From Lachnospiraceae bacterium (GTDB taxonomy: Bacteria > Bacillota_A > Clostridia > Lachnospirales > Lachnospiraceae): a stretch of 42,138 nt of DNA. The translations under genes and the position numbers were made by a program. Position 1 is the first letter of the stretch; every line of letters starts with the position of its first letter. Shown piece by piece: positions 1 through 42,138 of the stretch. Below the pieces are notes generated by a model. The model searched no databases. It was not told the DNA's origin and saw nothing but the letters and a program-made list of their open reading frames with translations. Location: NCBI GenBank assembly GCA_900764695.1, contig CAAFOY010000023.1:1-42138 (forward strand), given 5' to 3'.

Positions 1-33
1 GGTGATGAAACTACATTGAACAGAGGAGAGTAG
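1..33 (+). CDS. C-terminal end of an upstream gene (partial)
   Basis: The first 33 bases read through ten codons (ending TTG AAC AGA GGA GAG) to a TAG stop, with five bases left before the ATG of the next gene. One other frame stops at once and the third stops within 18 bases. The tight spacing and the SD-like GAGGAGAG inside this tail suggest a co-transcribed upstream gene whose body is outside the window. Its product cannot be told. In Dlt-like operons a carrier protein or DltD-like protein would be expected here. Confidence 0.4.
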   Translation, partial: GDETTLNRGE

Positions 34-38
34 CTAAA

Positions 39-1652
39 ATGGGCTTTAATACACTATCTTTTATCCCATTTCTATTAATAGTAATTTTATTGTATTTTAC
101 AGTTTTTAGAAAATGTCAGTGGATATTTTTATTAATTGCAAGTATTGCATTTTATTTATTTGCAGGACCTAAATATATTGTTTTTATAATTATTTCATCG
201 TTAAGCACATATTTTTTCGCAAGAAAAATTCAGAAAATGCATGATGCTGAGGATAAAATTTTAAAGGAACGTGAATTTTCTTCAAAAGATGCAAAGAAGG
301 CTTTTAAGAAAAGACGTACAAAACAAAGAAGAAAAGTCCTCGTAGTTGATTTTATTATTAATTTAGGGTTGTTATGTGTAATTAAATATACAGATTTTAT
401 TTTATCAGGTGTATCCTCAATTCTTTCAAAATTTGGAATGGATTGGAGTAAAGAGTTTAATTTCATACTTCCACTTGGAATATCTTTTTATACATTTATG
501 CTTGTTGGATATATACTTGATGTTTATTGGAAGAGATATAGAGCAGAAACAAATTATTTTAAACTTGCCTTATTCTCAATGTATTTCCCTCATATTGTGC
601 AGGGACCAATTGGAAGATATAACAAGTTAGCACCACAGTTTTTTGCAGATCATCCATTTGATTACGATAGAGTAACTAAAGGATTTCAGTTAATCTTATG
701 GGGTTACTTTGAAAAAATGGTAATATCTGACAGAATACAGGCATTTACAAATGGAGTATTAGCAAATTGGCAGCAGCTTACAGGTTTTCCACTTTTACTT
801 GGAATATCATTATTCTCAATTCAGTTATATTTAGACTGGATGGGATGTATGGATATTGCCCATGGTGTTTCTGAAATATTTGGAATTAATCTTGATAGAA
901 ACTTCTGGCATCCGTTCTTCTCAAAGAATATGCCTGAGTTCTGGAGAAGATGGCATATTTCACTTGGTGCATGGTTCAAAGATTATTTATTGTATCAGGT
1001 TTCAATGTCAGGATTATGTAAGAAAATTAATAAATTCACAAGAAGAAAATGGGGAAACCAGGCTTCAAGAGCATTTTCAGCAGTTATACCGGCAGCAGTT
1101 GTATGGATTGTTACAGGTGTTTGGCATGGTGCCGCAAGTTGCTTTGTGCTTTGGGGCGTATACCATGGAATTTTAATTATAACAAGTTCGTTATTTGAAA
1201 TTCCAATACAGAAACTGTGTAAATTCCTTCATATTGATACAGAATGCTTTAGTTTTAATTTATTTAGAATGATTAGAACATTTATGCTTTCGACAATAGG
1301 TAGAATTTTCTTTGCAGTTTCAGCAGGATTTACAACAATGATTGAATTTACAAAGAGAATGTTTGACTTTAGACAGTTTGGACTTCACACTCTTTGGGAT
1401 GAAAGTTTATTCTCATACGGATTAGACAGACATGGATTTACATTAGCTATGCTTTTAGTTGTATTAGTATGGTGTGTAAGTATGTTACAGGAAAAATTCG
1501 ATAAAGATAATAAGACAGTCAGAGATGTAATTGCAGAACAGAATATTGTTTTCAGATGGGTTTTATATTTAGGACTTATTGCGGGAATTCTTATTTTTGG
1601 AATGTACGGTTCAGGATATGATGCCGGCGCATTCTTCTATGGTAAATTCTAA
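39..1652 (+). CDS. MBOAT-family membrane O-acyltransferase (DltB/AlgI-like)
   Basis: A 537-residue polytopic membrane protein of the MBOAT family, which moves acyl groups across the membrane onto cell-surface polymers. The family signature is clear: a WRRWHISLGAWFKDYLLY segment around residue 307 and, further on, TGVWHGAASCFVLWGVYHG, which carries the conserved catalytic histidine (WHG). Many hydrophobic helices flank these. The length is usual for the AlgI/DltB/PatA group. The start follows GAGGAGAG with good spacing. An acyl-activating ligase follows 137 bp downstream, and a transporter and a secreted SGNH hydrolase come after that, so a role in acylating an exported polysaccharide or teichoic acid is likely. 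Acyl group and acceptor cannot be read from the sequence. Confidence 0.9.
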   Translation: MGFNTLSFIPFLLIVILLYFTVFRKCQWIFLLIASIAFYLFAGPKYIVFIIISSLSTYFFARKIQKMHDAEDKILKEREFSSKDAKKAFKKRRTKQRRKVLVVDFIINLGLLCVIKYTDFILSGVSSILSKFGMDWSKEFNFILPLGISFYTFMLVGYILDVYWKRYRAETNYFKLALFSMYFPHIVQGPIGRYNKLAPQFFADHPFDYDRVTKGFQLILWGYFEKMVISDRIQAFTNGVLANWQQLTGFPLLLGISLFSIQLYLDWMGCMDIAHGVSEIFGINLDRNFWHPFFSKNMPEFWRRWHISLGAWFKDYLLYQVSMSGLCKKINKFTRRKWGNQASRAFSAVIPAAVVWIVTGVWHGAASCFVLWGVYHGILIITSSLFEIPIQKLCKFLHIDTECFSFNLFRMIRTFMLSTIGRIFFAVSAGFTTMIEFTKRMFDFRQFGLHTLWDESLFSYGLDRHGFTLAMLLVVLVWCVSMLQEKFDKDNKTVRDVIAEQNIVFRWVLYLGLIAGILIFGMYGSGYDAGAFFYGKF

Positions 1653-1666
1653 TCTGAAAATACAAT

Positions 1667-1742
1667 GATGTCCGGAGTAAAGACGGTATGATAATTATTT
1701 TGTATAAATACAGAATAATTTTAGTCTTATAACTCCGGCATC
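1667..1742 (+). other. Extended three-part hairpin between MBOAT and ligase genes
   Basis: GATGTCCGGAGT (1667-1678) pairs with ACTCCGGCATC (1732-1742) with one bulge. Inside it AAGAC (1680-1684) pairs with GTCTT (1724-1728), and an AT-rich stem closes around 1693-1720. No U-run follows, so it is not a standard terminator. It may be an RNA-stability or processing element inside the operon. Confidence 0.55.
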
Positions 1743-1789
1743 TATAAATTTAGTAACATATGTTGAAGAGATAGTTTTAGGAGGATTTC

Positions 1790-3274
1790 ATGAGTTACAA
1801 TTCAATTTTGGAAGCGATAAAAACTAATTCAGAAATTAATCCCGGCAAATTATGTGTGGGAGACAAAAAGAATAAGGCAACATACGGGCAGTTTTGGAAA
1901 ATGATAAATAAGGGAGCTGCTTATTTGGAAAAGAATGGTGTAAAAAAAGGTGACGTTGTAGTTTTAAGAGGCGCACAAAAGGTTGAATATTTATTTTCGA
2001 TATTTTCAATTCAGCTTCTTGGAGCGATTGCATGTCCATTAGAAAAAGCTGTAAAAGAGGACAGAATTCTTGAAATTATGAATTTTGTAGAAACAAAGTA
2101 TTTTCTTGATACTAAGAAATTAAAGGATACTTCTGCAGAATGCATTAGTTTAAAGGAAATGTTTAAAGAGGCAATGAATGATGAAACTGAATGTGATGTA
2201 AACAAGTATGAATTGCCTAAATCAGATGATTTATCAGAAATTTTGTTTACTACAGGTACTACAGGTAAGTCAAAAGGAATTAAGATAATCTGCAAAAACA
2301 ATATAGCAATAGCGCAGAATGTAAGTGAAGCTATAGGAATAACTTCAGATGATGTTGAAATGGTTACAGCACCGTTAAATCATTCTATGGGACTTAGAAG
2401 AACATATTCCGTTTTTTATAAAGGTGGAACAGTTATAATGACTGACGGAGTAAAATTTGTTGAGGATTTCTTCAAATTATTGGACTTATACCATGTAACA
2501 GGACTCACATTTGCTCCTGCAATTCTTGAACAGTTATTGAAATTTGCAAAGGATAGATTTGGAACATATAGCGAACAGATTCATTATATACAGTTAGGTT
2601 CAGCACCTTTATCTGAAAAAGCAAAAGAAACATTAAAAGAAATGTTCCCAAATACAAAATTATTTAATATTTACGGCGCAACAGAATCTGGTTGTACTGT
2701 TAGTCTTGAATTTAGCAAATACGGAGATAAAAAAGGAAGTATTGGAATTCCAAACGTAAATGCAAATATAATTTTTGTAGATGACAATAGAAATATAGTT
2801 GATGCATCAGCAGAAAATCCGGGAAATCTTGCATTTAAGGGTGCAATGAACATGCCTGGTTATTTAAAAGAACCTGAAATTACTAAAGAGGTTTTAGACG
2901 ATGAAGGCACTTTATATACAAACGACTTAGGCTATATGGGAGAAGACGGATTTGTATATTTACTTGGAAGAAAAGGCGATGTAATAAATATGGGTGGAAT
3001 TAAGATTGCACCTTCAGAAATAGAAGAAGTTGTTGCACAGAACGAAATGATAAAAGAATGTGCATGTATTCCTATACCTGATGAAATTACAGGAGAAGCA
3101 CCTAAATTATTTATAGTTATAAATGAAGGATATGAATATGATGAAAAAGCATTACATAAATTTATGACTGATAAATTAGAAGCGATAAGAGTTCCAAAAG
3201 TTGTTCAGGTAATAGATGAACTCCCAAGAACTTTTAATGGAAAAGTAATTAAACGTAAATTAAAAGAAATGTAA
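1790..3274 (+). CDS. AMP-forming acyl-CoA/acyl-carrier ligase (adenylation enzyme)
   Basis: A 494-residue ANL-superfamily adenylating enzyme that activates a carboxylic acid with ATP and passes it to CoA or a carrier protein. Visible core motifs are the phosphate-binding loop FTTGTTGKSKG (about residues 152-162), NIYGATESG (A5), YTNDLGYMGEDG (A7), LLGRKGDVINMGG (A8) and, near the C-terminus, PRTFNGKVIKR with the A10 lysine. The protein ends right after A10, so no carrier domain is fused. Start is supported by AGGAGG 7 bases upstream. It sits between the MBOAT gene and an organic-anion transporter, so it probably supplies the acyl donor for the MBOAT enzyme, much as DltA does for DltB. A DltA-like D-alanine specificity is possible but not demonstrated. 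Confidence 0.88.
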   Translation: MSYNSILEAIKTNSEINPGKLCVGDKKNKATYGQFWKMINKGAAYLEKNGVKKGDVVVLRGAQKVEYLFSIFSIQLLGAIACPLEKAVKEDRILEIMNFVETKYFLDTKKLKDTSAECISLKEMFKEAMNDETECDVNKYELPKSDDLSEILFTTGTTGKSKGIKIICKNNIAIAQNVSEAIGITSDDVEMVTAPLNHSMGLRRTYSVFYKGGTVIMTDGVKFVEDFFKLLDLYHVTGLTFAPAILEQLLKFAKDRFGTYSEQIHYIQLGSAPLSEKAKETLKEMFPNTKLFNIYGATESGCTVSLEFSKYGDKKGSIGIPNVNANIIFVDDNRNIVDASAENPGNLAFKGAMNMPGYLKEPEITKEVLDDEGTLYTNDLGYMGEDGFVYLLGRKGDVINMGGIKIAPSEIEEVVAQNEMIKECACIPIPDEITGEAPKLFIVINEGYEYDEKALHKFMTDKLEAIRVPKVVQVIDELPRTFNGKVIKRKLKEM

Positions 3275-3329
3275 CTTGTAAATAGAAAATCAGAGTGATT
3301 TTAAGAGTATTTTGAGATGAGGAATTAAA

Positions 3330-4751
3330 ATGACAAAGACAAAACAGCGTATTTATTTATTAATAGGACCATTATTATTTGTTTTATGTTGTTTAGCAAT
3401 ACCGGAGAGTGCATTTCCGGCTTTAGCTGAAAGAGCAGCAATAGGAACGGTTGCATGGATGGCATTTTGGTGGGTAACAGCGCCTATCGATTATGCAGTA
3501 ACAGCATTTTTACCAATAGCAATAAATGCTATTGTCACTATGTGCGATATGTCTGCAGTAATATCAAATTATGCATCTGAGACAATTTTATTATTACTTG
3601 GAGCATCAATATTGACTGTATCTTGGGAAGAAACAGGACTTGATAAAAGAATTGCAGCATCATTACTTGGATTAATTGGTGATAACTTAAGAATTCAGTT
3701 AATTTTCTGGTTTATGTTATCTACAGTATTATCTGCAATTTTACCAAATGCAGTAGTATGTGCAACAATTACACCTATTGCAGTTTCGATGTTAAAGTAC
3801 ATAGGTGAGGGTGATATTGAACATAGTAGAATTGGTTCAAAATTATTATTATACATAGCTTACGGTGCAGGACTTGGAGGATTGACATCACCACTTGGTG
3901 GAGCAATGAATCTTGTAACTGTTGATTATTTACAGCAGCTTACAGGAAAAGAATACATGTATATTTCATGGGTAATCCGTTTCTTACCAATTATGATTAC
4001 ATTACTTGTTATTAACATTGTTTTCATGATTAGGGATGTTAAAAAATCAGAAAGCCTTGGTGGATCAAAAGAATATTTTAGAAATGAATATAAAAAATTC
4101 CCACCAATGAGCATAGAAGAGAAGATTTCTCTTGGATTATTTGCAGTAGCAACAATACTTGCATTCACAAGACAGTTCTATCAGACATTATTACCAGGAT
4201 TAAAACCGGCATATGTATTTATTATTTGTGCAATTTTATCATTCTTAATAACACGTTCTGATGGAGAAAGACTTATGCTCTGGAAATCAGTTCAGACAAA
4301 AATTATTTGGGAAATGATTTACATTTTTGCAGGTGGTCTTGCAGTAGGAACATTAATAAATGAATCAGGTGCAGCAGAAAGGATTGGTGAATTGGTTTCA
4401 GGAATGGGACTTACAGGTGGAGTTACAACAGTATTTGTAATTATAACAGTAACTTTACTTATGTCTGATGTAACATCAAATACAGCAACTGCAGCAGTTG
4501 CAATACCTATAGTTATATCTATAGTAAAGGGAATGAATTTAAATCCAATACCTTACGTTTACATTGCATCAGTAGGAGTAAATTTATCTTATATGTTACC
4601 AACATCAATCAGAGCAATACCTGTTGGATATGGTTTACAGCCAAAGTATATGCTTAAAGAGGGTTGGAAAATGACAGTAATCATTATAATAGCAATGACA
4701 ATAGTATGCTCATTATTGTTAAAATATTGGCCGGCATTTAGTACAACGTAA
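3330..4751 (+). CDS. DASS/SLC13-family anion:sodium symporter-like protein
   Basis: A 473-residue membrane protein of the divalent anion:Na+ symporter family (SLC13, CitM/INDY-like), which normally carries di- or tricarboxylates or sulfate. The inverted-repeat fold is suggested by two matching regions: LPNAVVCATITPIAVSML (about residues 132-150) and SDVTSNTATAAVAIPIV (about 378-394). The second keeps the canonical Ser-Asn-Thr binding motif. The first reads Pro-Asn-Ala instead. A cytoplasmic loop with many charges lies around 232-265. The gene follows the ligase by 55 bp and is probably in the same operon, so it may import the acid that the ligase activates. Substrate is unassigned. Confidence 0.85.
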   Translation: MTKTKQRIYLLIGPLLFVLCCLAIPESAFPALAERAAIGTVAWMAFWWVTAPIDYAVTAFLPIAINAIVTMCDMSAVISNYASETILLLLGASILTVSWEETGLDKRIAASLLGLIGDNLRIQLIFWFMLSTVLSAILPNAVVCATITPIAVSMLKYIGEGDIEHSRIGSKLLLYIAYGAGLGGLTSPLGGAMNLVTVDYLQQLTGKEYMYISWVIRFLPIMITLLVINIVFMIRDVKKSESLGGSKEYFRNEYKKFPPMSIEEKISLGLFAVATILAFTRQFYQTLLPGLKPAYVFIICAILSFLITRSDGERLMLWKSVQTKIIWEMIYIFAGGLAVGTLINESGAAERIGELVSGMGLTGGVTTVFVIITVTLLMSDVTSNTATAAVAIPIVISIVKGMNLNPIPYVYIASVGVNLSYMLPTSIRAIPVGYGLQPKYMLKEGWKMTVIIIIAMTIVCSLLLKYWPAFSTT

Positions 4752-4773
4752 ATATTTACAGATTAACTTAAGA

Positions 4774-4834
4774 TGGAAACTAAATTAATGAAGTTTATAT
4801 TTAATAATGTTTCCAATAACTAGTCGCCGACTAG
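4774..4834 (+). other. Two hairpins in the leader of the SGNH gene
   Basis: TGGAAAC (4774-4780) can pair with GTTTCCA (4809-4815) around an AT-rich loop. CTAGTCGCCGACTAG (4820-4834) is a perfect 6-bp stem with a 3-base loop. Neither has a U-run. They lie between the transporter and the SGNH gene and may mark a processing or regulatory site. Confidence 0.4.
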
Positions 4835-4871
4835 ATAGAGAGGCAATACATGTTAGACGAGGAGCAACGAA

Positions 4872-6569
4872 ATGAAAACCAGATTTAGAAAATATAGTAA
4901 AATATTGTTCGGTGTAATTATGATGTTATATTTTGTGGCAGTAAGTAATAACGTATACGCCGATGATGTTCAATTTACACAGAAAACATATAAAATATTG
5001 TTTGTAGGAAACAGTCATACATATTACAATGATATGCCAAAAATGTTTAAAGGACTTTGTGATGCAGATAAAATAAATTGTGAAGTTACATCGATTACAT
5101 CACCAGGATACAAACTTAGCCAGTTTGCAGATAAGACTAACATGTATGGAAGTCAGGTTTATCAGGCATTAACAAATAATACATGGGATTATGTAGTATT
5201 ACAGGAAAACAGGGCAGTTTTAGTAGAAAAAGAAGAAGAGGCAGAAGCAGCAGTTAATACTCTATACACTTTAATACATAATGCCGGAGCAAAAATGGTT
5301 ATATATGCAACACAGCCAAATAATATTGGAAGCACATTTAAAGTAGATTCATTATCATTGTTTTTATCAGATTTTCAGATTGAACAGATTTTAACAAGAA
5401 ATAACTTTAAAATAGCTGATGAATATGATGGACTTGTTGCAGCATCAGGAACTAACTTTATGAGAGTAATGCAGGATTATCCTAAAATTACAATGTATAA
5501 AACAGATAATCTTCATCCATCAGTAACAGGAAGTTATTTGGCAGCATGTACTATTTACAATACAATATTCGACAGAAGTCCATATGGAAACAAGTATTTA
5601 CCAAATAGTGAATACGATAAGGATAATCTGATATCAAAAGTTTCAATGAAAAATGCCCTTATAATGCAGAAAATTGCAGATAGCAGATTGAAAGTAGATA
5701 GTTATTATACAACTGTAAGTAAGGGACAGAATTCTAAATTAACAGCAACATTTACATCAACTCAGACAGATGAATCAGAGACTACTGAAGATACTACGAA
5801 AAAAACAAAAGATGAAACAAAAACTTCAGATGAAAAAGAGACAACAGTTACTGATAATAAAGATACTATATCAACATATACAAATAAAATAATGTGGGAT
5901 GCTGTTGATGCAAACAGTATTTCAATTAACAGAATTACAGGTGAATTTACTGCATTAAAGGCTGGAAAATATCAGGTAATGTCAACAACAGACAGCGGTT
6001 TAATATGCTATTCAACAATTGATGTAAAACAGCCATCAACAGCTTTTAACATTAATGAAAGCAAGATTTTAAAAGTTGTAAAGGGATATGTAGGAAAATA
6101 TACTACTACGATAGCACCTGATGATACAACAGATACAATTACATGGAAGAGTAATTATCCGGATATAGTTTCTGTTGATGCACAGGGAAATATACAGGCC
6201 AAAAAAGTAGGCATAGCAAAAATAACTGCTGTAACTACAAGCGGAATTAAGTCAGAACGTTATGTGCGTGTAAAGTTAAAGACACCAAGTAATGTAAAGT
6301 TGACAAAAAAGGTAAGAAAAGTTAAGAAAAAGAAAGTATATCGTGTAAATGTAAAATGGAGTAAAAATAAAAATGCCACTAAATATTATGTATTCCGCAA
6401 AAAGGAAGGCAAAAAGGTATTTAAAAGAGTCGCAACAACTACTCAGGCAAAATACATAGATAAAAATATTAAGAAAAATAAAACTTATTCTTACAAAATA
6501 CAGGCGATATATTCAAATAGCAAACTTAACAGTGATAAAACAGCAGAGTATAACATAAAAGTTAAATAA
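4872..6569 (+). CDS. Secreted SGNH hydrolase (DUF4886-like) with Ig-like and Fn3-like tail
   Basis: A 565-residue exported protein. Residues 1-30 form a signal peptide with a probable signal peptidase I site after VYA. Residues about 38-240 are an SGNH/GDSL hydrolase domain: block I GNSHT with Ser48 as nucleophile, block III LQEN with Asn113, and block V DNLHPS with Asp212 and His215. A Thr/Glu/Lys-rich linker (about 300-325) leads to a bacterial Ig-like (Big2) region up to about residue 470, then a very Lys-rich Fn3-like module to the end. SGNH enzymes of this type add or remove O-acyl groups on surface glycans, which fits the MBOAT and ligase genes upstream (compare DltD or AlgJ). The Lys-rich tail may hold it on the anionic wall. 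Esterase versus transferase activity is undecided. Confidence 0.82.
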   Translation: MKTRFRKYSKILFGVIMMLYFVAVSNNVYADDVQFTQKTYKILFVGNSHTYYNDMPKMFKGLCDADKINCEVTSITSPGYKLSQFADKTNMYGSQVYQALTNNTWDYVVLQENRAVLVEKEEEAEAAVNTLYTLIHNAGAKMVIYATQPNNIGSTFKVDSLSLFLSDFQIEQILTRNNFKIADEYDGLVAASGTNFMRVMQDYPKITMYKTDNLHPSVTGSYLAACTIYNTIFDRSPYGNKYLPNSEYDKDNLISKVSMKNALIMQKIADSRLKVDSYYTTVSKGQNSKLTATFTSTQTDESETTEDTTKKTKDETKTSDEKETTVTDNKDTISTYTNKIMWDAVDANSISINRITGEFTALKAGKYQVMSTTDSGLICYSTIDVKQPSTAFNINESKILKVVKGYVGKYTTTIAPDDTTDTITWKSNYPDIVSVDAQGNIQAKKVGIAKITAVTTSGIKSERYVRVKLKTPSNVKLTKKVRKVKKKKVYRVNVKWSKNKNATKYYVFRKKEGKKVFKRVATTTQAKYIDKNIKKNKTYSYKIQAIYSNSKLNSDKTAEYNIKVK

Positions 6570-6612
6570 TAAAGTTTTAAGAATATTAGCAAATTATAAA
6601 AATTAATTATAA

Positions 6613-6668
6613 AGACCTCTAAAATGTGTAGATTATATACAAAAATCTGTTATTTTAGAGGTTTTTTA
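6613..6668 (+). terminator. Intrinsic terminator after SGNH gene
   Basis: CCTCTAAAAT (6616-6625) pairs perfectly with ATTTTAGAGG (6652-6661) and is followed by six T. Inner AGATT/AATCT pairing extends the stem. It ends the upstream operon before the rib promoter. Confidence 0.85.
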
Positions 6669-6733
6669 CGTTAAAAAAATTAACATATATATATTAAAAA
6701 ATGTTTAACAAAAATAGTTTATTGGAAATTTTG

Positions 6734-6762
6734 TTGACAAACAAAAACAAGGTGACTATACT
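6734..6762 (+). promoter_or_regulatory. Sigma-A-type promoter of the riboflavin operon
   Basis: TTGACA (6734-6739) and TATACT (6757-6762) are separated by 17 bp. It lies 22 bp upstream of the FMN aptamer, so the transcript would start just before the riboswitch. Confidence 0.8.
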
Positions 6763-6783
6763 TTAAGCAGAAATTAAATAAAA

Positions 6784-6934
6784 ATTCTTCGGGGCAGGGT
6801 GATATGCATAAAGCATAAATTCCCAACCGACGGTAAGTGTACAGAGCGTAAAGATGCACGAGTCCGTGACCTGCGAAAGCAGCTGATTTGGTGAGAATCC
6901 AAAACCGACAGTATAGTCTGGATGGGAGAAGAAT
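6784..6934 (+). ncRNA. FMN riboswitch (RFN element)
   Basis: The classic RFN core is present: GGGGCAGGGTG near the 5' end, CCCAACCGACGGT, GTCCGTGACC, a TTTGGTGAGAATCC segment, ACCGACAGT and the closing GTCTGGATGGGAGAAGAAT. P1 is a perfect 7-bp helix, ATTCTTC (6784-6790) with GAAGAAT (6928-6934). It precedes the four riboflavin biosynthesis genes and should turn them off when FMN is plentiful. The expression platform is about 180 bases further down (7113-7145), an unusually long spacer. Confidence 0.95.
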
Positions 6935-7112
6935 AGATAATGTAATTGTTCTTTATCAGGAATAAAATTAATCTGATTTTTAGAAATGTATTTAAATGAT
7001 ATGTAGTTTACATAACAATTAATCGGATTAAGATTTTGATAATAAATTACTAATAACCATACGCAATTAGGAATATGTAATGAACAGAATAATATACATT
7101 TGTATTTGTGCG
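6935..7112 (+). other. Long AT-rich spacer between FMN aptamer and terminator
   Basis: No gene is seen here. TAATTGTT (6943-6950) is a perfect inverted copy of AACAATTA (7014-7021), so a long-range stem could form directly after P1 and bring the aptamer closer to the terminator. A weaker ATCAG/CTGAT hairpin lies around 6955-6976. Confidence 0.4.
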
Positions 7113-7145
7113 AAAGCCCCTTTGAATGAAAGGAGGCTTTTTTTT
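7113..7145 (+). terminator. Riboswitch terminator that also holds the ribD ribosome binding site
   Basis: AAAGCCCCTTT (7113-7123) pairs with AAAGGAGGCTTT (7129-7140), with one bulged A and a 5-base loop, and the 3' arm runs into an eight-T tract (7138-7145). The same 3' arm contains AAAGGAGG, the Shine-Dalgarno sequence for the TTG start at 7144. The hairpin would therefore block ribD both as a terminator and by masking its SD. Confidence 0.75.
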
Positions 7146-8226
7146 GAACCCAAAATACATGAAAAGAGCTATTGAATTAGCAAAAAAAGGCATAGGTTAT
7201 ACAAATCCAAATCCTATTGTAGGATGTGTTGTGGTAAAAAATGATGAAATTATTTCGGAAGGCTATCATGAAAAGATAGGCGGATTTCATGCTGAGAGAA
7301 ATGCATTAACAAATTGTAAGGAGGATACAACAGGAGCAGAGCTTTATGTAACGCTTGAACCGTGTTGTCATTATGGAAAGACGCCACCATGTACTGAAAT
7401 TATCATAGAAAAAAACATAAAAAAAGTTTATGTGGGGAGTATGGATACTAATAAACTTGTAGCAGGAAAGGGAGTAAAAATTTTAGAAGAAAACGGAATT
7501 GAAGTTGAGTGCGGAGTATTAAAAGATGAATGTGACAAATTAAACGAAGTATTTTTTCATTATATTACAAATAAAACACCTTATGTTGTAATGAAATATG
7601 CGATGACGATGGATGGAAAAATAGCGTGTGAAAATGGTGATTCAAAATGGGTTACAGGTGAAAAGGCAAGAGAAACCGTTCAAAATATGCGAAAAAAGTA
7701 TATGGGAATAATGGTTGGAATTAATACTGTATTAGAAGATAATCCAATGTTAAATTGCAGAATAGAAGAAAATGTTAATCCAATAAGAATTATATGTGAT
7801 TCAAATTTAAGAATACCATTTGAAAGTAATATTGTTAATACTGCTAATAAGATACAAACAATAGTTGTTTGTACAAATGAGGCTGATACAGATAAACAAA
7901 AATATTTAGAAGAATGTGGGGTTGAAGTCGTAAGGCAGAAAAGGAAAGGAAGAGTTAATTTATCAGAACTTATGAAAACATTAGGTGAGAAAGGGATAGA
8001 CAGTATATTGCTTGAAGGTGGCGGAACACTTAATGCACAGGCACTAAAAGAAAACATTGTAAATAAAATCTGTTGCTTTATAGCACCAAAGATTGTAGGA
8101 GGTGCAAATGCAAAATCTCCAATTGAAGGAAAAGGTGTCGAAAAAATGATGGAAGCATATAACTTAAGAAATTTAGAAATACAAAAAATAGGAAATGATA
8201 TTATGTTAACCGGATATTTAAAATAA
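7144..8226 (+). CDS. ribD: Bifunctional pyrimidine deaminase/reductase
   Basis: Carries out two consecutive riboflavin steps: deamination of the diaminopyrimidinone riboside phosphate and reduction of its ribose. The N-terminal deaminase domain has HAERNAL with zinc ligand His49 and catalytic Glu51, and PCCHYGKTPPC with Cys74 and Cys83. The reductase domain runs from about residue 148 (KTPYVVMKYAMTMDGK) and has the LLEGGGTLN motif. I chose the TTG at 7144 (360 residues): AAAGGAGG lies 7 bases upstream, the protein then begins MNPKYMKRAIELA as in relatives, and zinc ligand numbering matches that of B. subtilis RibG. The in-frame ATG at 7126 lies in the terminator loop upstream of this SD and is unlikely. 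First gene of the FMN-controlled operon. Confidence 0.95.
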   Translation: MNPKYMKRAIELAKKGIGYTNPNPIVGCVVVKNDEIISEGYHEKIGGFHAERNALTNCKEDTTGAELYVTLEPCCHYGKTPPCTEIIIEKNIKKVYVGSMDTNKLVAGKGVKILEENGIEVECGVLKDECDKLNEVFFHYITNKTPYVVMKYAMTMDGKIACENGDSKWVTGEKARETVQNMRKKYMGIMVGINTVLEDNPMLNCRIEENVNPIRIICDSNLRIPFESNIVNTANKIQTIVVCTNEADTDKQKYLEECGVEVVRQKRKGRVNLSELMKTLGEKGIDSILLEGGGTLNAQALKENIVNKICCFIAPKIVGGANAKSPIEGKGVEKMMEAYNLRNLEIQKIGNDIMLTGYLK

Positions 8227-8254
8227 AGGAAAGAAGTCTAAAAGAAATATCAGA

Positions 8255-8301
8255 GGAAAGGAGATATACGTATTTTATAAAATACATAAAAATAGTAAAT
8301 G
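8255..8301 (+). promoter_or_regulatory. Displaced ribosome binding site with palindrome before ribE
   Basis: The only good SD, GAAAGGAGAT (8255-8264), is about 35 bases from the ribE ATG. Between them lies a perfect 16-base palindrome, GTATTTTATAAAATAC (8270-8285). An in-frame TAA sits directly before the ATG, so no earlier start exists. Folding of the palindrome could shorten the effective spacing. Confidence 0.5.
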
Positions 8302-8949
8302 TTTACAGGAATTATAGAGGAAACAGGTCAGATAGAATATGTTAACAGCAATAGTGAGAAATATCAGATTGGAATTAAATGTGAAAAGGTTTTAGAAAAA
8401 ACAGTAGTTGGAGACAGCATAGCAGTTAACGGCATTTGCCTTACAGTCACAAAAATGTGGAAAAATGGATTTGAAGCGGATGTGATGTCAGAAACGTTAA
8501 AAAGAACCGGTTTAAATGGAAGCAAAAAAGGTACATGTGTAAATCTTGAAAGAGCTATGGCAGCAGATGGACGATTTGGAGGACACATCGTTAGTGGTCA
8601 TATAGATGGAACAGGGATAATAGGAAGTATACGTGAAGATAAAAATGCAGTATGGTATGAGATATTTGCAGATGATGAAATTATAAAATATGTGGTTGAA
8701 AAAGGATCAATATCAATTGATGGAATAAGTCTTACAGTCGCTTATGTTGATAAAAAAGGATTTAAAGTATCCACAATACCACACACAAGGATAAGCACAA
8801 ATTTAAAATACAGAAATGTTGGAGATACAGTAAATCTTGAGTGTGACATTATAGGAAAATATGTAGAAAAGTTATTGAATTTTTCTAACAATAATGAGCA
8901 AAAGAAGTCAAAAATTACAGAAAGCTATTTGATAGAAAATGGATTTTAA
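8299..8949 (+). CDS. ribE: Riboflavin synthase alpha subunit
   Basis: Joins two molecules of 6,7-dimethyl-8-ribityllumazine to give riboflavin and the pyrimidine precursor. The 216-residue protein shows the family's internal duplication. The first half begins MFTGIIEETGQI and has VNGICLTV; the second half begins about residue 97 with GGHIVSGHIDGTG and has IDGISLTV. The length is normal. Within the operon, ribD ends 72 bp upstream and ribBA begins 18 bp downstream. The start is fixed by a stop codon immediately upstream. Confidence 0.95.
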   Translation: MFTGIIEETGQIEYVNSNSEKYQIGIKCEKVLEKTVVGDSIAVNGICLTVTKMWKNGFEADVMSETLKRTGLNGSKKGTCVNLERAMAADGRFGGHIVSGHIDGTGIIGSIREDKNAVWYEIFADDEIIKYVVEKGSISIDGISLTVAYVDKKGFKVSTIPHTRISTNLKYRNVGDTVNLECDIIGKYVEKLLNFSNNNEQKKSKITESYLIENGF

Positions 8950-8967
8950 AGAAAGAAGGAATATAAA

Positions 8968-10170
8968 ATGAGTAAAACAATAGGAACAATAGAAGAAGCA
9001 ATTAAGGATATAAAAGAAGGAAAAGTTATTTTAGTAATAGATGATCCTGATAGAGAAAATGAGGGGGATTTGGTATGTGCAGCAGAATTTGCAACAACTG
9101 AAAATGTAAATTTTATGGCAAGTTATGCAAAAGGACTTATTTGCATGCCTATGGAAGAAGAACTTTGTGAAAAACTTGATTTGGAACAAATGGTAAAAGT
9201 AAATACTGATAATCATTGTACAGCGTTTACCGTTTCGATTGACCATGTATCAACCACGACAGGAATATCAGCGGTTGAAAGAGGTATTACGGCAAGAGCA
9301 ATTGTAGATGATAATGCAAAACCTGAAGATTTTAGAAGACCGGGCCATATGTTTCCACTTAAAGCAAAAAAAGCAGGAGTATTAGAAAGAACAGGTCATA
9401 CAGAAGCTACAGTTGACATTGTAAAATTAGCAGGACATAAACCTTGTGGATTATGCTGTGAAATAATGAGAGAAGATGGAACAATGATGAGAACAACAGA
9501 ACTTCTTGAATTTGCACAGGAACATAATCTTACGGTAATTACAATTGCTGATTTGGTTAAATACAGAATGGAAAGAGACAGTTCAGTAAAAAGAGAAGCA
9601 GTTGCAAAGATGCCAACGAAATATGGAAATTTTAATATCGTGGGTTATCAAAATAAAACAACAGGGGAACATCATGTTGCATTAACTATGGGAGATGTAG
9701 GAAATGGAGAGCCTGTTCTTTGCAGAGTACATTCGGAATGTCTTACAGGAGATGTATTTGGTTCTAAAAGATGCGATTGTGGACAACAGCTTGAGAAAGC
9801 AATGGAGATGGTTGCAAAAGAGGGAAGAGGAATAATACTTTACTTAAGACAGGAAGGAAGAGGAATAGGATTAATAAATAAACTTAAGGCATATGAGCTT
9901 CAGGAACAGGGACTAGATACAGTAGATGCAAATCTAAAACTAGGATTTCCGGCAGATATGAGAAGCTATGGAATGGGAGCACAGATTTTGGCAGACCTTG
10001 GAGCAAAAAAACTAAGAATTATGACAAATAATCCGGCAAAAATTACAGGCTTGTCAGGATATGGAATAGAAATAGTTGAAAGAGTTCCGATACAGATAGA
10101 AGCACAAAAATATGATGAATATTATTTGAGAACAAAGCAGTTAAGAATGGCACATATGACAACTTACTAA
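8968..10170 (+). CDS. ribBA: Bifunctional DHBP synthase / GTP cyclohydrolase II
   Basis: Supplies both starting units for riboflavin: 3,4-dihydroxy-2-butanone 4-phosphate from ribulose 5-phosphate and the diaminopyrimidine from GTP. The N-terminal RibB half (about 1-200) has the acidic [12 protein letters not shown] motif and [13 protein letters not shown]. The C-terminal RibA half (about 201-400) has the zinc site HSECLTGD with KRCDCG, and RQEGRGIGL. Both halves keep their key residues. The 400-residue length is standard for the fusion. It follows ribE by 18 bp, with GAAAGAAGGA as binding site. The gene after it, ribH, is set off by a long hairpin region. Confidence 0.96.
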
Positions 10171-10184
10171 GATTATTTGCTGAA

Positions 10185-10356
10185 CCCGATTTCTTAAATT
10201 TAACGAAATAACGCTCGCGCTGCTTGTCGCTCGTAGCGGTTCTAAAGTTTTAGCACACAGCCTGACTTTGTAACTTACAGTTTCAAGTCAGGCTATGCAC
10301 CAAAGCTTTGAACCGACGGCCACAAATGCTATTTCTTTTAAATTTAAGAAATCTGG
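10185..10356 (+). other. Long nested hairpin element A in the ribBA-ribH gap
   Basis: The gap contains a near-continuous fold about 170 bases long. The outer stem is a perfect 16 bp: GATTTCTTAAATTTAA (10188-10203) with 10338-10353. Next, GAAATA (10205-10210) pairs with TATTTC (10330-10335). CGGTTC-T-AAAG (10237-10247) pairs with CTTTGAACCG (10306-10315). The inner stem AGCCTGACTT (10259-10268) pairs perfectly with 10285-10294. It is more GC-rich than its surroundings and encodes no protein. It may be an attenuator, a processing site or a small mobile element that settled in the rib operon. Confidence 0.6.
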
Positions 10357-10458
10357 TATAAGCAATTTAGTGTTAAGTGTAATAATGTCAGAACTTATAA
10401 TTTAAACCATACTTAAAAAAACTGACATCAAAATATATTATACAAGAGGAGATTTAAA

Positions 10459-10920
10459 ATGAGAACTTTAGAAGGAAAATTAGTAGCAGAAGGATTAAAA
10501 ATTGGTATTGTAGCAGCAAGATTTAATGAGTTTATTGTAAATAAACTTGTAAGCGGTGCAGAAGATGCATGCGTGCGACATGGAGTTAATGATGACGATA
10601 TTACATTAGCGTGGGTTCCGGGTGCATTTGAAATTCCTATAGTAGCAAAGAAAATGGCTCAGTCAGGAAAATATGATGCCATTTTATGCTTAGGAGCAGT
10701 AATTAAAGGCTCGACAGATCATTATGATTATGTATGTGCAGAGGTAAGCAAAGGAATTGCAATGGTAGGAATGGAAACAGGAGTGCCTACAATGTTTGGA
10801 GTATTAACAACAGACAACATTGAACAGGCAATAGAAAGAGCAGGAACAAAAGCAGGAAATAAAGGATTTGATGTTGCATGCTCAGCAATTGAAATGGCAA
10901 ATTTAAATCGCATGCTATAA
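10459..10920 (+). CDS. ribH: 6,7-dimethyl-8-ribityllumazine synthase
   Basis: Condenses the pyrimidine from the RibD branch with dihydroxybutanone phosphate from RibBA to form lumazine, the substrate of RibE. The 153 residues match the family in length. Motifs include VAARFNEFI near the N-terminus, WVPGAFEIP, and [14 protein letters not shown] with the catalytic histidine. AGAGGAG precedes the ATG. It is the last riboflavin gene but is separated from ribBA by 288 bp holding hairpin A. An AT-rich stretch with a possible TATAAT (10396-10401) but a poor -35 leaves open a separate promoter. Confidence 0.96.
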
Positions 10921-10989
10921 ATTATGTAATTATTATGTCTGACTTGCGTAAAATATAATAATTCATTTAATAATAAAAGGAAAAATTAA

Positions 10990-11634
10990 GTGCTAAATTA
11001 TATTTGGGCAGGAATGATTATATTGTCAGTGCTTTATGGAATGGCAACAGGCAGGATGGAACAGGTAGGAAATGGAGCAATAGAATCCACAAAAGAGGCT
11101 GTGAGTATGTGCATTACAATGCTTGGAATTATGAGCATGTGGATGGGATTTATGAACGTGGCTTCTAAAAGTGGAATGATAAAAAAACTGGAAAAAATAC
11201 TTGAACCGATTATTATGTGGCTGTTTCCGGGTCTGCCTCATAACCATAATGCAAGAGAACCGATAGTAACTAATATAATTGCAAATATATTAGGCTTGGG
11301 ATGGGCGGCAACACCGGCAGGACTAAAAGCAATGGAGGCATTAGCAGAAAATCCATTAGAACAGAGTGGATACGTATTAAGTGAAAATAAATCAGAGATA
11401 AAGAGGCAAAGAAAAAGAAAGTGTACATTTCCAAAGCATATTGCAACTGATGAAATGTGCACTTTTTTAGTATTAAATATTTCTTCACTTCAAATTATTC
11501 CTGTAAACATTATTGCGTATAGAAGCCAATATGGTGCAGTAAATCCGTCAGCAGTTGTGCTTCCGGCAATTATTGCAACAAGTTTCAGCACAGGAGCAGG
11601 GATATTGTGGTGTAAAATAATGAGTAGAGAGTAA
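10990..11634 (+). CDS. SpmA-like Gate-domain membrane protein
   Basis: A 214-residue membrane protein resembling spore maturation protein A, of the nucleoside-recognition Gate family. Diagnostic stretches are MEQVGNGAIESTKEAVSMC, WMGFMNVASKSGM, FPGLPHNHNAREPIVTNI and NILGLGWAATPAGLKAM. It starts with GTG after AAGGA. In spore formers SpmA works with SpmB, normally encoded next to it. Here the SpmB-like gene is about 8 kb away at 19593. The molecular function is not known; transport of a small solute is a guess. It lies 69 bp after ribH. Confidence 0.8.
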   Translation: MLNYIWAGMIILSVLYGMATGRMEQVGNGAIESTKEAVSMCITMLGIMSMWMGFMNVASKSGMIKKLEKILEPIIMWLFPGLPHNHNAREPIVTNIIANILGLGWAATPAGLKAMEALAENPLEQSGYVLSENKSEIKRQRKRKCTFPKHIATDEMCTFLVLNISSLQIIPVNIIAYRSQYGAVNPSAVVLPAIIATSFSTGAGILWCKIMSRE

Positions 11635-11678
11635 TGTCAATCGTTTGACATAACTAATTGATTATTATAAAATTAGTT
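11635..11678 (+). other. Paired small stem-loops ahead of the DUF4430/ECF operon
   Basis: TGTCAA (11635-11640) pairs with TTGACA (11645-11650), and AACTAATT (11652-11659) pairs perfectly with AATTAGTT (11671-11678). They fill the 71-bp gap between the SpmA-like gene and the DUF4430 gene. There is no U-run and no room for a cobalamin riboswitch. Confidence 0.4.
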
Positions 11679-11705
11679 GATTAATTATACATGGAGGAAA
11701 TGACA

Positions 11706-12902
11706 ATGAGAAATACAGTAAAAAAAGCAATGGCGATAGCAATTGCAGTCTCAATGACAACAAGTATTGCAACAGTAGGTTATAACAAGATTCAGGCACA
11801 GGAAACAAATAAAACAGTAACTTTTTCAGTAGAAAAGTTTACAATTGGACAGGGTTATGTAGTTGAGCCTGTAAGCGTTGAAGTTAGTGACGATATGACA
11901 ATATCTGATGTATTTGAGAAAGTAATGAATGAAAAAGAGATTAAATATACAGGTTCAAAAAACTATGGATATTTATATTTGCAAAGCATAGAGAATGCTG
12001 ATACAGGAATTATTGACATACCGGAAGAAATAGCAAAAATGCCTTCTTATGAAAGTTCATATGAGTATGAAGGAGAAACTTATACAACATCATATTCAGC
12101 TCCGTCAAATGAAAAAAATGATGGTAATACACAGCCAAACAATGGTTTAGGAGAATATTCATATAATAGTATGGCTGGATGGATGATTTCTGTAAACGGA
12201 GATAATGATAATGGAAATCTTACACCGGCAGATATTGTAAAAGATGGTGATGTAATCAGATATCAGTTTTCAGTATATGGATGGGGAGCAGATGTTGGAT
12301 TAAGCAATTATGCAGGAATGGAACCATTAAAGGTTGCCGATAAAACAACTCTGACAAAAGAATTAGCAAAAATTAATGGAAATAAAGCATTATGGATGAA
12401 TAATGAAAATGTTAAAATTGCGTATAAAAATGCAATTAAAGTTGCAACAAAATTGATGGCAACTCAGGATGAAGTTGATGAGGTGATTGCAGAATTAAAG
12501 AAAGCTGAAAACGAAACAACTACAGCACAGGATGCAACAACAGTACAACCTACGACAACAATTCAGCCTACAACAGCAGAAACAACAGTGCAGGCTACAA
12601 CAACAGAAATACAGACATTAGGAAAAGCAACTGTAAACTCAGTAAAGAAAGTAAAAGCAGGAAAAGCAAAAATTTCAATTAAGAAAATTGCAGGTGCAGA
12701 AGGATATCAGTACAAATACTCTTCAACAAAGAATTTCAAAAAAGGAACAGTAATTGTAAAGACTACTAAAAAGAATGTTTTAATAACAAAGAAATTTAAG
12801 AAAAATCAGAAATGCTACGTTAAAGTAAGAGCTTACAAAACAGTAAATAAAGTAAGGGTTTATGGAAAATGGAGCAAAGTTAAATCAGTAAAAATTAAGT
12901 AA
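11706..12902 (+). CDS. Secreted DUF4430 (transcobalamin-beta-like) protein with Fn3-like tail
   Basis: A 398-residue exported protein. Start at 11706 is chosen because GGAGGA lies 7 bases upstream; the in-frame ATGs at 11691 and 11700 precede or directly follow that site. Residues 1-30 are a signal peptide. About 35-200 form a DUF4430-type domain, recognisable by ISDVFEKVM, the SMAGWMISVNGD segment and KDGDVIRYQFSVYGWG. This domain resembles the C-terminal beta domain of transcobalamin and intrinsic factor. A helical stretch and a Thr/Gln-rich linker (about 270-305) follow, then a Lys-rich Fn3-like module. It opens an operon with a toroid protein, a second DUF4430 protein and an ECF transporter, so it is probably a surface ligand-binding protein. 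Corrinoid as ligand is inference. Confidence 0.8.
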   Translation: MRNTVKKAMAIAIAVSMTTSIATVGYNKIQAQETNKTVTFSVEKFTIGQGYVVEPVSVEVSDDMTISDVFEKVMNEKEIKYTGSKNYGYLYLQSIENADTGIIDIPEEIAKMPSYESSYEYEGETYTTSYSAPSNEKNDGNTQPNNGLGEYSYNSMAGWMISVNGDNDNGNLTPADIVKDGDVIRYQFSVYGWGADVGLSNYAGMEPLKVADKTTLTKELAKINGNKALWMNNENVKIAYKNAIKVATKLMATQDEVDEVIAELKKAENETTTAQDATTVQPTTTIQPTTAETTVQATTTEIQTLGKATVNSVKKVKAGKAKISIKKIAGAEGYQYKYSSTKNFKKGTVIVKTTKKNVLITKKFKKNQKCYVKVRAYKTVNKVRVYGKWSKVKSVKIK

Positions 12903-12932
12903 TAAATATTTATATTAAACAAGAGGAAACAC

Positions 12933-14441
12933 ATGAAAAAATTATTAGCAACAATTGCAATATTCTTTATGTGTGTCTCAACTTCAGTTATGGGAAGTCA
13001 GACACCGTCAAAGGATGATATAGAAAACACAATAAATAAAATTTCATATTATCAGATGAATACGGTAAAGAATCCGACGTATGGAAGCGTAGGCGGAGAA
13101 TGGACGGTGTTTGGACTTGCCAGATGTGGAAATATTAATGATGAATATATAGAAAAATATGTAAGCAATGTATCAAAAGCAGTTACAGAGAACAAAGGAA
13201 TTTTATCAACAAGAAAATATACTGAATATGCAAGAACAATTATTGCATTAACTGCAATTCAAAAAAATCCTCAGAATTTTTCAGGATATAATTTATTGCA
13301 ACCTCTCGCAACATTTGAAAATATAATGATACAAGGTGTAAATGGAGCTGCTTACACACTTATGGCTTTTGATTGTGGCAATTATGAAATTCCGGACGCA
13401 ACGACAGGAAAACAGACAACAAGAAATAAGTTAATTGATTTCTTAGTAAAACAACAACTGAACAATGGCGGATGGAATTATATGGGAACAGAAGCAGATG
13501 TTGATGTGACTGCCATGGTTATTCAGGCACTTGCTCCATACTATAATGAAAAACAAAATGTAAAAGAAAGCATTGATAAAGGACTTGCAATTCTTAGCAC
13601 TTTACAGAAATCTGATGGTGCATATGGAAATACAAGTGACTCAAACTGTGAAAGTACAGCACAGGTTTTAACTGCATTATCTGAAATGAGAATAAAAATT
13701 GATGATAGCAGATTTGTGAAAAACGGCAAAACCGTATATGACGGTTTAATGACATTTTATAAAGATAATGGTGCTTTTTGCCATACGAAGGGAAAAGGCG
13801 CAAATCAAATGTCTACAGACCAGGCAATGTATGCAATAACAGCTTATTACAGAAGTATATCAGGAATGAACAGACTCTATGATATGAGTGATGGAATTAT
13901 TAAAATAGAAAATACAAAGGTAGAAACAACTAAGGCAGATAATAAAGAAGAAATAAAAAGTAGTGCGTCTGATAAAAATAAGAATGATGCAAATAACAAC
14001 GATAAAAACAATTCTACAAGTAAGAACACAAAAAAGAATGCATTATCAAATTCAAAAAATAATAGTAAATCAAATGGAAATACGTTAAATAATAGCGATG
14101 ATACCGACAATAGAGAAAATAATGAATCTAAGAATAGAAAAGATAACAATGTAGAAACGGAAGAAAATACTAATACTACAGATAACTTAGAAAATGCTAC
14201 AGATGTTTTAGAAAATAATGATGAAGAAAATAAGATAGCTACAGACAATAATAAAGAAGAAACAGAAAATAAAAATTCAGTTAATAATAAAGAAAATGTT
14301 ACTAAAGAAACAAAACACAAAAATAGAAGACCTTATATTATACTTATTTTTGGAATATGTTGTGGTATAGCCGGGAAATTTGGATTTGATGTTTATAAAT
14401 ATAAGAAGAAAAGAGTGACAAATAAAGATGAACAAAACTAA
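12933..14441 (+). CDS. Membrane-anchored alpha/alpha-toroid (prenyltransferase/squalene-oxidase repeat) protein
   Basis: A 502-residue surface protein. Residues 1-22 form a signal peptide. About 30-310 contain repeats of the prenyltransferase/terpene-cyclase type, for example QQLNNGGWNYMG and LQKSDGAYGNTSDSNCESTA, the fold that also forms the alpha6/alpha6 barrel of intrinsic factor and transcobalamin. About 325-460 is a low-complexity stalk rich in Asn, Lys, Glu, Asp and Thr. A single membrane helix (about 468-486, YIILIFGICCGIAGKFGF) and a short basic tail anchor it. It is translated just upstream of, and overlaps by 14 bp, a DUF4430 lipoprotein gene. An enzymatic cyclase role is unlikely outside the cell; ligand binding for the ECF transporter is the better guess. 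Confidence 0.8.
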   Translation: MKKLLATIAIFFMCVSTSVMGSQTPSKDDIENTINKISYYQMNTVKNPTYGSVGGEWTVFGLARCGNINDEYIEKYVSNVSKAVTENKGILSTRKYTEYARTIIALTAIQKNPQNFSGYNLLQPLATFENIMIQGVNGAAYTLMAFDCGNYEIPDATTGKQTTRNKLIDFLVKQQLNNGGWNYMGTEADVDVTAMVIQALAPYYNEKQNVKESIDKGLAILSTLQKSDGAYGNTSDSNCESTAQVLTALSEMRIKIDDSRFVKNGKTVYDGLMTFYKDNGAFCHTKGKGANQMSTDQAMYAITAYYRSISGMNRLYDMSDGIIKIENTKVETTKADNKEEIKSSASDKNKNDANNNDKNNSTSKNTKKNALSNSKNNSKSNGNTLNNSDDTDNRENNESKNRKDNNVETEENTNTTDNLENATDVLENNDEENKIATDNNKEETENKNSVNNKENVTKETKHKNRRPYIILIFGICCGIAGKFGFDVYKYKKKRVTNKDEQN

Positions 14442-14931
14442 TTTGAGAAAATTAAGCATATGTATAATTACAATACTTATGACATTTTCCTTGTGGGGCT
14501 GTGGAAATAGTAAAAGTGTAAAATCTGAAAAGGCAACACAAAAATGTACTTTGTATGTGACTTGTATAAATGCAATAAATAGTAACAAATTACAGGATAA
14601 TATACGAAAAGCACAACCAAAAGATGGCGTGATATATGAGACAAAGGAAGTTAAATTTACAGAAGGGGAATCCTGCTTTGATATTTTAGAGAGAGAATTG
14701 AAAAATGAAGGAATACTGATTGAAAGTAGCATAACGCCGGCAACAAAAAGCGTATATATAGAAGGAATTAATAATTTATACGAATTTGACTGTGGAAAAC
14801 AGTCAGGTTGGATGTATACTGTAAATGGAGATGTACCAAATGTAAGTTGCAGTGAGTACAAGATTAAAGAAAATGATGAAATAAAATTTCAATATACATG
14901 TAATTTAGGAGAGGATATAGAAAAGAAATGA
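14428..14931 (+). CDS. DUF4430 lipoprotein (transcobalamin-beta-like)
   Basis: A 167-residue predicted lipoprotein. The signal peptide ends in SLWGC, giving lipidated Cys25. The rest is nearly a single DUF4430 domain: ESCFDILERELKNEG, then the hallmark SGWMYTVNGD and IKENDEIKFQYTCNLG. The gene overlaps the toroid gene by 14 bp and the EcfT gene by 4 bp (ATGA), so translation is coupled. In intrinsic factor and transcobalamin the alpha toroid and beta domain clamp cobalamin between them. Here the two parts are on separate proteins encoded side by side, which suggests they assemble on the outer face of the membrane next to the ECF transporter. Confidence 0.85.
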   Translation: MNKTNLRKLSICIITILMTFSLWGCGNSKSVKSEKATQKCTLYVTCINAINSNKLQDNIRKAQPKDGVIYETKEVKFTEGESCFDILERELKNEGILIESSITPATKSVYIEGINNLYEFDCGKQSGWMYTVNGDVPNVSCSEYKIKENDEIKFQYTCNLGEDIEKK

Positions 14932-15824
14932 GAGAAGAATTCGGAAGATTTCACCCGGTAGTAAATATATTATTTTACGCATTTATATTGGGAATTACTA
15001 TGTTTGTGAATCATCCGATTATGATATTCATTTCTTTTTTATTTGCCACGGTTTATTTTGTAATTGTATACAAAAACAAAAAAATAAAAAAGTTAACAGG
15101 GTTATTAGGCTTGTTTATTTTTGCAGGGCTGATAAACCCTCTTTTTTCTCATAGAGGAATGACGGTGCTATTCTTTTTGCCAACAGGAAATGCAGTCACT
15201 TTGGAATCTATTATATATGGAATGTTTGCAGCAGGAATTTTAGTTACGGTAATGATTTGGATTTTTACATTTCAAAAAATAGTAACGGAAGATAAAATTA
15301 TAGCTGTATTTGGGAAGATAGTACCTACGCTTGCTTTAATTTTTTCAATGGTATTAAAATTTGTACCGGCATTTGTGGCTCATGCAAAAGAAACTTCGGA
15401 TGTAAATAGAGTTATGGCAATTGCAAATGGAAGTGATATTAACAAAATGAATTTTATTCGAAAAGTAAAAATGCAGGTGAAAAATTTCTCAATTACAGCA
15501 ACATGGGCATTGGAAAATTCAGTGGATACGGCTGATTCGATGGCATCAAGAGGCTACGGAGTAAAGAGAAGGACAAATTTTAATAATTATAAATTAACAT
15601 TAAGGGACATAATCGCCTTGATATGGATTATATTTTTGGGCGGAATTGTAGTTTTAGGGTGTATATTTGGATGTGTCAAAACACACTACTATCCGATGTT
15701 CTATATAGAAGAAAATAAGTACGCAACGTTGGTTTACATAACATATTCAGCACTTTGCGCAACACCAATTTTAATAAATATTATGGAGGAGATAAGATGG
15801 CTCAGATTGAAATCAAAAATTTAA
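14928..15824 (+). CDS. ECF transporter transmembrane subunit (EcfT)
   Basis: A 298-residue membrane subunit of an energy-coupling-factor importer. It has several hydrophobic helices in residues 12-135, a coupling region about 140-215 and a last helix pair near 225-290. The coupling helix carries SMASRGYG, the Ala-Arg-Gly-type motif with which EcfT contacts the ATPases. Its start overlaps the stop of the DUF4430 lipoprotein gene, and its end overlaps the ATPase gene by 28 bp. The linkage to a fused ATPase and an S component makes this a dedicated (group I-like) ECF system. Confidence 0.88.
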   Translation: MREEFGRFHPVVNILFYAFILGITMFVNHPIMIFISFLFATVYFVIVYKNKKIKKLTGLLGLFIFAGLINPLFSHRGMTVLFFLPTGNAVTLESIIYGMFAAGILVTVMIWIFTFQKIVTEDKIIAVFGKIVPTLALIFSMVLKFVPAFVAHAKETSDVNRVMAIANGSDINKMNFIRKVKMQVKNFSITATWALENSVDTADSMASRGYGVKRRTNFNNYKLTLRDIIALIWIIFLGGIVVLGCIFGCVKTHYYPMFYIEENKYATLVYITYSALCATPILINIMEEIRWLRLKSKI

Positions 15825-17422
15825 CATTTAAATATGCTATGGCAGATTCTTCATGTTTAAAAAATGTTTCATTAAATATAGAAAATGGTGATTTTGTTGT
15901 TGTATGTGGAAAATCAGGCTGTGGAAAGACGACATTGCTCAGATGTTTAAAAAGTGTACTTACTCCAAATGGAGACAAAGCTGGGGAAGTCTTATTTGAA
16001 AATAAAAAAATTGAAGAAGTTGATGAAAGAACTCAGGCAATGAAAATTGGATTTGTAATGCAGAATCCTCAACAGCAGATTGTAACGGACAAAGTATGGC
16101 ATGAGCTTGCATTTGGTTTGGAAAACATGGGAATGGCAAGAGAAGAAATAGGGGCAAGAATTGGCGAGACAGCAGAATATTTTGGAATAGCAAAATTATA
16201 TGAAAGGACGACAAACAGCCTTTCAGGCGGACAAAAACAGTTACTTAATCTGGCGGCAGTTATGACAATGCAGCCTAAAGTAATAATTTTAGACGAACCT
16301 ACAGCTCAGTTAGACCCTATAGCGGCAGAAAAATTTATTCAGATGTTACATAAAATAAATGATGAACTTGGAACTACGGTTATTATTTCTGAACATAGAT
16401 TAGACCAGTTGTTACCTGTTTGCAGTAAAGCCGTAGTTATGAAAAATGGAGAAATTTTAGCTGATGACAATAGTTATAAAGTCGCAGATAAACTTTATAA
16501 TACAGAAGAATTTCAATTTATGCCCATACCGGCTCAAATTTATAAAGAGATTGGAGAATTATCTGAAAATATTCCACTTACAGTAGGTCAGGGAAGAAAA
16601 TGGATTGAGAATTATGTAAACCAAAATCAGATAATAAAAGAAAATATAGCAAAACAAAATAGATTAATCAACTTAGAGTATGAGAATAAAGATAAAAATA
16701 AATCTGCGAAAGACATTGCAATCAGTGGAAAAAACATATGGTTCAGATATGAACGTGATAGAGCAGATATAATTAAGGGGATTAGTGTTAATATAGAAAA
16801 TGAGCAGATTTACTGCATATTAGGAGGAAACGGTGCAGGAAAATCAACATTAATCAAAATATTGTGTGGAATATTGAAGCAATATAGAGGAAAAGTAAAA
16901 ATAAATGGCAAAATTGTGTACATGCCACAGAATGTCCAGACAATGTTCCTTCATGACACGGTTATAGATGAGGTTGATGGAAATAAAGATATTTTAACAA
17001 AACTAAATCTGGATAAATATGAAAAAACACATCCATATGATTTGAGTGGAGGCGAGCAGCAAAAGCTTGCAATGGCAAAGGTGTTGTTGTGTAATCCTGA
17101 TATTTTACTTTTAGATGAACCAACAAAAGGAATTGATGTAATTTATAAAAAAGAAATGGGAAAAATAATTCTTGATTTAAAAAAACAGGGAAAGACGATT
17201 GTAATAGTAAGTCATGACGTGGAATTTTGTGCAGAATATGGAGACAGATGTGCTATGTTTTTCCAAGGAAAAATTATTTCAGAAAGCAGTATAAGAGAAA
17301 TGATTTGCACAAACAGATTTTACACAACAGTTTCTCATAAAATGGCAGGAGAATTAATTGAAAAAGCAATTACAAAGGAGGAAGTAGTATGGTCAATGAC
17401 AGCCGGTTCTATTACGGAGTAG
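15797..17422 (+). CDS. Fused double ATPase of ECF transporter (EcfA-EcfA')
   Basis: A 541-residue protein with two ABC ATPase domains, powering uptake through EcfT. Domain 1 (about 1-235) has Walker A GKSGCGKTT, signature LSGGQKQ and Walker B VIILDEPTAQLDP. Domain 2 (about 310-530) has GGNGAGKSTLIK, LSGGEQQK and ILLLDEPTKGID. Both keep the catalytic glutamate and switch histidine (SEHR and SHDVE). Start at 15797 is chosen for the TGGAGGAG 6-13 bases upstream and the usual MAQIEIKNLTF beginning; an open frame extends further up but lacks an SD. The 34-bp overlap with the S-component gene implies translational coupling. Confidence 0.92.
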   Translation: MAQIEIKNLTFKYAMADSSCLKNVSLNIENGDFVVVCGKSGCGKTTLLRCLKSVLTPNGDKAGEVLFENKKIEEVDERTQAMKIGFVMQNPQQQIVTDKVWHELAFGLENMGMAREEIGARIGETAEYFGIAKLYERTTNSLSGGQKQLLNLAAVMTMQPKVIILDEPTAQLDPIAAEKFIQMLHKINDELGTTVIISEHRLDQLLPVCSKAVVMKNGEILADDNSYKVADKLYNTEEFQFMPIPAQIYKEIGELSENIPLTVGQGRKWIENYVNQNQIIKENIAKQNRLINLEYENKDKNKSAKDIAISGKNIWFRYERDRADIIKGISVNIENEQIYCILGGNGAGKSTLIKILCGILKQYRGKVKINGKIVYMPQNVQTMFLHDTVIDEVDGNKDILTKLNLDKYEKTHPYDLSGGEQQKLAMAKVLLCNPDILLLDEPTKGIDVIYKKEMGKIILDLKKQGKTIVIVSHDVEFCAEYGDRCAMFFQGKIISESSIREMICTNRFYTTVSHKMAGELIEKAITKEEVVWSMTAGSITE

Positions 17423-18030
17423 GTTTATTAATTATACTTATTTCATTTGTTGTATTTGCGTTAGGATTTGAAAAAAGAAAACCGAGGGCAAGAGAAATAG
17501 TAATGCTTGTGTGCATGATTAGTTTTGCAGTTATCGGAAGAGTTATTTTTTACATGACTCCACAGGTAAAACCTTGCGCTGCAATTATAATTATTACAGG
17601 AATTGCATTAGGTAAGAAGGCAGGATTTTTAACAGGAGCTATGACGGCATTTGTGTCAAATTTTTTTATGGGTCAGGGTCCCTGGACACCATGGCAAATG
17701 GTAGCCTTTGGACTTTTAGGATATATTTTTGGGATTGCATACAGTAAAAGGAATGTGGGAAGTTATATTCCTAAGAAGCAAAAAAATTTTATTTGTTTTA
17801 TGGGGATGCTTGCAACAATAGTTGTTTATGGTGTTATTATGGATACGGCAACAGTGCTTATGTCTACAGACAGTCCAAGTGTTCAGGCTTTTATAACAGC
17901 TTATACTGCAGGATTTATTATGAATGTAATACATGGTATATCAACTTTTATATTTTTATGGTTTATGTTAATTCCGATGCTAAAAAAGATTGATAGAGTT
18001 AACATTAAATACGGAATGTATGTAAAATAA
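17389..18030 (+). CDS. ECF transporter substrate-binding S component
   Basis: A 213-residue membrane protein with about six helices, typical of S components that bind the vitamin and toggle in the membrane. Characteristic stretches include PQVKPCAAIIIITGIALGKKAGFL split over two helices and a conserved FFMGQGPWTPWQM loop. It has an excellent SD (AAAGGAGG) and overlaps the ATPase gene by 34 bp. The family with this GQGPWTPWQM loop includes S components proposed to carry cobalamin or its precursors, which agrees with the DUF4430 and toroid genes upstream. The substrate is not proven by the sequence. It closes the operon. Confidence 0.82.
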   Translation: MVNDSRFYYGVGLLIILISFVVFALGFEKRKPRAREIVMLVCMISFAVIGRVIFYMTPQVKPCAAIIIITGIALGKKAGFLTGAMTAFVSNFFMGQGPWTPWQMVAFGLLGYIFGIAYSKRNVGSYIPKKQKNFICFMGMLATIVVYGVIMDTATVLMSTDSPSVQAFITAYTAGFIMNVIHGISTFIFLWFMLIPMLKKIDRVNIKYGMYVK

Positions 18031-18093
18031 GTAGCAAAAAGTATTTATAAAAAACGAGTAAAAATAACACAAAAACAAGTAAAATAAATATGA

Positions 18094-18121
18094 TTGACAT
18101 TTGTAAACAAAGTGTTAAAAT
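18094..18121 (+). promoter_or_regulatory. Promoter before the antiporter gene
   Basis: TTGACA (18094-18099) and TAAAAT (18116-18121) are spaced by 16 bp. The predicted start of transcription is near 18128, at the foot of the following hairpin. Confidence 0.6.
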
Positions 18122-18127
18122 AAACGT

Positions 18128-18171
18128 GGTGCGAAGATGTACATAGTGATACTTCGCACTATATTTTTGTT
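18128..18171 (+). terminator. Terminator-like hairpin at the 5' end of the antiporter transcript
   Basis: GTGCGAAG (18129-18136) pairs with CTTCGCAC (18152-18159), followed by a T-rich tract. It can end the ECF operon transcript. Because the promoter at 18094-18121 lies just before it, it would also form the first structure of the antiporter mRNA. Confidence 0.65.
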
Positions 18172-18209
18172 TCGTATACAAGAAACTAATGAGAAAAGAG
18201 GTAGGAAAA

Positions 18210-19475
18210 ATGGATTACAAATTTCTTTTAGACATAGCTATTATTTTAGCTAGTACAAAGATTCTCGGTCTCTTCACAAAGAAAGTTAATATGCCACAGG
18301 TTGTTGGTGCTCTTTTGGCGGGTGTTATTTTAGGACCTGCATGTGTAGGAGTGTTAACAGAAACAGACATGATACAGAATATGGCAGAATTAGGCGTAAT
18401 TGTTCTTATGTTCTGTGCAGGTATGGAAACTGACATTGAAGAACTTAAACGAAGTGGAAAAGCTTCATTTGTAATAGCACTCTTAGGTGTTATAGTTCCT
18501 TTAGTTGTTGGTGGTGGTGTTGCATATTTATTCATTAATAATGGATATATTGATACATCAGATGTTACAAGTTCAGTATTTTTACAGTCAGTATTTATTG
18601 GTGTAATTTTAACAGCAACTTCTGTAAGTATTACAGTTGAAACTTTAAAAGAATTAGGTAAATTAAAAACTAAATCAGGAAATGCAATTCTTGGAGCTGC
18701 CATTATCGATGATATTTTAGGTATCATAGCTCTTACAATTGTAACAAGCTTAGCTGACACATCAGTAAATATTGCAGTTGTTTTATTTAAGATAGTATTA
18801 TTCTTCGTATTTTGCGGAGTTGTCGGAGTTATTGTTTATTATGCATTTAAGAAATGGTGTGAAATTAGTGGTAAAGGAATGCACAGACATGCAATTATTG
18901 CATTCGTTATCTGCCTTGTAATGGCATTTTGTGCAGAACATTTCTTTGGAGTTGCAGATATTACAGGTGCATTCTTCGCAGGCTTAATTATATCAATGAC
19001 TCAGAAAGATCAGTTCATCGCATCAAAATTTGATGTATTATCATATTTGCTTTTAAGCCCAATTTTCTTTGCAAGTATCGGTCTTAAGGTTGAACTTCCA
19101 AAGATGGGACCTGCAATCATTGCATTTGCAGCAGTAATAACAATAGTTGCATTGTTAACAAAGATTATCGGTTGTGGACTTGGCGCAAAGGTTTGCGGAT
19201 ACAAGAATTATCAGGCACTTAGAATTGGTGTTGGTATGATTTCAAGAGGTGAAGTTGCCTTAATCGTAGCCAGCAAAGGTGCAGCAGTAGGTCTTATGAG
19301 TAACAATATTATGGGACCAATTATTATAGTCGTTGTTATTACAACAATCATTACACCTATTTTATTAAAACCTGTATTCAATAAGGAAATTATCCCTATT
19401 GAAGGAGAAGTATCACTTGCAGATAATTACAAGAAGATTGATGAATACAGAACAGGTGAAAAACAGGATAATTAA
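18210..19475 (+). CDS. CPA2-family cation:proton antiporter
   Basis: A 421-residue membrane protein with about 12-13 helices, of the Na+(K+)/H+ exchanger family (KefB/NapA-like). The transport site is visible as an Asp pair in GAAIIDDILGIIAL, usual for electrogenic exchangers. An early FTKKVNMPQVVGALLAG segment and the late GVGMISRGEVALIVASKG stretch are also diagnostic. There is no C-terminal RCK/TrkA domain. I chose the ATG at 18210 because AGAGGTAGG precedes it closely; the in-frame ATG at 18189 would add seven residues across that site. It has its own promoter. It probably manages pH or sodium and has no clear tie to the neighbouring operon. Confidence 0.9.
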   Translation: MDYKFLLDIAIILASTKILGLFTKKVNMPQVVGALLAGVILGPACVGVLTETDMIQNMAELGVIVLMFCAGMETDIEELKRSGKASFVIALLGVIVPLVVGGGVAYLFINNGYIDTSDVTSSVFLQSVFIGVILTATSVSITVETLKELGKLKTKSGNAILGAAIIDDILGIIALTIVTSLADTSVNIAVVLFKIVLFFVFCGVVGVIVYYAFKKWCEISGKGMHRHAIIAFVICLVMAFCAEHFFGVADITGAFFAGLIISMTQKDQFIASKFDVLSYLLLSPIFFASIGLKVELPKMGPAIIAFAAVITIVALLTKIIGCGLGAKVCGYKNYQALRIGVGMISRGEVALIVASKGAAVGLMSNNIMGPIIIVVVITTIITPILLKPVFNKEIIPIEGEVSLADNYKKIDEYRTGEKQDN

Positions 19476-19502
19476 AATTGACATAATGGATTTTAATACA
19501 TG

Positions 19503-19547
19503 AAATGTCATAGCTTAATCAAATGGTTAGGCTATGGCATTTTTTTT
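19503..19547 (+). terminator. Terminator after antiporter gene
   Basis: AAATGTCATAGCTTAATC pairs with GGTTAGGCTATGGCATTT with a few wobble pairs, followed by seven or more T. Confidence 0.85.
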
Positions 19548-19592
19548 ATGTAAAATTCATATTATTTATAAAAATAAAATGGCAGGTGCTAA

Positions 19593-20114
19593 GTGAATAT
19601 TGCAACATTGTCTAATTACATAATTCCCATTTTAATATTAATAATAGTTTTATATGGATTAAAGAAAAAAACGAAAGTGTACATTGATTTTGTAGATGGG
19701 GCAAAAGATGGATTTGCGACAGTAATAAAAGTTATGCCGACTTTAATAGGGTTAATGGTGGCGGTAGGAATGCTTAGAGAGTCAGGAGCAATGGACTTTT
19801 GTGGCAAACAGATTGGAAAAGTAACAAAATATATTGGATTTCCGGGAGAGTTAGTGCCGTTAAATATAGTAAAAATATTTTCGTCTTCGGCAGCAACAGG
19901 AATGCTTCTTGATGTTTATAAAAAATATGGAGTAGATTCATATATTGCAAATGTAGCTTCAATCATATTGAGTAGTACAGAAACGGTTTTTTACACGATG
20001 TCGGTTTATTTTATGACTGCAAAGGTAACAAAGACAAGATGGACTCTTCCAGGAGCATTATTTGCCACTCTTGCCGGAACAATTGCAAGTGTAATGGTAG
20101 CTAAATTAATGTAG
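19593..20114 (+). CDS. SpmB-like Gate-domain membrane protein
   Basis: A 173-residue membrane protein resembling spore maturation protein B. It shows KVYIDFVDGAKDGFATVIK, MPTLIGLMVAVGMLRESG, FSSSAATGMLLDVY and SSTETVFYTMSVYF, all typical of that family. It starts at GTG with a weak GGCAGG site upstream. Its usual partner, the SpmA-like gene, is at 10990, so the pair is split by the ECF operon and the antiporter. The protein belongs to the nucleoside-recognition Gate group; its transported molecule, if any, is unknown. Confidence 0.82.
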   Translation: MNIATLSNYIIPILILIIVLYGLKKKTKVYIDFVDGAKDGFATVIKVMPTLIGLMVAVGMLRESGAMDFCGKQIGKVTKYIGFPGELVPLNIVKIFSSSAATGMLLDVYKKYGVDSYIANVASIILSSTETVFYTMSVYFMTAKVTKTRWTLPGALFATLAGTIASVMVAKLM

Positions 20115-20261
20115 CTGATAAATAATTTAACTAAACTTAGTGCAAAATTAATATTAGAGACAAGTTGAAATGAAAAAAATATAAAATTATAATGTAATAA
20201 ATAGTGTTAGGACGAATAGTCTGTGTATGTGAAATATAGTAATAAATTCGGAGGTGCATCT

Positions 20262-21170
20262 ATGATTTATACGGTTACATTTAATCCTTCTATTGATTAC
20301 ATAGTAACAGTAGAAGATTTCAAAGAGGGATTTGTAAACAGAACATCTGAGGAGTTAATGTTCCCTGGTGGAAAAGGAATTAATGTTTCAATGGTACTTA
20401 GTAATCTTGGATTTGAAAATACAGCTTTAGGATTTTTGGCAGGATTTACAGGCGACAGTGTTCAGGGAATGCTTACAGCAAATGGTGTAAATGCTGACTT
20501 CATAAAAGTTAATGAAGGTATAACAAGAATAAATGTTAAAATCAGAGCTCAGAAAGAAAGTGAAATAAATGGTATGGGCCCTGGAATAAAACAGGACGAT
20601 ATCGATGCGTTATATGAGAAATTAGACAAAATTCAGGATGGGGATATTTTAGTTTTAGCAGGAAGTATACCATCAGTAATGCCTGAAACAATGTACAGTG
20701 ATATTATGGAACACTTACAGGGAAAAGATATTAAGATAGTTGTTGATGCAACAAAAGATTTACTTGTTAATGTTTTAAAATACAAACCATTTCTTATTAA
20801 GCCAAACAATCATGAATTAGGTGAAATATATGGAGTTACATTAAATACAAGAGATGAAGTTGTGCCTTATGCAAAGAAAATGCAGGAAGCCGGAGCAAGA
20901 AATGTTTTAATTTCAATGGCAGGCGAAGGTGCAGTATTAGTTTCAGAAGATGGACAGGTTTACAAGAGTGAATGCCCAAAGGGAAAAGTTAAGAATTCTG
21001 TAGGAGCCGGTGATTCAATGGTAGCGGGATTTATCGCAGGTTATTTGGAAAGTGGCGAATACAAAGAGGCTCTTAGAAAGGGATTGTTAACAGGAAGCGC
21101 AAGTGCATTTTCTGATAATCTTGCAACAAAAGAAGAAGTAGAAGAATTAGGAAAGACATTCCAACTTTAA
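20262..21170 (+). CDS. PfkB-family hexose-phosphate kinase (1-phosphofructokinase-like)
   Basis: A 302-residue cytosolic sugar kinase, probably converting fructose 1-phosphate (or tagatose 6-phosphate) to a bisphosphate for glycolysis. It begins MIYTVTFNPSIDYIV, has the sugar-binding FPGGKGINVS motif (about residues 33-42) and, near the C-terminus, GAGDSMVAGF with the catalytic aspartate. I used the ATG at 20262, preceded by CGGAGGTG; the open frame from 20223 lacks a binding site. FruK usually sits with fructose PTS genes. The PTS here is 5 kb away and separated by other genes, so the assignment as FruK is moderate. Confidence 0.85.
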   Translation: MIYTVTFNPSIDYIVTVEDFKEGFVNRTSEELMFPGGKGINVSMVLSNLGFENTALGFLAGFTGDSVQGMLTANGVNADFIKVNEGITRINVKIRAQKESEINGMGPGIKQDDIDALYEKLDKIQDGDILVLAGSIPSVMPETMYSDIMEHLQGKDIKIVVDATKDLLVNVLKYKPFLIKPNNHELGEIYGVTLNTRDEVVPYAKKMQEAGARNVLISMAGEGAVLVSEDGQVYKSECPKGKVKNSVGAGDSMVAGFIAGYLESGEYKEALRKGLLTGSASAFSDNLATKEEVEELGKTFQL

Positions 21171-21190
21171 ATTAAAATAAACCTACAAAA

Positions 21191-21370
21191 CAGTCCGGCA
21201 GATTTTATGCCGCAAACACGTTGATTTTTTTATTTTGCTACGCCGCTTATTATAAATTAAAAAGTTAAACTCGCTTTTTGGCTCATACATAACTTTTTAA
21301 TTTAAGCTATGCTCGCAAAATTTCAAAAATCTGCCTATCGTTTGCAACATAAAATCTGCCGGAATTTTTT
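21191..21370 (+). other. Long nested hairpin element B between convergent genes
   Basis: The gap between the kinase and the - strand DUF885 gene holds no gene but a fold about 170 bases long. Outer stem: perfect 16 bp, TCCGGCAGATTTTATG (21194-21209) with 21348-21363, then GCAAAC (21212-21217) with GTTTGC (21340-21345). Middle: GATTTTT (21223-21229) with AAAAATC (21325-21331) and ATTTTGC (21232-21238) with GCAAAAT (21315-21321). Inner: perfect 15 bp, 21253-21267 with 21290-21304. A TTTTTT run follows at 21365. It probably ends transcription from the kinase and possibly from both sides. Confidence 0.65.
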
Positions 21371-21477
21371 GGCGTATATTTATTTCTTATCAATAAAAAC
21401 TAAAGCAAATGAAAATATACACTACAATTAAGAATATATGAATTGTTATTTTGTCGCTGGTAGCATCAACAATTATT

Positions 21478-23280
21478 TTATAACATCCATTTTTTAATTA
21501 CATCAAATGGTGCAGGACCAAACTTCAGAAGAAAGCTATGAAAGTCGCGCAAGGCATTTTTCTGGGAATGGTTTTGCAGGTACAAATTTTTGAGTTCTGT
21601 TATTTCCAAATAACCAACATAATATTGCAAATAATTTGCCGGGGATTCAGTAACGGAATTATATATTTCAGTCTGTATATCAGGCTGGGAAAATCCATAA
21701 TGTTTTAAAAATACTTTGGTGTCTTCAGGGGTCCAGCCCTCATAATTAACACCTATATCTACAAGTGAATACAGTCCGAGAGAAAATGAAGCGCTACAGC
21801 TTAAGGCTTTTGCAAGAGAAGGATTCGAAACTTCATAGCTGTAAGAAAGAAATTCTGCATAGGTTGCCCAACCCTCTGTATATCCACCAAAGTTTAAGAG
21901 ATAACGTATGGCAGAAGGATTAGTAGTGGAGAAAATATGGTTTTGGTACAAATGTCCGGGAAATCCTTCATGGGCTAAAGTTGTATATAAATCCTGATTC
22001 TTAAATTTGTCACTTTTGTTGACATAAATAGTGTTTTTGTCAGGCATATCAATCGGTGGAGAAAGATAAAATGCCGGACTTAAATAGTCCTGAAGAGAAG
22101 GTTCAACATATTTTAAATCATATTTAATGGAATCTAATTTGCAGATTTCATAAAATGAACTGTCAGGATTATTTATTTTGTCTTTTAAATCCTTAAGTAT
22201 ATCTTTAGGTTCTGTAATAGTAGTTGAAGTTGAATTATAAAATTGTGATTCAAGTTCAGGATTAGAAGTAAATAAAGAAGAAACCTGAGTCATATCGGCG
22301 GCAATCTGACTTTGAATACGTGCTTTTAATTCAGAAACCGTTTTGGTACTTCCGGTTTTAGAGGAAACAAGATATTCATAATAAGCTTTACCTTGTTTAG
22401 AATCTGCAAGAGTATAGTATTCTAAGTCTTTGTTTATATAATAAGAAGAATTAAAATGGGATAATTTGTCAGCAAGTTTTTTATAGGAAGATAAAACATA
22501 ATTATTTACATAATCTTCGTTTAAATTTAAGTAAGCAGTAACTGTTTTGTCTGACAGGAATTTGCATTTTTTTAATCTGGAATTAAATGTTTCTATTAAT
22601 AAATTATTTTTTTGGGAACTGTCGTTAATTAAGGAAAGACATTGAGCAATAATTGACTCACAATTTGATTTAGACATAAATGTTTTATTATCAATTTTTT
22701 CAGATTCAAAATTTATAATGCTATCAAAAAAATCGGGAACAGTTTTTAATAGCAAAAAATAGTTTTTTATGTCTTTTTCGGAATAAAATTCGTATTCAGA
22801 TAATAAAATAGGGAGTTGAGCCTGAATTCCGGTTGTAGGACTAAGACAATCATAATATTCGCATAAATCACCAAAATCTAATTCAGTACGAAAGTGAGAA
22901 AGTAAAATGTCATATGTAATCTGTTGTGATTTAGAAAGTAATCTATAGTCAAATTTTTGTAATGTATTTATTTGTTCAATATAGTCCGATTGACTGTTTT
23001 TCATATCTTTTAAAGAAAATGTTCCCAATGACTGTGGAAAATCTGTTTGAAAAAATTCATTTGTGTTGGCAATATAAAAGTGCATACTAAGAGTGTCGGA
23101 AGATAGGGAAGATGTAACAAGAGAGGTTGTATAATTGTCAAATTCTGATTGAACAGACATATTATCCGGAGTTTGTGGGGAAGTAAAAAATCTAAATTTT
23201 GCAAATAGAGAAAAAAATAAAATTATTGGTAAAGCGATTATAAAAAGCCATTTTTTACCTGAAAAATTTTTAAAAAACAT
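21478..23280 (-). CDS. DUF885-family membrane-anchored metallopeptidase-like protein
   Basis: The only - strand gene, 600 residues. An N-terminal basic stretch and helix (about 11-28, WLFIIALPIILFFSLFAKF) anchor it with the bulk outside. The catalytic region carries LAHEGFPGHLYQNH, the DUF885 form of the HExxH zinc-binding motif, followed by GGYTEGWATYAEFLS with a further conserved Glu. ESPANYLQYYVGYLEI near the C-terminus is also typical. AAGGA precedes the ATG on the reverse strand. The family is thought to act on peptides, but substrates are generally unknown. It converges with the kinase gene and diverges from the mannose-6-phosphate isomerase gene. Confidence 0.85.
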   Translation of the reverse strand: MFFKNFSGKKWLFIIALPIILFFSLFAKFRFFTSPQTPDNMSVQSEFDNYTTSLVTSSLSSDTLSMHFYIANTNEFFQTDFPQSLGTFSLKDMKNSQSDYIEQINTLQKFDYRLLSKSQQITYDILLSHFRTELDFGDLCEYYDCLSPTTGIQAQLPILLSEYEFYSEKDIKNYFLLLKTVPDFFDSIINFESEKIDNKTFMSKSNCESIIAQCLSLINDSSQKNNLLIETFNSRLKKCKFLSDKTVTAYLNLNEDYVNNYVLSSYKKLADKLSHFNSSYYINKDLEYYTLADSKQGKAYYEYLVSSKTGSTKTVSELKARIQSQIAADMTQVSSLFTSNPELESQFYNSTSTTITEPKDILKDLKDKINNPDSSFYEICKLDSIKYDLKYVEPSLQDYLSPAFYLSPPIDMPDKNTIYVNKSDKFKNQDLYTTLAHEGFPGHLYQNHIFSTTNPSAIRYLLNFGGYTEGWATYAEFLSYSYEVSNPSLAKALSCSASFSLGLYSLVDIGVNYEGWTPEDTKVFLKHYGFSQPDIQTEIYNSVTESPANYLQYYVGYLEITELKNLYLQNHSQKNALRDFHSFLLKFGPAPFDVIKKWML

Positions 23281-23479
23281 AAAAAATCCTTATGTGGTTA
23301 TTATTATAGAATATATTTTTTATTTTATAGGTATGATTAAAAAAGCAAATATGATAAAATAATTCAATAGTGGGACAAAATTTTTTAATAAATTTAGTTA
23401 AAATTATATGTCTGGCTTAATAAAATAAACACTTAATTAGTGTATGTATACAAAAATAGGAAATTGAAAGGAGCATAAT

Positions 23480-24406
23480 ATGGAAATATTATTTTTAAAT
23501 CCGGTATTCAAAGAAGCTATATGGGGTGGCAAATTATTAAAAGAATTTGGTTACGAACAGGCGACAGATAAGACAGGTGAGTGTTGGGGAATTAGCGCAC
23601 ACAAGTCAGGTGATTGTACTATTTCAAATGGTGAGTTTGAAGGAAAAACTTTATCATGGGTTTATGAAAATCACAGAGAATTATTTGGAAACATTCAGGA
23701 TAACATATTTCCATTATTAGTAAAAATAATAGGTGCAGAAGACGATTTAAGCATTCAGGTTCATCCAAATGATGAATATGCAGCGGTTCATGAAAATGGC
23801 TCACTTGGAAAAACAGAGTGCTGGTATATTTTAGACTGTAAAGAAGATGCAAATATCGTTATCGGACATCATGCAAAAGACAAAAAAGAACTTGCAGACA
23901 TGATTCACGAGGGCAGATGGAATGAATTAATTAGAACAATACCTATTAAGAAAGGGGATTTCTTCCAGATTAATCCAGGTTGTCTTCATGCTATTAAAGG
24001 TGGAACACTTTTAATTGAAACACAGCAAAGCAGTGATATTACTTACAGAGTTTACGATTATGACAGATTAAGTAATGGAAAGCCTAGAGAATTACACGTA
24101 CAGCAGAGTATTGACTGTATTGAGGCACCACATCATGATTATGATGGGAAAATTACAGTTGAAAATGAAGGAGATTTGACAAAGACAACTCTTGTTAAAT
24201 GTGATTTCTATACTCTTGAAAAGTGGGATGTTGCAGGTAAATATAAATTTACGATGGACAAACCGTTTATGAATGTCAGCGTTATTAACGGTGAAGGTGA
24301 AATAAACGGAAGCAAAATTACAAAAGGTGACCATTTTATTATTCCTTCAGGAATAGGCGAATGCAAAATATCAGGAGACTTAACAGTAATGGCTTCATAT
24401 TTGTAA
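23480..24406 (+). CDS. manA: Mannose-6-phosphate isomerase, class I
   Basis: Interconverts mannose 6-phosphate and fructose 6-phosphate in the cytosol. The 308-residue protein is the short bacterial type. The zinc site is visible in LSIQVHPNDEYA and KTECWYILD, and INPGCLHAIKGG carries a further histidine. It starts MEILFLNPVFKEAIWGG after AAAGGAG. It lies 25 bp before the PTS regulator gene, so the two are probably co-transcribed. That position ties hexose 6-phosphate entry, for instance from a mannose or anhydromannitol route, to glycolysis. Confidence 0.92.
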   Translation: MEILFLNPVFKEAIWGGKLLKEFGYEQATDKTGECWGISAHKSGDCTISNGEFEGKTLSWVYENHRELFGNIQDNIFPLLVKIIGAEDDLSIQVHPNDEYAAVHENGSLGKTECWYILDCKEDANIVIGHHAKDKKELADMIHEGRWNELIRTIPIKKGDFFQINPGCLHAIKGGTLLIETQQSSDITYRVYDYDRLSNGKPRELHVQQSIDCIEAPHHDYDGKITVENEGDLTKTTLVKCDFYTLEKWDVAGKYKFTMDKPFMNVSVINGEGEINGSKITKGDHFIIPSGIGECKISGDLTVMASYL

Positions 24407-24431
24407 TGTTGCCATGTAGGAGAGGGTAATT

Positions 24432-26390
24432 ATGTTATCAGAAAGAGGAATGCAAATAGTTGAAAAACTAGTTGAAAACAATGCAAAGCCGGTAACATCA
24501 AAAGTTTTAGCATTAGGTCTAGGTGTGTCTGAGAGAAGTGTAAAAACTTATATAAAAGAAGTTTCAGATTTTTGTGATGAAAATGGAATGAAACTTGAAC
24601 GAAAACCGGGAATAGGATTTGTTGCAAATTTCACAGACGAACAGATAGCTCAGATTGAAGATATGAAAAAGGACAAGAGAACAGTCTTGTCGAAGAATCA
24701 GAGAATGAGCTATATAATGTTTATTCTTTTAAGCGGATGGGATACTTATACATTAGCACTTTTTTCAGATGAGCTAAACGTAAGCAAAAAAGTTATAAGT
24801 GATGATATTGACTGTGTTGCGGAACGTTTACAGAAACATAACATAACTGTAAACAGAGTAGCAGGGCATGGTGTATTTGTTACGGGAGATGAATTTTCAA
24901 TAAGAAAAGCATTAAAAAAATATTGCGTATTTCCTATTGGAAATCATAAAATTACAAAACCAATTGATTACAGGTTGTCAGTACTTGATGAAAGTATTTG
25001 TGTAAATAATTTTGGACGAGACAATTTTGAAAGAGCGATACAAACTGTAGAGGTAATAGAAAAAGAATATAATATTGTTTATACGGATTACTCATTTAAA
25101 GCGTGTGTGAAATATTTATGCATTCAGCTTTTAAGAGTAAGAATGGGACATCTGCTAAAGGAAAATATAGCTGAATGTGAAGAATATATTAATGAAGAAA
25201 TCACAAATAAAGCTGTTGAAGAATTAGAGAAAATAGGCAAAATCGAATTAAATGATGTTGAAAAGCATTATGTGGATATTATATTTGCTTCTGCAGCAAT
25301 GCAAAGAGCAGAAGTAGAATTTGAGCAGTTTCATAATGAAGGTTTTTATGATTTAAGCGATAAAGTATGCGATGAAATGCTTGAATATATGTCTGAAATT
25401 TTAAATATTGATTTTATGGAAAATGATTTGCTTGTTAATAGCCTGAAGGCATTTCTTCCAGCTTCATTCATTAGAACAAAATATGGAATAGAGATAGCAA
25501 ATCCATTTTTATATGATGTAAAAGAAATGTATTCAGGAATATTTGCAACAACATTTACATTATCTAAATTTTATGAAAAATATTGTCACGCATCACCAAC
25601 GGAGCATGAAATGTCATTCTTAGCTTTGTATTTTGGTGGAGCAATGCATAGAAATCAAAAAAATGTAAAGGCTATCTTAATAGGAACAAGTGGCGTGGCA
25701 GCTGCAAGCATTGTTGCCGGTAAAATAGAAGATAAAATAGAAGAAGTAAAAATTGTTTCGATTTTATCATCAGAAAAGATAGCAGAAATTGATGAATACG
25801 AATTTGACATTGTTTTGTCAATGCTTCCGGGATTTGAATATGAAGATAAGGTTGTAAATATATCACCTCTTGTAAGTAATAATGATATAAAGAAAATCAA
25901 GGATGCCTGCTTTGAATATATGACAAATTCAATTGCAGACAATTATGAATTATATTCAGTAATAGATAGAAAATATATAAGTGTTGTAAGTAAAAAAATG
26001 ACAAAGGCAGAAATTTTGAAAGCTGCAAGCGACAAGTTGGTAGAAGATGGATATGTTACTGAGGACTTTTATTCAGATGTAATGCAGAGAGAAGAAATCA
26101 GTTCTACTGCCATTGGAAACAAAACAGCAATCCCGCATGGAAAATCTAAAAATGTATTAAAACCAATAGTATATATTATTAAGGTTAATTATGAGATTGA
26201 CTGGGGAGAGGATAATGTAGATATTATTTTCCTTTTGGCACTTAATTTTGACAATATTAATACAACAAAAATGTTCTTTGCAGATTTGTCAAGATTTTTG
26301 AACTCTGAAAGTAAAATTCAGAGAATCAGAAAAAGCAATAATGAAATGGAAATTGAGAAGAGCATTATGTCAGATTTGCACTGGAGTTAG
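24432..26390 (+). CDS. PRD-containing transcriptional activator with EIIB-like and EIIA domains
   Basis: A 652-residue regulator of the LicR/MtlR type that senses sugar through PTS phosphorylation. Order: an N-terminal HTH (about 1-70, LALGLGVSERSVKTYI), a second HTH-like part (about 90-160), two PRD domains (about 170-400), an EIIB-like domain (about 405-500) and a C-terminal fructose/mannitol-type EIIA (about 505-650) with His569 in AIPHGKSKN. The EIIB-like domain has IGTSGVAAAS where an active-site Cys would be, so it has lost its phosphorylation site. The HTH start, rather than an RNA-binding CAT domain, points to a DNA-binding activator. The fructose-type PTS genes follow and are the likely targets. 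Confidence 0.88.
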   Translation: MLSERGMQIVEKLVENNAKPVTSKVLALGLGVSERSVKTYIKEVSDFCDENGMKLERKPGIGFVANFTDEQIAQIEDMKKDKRTVLSKNQRMSYIMFILLSGWDTYTLALFSDELNVSKKVISDDIDCVAERLQKHNITVNRVAGHGVFVTGDEFSIRKALKKYCVFPIGNHKITKPIDYRLSVLDESICVNNFGRDNFERAIQTVEVIEKEYNIVYTDYSFKACVKYLCIQLLRVRMGHLLKENIAECEEYINEEITNKAVEELEKIGKIELNDVEKHYVDIIFASAAMQRAEVEFEQFHNEGFYDLSDKVCDEMLEYMSEILNIDFMENDLLVNSLKAFLPASFIRTKYGIEIANPFLYDVKEMYSGIFATTFTLSKFYEKYCHASPTEHEMSFLALYFGGAMHRNQKNVKAILIGTSGVAAASIVAGKIEDKIEEVKIVSILSSEKIAEIDEYEFDIVLSMLPGFEYEDKVVNISPLVSNNDIKKIKDACFEYMTNSIADNYELYSVIDRKYISVVSKKMTKAEILKAASDKLVEDGYVTEDFYSDVMQREEISSTAIGNKTAIPHGKSKNVLKPIVYIIKVNYEIDWGEDNVDIIFLLALNFDNINTTKMFFADLSRFLNSESKIQRIRKSNNEMEIEKSIMSDLHWS

Positions 26391-26458
26391 GGCAAAAAAT
26401 GACTAGAGAATCATAAAAAGTAAAATTGTTGTAATGCCTATAAATAAAGGGCTACAAG

Positions 26459-26470
26459 AAAAACGTTTCA
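26459..26470 (+). promoter_or_regulatory. Candidate operator AAAAACGTTTCA (copy 1)
   Basis: This 12-mer is also found at 32872-32883, upstream of the glycyl radical enzyme gene. It contains the palindrome AAACGTTT. It may bind a shared regulator such as the PRD protein, the DeoR protein or CcpA, although it departs from the usual cre consensus. Confidence 0.35.
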
Positions 26471-26480
26471 CATAAGAGAT

Positions 26481-26520
26481 ACAGAAAAATTGCACTAGGA
26501 ATAGTGCAATTTTCTGTTTT
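26481..26520 (+). terminator. Terminator after the PRD regulator
   Basis: ACAGAAAAATTGCACTA (26481-26497) pairs with TAGTGCAATTTTCTGT (26502-26517), followed by a short T-run. It is a strong, nearly perfect stem between the regulator and the EIIA gene. Confidence 0.75.
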
Positions 26521-26528
26521 GTGGGGCG

Positions 26529-26557
26529 TTGAAAACAAGAAACGAAATTAGTAAAAT
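26529..26557 (+). promoter_or_regulatory. Promoter of the PTS operon
   Basis: TTGAAA (26529-26534) and TAAAAT (26552-26557) with 17-bp spacing, downstream of the terminator and about 48 bp before the EIIA start. Confidence 0.45.
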
Positions 26558-26604
26558 TAATGTTGTAAGAAAGGTAATAATTTTATTTAAGGAGGTACAA
26601 GAAG

Positions 26605-27048
26605 TTGGCTAAAGACTTAATGAGCAAAGAGATTGTAATGTTCGACGTAGACGCGAAAGACAGAGACGAAGTAATTAATTTAATCGCTGATGCAATGGAC
26701 AAGGACGGAAGACTTATTGACAAGGAAGGATATGTTGCAGACGTAATGAAAAGAGAAGCAGGTTCAAGTACAGCAGTTGGATTTTCTGTTGCAACACCTC
26801 ATTCTAAATCAGTACATGTAAAAGAACCTTCATTGGCATTTGTAAGACTTAGTCATCCAATGAAATGGGACGACTCAGAAGAAGTTGAGTTAGTGTTCCA
26901 GATTGGTGTTCCGTCTCCGGGACAGGGAGACAGACATCTTGAAATTCTTGCAGGCTTATTTAGAAAAGTAATGCATGACGATTTCAGAGAAAAATTATTT
27001 AGTGCAAAAACTGCAGATGAAGTAATTGAATTAATCGGTGCAGTTTAA
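26605..27048 (+). CDS. PTS fructose-type EIIA component
   Basis: A 147-residue cytosolic phosphocarrier that takes phosphate from HPr and passes it to EIIB. The active-site histidine is His66 in FSVATPHSKSVHV, and SSTAVGF just before it is typical of the fructose/mannitol EIIA family. It starts at TTG, with GGAGGT 8 bases upstream, giving MAKDLMSKEIVMFD. EIIC follows 30 bp downstream. It shares sequence style with the EIIA domain of the upstream regulator (SSTAIGNKTAIPHGKSK), consistent with the same phosphorelay feeding both. Confidence 0.92.
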   Translation: MAKDLMSKEIVMFDVDAKDRDEVINLIADAMDKDGRLIDKEGYVADVMKREAGSSTAVGFSVATPHSKSVHVKEPSLAFVRLSHPMKWDDSEEVELVFQIGVPSPGQGDRHLEILAGLFRKVMHDDFREKLFSAKTADEVIELIGAV

Positions 27049-27077
27049 GAGAAAACATAATAAGAAAGGACAATATT

Positions 27078-28157
27078 ATGAAAGATTTAGTTGATATTTT
27101 GAAAAACACGAGACAGCATCTTATGAATGGTGTTTCACACATGATTCCGGTTGTAGTTTCCGGTGGTATTTTATTTGCTATTGCAGCAATGTTATCTATG
27201 AATTCAGTACAGACAAGTGCTTCAGTTTCATCAGCAGGTTTAGCTGGTTTCTTAAGCAACGTTGGTGGTGTTGGTTTAGGACTTATGGTTCCTGTACTTT
27301 CAGCTTATATTGCAGCATCTATTGCAGATAGACCTGGTATTGCACCTGGTATTATTGGTGGACAGTTAGCAGTAAATGTTGGAGCAGGATTTATCGGTGG
27401 TATTATTACAGGTTTAGTTGCAGGTATTGCAGCACATTACTTAAAGAAAATTCCACTTCCAAAATCAATCCAGTCATTAAAGGCAATATTTATTGTTCCA
27501 TTACTTGCAACATTGATTACAGGATTTGTTATTGTAGTATTAGTAGGAAACCCTTGTGCAGCACTTCTTAAGTTCTTAGAAGGATGGTTAGGAGATATGA
27601 CAGGTAGTGCAGCTATCTTAGTAGGTGCAATTACAGGTGCAATGATTGCATTTGACCTTGGTGGACCACTTAATAAGGTTGCTTATTCAACAGGTGCAGC
27701 TTTAGTAGGTACAACAGTAGCAGCTGGAGATAATTGTTCATTTATGGGACCTATCGGTCTTGCAATTTGTATTCCTCCAATTGGAGCAGGTGTTGCATCA
27801 TTAGTATTAAAGAAGAAATTCTCACAGGCAGAAAGAGATGCAGGTATTGGTGCAATCGCAATGGGATGTTGTGGTATTACAGAAGGTGCTATTTCTTACA
27901 CAACAGCTGACCCGGTTAGAATGATTCCTATTAATATGGTTTCATGTGCAATCGCAGGTGCAATCGCAGGTGCTCTTGGAGTATATGACAATGCAGCTTG
28001 GGGCGGACTTGTAGTTCTTCCAGTAACATCAATAGCAACATATTTTTTATGTACAGTAATTGGTGTAGCGATTTATGTAGCACTTTGTGCAATATTCAAG
28101 AAAGATTATGTAGAAAAAGAAGAAGTTGTCGAAGATATCGATATTTCATTCGAATAA
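27078..28157 (+). CDS. PTS fructose-type EIIC permease
   Basis: A 359-residue membrane permease that carries the sugar across while EIIB phosphorylates it. It belongs to the fructose-like family: MNGVSHMIPVVVSGGILFA near the N-terminus, AFDLGGPLNKVAYSTG, CCGITEGAISYTTADP and about nine helices. The EIIC stands alone, without fused A or B domains, as in the E. coli Frw systems. The gene is followed by a perfect 11-bp hairpin and then EIIB. In the E. coli frw locus such genes sit with a glycyl radical enzyme, as here further downstream. Substrate may be fructose or another hexitol-like sugar. Confidence 0.92.
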   Translation: MKDLVDILKNTRQHLMNGVSHMIPVVVSGGILFAIAAMLSMNSVQTSASVSSAGLAGFLSNVGGVGLGLMVPVLSAYIAASIADRPGIAPGIIGGQLAVNVGAGFIGGIITGLVAGIAAHYLKKIPLPKSIQSLKAIFIVPLLATLITGFVIVVLVGNPCAALLKFLEGWLGDMTGSAAILVGAITGAMIAFDLGGPLNKVAYSTGAALVGTTVAAGDNCSFMGPIGLAICIPPIGAGVASLVLKKKFSQAERDAGIGAIAMGCCGITEGAISYTTADPVRMIPINMVSCAIAGAIAGALGVYDNAAWGGLVVLPVTSIATYFLCTVIGVAIYVALCAIFKKDYVEKEEVVEDIDISFE

Positions 28158-28182
28158 TATAATAATTAATTAGTGAATGATA

Positions 28183-28214
28183 AGAAGCCACAAAGATAAT
28201 TGGTTGTGGCTTCT
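28183..28214 (+). other. Intra-operon hairpin between EIIC and EIIB
   Basis: AGAAGCCACAA (28183-28193) pairs perfectly with TTGTGGCTTCT (28204-28214) around a 10-base loop, with no U-run after it. It may protect the upstream mRNA or set EIIC:EIIB levels. Confidence 0.55.
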
Positions 28215-28247
28215 ATAAAATAAAATCTAAGAAAGTGAGTGAGTGAT

Positions 28248-28556
28248 ATGAAATTTTTAGCAGTTACAGCATGCCCTTCAGGGGTTGCACATACTTATAT
28301 GGCAGCAGAAGCTATTCAGCAGGCTTGTGAAAAAGCAGGTGTTGAATGTAAAGTTGAAACACAGGGCTCAATTGGGATTGAAAATGAAATAACAGCAGCT
28401 GATATTGCAACAGCAGACGCAGTTATTCTTACAACAGATATGCCAATTAAGAACGTAGAACGTTTTGACAATCTTAAAAAGGTTAAAATCGGTGTTGGCC
28501 CGGCTATTAAGCAGGCAGACGCAATTGTAGAAAAAATGATATCAATGCTTAAATAA
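28248..28556 (+). CDS. PTS fructose-type EIIB component
   Basis: A 102-residue phosphocarrier that phosphorylates the incoming sugar. The active-site Cys9 sits in the family signature TACPSGVAHTYMAAEAI. I use the ATG at 28248 (MKFLAVTACPSG), as in other EIIB proteins; an in-frame GTG at 28239 would add three residues. The length is normal for a free-standing fructose EIIB. It completes EIIA-EIIC-EIIB and is followed by a terminator before HPr. Confidence 0.92.
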   Translation: MKFLAVTACPSGVAHTYMAAEAIQQACEKAGVECKVETQGSIGIENEITAADIATADAVILTTDMPIKNVERFDNLKKVKIGVGPAIKQADAIVEKMISMLK

Positions 28557-28655
28557 ATTCCCGAAAAAGAACGGATTATTTAGTCAAAATAAAACCTTAT
28601 AAATTATTACCATAGGGGATTGAAGATTTGAAGGGTACACAGTAAGCGTAGAATC

Positions 28656-28690
28656 AAAATGGGCAGACATGCAAAATGCCTGCCCGTTTT
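28656..28690 (+). terminator. Terminator between EIIB and HPr
   Basis: AAAATGGGCAGACAT pairs with ATGCCTGCCCGTTTT with one mismatch and wobble pairing; the T-run is short. The rest of the 275-bp gap (28557-28831) is AT-rich, with no gene seen. Confidence 0.7.
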
Positions 28691-28831
28691 AAACTGAAAA
28701 TAGTAGTAGTATTAGTATTTGTGAAAGAAAAATATAAAATTTAAATAGAACAATGTGGATTTGGAAATAATACAAAAGATTGTATTGATGTATATATTAA
28801 GATTTATTTAGAAATTAAGGAGGAAAAAGAA

Positions 28832-29095
28832 ATGGTAAGTAGAACAGTTAAAATTGAAAACGCAGAAGGATTACACATGAGACCGGCAGGAGTTGTAGCA
28901 AAGGAAATGGGCAAATTTGTATGTGACGTAACAATCGTATTTGGAGATAAGAGAATTAATGCTAAGAGCTTAATTAACATTATTTCAGCATGTATTAAAT
29001 GTGGTTCAGAAGTTACATTTGAATGTGATGGAGAAGACGAAGCAGCAGCTATGGCTAAGATTGAAGAATTAGAATCACAGAACTTTGGTGAATAA
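28832..29095 (+). CDS. ptsH: Phosphocarrier protein HPr
   Basis: The general PTS phosphocarrier, 87 residues. His15 lies in EGLHMRPAG and is phosphorylated by Enzyme I. Ser46, in INAKSLINI, is kept; in Firmicutes it is the target of HPr kinase and links sugar supply to CcpA-type repression. The start follows AAGGAGG. Enzyme I begins 22 bp downstream. Together with the adjacent EII genes this provides a full relay in one place. Confidence 0.95.
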   Translation: MVSRTVKIENAEGLHMRPAGVVAKEMGKFVCDVTIVFGDKRINAKSLINIISACIKCGSEVTFECDGEDEAAAMAKIEELESQNFGE

Positions 29096-29117
29096 GATTA
29101 GATTGTGAGGAATGCTT

Positions 29118-30812
29118 ATGTATAAAGGTATTGCAGGTTCTGAAGGAATCGGAATCGGAAAAGTAGTGTTAATTGAAGAACATGATTTAACAGTTGAAAA
29201 GAAAAGCGTTACAGATACAGATGCAGAATTAAAAAGATTACAGGATGCTATTGAAAAATTTGTTGCAATAACAAATGAAATGGCAGACAAGATGGCAAAG
29301 ACTGTTGGAGAACAGGATGCTGATATTTTAAGAGGTCATATTATTATGCTTCAGGATCCAATGATTGAAGAACAGATTTCAGCATTGATGATAAGCGAGA
29401 AGATTTCAGCAGAAATGGCATTAGAACAGGTACTTGACCAGACAGCAGAAATGTTTGCAGCAGTTCCTGATGAATTAATTCAGCAGAGAGCAACAGATTT
29501 AATGGATATTAAGTCACGTATGCTTAAGATTTTGATGGGTATTGAAGAAGTTGATATTTCACAGGTACCTGAAAATACTGTATTAGTTGCAAGAGATTTA
29601 ACACCATCTATGACAGCAGGAATTAATCCGGCTAACATTGCAGGAATTTTAACAGAAGTAGGTGGAAGAACATCTCACTCAGCAATTCTTGCAAGAGCAA
29701 TGGAAATACCTGCGGTATTAAGTATTGAAGGAATTTGTGGAATTGTTAAAAATGGAGATACAGTAGTTCTTGATGGAAGCAAGGGAGAAGCAATTGTTAA
29801 TCCTGATGAAGCAACAGTTAAAGAATTTGAAAAGAAATTTGCTGATTATGCAGCAGAAAAAGAATTGTTAAAAGCATACAAGGGTAAACCATCTCAAACA
29901 AAAGACGGCGTTAAGGTTGAATTAGTTTCAAATATTGGTAAGCCTGAAGATGCAGATAAAGTTGTTGAATGCGACGGCGAAGGAATTGGTCTTTTCAGAA
30001 CAGAATTTTTATTTATGGATAGAGATAGTGTTCCAACAGAAGAAGAACAGTTTGAAGCATACAAGAAAGTTGCTGAGACAATGAAAGGAAAACCTGTAAT
30101 TATTAGAACGCTTGATATAGGTGGAGATAAGGCAATCCCTTACTTAGGATTAGAAACAGAAGAAAATCCATTCTTAGGATTTAGAGCAATTCGTTTCTGC
30201 TTAAAGAGAAGAGATATCTACGAAGTACAGTTGAGAGCACTTCTTAGAGCAAGTGCATTTGGAGATATCAAGATAATGGTTCCACTTGTAACAGGAGTAG
30301 ATGAACTTCGTGCAGTTAAGGTGATTCTTGAAGATATTAAGCGTCAGTTAGGTAAAGATGGAATTGCTTACAATAAAGATGTTAAAGTCGGTGTAATGAT
30401 GGAAACACCTGCAGCATGTATGATGGCAGATGCACTTGCTAAGGAAGCAGATTTCTTTAGTATTGGAACTAATGATTTGACAGGTTATACAATGGCTGTT
30501 GACAGAGGAAATGCGAAAGTTGCATATCTTTATTCAACATATAATCCGGCAGTTCTTCGTGCAATCAAGAGAATTATTGAATGTGGTAAAGCAGAAGGAA
30601 TTATGGTTGGAATGTGCGGTGAAGCAGCAGCTGATCCAAAACTTATACCATTATTACTTGCATTTGGCTTAGATGAATTCAGTGTAAGTGCTACAAGCGT
30701 ATTAAAAACAAGAAAGACAATCTCAGATTGCAACATAGATGAATGTAAAGCATTAGCTGAAAAAGTAATGAAATGTGTAACAGAAGAAGAAGTATTAGAA
30801 TTATTAAAATAA
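29118..30812 (+). CDS. ptsI: Phosphoenolpyruvate:protein phosphotransferase (Enzyme I)
   Basis: First enzyme of the PTS, 564 residues; it autophosphorylates with phosphoenolpyruvate and passes the phosphate to HPr. His187 lies in GGRTSHSAILARAMEIPAVL, and GLFRTEFLFMDRD and VGMCGEAAADP are further hallmarks of the PEP-binding barrel. I chose the ATG at 29118 (MYKGIAGSEGIGIG) because the SD-like GTGAGGA directly abuts the in-frame ATG at 29112. It ends in a strong terminator. Confidence 0.95.
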   Translation: MYKGIAGSEGIGIGKVVLIEEHDLTVEKKSVTDTDAELKRLQDAIEKFVAITNEMADKMAKTVGEQDADILRGHIIMLQDPMIEEQISALMISEKISAEMALEQVLDQTAEMFAAVPDELIQQRATDLMDIKSRMLKILMGIEEVDISQVPENTVLVARDLTPSMTAGINPANIAGILTEVGGRTSHSAILARAMEIPAVLSIEGICGIVKNGDTVVLDGSKGEAIVNPDEATVKEFEKKFADYAAEKELLKAYKGKPSQTKDGVKVELVSNIGKPEDADKVVECDGEGIGLFRTEFLFMDRDSVPTEEEQFEAYKKVAETMKGKPVIIRTLDIGGDKAIPYLGLETEENPFLGFRAIRFCLKRRDIYEVQLRALLRASAFGDIKIMVPLVTGVDELRAVKVILEDIKRQLGKDGIAYNKDVKVGVMMETPAACMMADALAKEADFFSIGTNDLTGYTMAVDRGNAKVAYLYSTYNPAVLRAIKRIIECGKAEGIMVGMCGEAAADPKLIPLLLAFGLDEFSVSATSVLKTRKTISDCNIDECKALAEKVMKCVTEEEVLELLK

Positions 30813-30855
30813 AATTTTAATAAAAGGCTATGAATAAATAGCCGGAATTAATTAT

Positions 30856-30892
30856 AAAAACTCTCGTTTGATTATTCATTCGAGAGTTTTTT
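30856..30892 (+). terminator. Terminator after Enzyme I
   Basis: ACTCTCG (30860-30866) pairs with CGAGAGT (30881-30887), extended by A-T pairs into a run of six T. The remaining gap to 31084 has only a weak promoter-like TTGTGG-17-TAGTAT (30960-30988) and a small TGTATG/CATACA stem. Confidence 0.85.
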
Positions 30893-31084
30893 ATAACAGA
30901 GAATAAAAGATAAATTGGTGGTGCATACAATTAACAGCCAGTTATAACCATAAATTTAATTGTGGAAAATAATAAATTTATATAGTATTATGTGGTTGTA
31001 TGTGTCGGAAAAGATGCATACAGGATTTGGAGACGAGTGTATGTCTCTAATTAAAATGCACAAATCAATCAAGAGGAGAAAGAA

Positions 31085-31921
31085 ATGAGTATTAAATTAA
31101 TTGCATTTGATGTTGATGGAACTTTTGTAGGAGATGATCATTTAACGATTAATGAAAAAAATATCGAAGCTATGAAAAAGGCACATGAACAGGGAATAAA
31201 AGTTGTTATGTCGACAGGTAGAACACAAGCAATTTCACAGAAAGAAATTGATGATGTTGGATGCGTTGATTATATGGTATTGTCAAATGGTGCTATTGTA
31301 GTTGATAAAGCAACAAATGAAGTTATAAAGTCTAGCTATATTAGTAAAGAAGCAGGTAAGAAAATATTAAAAATATTGGTTGAACATAATGCAGTATTTC
31401 AAATCTATGCAGGACAGGAAGCTTATGTTAATAAATATTCATATGACAATTTCCTCAATACTGAAGGATTACCGGAAGTATTTTTGGTTGAATATAGAAA
31501 AAGAATGAAATTAACAAAAGATTTACAGGAAGTAGTTGATAATGTTCCAATTGAAAAGTTTAATGTAGATTATGTTGATACAAAGGTAGTTCAGGAAATA
31601 ATGGATGCCTTAAGTAAAATACCTAATCTTGTATATACTGCAGGATTTGTAGGAAACATCGAAATAACAGGGACGGGTGCCGATAAAGGAAACGGACTTG
31701 CATGGCTTTCTGACAAATTAGGAATAAAAGCAGAGGAAGTAATGGCATTTGGAGATTCAGGAAATGATGTGACAATGCTTAAGTGGGCAGGAGAGTCATA
31801 TGCACTTGTAAACGGAAATGAAAAAGCAAAATCAGCTGCAAAGCATATAACAAAATCGGACAATAATGCGGGTGGAGTTGGAGAGATAATTTTTGAAAAC
31901 TTGACAAAAAATGTAAAATAA
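31085..31921 (+). CDS. HAD-superfamily Cof-type sugar-phosphate phosphatase
   Basis: A 278-residue cytosolic phosphatase of the Cof/YidA type (HAD-IIB). Motif I is AFDVDGTFVGDD with Asp9 and Asp11, motif II MSTGRTQ, and motif IV FGDSGNDVTMLKWAG. The cap domain spans about 85-190. These enzymes usually remove phosphate from sugar phosphates, often as overflow control. It is probably co-transcribed with the DeoR-type regulator 58 bp downstream. Its place between the PTS and the glycyl radical enzyme suggests it limits accumulation of a hexitol or hexose phosphate; this is inference. Confidence 0.87.
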   Translation: MSIKLIAFDVDGTFVGDDHLTINEKNIEAMKKAHEQGIKVVMSTGRTQAISQKEIDDVGCVDYMVLSNGAIVVDKATNEVIKSSYISKEAGKKILKILVEHNAVFQIYAGQEAYVNKYSYDNFLNTEGLPEVFLVEYRKRMKLTKDLQEVVDNVPIEKFNVDYVDTKVVQEIMDALSKIPNLVYTAGFVGNIEITGTGADKGNGLAWLSDKLGIKAEEVMAFGDSGNDVTMLKWAGESYALVNGNEKAKSAAKHITKSDNNAGGVGEIIFENLTKNVK

Positions 31922-31979
31922 TCAACAATATTGTATATTAAAAGAAAAATGATTTAGGGTCATATGACAGGAGGTACAT

Positions 31980-32744
31980 ATGTTAGCATCCGAAAGACAT
32001 GAAAAGATTGTTGAAATTTTAAATAGAGAAGGCTCAGTGTTAGTAAAAGACTTAAGTAAAAAGTTTGATGTAACACAGGATAGTATAAGAAAAGATTTGA
32101 CAATATTAGAGCGAAAAGGACTTCTCAAAAAGACTTATGGTGGTGCTGTTAAGGTAAGAACCAACATTCATGATTTGTATGTTTCACAACGTATTGGAAA
32201 ATTTACAAAAGAAAAAAATAGAATTGCCGAAAAAGCATTAAGTTTGATTGAAGAAGGAGATGTAATATTTCTTGATATATCTACAGCCAATATTGAATTA
32301 GTTAAGTTAATAGTTCAGGCCAATCTTAAGATAACAATAGTTACAAATATGATTGATGTAATGCTTACATTCACATCTCCGGTTGATACTAAACTTGTAT
32401 TTTTGGGAGGAACATTAAGCAGAGGCAGAGATGGTTTTGTTGGAACACTGACAAATAATCAAATTAAGGAATTTAGATTTGATAAAGCGTTTATGGGTTC
32501 AGCAGGAGTAGATTTGGAAAAAGATTGTGTTTATACATATGCTGTTGATGATGCAATGACAAAAAAAGCAATCATGGAAGCAAGTAACAAAAGTTATGTG
32601 ATGCTTGAGAACAGAAAATTTTCCATAGATGGAAATTACAGATATTCAACAGTTGGTGAATTTGAAGGATTCATTTTAGACAGCAAACCTGAAAAAGAAA
32701 TAAAAGAAAATATAGAGAGATATGGAATACAGTGGTTTGCATAA
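31980..32744 (+). CDS. DeoR-family transcriptional regulator
   Basis: A 254-residue DNA-binding regulator. The N-terminal winged HTH (about 1-57) reads RHEKIVEILNREGSVLVKDL, then KKFDVTQDSIRKDLTILERK, a textbook DeoR pattern. The C-terminal effector domain (about 75-235) has FLDISTANIELVKLI and FLGGTLSRGRDGFVG and normally binds a phosphorylated sugar. The start follows AGGAGGT. It lies directly before the glycyl radical enzyme operon, whose promoter region holds a cluster of AAACAATAA repeats. Direct-repeat operators are usual for this family, so it is a good candidate to control that operon. Confidence 0.9.
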   Translation: MLASERHEKIVEILNREGSVLVKDLSKKFDVTQDSIRKDLTILERKGLLKKTYGGAVKVRTNIHDLYVSQRIGKFTKEKNRIAEKALSLIEEGDVIFLDISTANIELVKLIVQANLKITIVTNMIDVMLTFTSPVDTKLVFLGGTLSRGRDGFVGTLTNNQIKEFRFDKAFMGSAGVDLEKDCVYTYAVDDAMTKKAIMEASNKSYVMLENRKFSIDGNYRYSTVGEFEGFILDSKPEKEIKENIERYGIQWFA

Positions 32745-32755
32745 ACAAAAAATTG

Positions 32756-32855
32756 AAACAGATAAAATCTATAATTGATAAAAATTTTTAGACGTATTAA
32801 TAAAAATATGTTTTAGTTAAAATTTAGTATCATAATGGATTTTATCTGTTTTTTT
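32756..32855 (+). terminator. Extended terminator hairpin after the DeoR gene
   Basis: AAACAGATAAAATC (32756-32769) pairs perfectly with GATTTTATCTGTTT (32838-32851), which runs into a T-tract. Inside, TGATA/TATCA and AAATTTT/AAAATTT pairings add further stems, giving the nested form also seen at 10185-10356 and 21191-21370. Confidence 0.65.
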
Positions 32856-32871
32856 ATATTAAAAAATATGT

Positions 32872-32883
32872 AAAAACGTTTCA
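32872..32883 (+). promoter_or_regulatory. Candidate operator AAAAACGTTTCA (copy 2)
   Basis: Identical 12-mer to 26459-26470 upstream of the PTS genes, with similar flanks (CATAA and TAATAA after it). It sits about 110 bp before the -35 of the glycyl radical enzyme promoter. Confidence 0.35.
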
Positions 32884-32945
32884 TAATAAAATCGCAGTTT
32901 GTACAGAAGAAATTTCATCATCGATAGTGCAAATTAGGAATTAAA

Positions 32946-33099
32946 AAACAATAACAAACAATAAAAAGTAATAACAAACAATAATAAATACATTGACATA
33001 CGAGAAGGGTTATTATAGAATAAAATTACAGTAAATAAAGAATAATCCTGGGAAAGATGCAGAATATGTAAAACAATAATAACTGGGAAAAAACAATAA
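32946..33099 (+). repeat. Five AAACAATAA repeats around the glycyl radical enzyme promoter
   Basis: AAACAATAA occurs at 32946, 32956, 32976, 33071 and 33091. The first three lie upstream of the promoter and the last two downstream of it. Spacings within each group are 10 or 20 bp, so the copies face the same side of the helix. The 14-mer ATAACAAACAATAA is repeated exactly 20 bp apart (32951 and 32971). They are likely operators, perhaps for the DeoR-type protein encoded just upstream. A further copy lies after the gene at 35500. Confidence 0.55.
32993..33021 (+). promoter_or_regulatory. Promoter of the glycyl radical enzyme operon
   Basis: TTGACA (32993-32998) and TAGAAT (33016-33021) with 17-bp spacing. 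TATAGA at 33014 is an alternative -10. The predicted start is about 100 bp before the gene. The whole 383-bp gap (32745-33127) contains regulatory sequence and no gene. Confidence 0.65.
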
Positions 33100-33127
33100 A
33101 TCAAAATGATATTTGAAAGGAGTAATT

Positions 33128-35482
33128 ATGAGCGAGTTAGTTATGAAAGAAAGAATTTCAGTATTAAAAGATAAGATGCTTTCAGAGAAGAGATATGCGT
33201 CAATTGAGCAGGCTAAAATAATTACTGACACATATAAGCAGCATGAAGATGAACCAAGAATCATGCAGAGAGCTTATTCTTTAAAGAATTGTTTAGAGAA
33301 AATCAATATCAGTGTTGAACCTGAAGAAATGATTGTAGGTAACAGAACAGCAGGAGTTCGTTACGGAGTAGTTTTCCCGGAAAGCGGAAGTACATGGGTA
33401 AACAAAGAATTTGAAACATTGCCTACACGTCCACAAGACAAATTTAATGTACATGAAGAAGACATCGCATATTTTAGAGAAGTTATTTATCCATATTGGC
33501 AGGGAAAGTCACTTGAAGATGTTTTGAGAGCAAGATATGGAAAAGAAATAGAAGAAATTGCTAAGATTGTAAAAATAAATCAAAAAGATCATGCACAGGG
33601 ACATATCAATCCTGACTGCAAGGGATGGCTTGAAAAAGGACCTGCTGGATTAAAGGCAGAAGCTGATGAACATTACAATAAAGAAACAGATGAAGAAAAG
33701 AAATTATTTTACAAGAGTGTAAGCACAGTTATGGAAGGTGTTATTAATTTCATAATGAGATATCACGATTTATGTCTTGAAAATGCAGAAAAATATCCTG
33801 AGTATGCTGACAATATGAAAAAGGTTGCAGAAAACTGCAAGAATATTGCAGAGAGACCGGCACAGAATTTCCATGAAGCAAATCAGGCAATCTGGTTTTT
33901 GTTTGTAATTCTTCAGATGGAATCAAATGCATCATCATTTTCACCGGGAAGAATGGACACATTTATGTATCCATATTTCAAAAAGGACATTGATAACGGC
34001 GTAATGACAGAGCAGGATGCATTGGAAATTACAGAATGTTTGTGGTTAAAATTTAATGAAATAGTATATATGAGAAATTCAAACAGTGCTAAGTTCTTTG
34101 CAGGTTTCCCAATTGGATTTAATATTGCAGTTGGTGGACAGGATGAGAATGGAGAACCATTTGAAAATGAACTTTCATATATTTACTTAAAAGCGCAGGA
34201 ACACATTGGTCTTCCACAGCCAAATCTTTCAGTAAGATTGTGTGAAAAGACTAGTGATAAATTATTAAAGGCAGCAATCAAAGTTGTATCACTTGGAAGT
34301 GGTATGCCACAGTTCTTTAATGACAAAGCAGTTGTTCCGGCAATGATTGAAGATTTAAAGGTTGAACCTAAAGATGCAAGAAATTACGCAATCGTAGGTT
34401 GTGTTGAACTTACAACACAGGGAGATAACCTTGGATGGTCAGATGCAGCAATGTTTAACTTAAATAAAGTTCTTGAAGTAACATTAACAGGTGGAGTTGA
34501 TTTACTCACAGGAAAACAGATTGCACCTGATAGAGGAAAACTTACAGAATATGAAACATTTGAAGATTTGGAAAATGCATTCAAGGCACATGTAGATTAC
34601 TATATGGACAAGATGATTCTTGCATGCGAACAGGTTGAAAAAGCTCATGTGGACTTACTTCCAACACCTTTCCTTTCAGCAGTAATTAACGATTGTATGG
34701 ATAAAGGAATGGATGTAACAAGAGGAGGAGCTCATTATAACCTTTCAGGAATTCAGATGATTCAGGTTGCTAACTTAGCTGACAGTTTGGCAGCGGTAAA
34801 ACAGTTAGTATTTGATGAAAAGAAAGTATCAAAAGAAAGATTACTTAAAGCACTTGAAACGAACTTTGAAGAAGATGAAATTTTAAGAACAATGTTACTT
34901 AACAAAGTTCCTAAATACGGAAATGATGTTGAGTGGGTAGATGAATTAGGTGCTAAATGGGCAGGATACTTTAGAGAAAGATTAAAAAATTACAAAAACT
35001 ACCGTGGTGGTTTATATCACACAGGTATGTATACAGTTTCAGCTCATGTACCAATGGGAGAAAATGTAGGCGCATCACCTGATGGAAGATATGCAGGAAC
35101 ACCGTTAGCAGATGGAGGAATGTCACCGGTATACGGACGTGATACAAACGGACCTACAGCAGTATTGAAATCAGTTTCAAGATTAGATAAGAGCTGGACA
35201 ACAAATGGCGGACTATTAAATATGAAATTCCTTCCTGAATTCTTTAAGACAGAGAATGGAATAGACAAATTTGCAAAAATGCTTCGTACATTTGTTGATT
35301 TGGAAATACCACATATTCAGTTTAATGTAGTTAGAAAAGAAGATTTACAGGCAGCTCAGAAAAATCCTGAAGCATACAGAGGATTAACAGTTCGTGTAGC
35401 AGGTTATACAGCATATTTTGTAGAATTGGCTGACGAACTTCAGAATGAAATAATTGCAAGAACAAGTTACAATGATATTTAA
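33128..35482 (+). CDS. Glycyl radical enzyme of the PFL2/dehydratase type
   Basis: A 784-residue oxygen-sensitive radical enzyme. The active-site Cys425 lies in IVGCVELTTQG, with Glu427 two residues on, as in glycyl radical dehydratases and C-O lyases. The glycyl radical site is Gly759 in RVAGYTAYF near the C-terminus. True pyruvate formate-lyase has adjacent Cys-Cys, which is absent. Start at 33128 follows GAAAGGAG; an in-frame TTG at 33113 overlaps that site. Downstream are its activase and an FSA-type aldolase, the same set as E. coli ybiW/pflD, whose enzymes were reported to open 1,5-anhydroglucitol or 1,5-anhydromannitol 6-phosphate to 1-deoxyfructose 6-phosphate. That reaction is the best guess. 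Glycerol/propanediol dehydratase is the main alternative; length does not separate them. Confidence 0.9.
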   Translation: MSELVMKERISVLKDKMLSEKRYASIEQAKIITDTYKQHEDEPRIMQRAYSLKNCLEKINISVEPEEMIVGNRTAGVRYGVVFPESGSTWVNKEFETLPTRPQDKFNVHEEDIAYFREVIYPYWQGKSLEDVLRARYGKEIEEIAKIVKINQKDHAQGHINPDCKGWLEKGPAGLKAEADEHYNKETDEEKKLFYKSVSTVMEGVINFIMRYHDLCLENAEKYPEYADNMKKVAENCKNIAERPAQNFHEANQAIWFLFVILQMESNASSFSPGRMDTFMYPYFKKDIDNGVMTEQDALEITECLWLKFNEIVYMRNSNSAKFFAGFPIGFNIAVGGQDENGEPFENELSYIYLKAQEHIGLPQPNLSVRLCEKTSDKLLKAAIKVVSLGSGMPQFFNDKAVVPAMIEDLKVEPKDARNYAIVGCVELTTQGDNLGWSDAAMFNLNKVLEVTLTGGVDLLTGKQIAPDRGKLTEYETFEDLENAFKAHVDYYMDKMILACEQVEKAHVDLLPTPFLSAVINDCMDKGMDVTRGGAHYNLSGIQMIQVANLADSLAAVKQLVFDEKKVSKERLLKALETNFEEDEILRTMLLNKVPKYGNDVEWVDELGAKWAGYFRERLKNYKNYRGGLYHTGMYTVSAHVPMGENVGASPDGRYAGTPLADGGMSPVYGRDTNGPTAVLKSVSRLDKSWTTNGGLLNMKFLPEFFKTENGIDKFAKMLRTFVDLEIPHIQFNVVRKEDLQAAQKNPEAYRGLTVRVAGYTAYFVELADELQNEIIARTSYNDI

Positions 35483-35631
35483 AATAGATGTTTAAAAATA
35501 AACAATAAAAAGGTAAAATATAAATATCAGGAAAACGTAAAGCAGACAGGTTAGACCGCCTGTTAGAATATAATTTGATATCCTAAAAATTCATCATGTA
35601 TTCTTAGGACAAATGAAAAAAGGTGGAATCT

Positions 35632-36543
35632 ATGAAAGGATATGTATTTGATTTTAAAAGATTCTCGACACACGATGGAAAAGGAATTCGAACAACCATA
35701 TTTTTAAAAGGATGTACTTTAAAATGCGTATGGTGTCAGAATCCTGAGGGAATTTCAATAAAGCAGAGACCTTTGTATTTCCCTAATAAATGTATTCATT
35801 GCAACACATGTGTACACACAGCAAAGAATGGTGGTGTATACGAACATGACGGAAATATTAAATTGGATATTTCTAAAGATGAAAATTGGGAAGAAATCAT
35901 AGATGCATGCCCGGCAGTTGCATTAACAATGGACTCGAGAGAGATGACAGTTGAAGAGGTAATTGAGGAAGCAAGTAAAGATGAACCTTTTTTCAAATAC
36001 GGAGGTGGAGTTACGCTGTCAGGCGGAGAACCATTATTCCAACATGAATTTGCAATAGGAATACTTAAAGGGTTAAAGGAAAAGAAAATTGCAACATCAA
36101 TTGAGACAGCGTTAAATGTAAAGTCGGAAGTTGTAAGAGAAGCAATAAAGTATTTAGACCATGTATTTGCAGATTGCAAAATTATTGACGAAGAACAACA
36201 TAAAAAATATACAGGAGTAAGCAATGAATTAATTAAGAAAAATCTTGAAATTCTGCTTACCTCTGATTTAAGAGATGAAGTAGTTATCAGAACTCCATTA
36301 ATTCCGGGAATTACCACTAATGAAGAAAATATTGCCCAAATTGCAAAGTTTATTAGTGGTATTTATCCGGATGTGCATTATGAATTGCTGAATTATAATC
36401 CATTAGCGGAAGCAAAATATGACATGGTAGACATGAAGTTTTGCTATGAAGATAATCCACCAATGTATAAAGACAGCGAAATGAGAGCATTTGGAAAGAT
36501 AGCGACTGATAATGGAATCAAAAATCTGATTCTGGAGATTTAA
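35632..36543 (+). CDS. Glycyl radical enzyme activase (radical SAM)
   Basis: A 303-residue radical SAM enzyme that makes the glycyl radical on the enzyme encoded just upstream. The cluster-binding motif is Cys28-Cys32-Cys35 in GCTLKCVWCQNPEG. An inserted ferredoxin-like segment has Cys54, Cys57, Cys60 and Cys93 (KCIHCNTC and DACPAVAL), enough for one additional 4Fe-4S cluster. SGGEP follows at about residue 130. I use the ATG at 35632, preceded by AAAGGTGG; a GTG at 35623 lies within or next to that site. The gap after the glycyl radical enzyme is 149 bp with no clear terminator, so the genes are likely co-transcribed. Confidence 0.93.
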   Translation: MKGYVFDFKRFSTHDGKGIRTTIFLKGCTLKCVWCQNPEGISIKQRPLYFPNKCIHCNTCVHTAKNGGVYEHDGNIKLDISKDENWEEIIDACPAVALTMDSREMTVEEVIEEASKDEPFFKYGGGVTLSGGEPLFQHEFAIGILKGLKEKKIATSIETALNVKSEVVREAIKYLDHVFADCKIIDEEQHKKYTGVSNELIKKNLEILLTSDLRDEVVIRTPLIPGITTNEENIAQIAKFISGIYPDVHYELLNYNPLAEAKYDMVDMKFCYEDNPPMYKDSEMRAFGKIATDNGIKNLILEI

Positions 36544-36622
36544 ATAAAACTAAGGCAACTATGATATTTGCGAAAGCAAATACCCTAAATTATACAATCC
36601 AATATTCTAGGAGGAAATTAAG

Positions 36623-37300
36623 ATGAAATTTATTATTGACGATGCAGACATTGAAAAAGTAAGAGAGATTTGGGATTTATATCCATGTGATGGTGTAACA
36701 ACAAACCCATCAATTTTAGCTAAGAGTGGAAGAAATCCATACGAAGTATTAACTGAACTTAGAGAAATCGTTGGAAAAGACGGTGAACTTCATGTTCAGG
36801 TTGTTTCTAAGGATGCTGAAGGCATGGTTAAGGAAGCAGCTGTAATAAGAGAAAGACTTGGAGAAAATACATTTGTTAAGATTCCTACAACTCCACAGGG
36901 ACTTAAGGCAATGAAGATATTAAGCGCTCAGGGTGTAAATATTACAGCAACAGCAATTTACACACCAATGCAGGGATTTTTAGCTGCAAAGGCAGGAGCA
37001 AAATACGCTGCACCTTATGTAAACAGAATTGATAACATGGGATATGATGGAATTAAGACAGCTATGGATATCCATGATATTTTTGAAAACAATGGTTTAA
37101 ACACAGAAGTATTAGCAGCAAGCTTTAAGAATTCACAGCAGGTTCTTGAACTTACAAAATACGGAATCGGTGCTGCAACAGTTGGAACAGCAGTTATTGA
37201 AGGATTAATTAAGAATGCAGCAATTACATCAGCAATTGACGCATTCGTAGATGACTTTGCCGGATTAGTTGGCGAAGGAAAAACAATGATGGATTGCTAG
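36623..37300 (+). CDS. Fructose-6-phosphate aldolase-type enzyme (FSA/TalC family)
   Basis: A 225-residue class I aldolase of the small transaldolase family. Catalytic Lys86 lies in TFVKIPTTPQGL. Residues that separate FSA from true transaldolase are present: Gln59 in HVQVV (Glu in transaldolase B) and Tyr132 in APYVNRID (Phe in transaldolase B). Asp6 and the GVTTNPSI stretch are also conserved. In E. coli the FSA enzymes cleave fructose 6-phosphate poorly and have been reported to split 1-deoxyfructose 6-phosphate to glyceraldehyde 3-phosphate and hydroxyacetone. It follows the activase by 79 bp with AGGAGG at the start. Linkage to the glycyl radical enzyme makes the deoxyfructose role likely. 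Confidence 0.9.
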   Translation: MKFIIDDADIEKVREIWDLYPCDGVTTNPSILAKSGRNPYEVLTELREIVGKDGELHVQVVSKDAEGMVKEAAVIRERLGENTFVKIPTTPQGLKAMKILSAQGVNITATAIYTPMQGFLAAKAGAKYAAPYVNRIDNMGYDGIKTAMDIHDIFENNGLNTEVLAASFKNSQQVLELTKYGIGAATVGTAVIEGLIKNAAITSAIDAFVDDFAGLVGEGKTMMDC

Positions 37301-37328
37301 AATTTCATAATAATATACATCACTATTA

Positions 37329-37368
37329 GGAGGCATATATGCGAAAGCATATGTGCCTCCGCTTTTTT
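37329..37368 (+). terminator. Terminator after the aldolase gene
   Basis: GGAGGCATATATGC pairs with GCATATGTGCCTCC around a GAAA tetraloop, with one mismatch, then GC and six T. It closes the glycyl radical enzyme operon. Confidence 0.9.
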
Positions 37369-37387
37369 ATTTGGATTTATTAAAATC

Positions 37388-37530
37388 ATGCGGATGGGGA
37401 TGCTATATTAGGCTTTTTTAGAATAAATGGCAGTATGTTATATTAGGCTATTTATAGTTATGCGAATGGGTATATTATATTTAGTTATTTAGAATTATGC
37501 GAATACGGATATTTTAGAAATATGAATTAT
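37388..37530 (+). repeat. Degenerate ~37-bp tandem repeats
   Basis: Four imperfect units begin near 37388, 37427, 37460 and 37497. Each starts with ATGCGRAT or a variant (ATGGCAGT), followed by TATATTAGGCT- or TATATTTAG-like sequence and TTTTTAGAAT. They encode nothing and lie between the terminator and the next promoter. Confidence 0.5.
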
Positions 37531-37749
37531 AATCCGTAATATAGAAATTACAAGAAAAAAAGCTCTAAATATTATAAAAATTTTCATTAAAATGTGTTCG
37601 GTTTTGTGTTCTAATATCGTTTATAATATAGGGGAGAAATTTTACTAGTGAAAAAACAAATAAATATAATTGTTTTTTCAAAGTAATGATAGATTGGTGT
37701 TGGTTAATAATGGTAAAATAAATTGATGCGTAATAAAATAGAAAAGATG

Positions 37750-37778
37750 TTGACACATACTTTATAAAACAATATAAT
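37750..37778 (+). promoter_or_regulatory. Perfect consensus promoter of the surface-protein operon
   Basis: TTGACA (37750-37755), a 17-bp spacer and TATAAT (37773-37778) match the sigma-A consensus exactly. It lies about 450 bp before the first LRR gene. The 924-bp gap from 37301 to 38224 otherwise holds the terminator, tandem repeats and a long AT-rich leader without a convincing gene. Confidence 0.75.
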
Positions 37779-37875
37779 GATTATATAACTAGTGTATATA
37801 CAATAAAGATACTTTGCGGCTAGTTTTATATGGGGGATTAGACATATCTAACACAATTCTTAACAAAAATCCTAA

Positions 37876-37921
37876 TAAAACTATAAAAGATTTATATGAT
37901 ATTTTTAAGTAACTAAATAAT
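37876..37921 (+). repeat. 46-bp direct repeat, copy 1
   Basis: Begins TAAAACTATAAAAG and ends AACTAAATAAT. It matches 41088-41133 at 45 of 46 positions. It lies in the long leader upstream of the LRR pair; the other copy lies after the pair. Confidence 0.85.
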
Positions 37922-38224
37922 TTTATTAATTCCAACTATAAATAAGATAACAGAAAAAATTAACAGTAAATTGGTGTAGTATATATGCTAAATAGACGAT
38001 GACAAATAATAAGAAGTAAATTTGATGGATATTAAATGTGTATTGTTGGATTTTACAGAAAGAGTAGCTGGAGGTGATGTAATAGTATAAATAATAATCA
38101 GAAGTAGAATAAATACTTATAATAATTGGAATTAATAATAGTTAAAAAATGCAATATTATATACGACAAATACGTTTGTTAAAGTAAGAACATTAAAATA
38201 AATGCATTAGCAGGAGGTAGTTCT

Positions 38225-39613
38225 ATGAGTAAAAGAATATATAAATTTATTACAATCATGTTGGTGGCAGTTATGGTGTTATCCTGTTGGAGCGAGTGTG
38301 GAATAACAACAAACGTATACGCAGCGAAACATGCTACTGCTACAAAAAATACGAAGCAGAATGTTAAGTGGAAACTTAAAAAAGGTGTACTTACAATATA
38401 TGGGAAGGGAAAAATGCCAAATAATATGACCTTTGAGTATGAAAAATATAAAGGAAAAATAAAGAAGGTTATTATTAAAGAGGGAGTAGAGTCTGTTTGT
38501 GATAATGCATTTTATTTTATAAAAAGCATAAAAGAAGTGCAATTTCCGAAGTCGTTAAAACAAATAGGGGAAAATGCATTTGAGTTTACAAATTTAAAAA
38601 AGGTTGACTTAAAGTCAAAAGTTAAAATCAAAGAAAACGGATTAGAACTTTATCATGCAAAATACATAAACATACCTATTAAAGGTGGAAAAATATCATT
38701 AAAAAATGGTGTGATGAACATAACCGGTAAAGGTGAAATACCTGTTAGAGTGGGTAATGCATATGTAAAAGAAATAAATATCGGAAAAGGAATAACAACC
38801 TTGCCAATGTGGGCATTTTCCGGAAGTGCTAATTTGAAAAAATTAAAGATTTCAAATACAGTTGAAGAAATAAATGCAAATGCATTTTCAAAAACAGGAT
38901 TGAAGGAAATTAATATACCATCTGGTGTAAAAAGAATCGGACCAAATATATTTAGCGAATGCAGTAAATTAACAAAAGTAACAATGCCGGGTGAATTTGA
39001 GTTTATAGCCAGGGATGGTGAAGAATCAACTCCAATGAGAAATGTAATTGATAAGAGAGATACAAATGTGGATGTCGTAAAATTTAATTCACCCTTGAAT
39101 GTAGATGTTATATCAGGTATTGACACAAATAATTTTGTTGTGGCAAAAAATGACCCGAATTATAAAGTGATAAATGGAGTAATATATTCAAAAGACGGAA
39201 GAAATTTAGTAAGAGTGCCATCAAAGAGAACAGAACTAAAAGTTGAAGATGGATGTGAATATGTAGCATCATCAGCGTTTCTTTATGGATTGTATGAAAG
39301 CGATGGCGATGAGTGGTTTTTAAGATGTAGTAATTTGACAAAAATAGAACTTGCAAATTCAGTTAAGCAGATTTGTCTTGAAACAGATAATTATTATGAT
39401 AGGACAGAAAAAAAGCAGTGTAACAAAATGGGAGATTATCTGGAAACAATAGAAACTTTAAGTATGAGAGATTTTAATTTGCAGGAAATAACTTATAAAG
39501 GAAGAACGGTAAAACCACAAACGTTTATTAAACAGATTTTTGGTAAAACAAGAAATAATGGTGTGCTTGATTTGACTGATGAATTAAACAACACTATTAA
39601 GTCAAATCAGTAA
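38225..39613 (+). CDS. BspA-type leucine-rich-repeat surface protein (paralogue 1)
   Basis: A 462-residue secreted protein. Residues 1-34 are a signal peptide with a probable cleavage after VYA. A WKLKKGVLTIYGKGKMP strand-like region comes first, then LRR_5 (BspA/TpLRR) repeats with the pattern hydrophobic-x-x-I/L-P-x-x-V-x-x-I-x-x-x-A/I-F, clearest at about residues 185-260 (VEEINANAFSKTGLKEINIP). There is no LPxTG or transmembrane anchor. Such proteins bind host or bacterial surfaces in several gut organisms; the target here is unknown. AGGAGGT precedes the ATG. A second copy follows 44 bp downstream. Confidence 0.85.
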   Translation: MSKRIYKFITIMLVAVMVLSCWSECGITTNVYAAKHATATKNTKQNVKWKLKKGVLTIYGKGKMPNNMTFEYEKYKGKIKKVIIKEGVESVCDNAFYFIKSIKEVQFPKSLKQIGENAFEFTNLKKVDLKSKVKIKENGLELYHAKYINIPIKGGKISLKNGVMNITGKGEIPVRVGNAYVKEINIGKGITTLPMWAFSGSANLKKLKISNTVEEINANAFSKTGLKEINIPSGVKRIGPNIFSECSKLTKVTMPGEFEFIARDGEESTPMRNVIDKRDTNVDVVKFNSPLNVDVISGIDTNNFVVAKNDPNYKVINGVIYSKDGRNLVRVPSKRTELKVEDGCEYVASSAFLYGLYESDGDEWFLRCSNLTKIELANSVKQICLETDNYYDRTEKKQCNKMGDYLETIETLSMRDFNLQEITYKGRTVKPQTFIKQIFGKTRNNGVLDLTDELNNTIKSNQ

Positions 39614-39657
39614 AAAGTTGTTAATTATGAAATTACAATCTTGTGGGAGGTAATTCT

Positions 39658-41064
39658 ATGAGCAAAAGAATATCGAAATTTATCACAATAATGTTAGTGG
39701 CAGCTATGATGCTATCATGTTTTAGTACCTATAATGCATCAACAAATGTATATGCTGCAAAACGAACTACTGCTACAAAAAATATTAAGCAAAATAATAA
39801 AAAGAATAAAGTTAAATGGAAACTTAAAAAAGGTGTTCTCACTATATATGGTAAGGGAAAAATGCCGGAAAGTATGACATTTGATGCCGGAAAATATAGT
39901 GGAAAGATAAAGAAAGTAATTATCAAAGAAGGTGTAAAATCTGTCTGTGATGATGCATTTAGATTTGTTAAAGGAATCAAAAAAATAGAATTTCCAAAGA
40001 CATTAAATAAAATCGGATGCCATGCATTTAATGAATCTGAAGTTAAAAATGTTAAATTTAAATCAGTTGTAGAGTTAGAAGAAGATGCAATTAATTTTAC
40101 AAAAACAAAATACATAAATATGCCAATTAAAGGCGGAAAGATTACATTAAAAAATGGAGTAATGAATATAAAGGGACAGGGAAAAATTCCTAATTTTTCA
40201 GAAATTGATAGTTTAAGCAAAGTAAATATTGAAGAAGGAATTGAACAGATTCCACAAGCGGCATTCAGTGGAAGCGAAAATTTAAAAGAAATAAATATTC
40301 CAGGTACGGTTAAAGAAATAGGGAAATATGCATTTGCAGCAACCGGAATAGAAAAAATAGTAATTCCGGCAAGTGTAGAAAAGATTGCGGCAAATATAGT
40401 AAGGGGATGTGTAAATCTTACTGAAGTTACTATGCCGGGAAACTTTGAATGCTTAGGAAGTGATGTTGCAAAATATTATACGAATAGAGAGTTAACAAGA
40501 ATTGAGCATAATAGAAAAATCGAAACAGTAAAATTTAATACTCCATTAAATATAGATGTAATAACTTCAATTCCGACAAACAATTTCGAAGTAATGGAAA
40601 ATGACCCTAATTACAAATCAATAAATGGTGTAATTTATTCAAAAGATGGAAAGAAGCTTATAAGAATTCCATCAAGACGAAAAGAAGTTAAAGTTGAGCA
40701 GGGATGTGAAACAGTAGAGTCATCAGCATTTCTTTATGGAATGTATGAAGTGGGAACAAAAGTGTGGAATATTAATTGTAGTGAGTTGCAAAAGATAGAA
40801 CTTTCATCAACAGTAAAAAACATCGAATTTGTACATGATGAATTTTATGATAAGTTGGAAAAGAAAAACTACTATAGCGATAAAGAAGAATTGGATTATG
40901 AGAAATATATGCTTGGTATGGATTTGAGAAATTTCAAAATATGTGAAGTATCATACAATGGAAAAACAATTAATCCACAGAATTATATTAAAGAACTAAC
41001 AAAAGAACAAAACAACAATGGGCTTGGAGAAATGGTTAATGAAATTAATATGATGATAAAATAA
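39658..41064 (+). CDS. BspA-type leucine-rich-repeat surface protein (paralogue 2)
   Basis: A 468-residue secreted paralogue of the preceding gene, alike over its whole length. The signal peptides are nearly identical (MSKRI-KFITIMLVA), as are WKLKKGVLTIYGKGKMP and the NDPNYK-INGVIYSKDG segment. LRR_5 repeats are clear at about residues 185-270 (VKEIGKYAFAATGIEKIVIP). Differences concentrate in the repeat faces and C-terminal region, as expected after duplication and divergence of a binding surface. I use the ATG at 39658 after GGGAGGT; the in-frame GTG at 39643 overlaps that site. No wall-sorting motif is present. Confidence 0.85.
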   Translation: MSKRISKFITIMLVAAMMLSCFSTYNASTNVYAAKRTTATKNIKQNNKKNKVKWKLKKGVLTIYGKGKMPESMTFDAGKYSGKIKKVIIKEGVKSVCDDAFRFVKGIKKIEFPKTLNKIGCHAFNESEVKNVKFKSVVELEEDAINFTKTKYINMPIKGGKITLKNGVMNIKGQGKIPNFSEIDSLSKVNIEEGIEQIPQAAFSGSENLKEINIPGTVKEIGKYAFAATGIEKIVIPASVEKIAANIVRGCVNLTEVTMPGNFECLGSDVAKYYTNRELTRIEHNRKIETVKFNTPLNIDVITSIPTNNFEVMENDPNYKSINGVIYSKDGKKLIRIPSRRKEVKVEQGCETVESSAFLYGMYEVGTKVWNINCSELQKIELSSTVKNIEFVHDEFYDKLEKKNYYSDKEELDYEKYMLGMDLRNFKICEVSYNGKTINPQNYIKELTKEQNNNGLGEMVNEINMMIK

Positions 41065-41087
41065 AATATAGCATAACCAGGAATAAG

Positions 41088-41133
41088 TAAAACTATAAAA
41101 GATTTATATGATATTTTTGAGTAACTAAATAAT
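41088..41133 (+). repeat. 46-bp direct repeat, copy 2
   Basis: Differs from 37876-37921 at one position (G for A). It lies 33 bp before the start of the next secreted-protein gene. Confidence 0.85.
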
Positions 41134-41166
41134 GTGAAATAATAATAGAGAGAGGAGACAATAATT

Positions 41167-42138
41167 ATGTCAAAGAAGGTAAGAGGTAAGGCTTTAATAT
41201 TATTAATGGTATCTGTTTTGACAATGATGTGTCTTAATGTATATGGAAATACTACAAAGGTTACATATCAAGATGGATATTTAATGTTTGGAACATGGAA
41301 CGGAAATGGAAATGCATCTGTCACAATAGGTAACGATTATTTGACAAAAGGTTCGGATGTTGCTAAATATAATGAATTTGAATATTTGGAATGTAATAAG
41401 AATACAGTTTCAAATAGTCAATTTTCTGTAGCAGAACAGAAAGGAAATGTTGTTATTAGTTTAAATGAAAGTTATCTAAAAAGTTTGCAGGATGGAATGT
41501 ACTCATTTAAAGCTGTATTTGCTAAGGCGATTATTCCTATTAGACTTTATGTTGTGACACATAAAATTGACTTTAAGGATGCAAGCTTTTCTTTTTCAAA
41601 ATGGAACGGAAGTGGAAATGCCGAAGCATTATTGGAATCAAATACATTTTCACACACATTTTATGCAGATTTATTTAATCAATTGACATACAAAGGAATA
41701 AAAGTTGATGAATCTAATTATACAGTATCAACTATATCGGATGTTATGAAGATAACATTAAAAGAAGAATATGTTAAGACTTTACCAAAGGGAGAAAGTT
41801 ATTTTACAGCAGAATTTTCAGATTCATCTGTAATGATAAAATTGACTAAACCTATAAGTGTAAAGATTAATAAAACTAGAAATGTTAAAGCTACGTTAAA
41901 AAATAAAAAATTAAATATTACATGGAAAAAAGTTAAAAATGCAGATGGCTATGTGATAAAAGTTGGAGAAAATAAAAAATTAACGAAAAGTAAGAAAACA
42001 GTTAATGTAAAGAAAAATAAAGGTGTCATAAGAAAAGTGAATGCCAATAAAACCTATTACTTAAAAGTTAGGGCTTATAAGATAATTGATGGGAAAAAGA
42101 ACTTTGGAGAATGGTCTAAGTTGATTAGATGTAATAAA
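41167..42138 (+). CDS. Secreted protein with two X2-like modules and Fn3-like tail (runs off the window)
   Basis: Open for 324 codons to the last base, without a stop, so the C-terminus is incomplete, though the Fn3-like tail is nearly finished. GAGAGAGGAGA precedes the ATG. Residues 1-24 are a signal peptide. Two modules of about 100 residues follow, the first with FGTWNGNGNASVTIG and SLNESYLKSLQDGMYSFKAVF, the second with FSKWNGSGNAEALLES, DESNYTVS and TLKEEYVKTLPKGESYFTAEF. The YT-VS and YLKSL-x-x-G patterns resemble X2-type Ig-like modules of cellulosome and cell-surface enzymes. The last 90 residues are a Lys-rich Fn3-like module as in the proteins at 4872 and 11706. No catalytic domain is seen. 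It probably binds a glycan or the cell wall. Confidence 0.7.
   Translation, partial: MSKKVRGKALILLMVSVLTMMCLNVYGNTTKVTYQDGYLMFGTWNGNGNASVTIGNDYLTKGSDVAKYNEFEYLECNKNTVSNSQFSVAEQKGNVVISLNESYLKSLQDGMYSFKAVFAKAIIPIRLYVVTHKIDFKDASFSFSKWNGSGNAEALLESNTFSHTFYADLFNQLTYKGIKVDESNYTVSTISDVMKITLKEEYVKTLPKGESYFTAEFSDSSVMIKLTKPISVKINKTRNVKATLKNKKLNITWKKVKNADGYVIKVGENKKLTKSKKTVNVKKNKGVIRKVNANKTYYLKVRAYKIIDGKKNFGEWSKLIRCNK

Follow-up and report, generated by a model that had tools for sequence, protein, structure and literature searches.

Does the six-gene operon in the window (the whole 42,138-nt stretch of DNA that was analyzed, from an uncultured Eubacterium-like bacterium) encode a system that captures a corrinoid outside the cell and passes it to an ECF importer? 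The earlier note had proposed this for six overlapping or tightly spaced genes; all six ORFs were confirmed on the + strand, and the last four gene junctions overlap by 14, 4, 28 and 34 nt (Table 1). For the first gene, the mechanical ORF opens at 11691, but GGAGGAA precedes the ATG at 11706, and relative P0242 begins at the same residue as that start. The operon most probably serves corrinoid scavenging (vitamin B12 or cobinamide-type), by a proposed toroid/lipoprotein clamp and a CbrT-like ECF importer. Three lines, each independent of the others, support the corrinoid direction: the S component is kin to CbrT, cobalamin riboswitches stand before orthologous operons, and a fused toroid-DUF4430 relative (P0039) matches the animal B12 carriers in structure. 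The ligand proposed earlier is retained as a prediction, and no outcome that the note had named as refuting turned up in these computations.

Table 1. Genes of the operon and upstream sites, in window coordinates
Feature	Coordinates	Strand	Remarks
Sigma-70-like promoter TTGACA-17-TAAAAT (11/12)	11645-11673	+	At L001 this place is taken by a cobalamin riboswitch
Perfect 8-bp inverted repeat AACTAATT/AATTAGTT	11652-11678	+	Across the promoter
Secreted protein gene	11706-12902	+	Signal peptide, DUF4430-type beta-grasp, FIVAR-like helical segment, Thr-rich linker, C-terminal fn3-like domain
Toroid gene	12933-14441	+	Signal peptide, alpha/alpha toroid (residues ~25-320), charged Asn/Lys-rich linker, C-terminal TM anchor (by eye)
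Lipoprotein gene	14428-14931	+	Lipobox LWGC (by eye), DUF4430 / transcobalamin C-terminal-like beta-grasp domain
EcfT-like transmembrane coupling protein gene	14928-15824	+	Position, motif, orthologue identity
Fused EcfA-EcfA' ATPase gene	15797-17422	+	Single chain with two ABC ATPase regions
CbrT-like S component gene	17389-18030	+	PF07155 match, CbrT kinship

The idea of B12 capture by such operons is not new. B12 scavenging in Gram-positive bacteria by SLBB (DUF4430-type) and toroid proteins with CbiO/CbiQ was predicted in 2007 (Burroughs, Balaji, Iyer, Aravind; main text of PMC1796856). In the operons described there, as here, an SLBB domain of the transcobalamin C-terminal type is fused to an alpha/alpha toroid or neighbors one, a second SLBB paralogue is frequent, and CbiO/CbiQ-like transporter genes are present; their bacteria are usually without B12 synthesis enzymes. 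That main text nowhere uses the words riboswitch, energy-coupling, S component or lipoprotein. Added here are the CbrT-like S component, the riboswitch statistics, the fused and split forms, and a riboswitch-less member with a promoter-like site. No experimental test of such an SLBB/toroid/ECF operon was found in searches of open-access papers.

The lipoprotein matched PF14478 (DUF4430) at 69.4 bits (Pfam cut-off 23.8), as the earlier note had read it, and supplies the extracellular DUF4430-type beta-grasp domain of the 2007 operons; in the corrinoid clamp it would be the beta half. The secreted protein, also read as DUF4430, gave no Pfam match of its own at E ≤ 0.1, and the reading holds at the level of its family, because relatives carry PF14478: of 34 aligned members 29 have it, and the window protein is among the five that do not. 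FIVAR was found in 2 of the 34 and fn3 in 3. A structure model of the secreted protein returned fn3-type and related matches, and the transcobalamin beta domain was absent from the 50 rows listed; the protein is proposed as a secreted or auxiliary corrinoid binder. When the lipoprotein, the secreted protein and the toroid, the last as a single sequence, were searched against PDB sequences, no meaningful match came up.

The toroid is the proposed alpha half of the clamp. It lies adjacent to DUF4430 genes, and fused or adjacent toroids mark the 2007 operons; its Pfam matches were both under the curated cut-off (PF13243, E = 3.6e-5; PF00432, E = 4.4e-5), and the membrane anchor was recognized by eye. 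DUF4430 occurs in the same chain in 30 of the 120 toroid relatives listed, and at locus L001 (uncultured Eubacterium) toroid and DUF4430 are fused into one protein. The model of P0039, which combines a transcobalamin-type toroid and beta domain, was searched with Foldseek; PDB ranks 1-15 were transcobalamin, haptocorrin or intrinsic factor (E = 3e-9 to 1.6e-6), and its match to the beta domain of 5no0 had a TM of 0.71 by target. The whole-chain rmsd of this ligand-free, single-chain model to these first 15 matches was 13.5-17.1 A, and the closed clamp, that is the domain orientation, was not reproduced. The likeness to intrinsic factor that had been anticipated was found for the folds of a fused relative. 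With VIA-align, terpene cyclases and sugar epimerases gave the best alignments of the toroid alone; no transcobalamin was among the 50 entries shown, whose rows covered mostly residues 28-319 (toroid) and barely the DUF4430 part. Profile A3 against PDB sequences returned squalene cyclases and related enzymes, weakly alpha-2-macroglobulin, and others, with no transcobalamin. Animal intrinsic factor, transcobalamin and haptocorrin, which like the window proteins pair an alpha/alpha toroid with a beta-grasp domain, are soluble proteins of one chain that enter cells through receptors. The window's clamp candidates, unlike these, are two distinct proteins, each with an anchor, encoded next to an ABC-type importer.

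Next in the operon is the importer. The fused EcfA-EcfA' was borne out as two ABC domains in one protein (TIGR04520, 322.6 bits, cut-off 315). The EcfT-position protein had no Pfam or NCBIfam family over cut-off; the assignment is kept because of its position, its ASRGYG sequence (which we take to be an EcfT motif) and its likeness to the genes in the EcfT position at L001 and L096 (43-45% identity). A CbiO-like ATPase and, by position and orthologues, a CbiQ-like permease are therefore present as in the 2007 operons, and the S component gene has EcfT and EcfA genes of its own beside it, with overlapping junctions, the arrangement of a group I ECF transporter. The S component matched PF07155 (46.6 bits). 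Its profile against PDB sequences (E ≤ 0.01) found only CbrT (6fnp, E = 2.2e-14) and, weakly, 4hzu (E = 0.0021), and the single sequence also found 6fnp (E = 4.6e-8); kinship to CbrT thus exceeds that to other S components of known structure, and the protein is proposed as the putative corrinoid-binding membrane subunit. The module that energizes CbrT is a shared one (group II). In the window operon, by contrast, the module genes lie with the S component gene and the ATPases are fused. Entry 6FNP is ECF-CbrT of Lactobacillus delbrueckii, which has a related S component and an ECF energizing module (PMC5997447); the main text of that paper does not contain the words 'toroid' or 'DUF'.

Gene order was compared across S-component loci, taken as the best 80 of a longer scan, in many of which contigs are cut. 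Within 12 kb upstream of the S component, EcfA was found in 75/80 loci, EcfT in 72/80, DUF4430 (>100 bits) in 61/80 and the toroid (>100 bits) in 46/80. Where the S gene ends at 9 kb or beyond (n = 51), DUF4430 was present in 46 loci, DUF4430 together with the toroid in 38, and neither in 5. This order is beyond chance.

A cobalamin riboswitch lay within 15 kb upstream of the S gene, on the same strand, in at least 45 of 80 genomes (0.53 expected under uniform placement), five matches under the Rfam cut-off being excluded. In a second set it was near the S gene in 21/39; this set is 39 of 42 matching genomes, G001, G004 and G028 being counted in the first. The searches used two filter settings, one stricter than the other, and in many genomes not all first-look candidates were scored, so that counts are lower bounds. 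None was near the S gene in 35/80 and 18/39, respectively, in some because contigs end nearby. Twenty-nine genomes had a single cobalamin riboswitch over cut-off, which lay at the S gene in 17; among the other 12, it stood before a toroid/DUF4430 ORF elsewhere in 6, and in the remaining 6 no toroid/DUF4430 match followed it. At L001 the riboswitch (4282-4481) lies directly before the first gene and is the only one found in that genome; this locus also has the window's flanks, with a Gate-domain gene before, and an exchanger, a second Gate gene and a PfkB gene after. An Rfam gathering scan of 15 loci (L081-L095; 52,837 bases in total, too short far upstream) found nothing and is evidence neither way.

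Uptake of a corrinoid relative rather than complete cobalamin (cobinamide, other cobamides, a lower-ligand base, or cobalt) is unlikely in our estimate. Cobalamin riboswitches also govern cobalt and precursor transporters (passages in PMC3766115 and PMC11477304), and cobinamide is carried by CbrT itself (main text of PMC5997447). The toroid/DUF4430 architecture is, however, that of proteins which wrap whole cobalamin, as in the P0039 match, and a cobalt or base transporter would presumably not need it.

The operon could instead have been re-purposed for another tetrapyrrole or an unrelated ligand in a lineage that lost the riboswitch, which we consider very unlikely. An ECF heme importer is known (PMC7299338), and the cobalamin riboswitch is missing both in the window and at the equivalent locus of G360. 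The only one found in G360, however, precedes another toroid/DUF4430 gene (2169 aa), and the window S component is 51-52% identical to its riboswitch-led L001 orthologue and keeps the columns invariant in a 29-sequence alignment that includes it.

Import of riboflavin or another flavin would fit the name of PF07155 (riboflavin S component), a score of 31.4 bits to NF010182 (cut-off 99) and the neighborhood, where an FMN riboswitch (6781-6937) is followed by ribD, ribE, ribBA and ribH, with the operon 0.8 kb downstream of ribH. As a control, FMN riboswitches were sought on either strand within 15 kb of the S gene and found in 0/38 genomes, at least 25 of which have a cobalamin riboswitch near; CbrT is the nearest S component of known structure, and the ORFs before the spmA-like gene in L001 and L096 are unlike the window's rib genes. 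On the FMN control and the CbrT kinship this reading was rejected as highly improbable. That the toroid is a terpene cyclase, as relative P0113 is named by NCBI ('terpene cyclase/mutase family protein'), was rejected and keeps next to no probability, because DxDD, the acid motif of type II terpene cyclases, is intact in 0/27 aligned members (position 192 being V, M or I); its signal peptide, anchor (by eye) and fusion or adjacency to DUF4430 and an importer also speak against a cyclase. Cys239 and His284 of the toroid are invariant in the same alignment (27/27).

For corrinoid scavenging, corrinoid-dependent enzymes had been expected in hosts without de novo synthesis. A B12-binding domain was found in 38/38 genomes. 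CbiC was absent from the two nearest genomes, G001 and G360, which encode MetH-like proteins of 808 and 827 aa; the expectation agrees with these two, and CbiC in 9/38 genomes runs against it as a general rule.

We infer that at the outer membrane surface of the cell the anchored toroid would form the alpha half, and the DUF4430 lipoprotein the beta half, of a clamp like that of intrinsic factor and transcobalamin, and that the secreted DUF4430-family protein may capture corrinoid further out. The clamp would pass its corrinoid to the CbrT-like S component, EcfT and the fused EcfA-EcfA' ATPase would drive import, and the imported corrinoid may supply MetH and similar enzymes, the cell itself probably not making the corrin ring. 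Whether this is an ECF importer with a dedicated external two-piece corrinoid clamp, separately anchored and handing to the S component, is evenly balanced in our judgement. The binder and permease folds of BtuF-BtuCD are unrelated to those of the window operon. BtuF-BtuCD likewise joins an external corrinoid capture protein to an ATP-driven importer, and in ECF transporters, as described, the substrate is bound by the S component in the membrane (PMC5997447). If true, a two-piece external clamp feeding an ECF transporter would be a new way of working, since the S component normally binds the substrate, and a bacterial forerunner of intrinsic factor would become directly testable. By the 2007 proposal (main text of PMC1796856), such a living bacterial toroid and beta-domain clamp would be of the type ancestral to animal transcobalamin-like proteins. 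For many human gut genomes, identifying the systems that transport B12 was described in 2019 as an open problem (passage in PMC6593275), for which this operon family would be a concrete candidate, with its CbrT-like S component and cobalamin riboswitches in many genomes. The window holds a split, riboswitch-less member whose parts go by family names that mislead or say nothing, such as terpene cyclase, DUF4430 and riboflavin S component.

The window has no cobalamin riboswitch at gathering score; upstream of the operon there are 56 nt to the mechanical ORF start and 71 nt to the ATG. A hidden one was rejected because the six weak matches that cmscan returned for 10900-18300 at E ≤ 10 were all to other families. 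For the promoter in Table 1, position is the only support, since 45 such sites were found in comparison with 49.6 expected in shuffles. The inverted repeat across it could be chance in AT-rich DNA, or possibly an operator.

The operon is best explained as a surface corrinoid clamp that would feed a dedicated ECF importer. All six ORFs described in the earlier note, with their tight or overlapping junctions, were recovered on a single strand, as were DUF4430 in the lipoprotein (Pfam, 69.4 bits), the fused EcfA-EcfA' (two ABC stretches in Pfam; above the cut-off of the NCBIfam ECF ATPase model) and the S component (PF07155). The alpha/alpha toroid was seen as Pfam matches, but at scores slightly below the cut-offs. 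The first gene, proposed to encode a secreted DUF4430 protein, had no Pfam match of its own, but DUF4430 was present in 29/34 members of its alignment. Its model ended C-terminally in an fn3-like domain, and a database relative 96% identical to it (P0249) is named 'hypothetical protein [Eubacterium sp.]', which makes an uncultured Eubacterium-like species the probable host. No family match above cut-off was obtained for EcfT, which was assigned from position and orthologues.

Features of the window, with positions and strand
Feature	Position	Strand	Remark
GA-cis RNA match	4768-4854		42.9 bits (cut-off 34.7); upstream of DUF4886/Big_2 protein
Riboflavin cluster	6781-10920		FMN riboswitch, ribD, ribE, ribBA, ribH
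Intergenic stretch	10170-10458		before ribH
First Gate-domain gene	10990-11634
Secreted DUF4430-family protein	11706-12902	+
Toroid protein	12933-14441	+
DUF4430 lipoprotein	14428-14931	+
EcfT	14928-15824	+
EcfA-EcfA'	15797-17422	+
S component	17389-18030	+
Second Gate-domain gene	19593-20114
BspA-type leucine-rich repeat proteins	38225-41064		two, side by side (PF13306)

Against PDB chain sequences, the S component matched CbrT (6fnp, E 4.6e-8), and a profile of 29 S sequences matched CbrT (E 2.2e-14) and nothing else at E ≤ 0.01 apart from a weak match to 4hzu (E 0.0021). 6FNP is ECF-CbrT, a B12 transporter (PMC5997447).

One genome per species was scanned, and the best 80 S-component matches were taken as loci, including records titled Clostridia, Oscillospiraceae, Lachnospiraceae, Peptococcaceae and Paenibacillus. 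In these loci, the genes upstream of S included EcfA in 75/80, EcfT in 72/80, DUF4430 in 61/80 and the toroid in 46/80, with toroid and DUF4430 within a single ORF in 7/80. Two records in which the S component occurred have the titles of Bacteroidales and Nitrososphaerota archaeon MAGs (L055 and L069); the genome of L055 (G028) belongs to the family of G001, which makes its title, at least, look mistaken.

In 45 of the 80 genomes, a same-strand cobalamin riboswitch above the Rfam cut-off was located ≤15 kb upstream of S, vs. 0.53 genomes expected under uniform placement. As a control, FMN riboswitches were sought near S on either strand in 38 genomes (37 of the 80, and G360) and found in none, vs. 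cobalamin riboswitches in 25 of the same 38. G001's family was represented by 397 genomes, 42 of them with S; three of these were already in the first set, and the remaining 39 made up a second set, in which the cobalamin riboswitch was near S in 21/39. Exactly one was present above cut-off in 29 genomes of the first set, at the S operon in 17; all of the other 12 were examined: in 6 it precedes an ORF matching toroid or DUF4430 elsewhere, and in the remaining 6, where the region was in some cases a short contig, no such match followed it. For the second set, the single riboswitch was at S in 12/16 genomes.

Two syntenic loci were compared with the window. In L001 (uncultured Eubacterium; S component 51-52% identical) the flanks are shared: a Gate-domain gene before, and a Na/H-exchanger-type gene, a second Gate gene and a PfkB gene after. 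The first Gate gene of L001 is separated from the secreted DUF4430-family gene by 270 nt, holding the only cobalamin riboswitch found in that genome (4282-4481, 54.8 bits). In the window the corresponding gap measures 56 nt if counted up to the mechanical ORF start, or 71 nt up to the ATG at 11706; it contains a promoter-like site and an 8-bp dyad, and no cobalamin riboswitch was found in it. In L096 (genome G360; S component 54-55% identical) toroid and lipoprotein are split as in the window, and neither a riboswitch nor a secreted DUF4430-family gene was found at the locus; the sole cobalamin riboswitch found in G360 precedes the gene of a 2169-aa protein that matches both toroid and DUF4430. 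Loss of the riboswitch from the operon locus in the window's lineage is the simplest explanation. The Gate-domain genes, spmA-like (before) and spmB-like (after), bracket the operon and the Na/H exchanger-type gene in the window, L001 and L096. The riboflavin cluster ends just upstream of the spmA-like gene; other genes precede the latter in L001 and L096, so the cluster's position in the window looks like a rearrangement. To the eye, the intergenic stretch before ribH looks palindromic and has a higher GC content than the neighbouring sequence; it could be a repeat element.

Searching 5.8 billion proteins gave 5014 toroid relatives at E ≤ 0.001, and among 120 listed, PF14478 was within the same chain in 30. 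Aligned fused forms ran in the order toroid, charged linker, hydrophobic segment then basic residues, lipobox-like segment, DUF4430; this is the layout of the window's two genes joined end to end, strong evidence at the sequence level that toroid and lipoprotein work as a pair. Both domains of the fused form would lie outside, joined via a membrane hairpin. DxDD is the acid motif of terpene cyclases; the toroid keeps D191-x-T-A, but all 27 aligned toroids have V, M or I at position 192, so DxDD is not intact. Cys239 and His284 were invariant in the same 27 and are candidates for cobalt contact or a structural role. Two relatives (P0010, P0127) look chimeric, part near-identical to a window protein and the remainder resembling another relative, and are probably metagenome assembly artefacts. 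Giant ORFs with several toroid and DUF4430 matches lie upstream of S in L026, L048, L054, L076 and L079 (Paenibacillus, Lutispora). Measured between stop codons they span 1635 to 2133 codons, two of them being truncated where the locus ends, and they are perhaps a multivalent version of the same capture apparatus.

The likeness to intrinsic factor held for the domains of a fused relative (P0039, 51% identical to the window toroid; mean pLDDT 74.5, pTM 0.57, toroid mostly >90). Foldseek ranks 1-15 against PDB were all transcobalamin, haptocorrin or intrinsic factor (E 3e-9 to 1.6e-6), and 5no0, the transcobalamin beta domain on its own, came 37th; whole-chain rmsd to the first 15 was 13.5-17.1 Å, so the closed arrangement around a ligand was not reproduced. 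By VIA-align, the best alignments of the toroid alone were to terpene cyclases and sugar epimerases; none of the 50 rows listed was a transcobalamin, as would be expected for a common fold.

The co-occurrence proposed earlier, of the operon with corrinoid-dependent enzymes and lack of B12 synthesis, was borne out in the nearest genomes found (G001, G360), where CbiC was absent and a MetH-like protein present (808 and 827 aa, respectively; homocysteine methyltransferase, pterin-binding and B12-binding domains). Across 38 genomes it held in part: the B12-binding domain was in 38/38, but CbiC, the one marker from which corrin-ring synthesis was judged, was in 9/38, so most hosts look like corrinoid users not making the ring.

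The concept of a clamp with an importer was put forward by Burroughs et al. 2007 (PMC1796856), whose main text contains none of the terms riboswitch, energy-coupling or S component. Added here are the CbrT-like S component, riboswitch statistics with a control, a syntenic riboswitch-bearing orthologue, the finding that fused and split forms alternate at a single locus, and a riboswitch-less member. No wet-lab test of such an operon was found among the open-access papers searched. Elsewhere in the window, the GA-cis RNA match and the paired BspA-type proteins were recorded (table).
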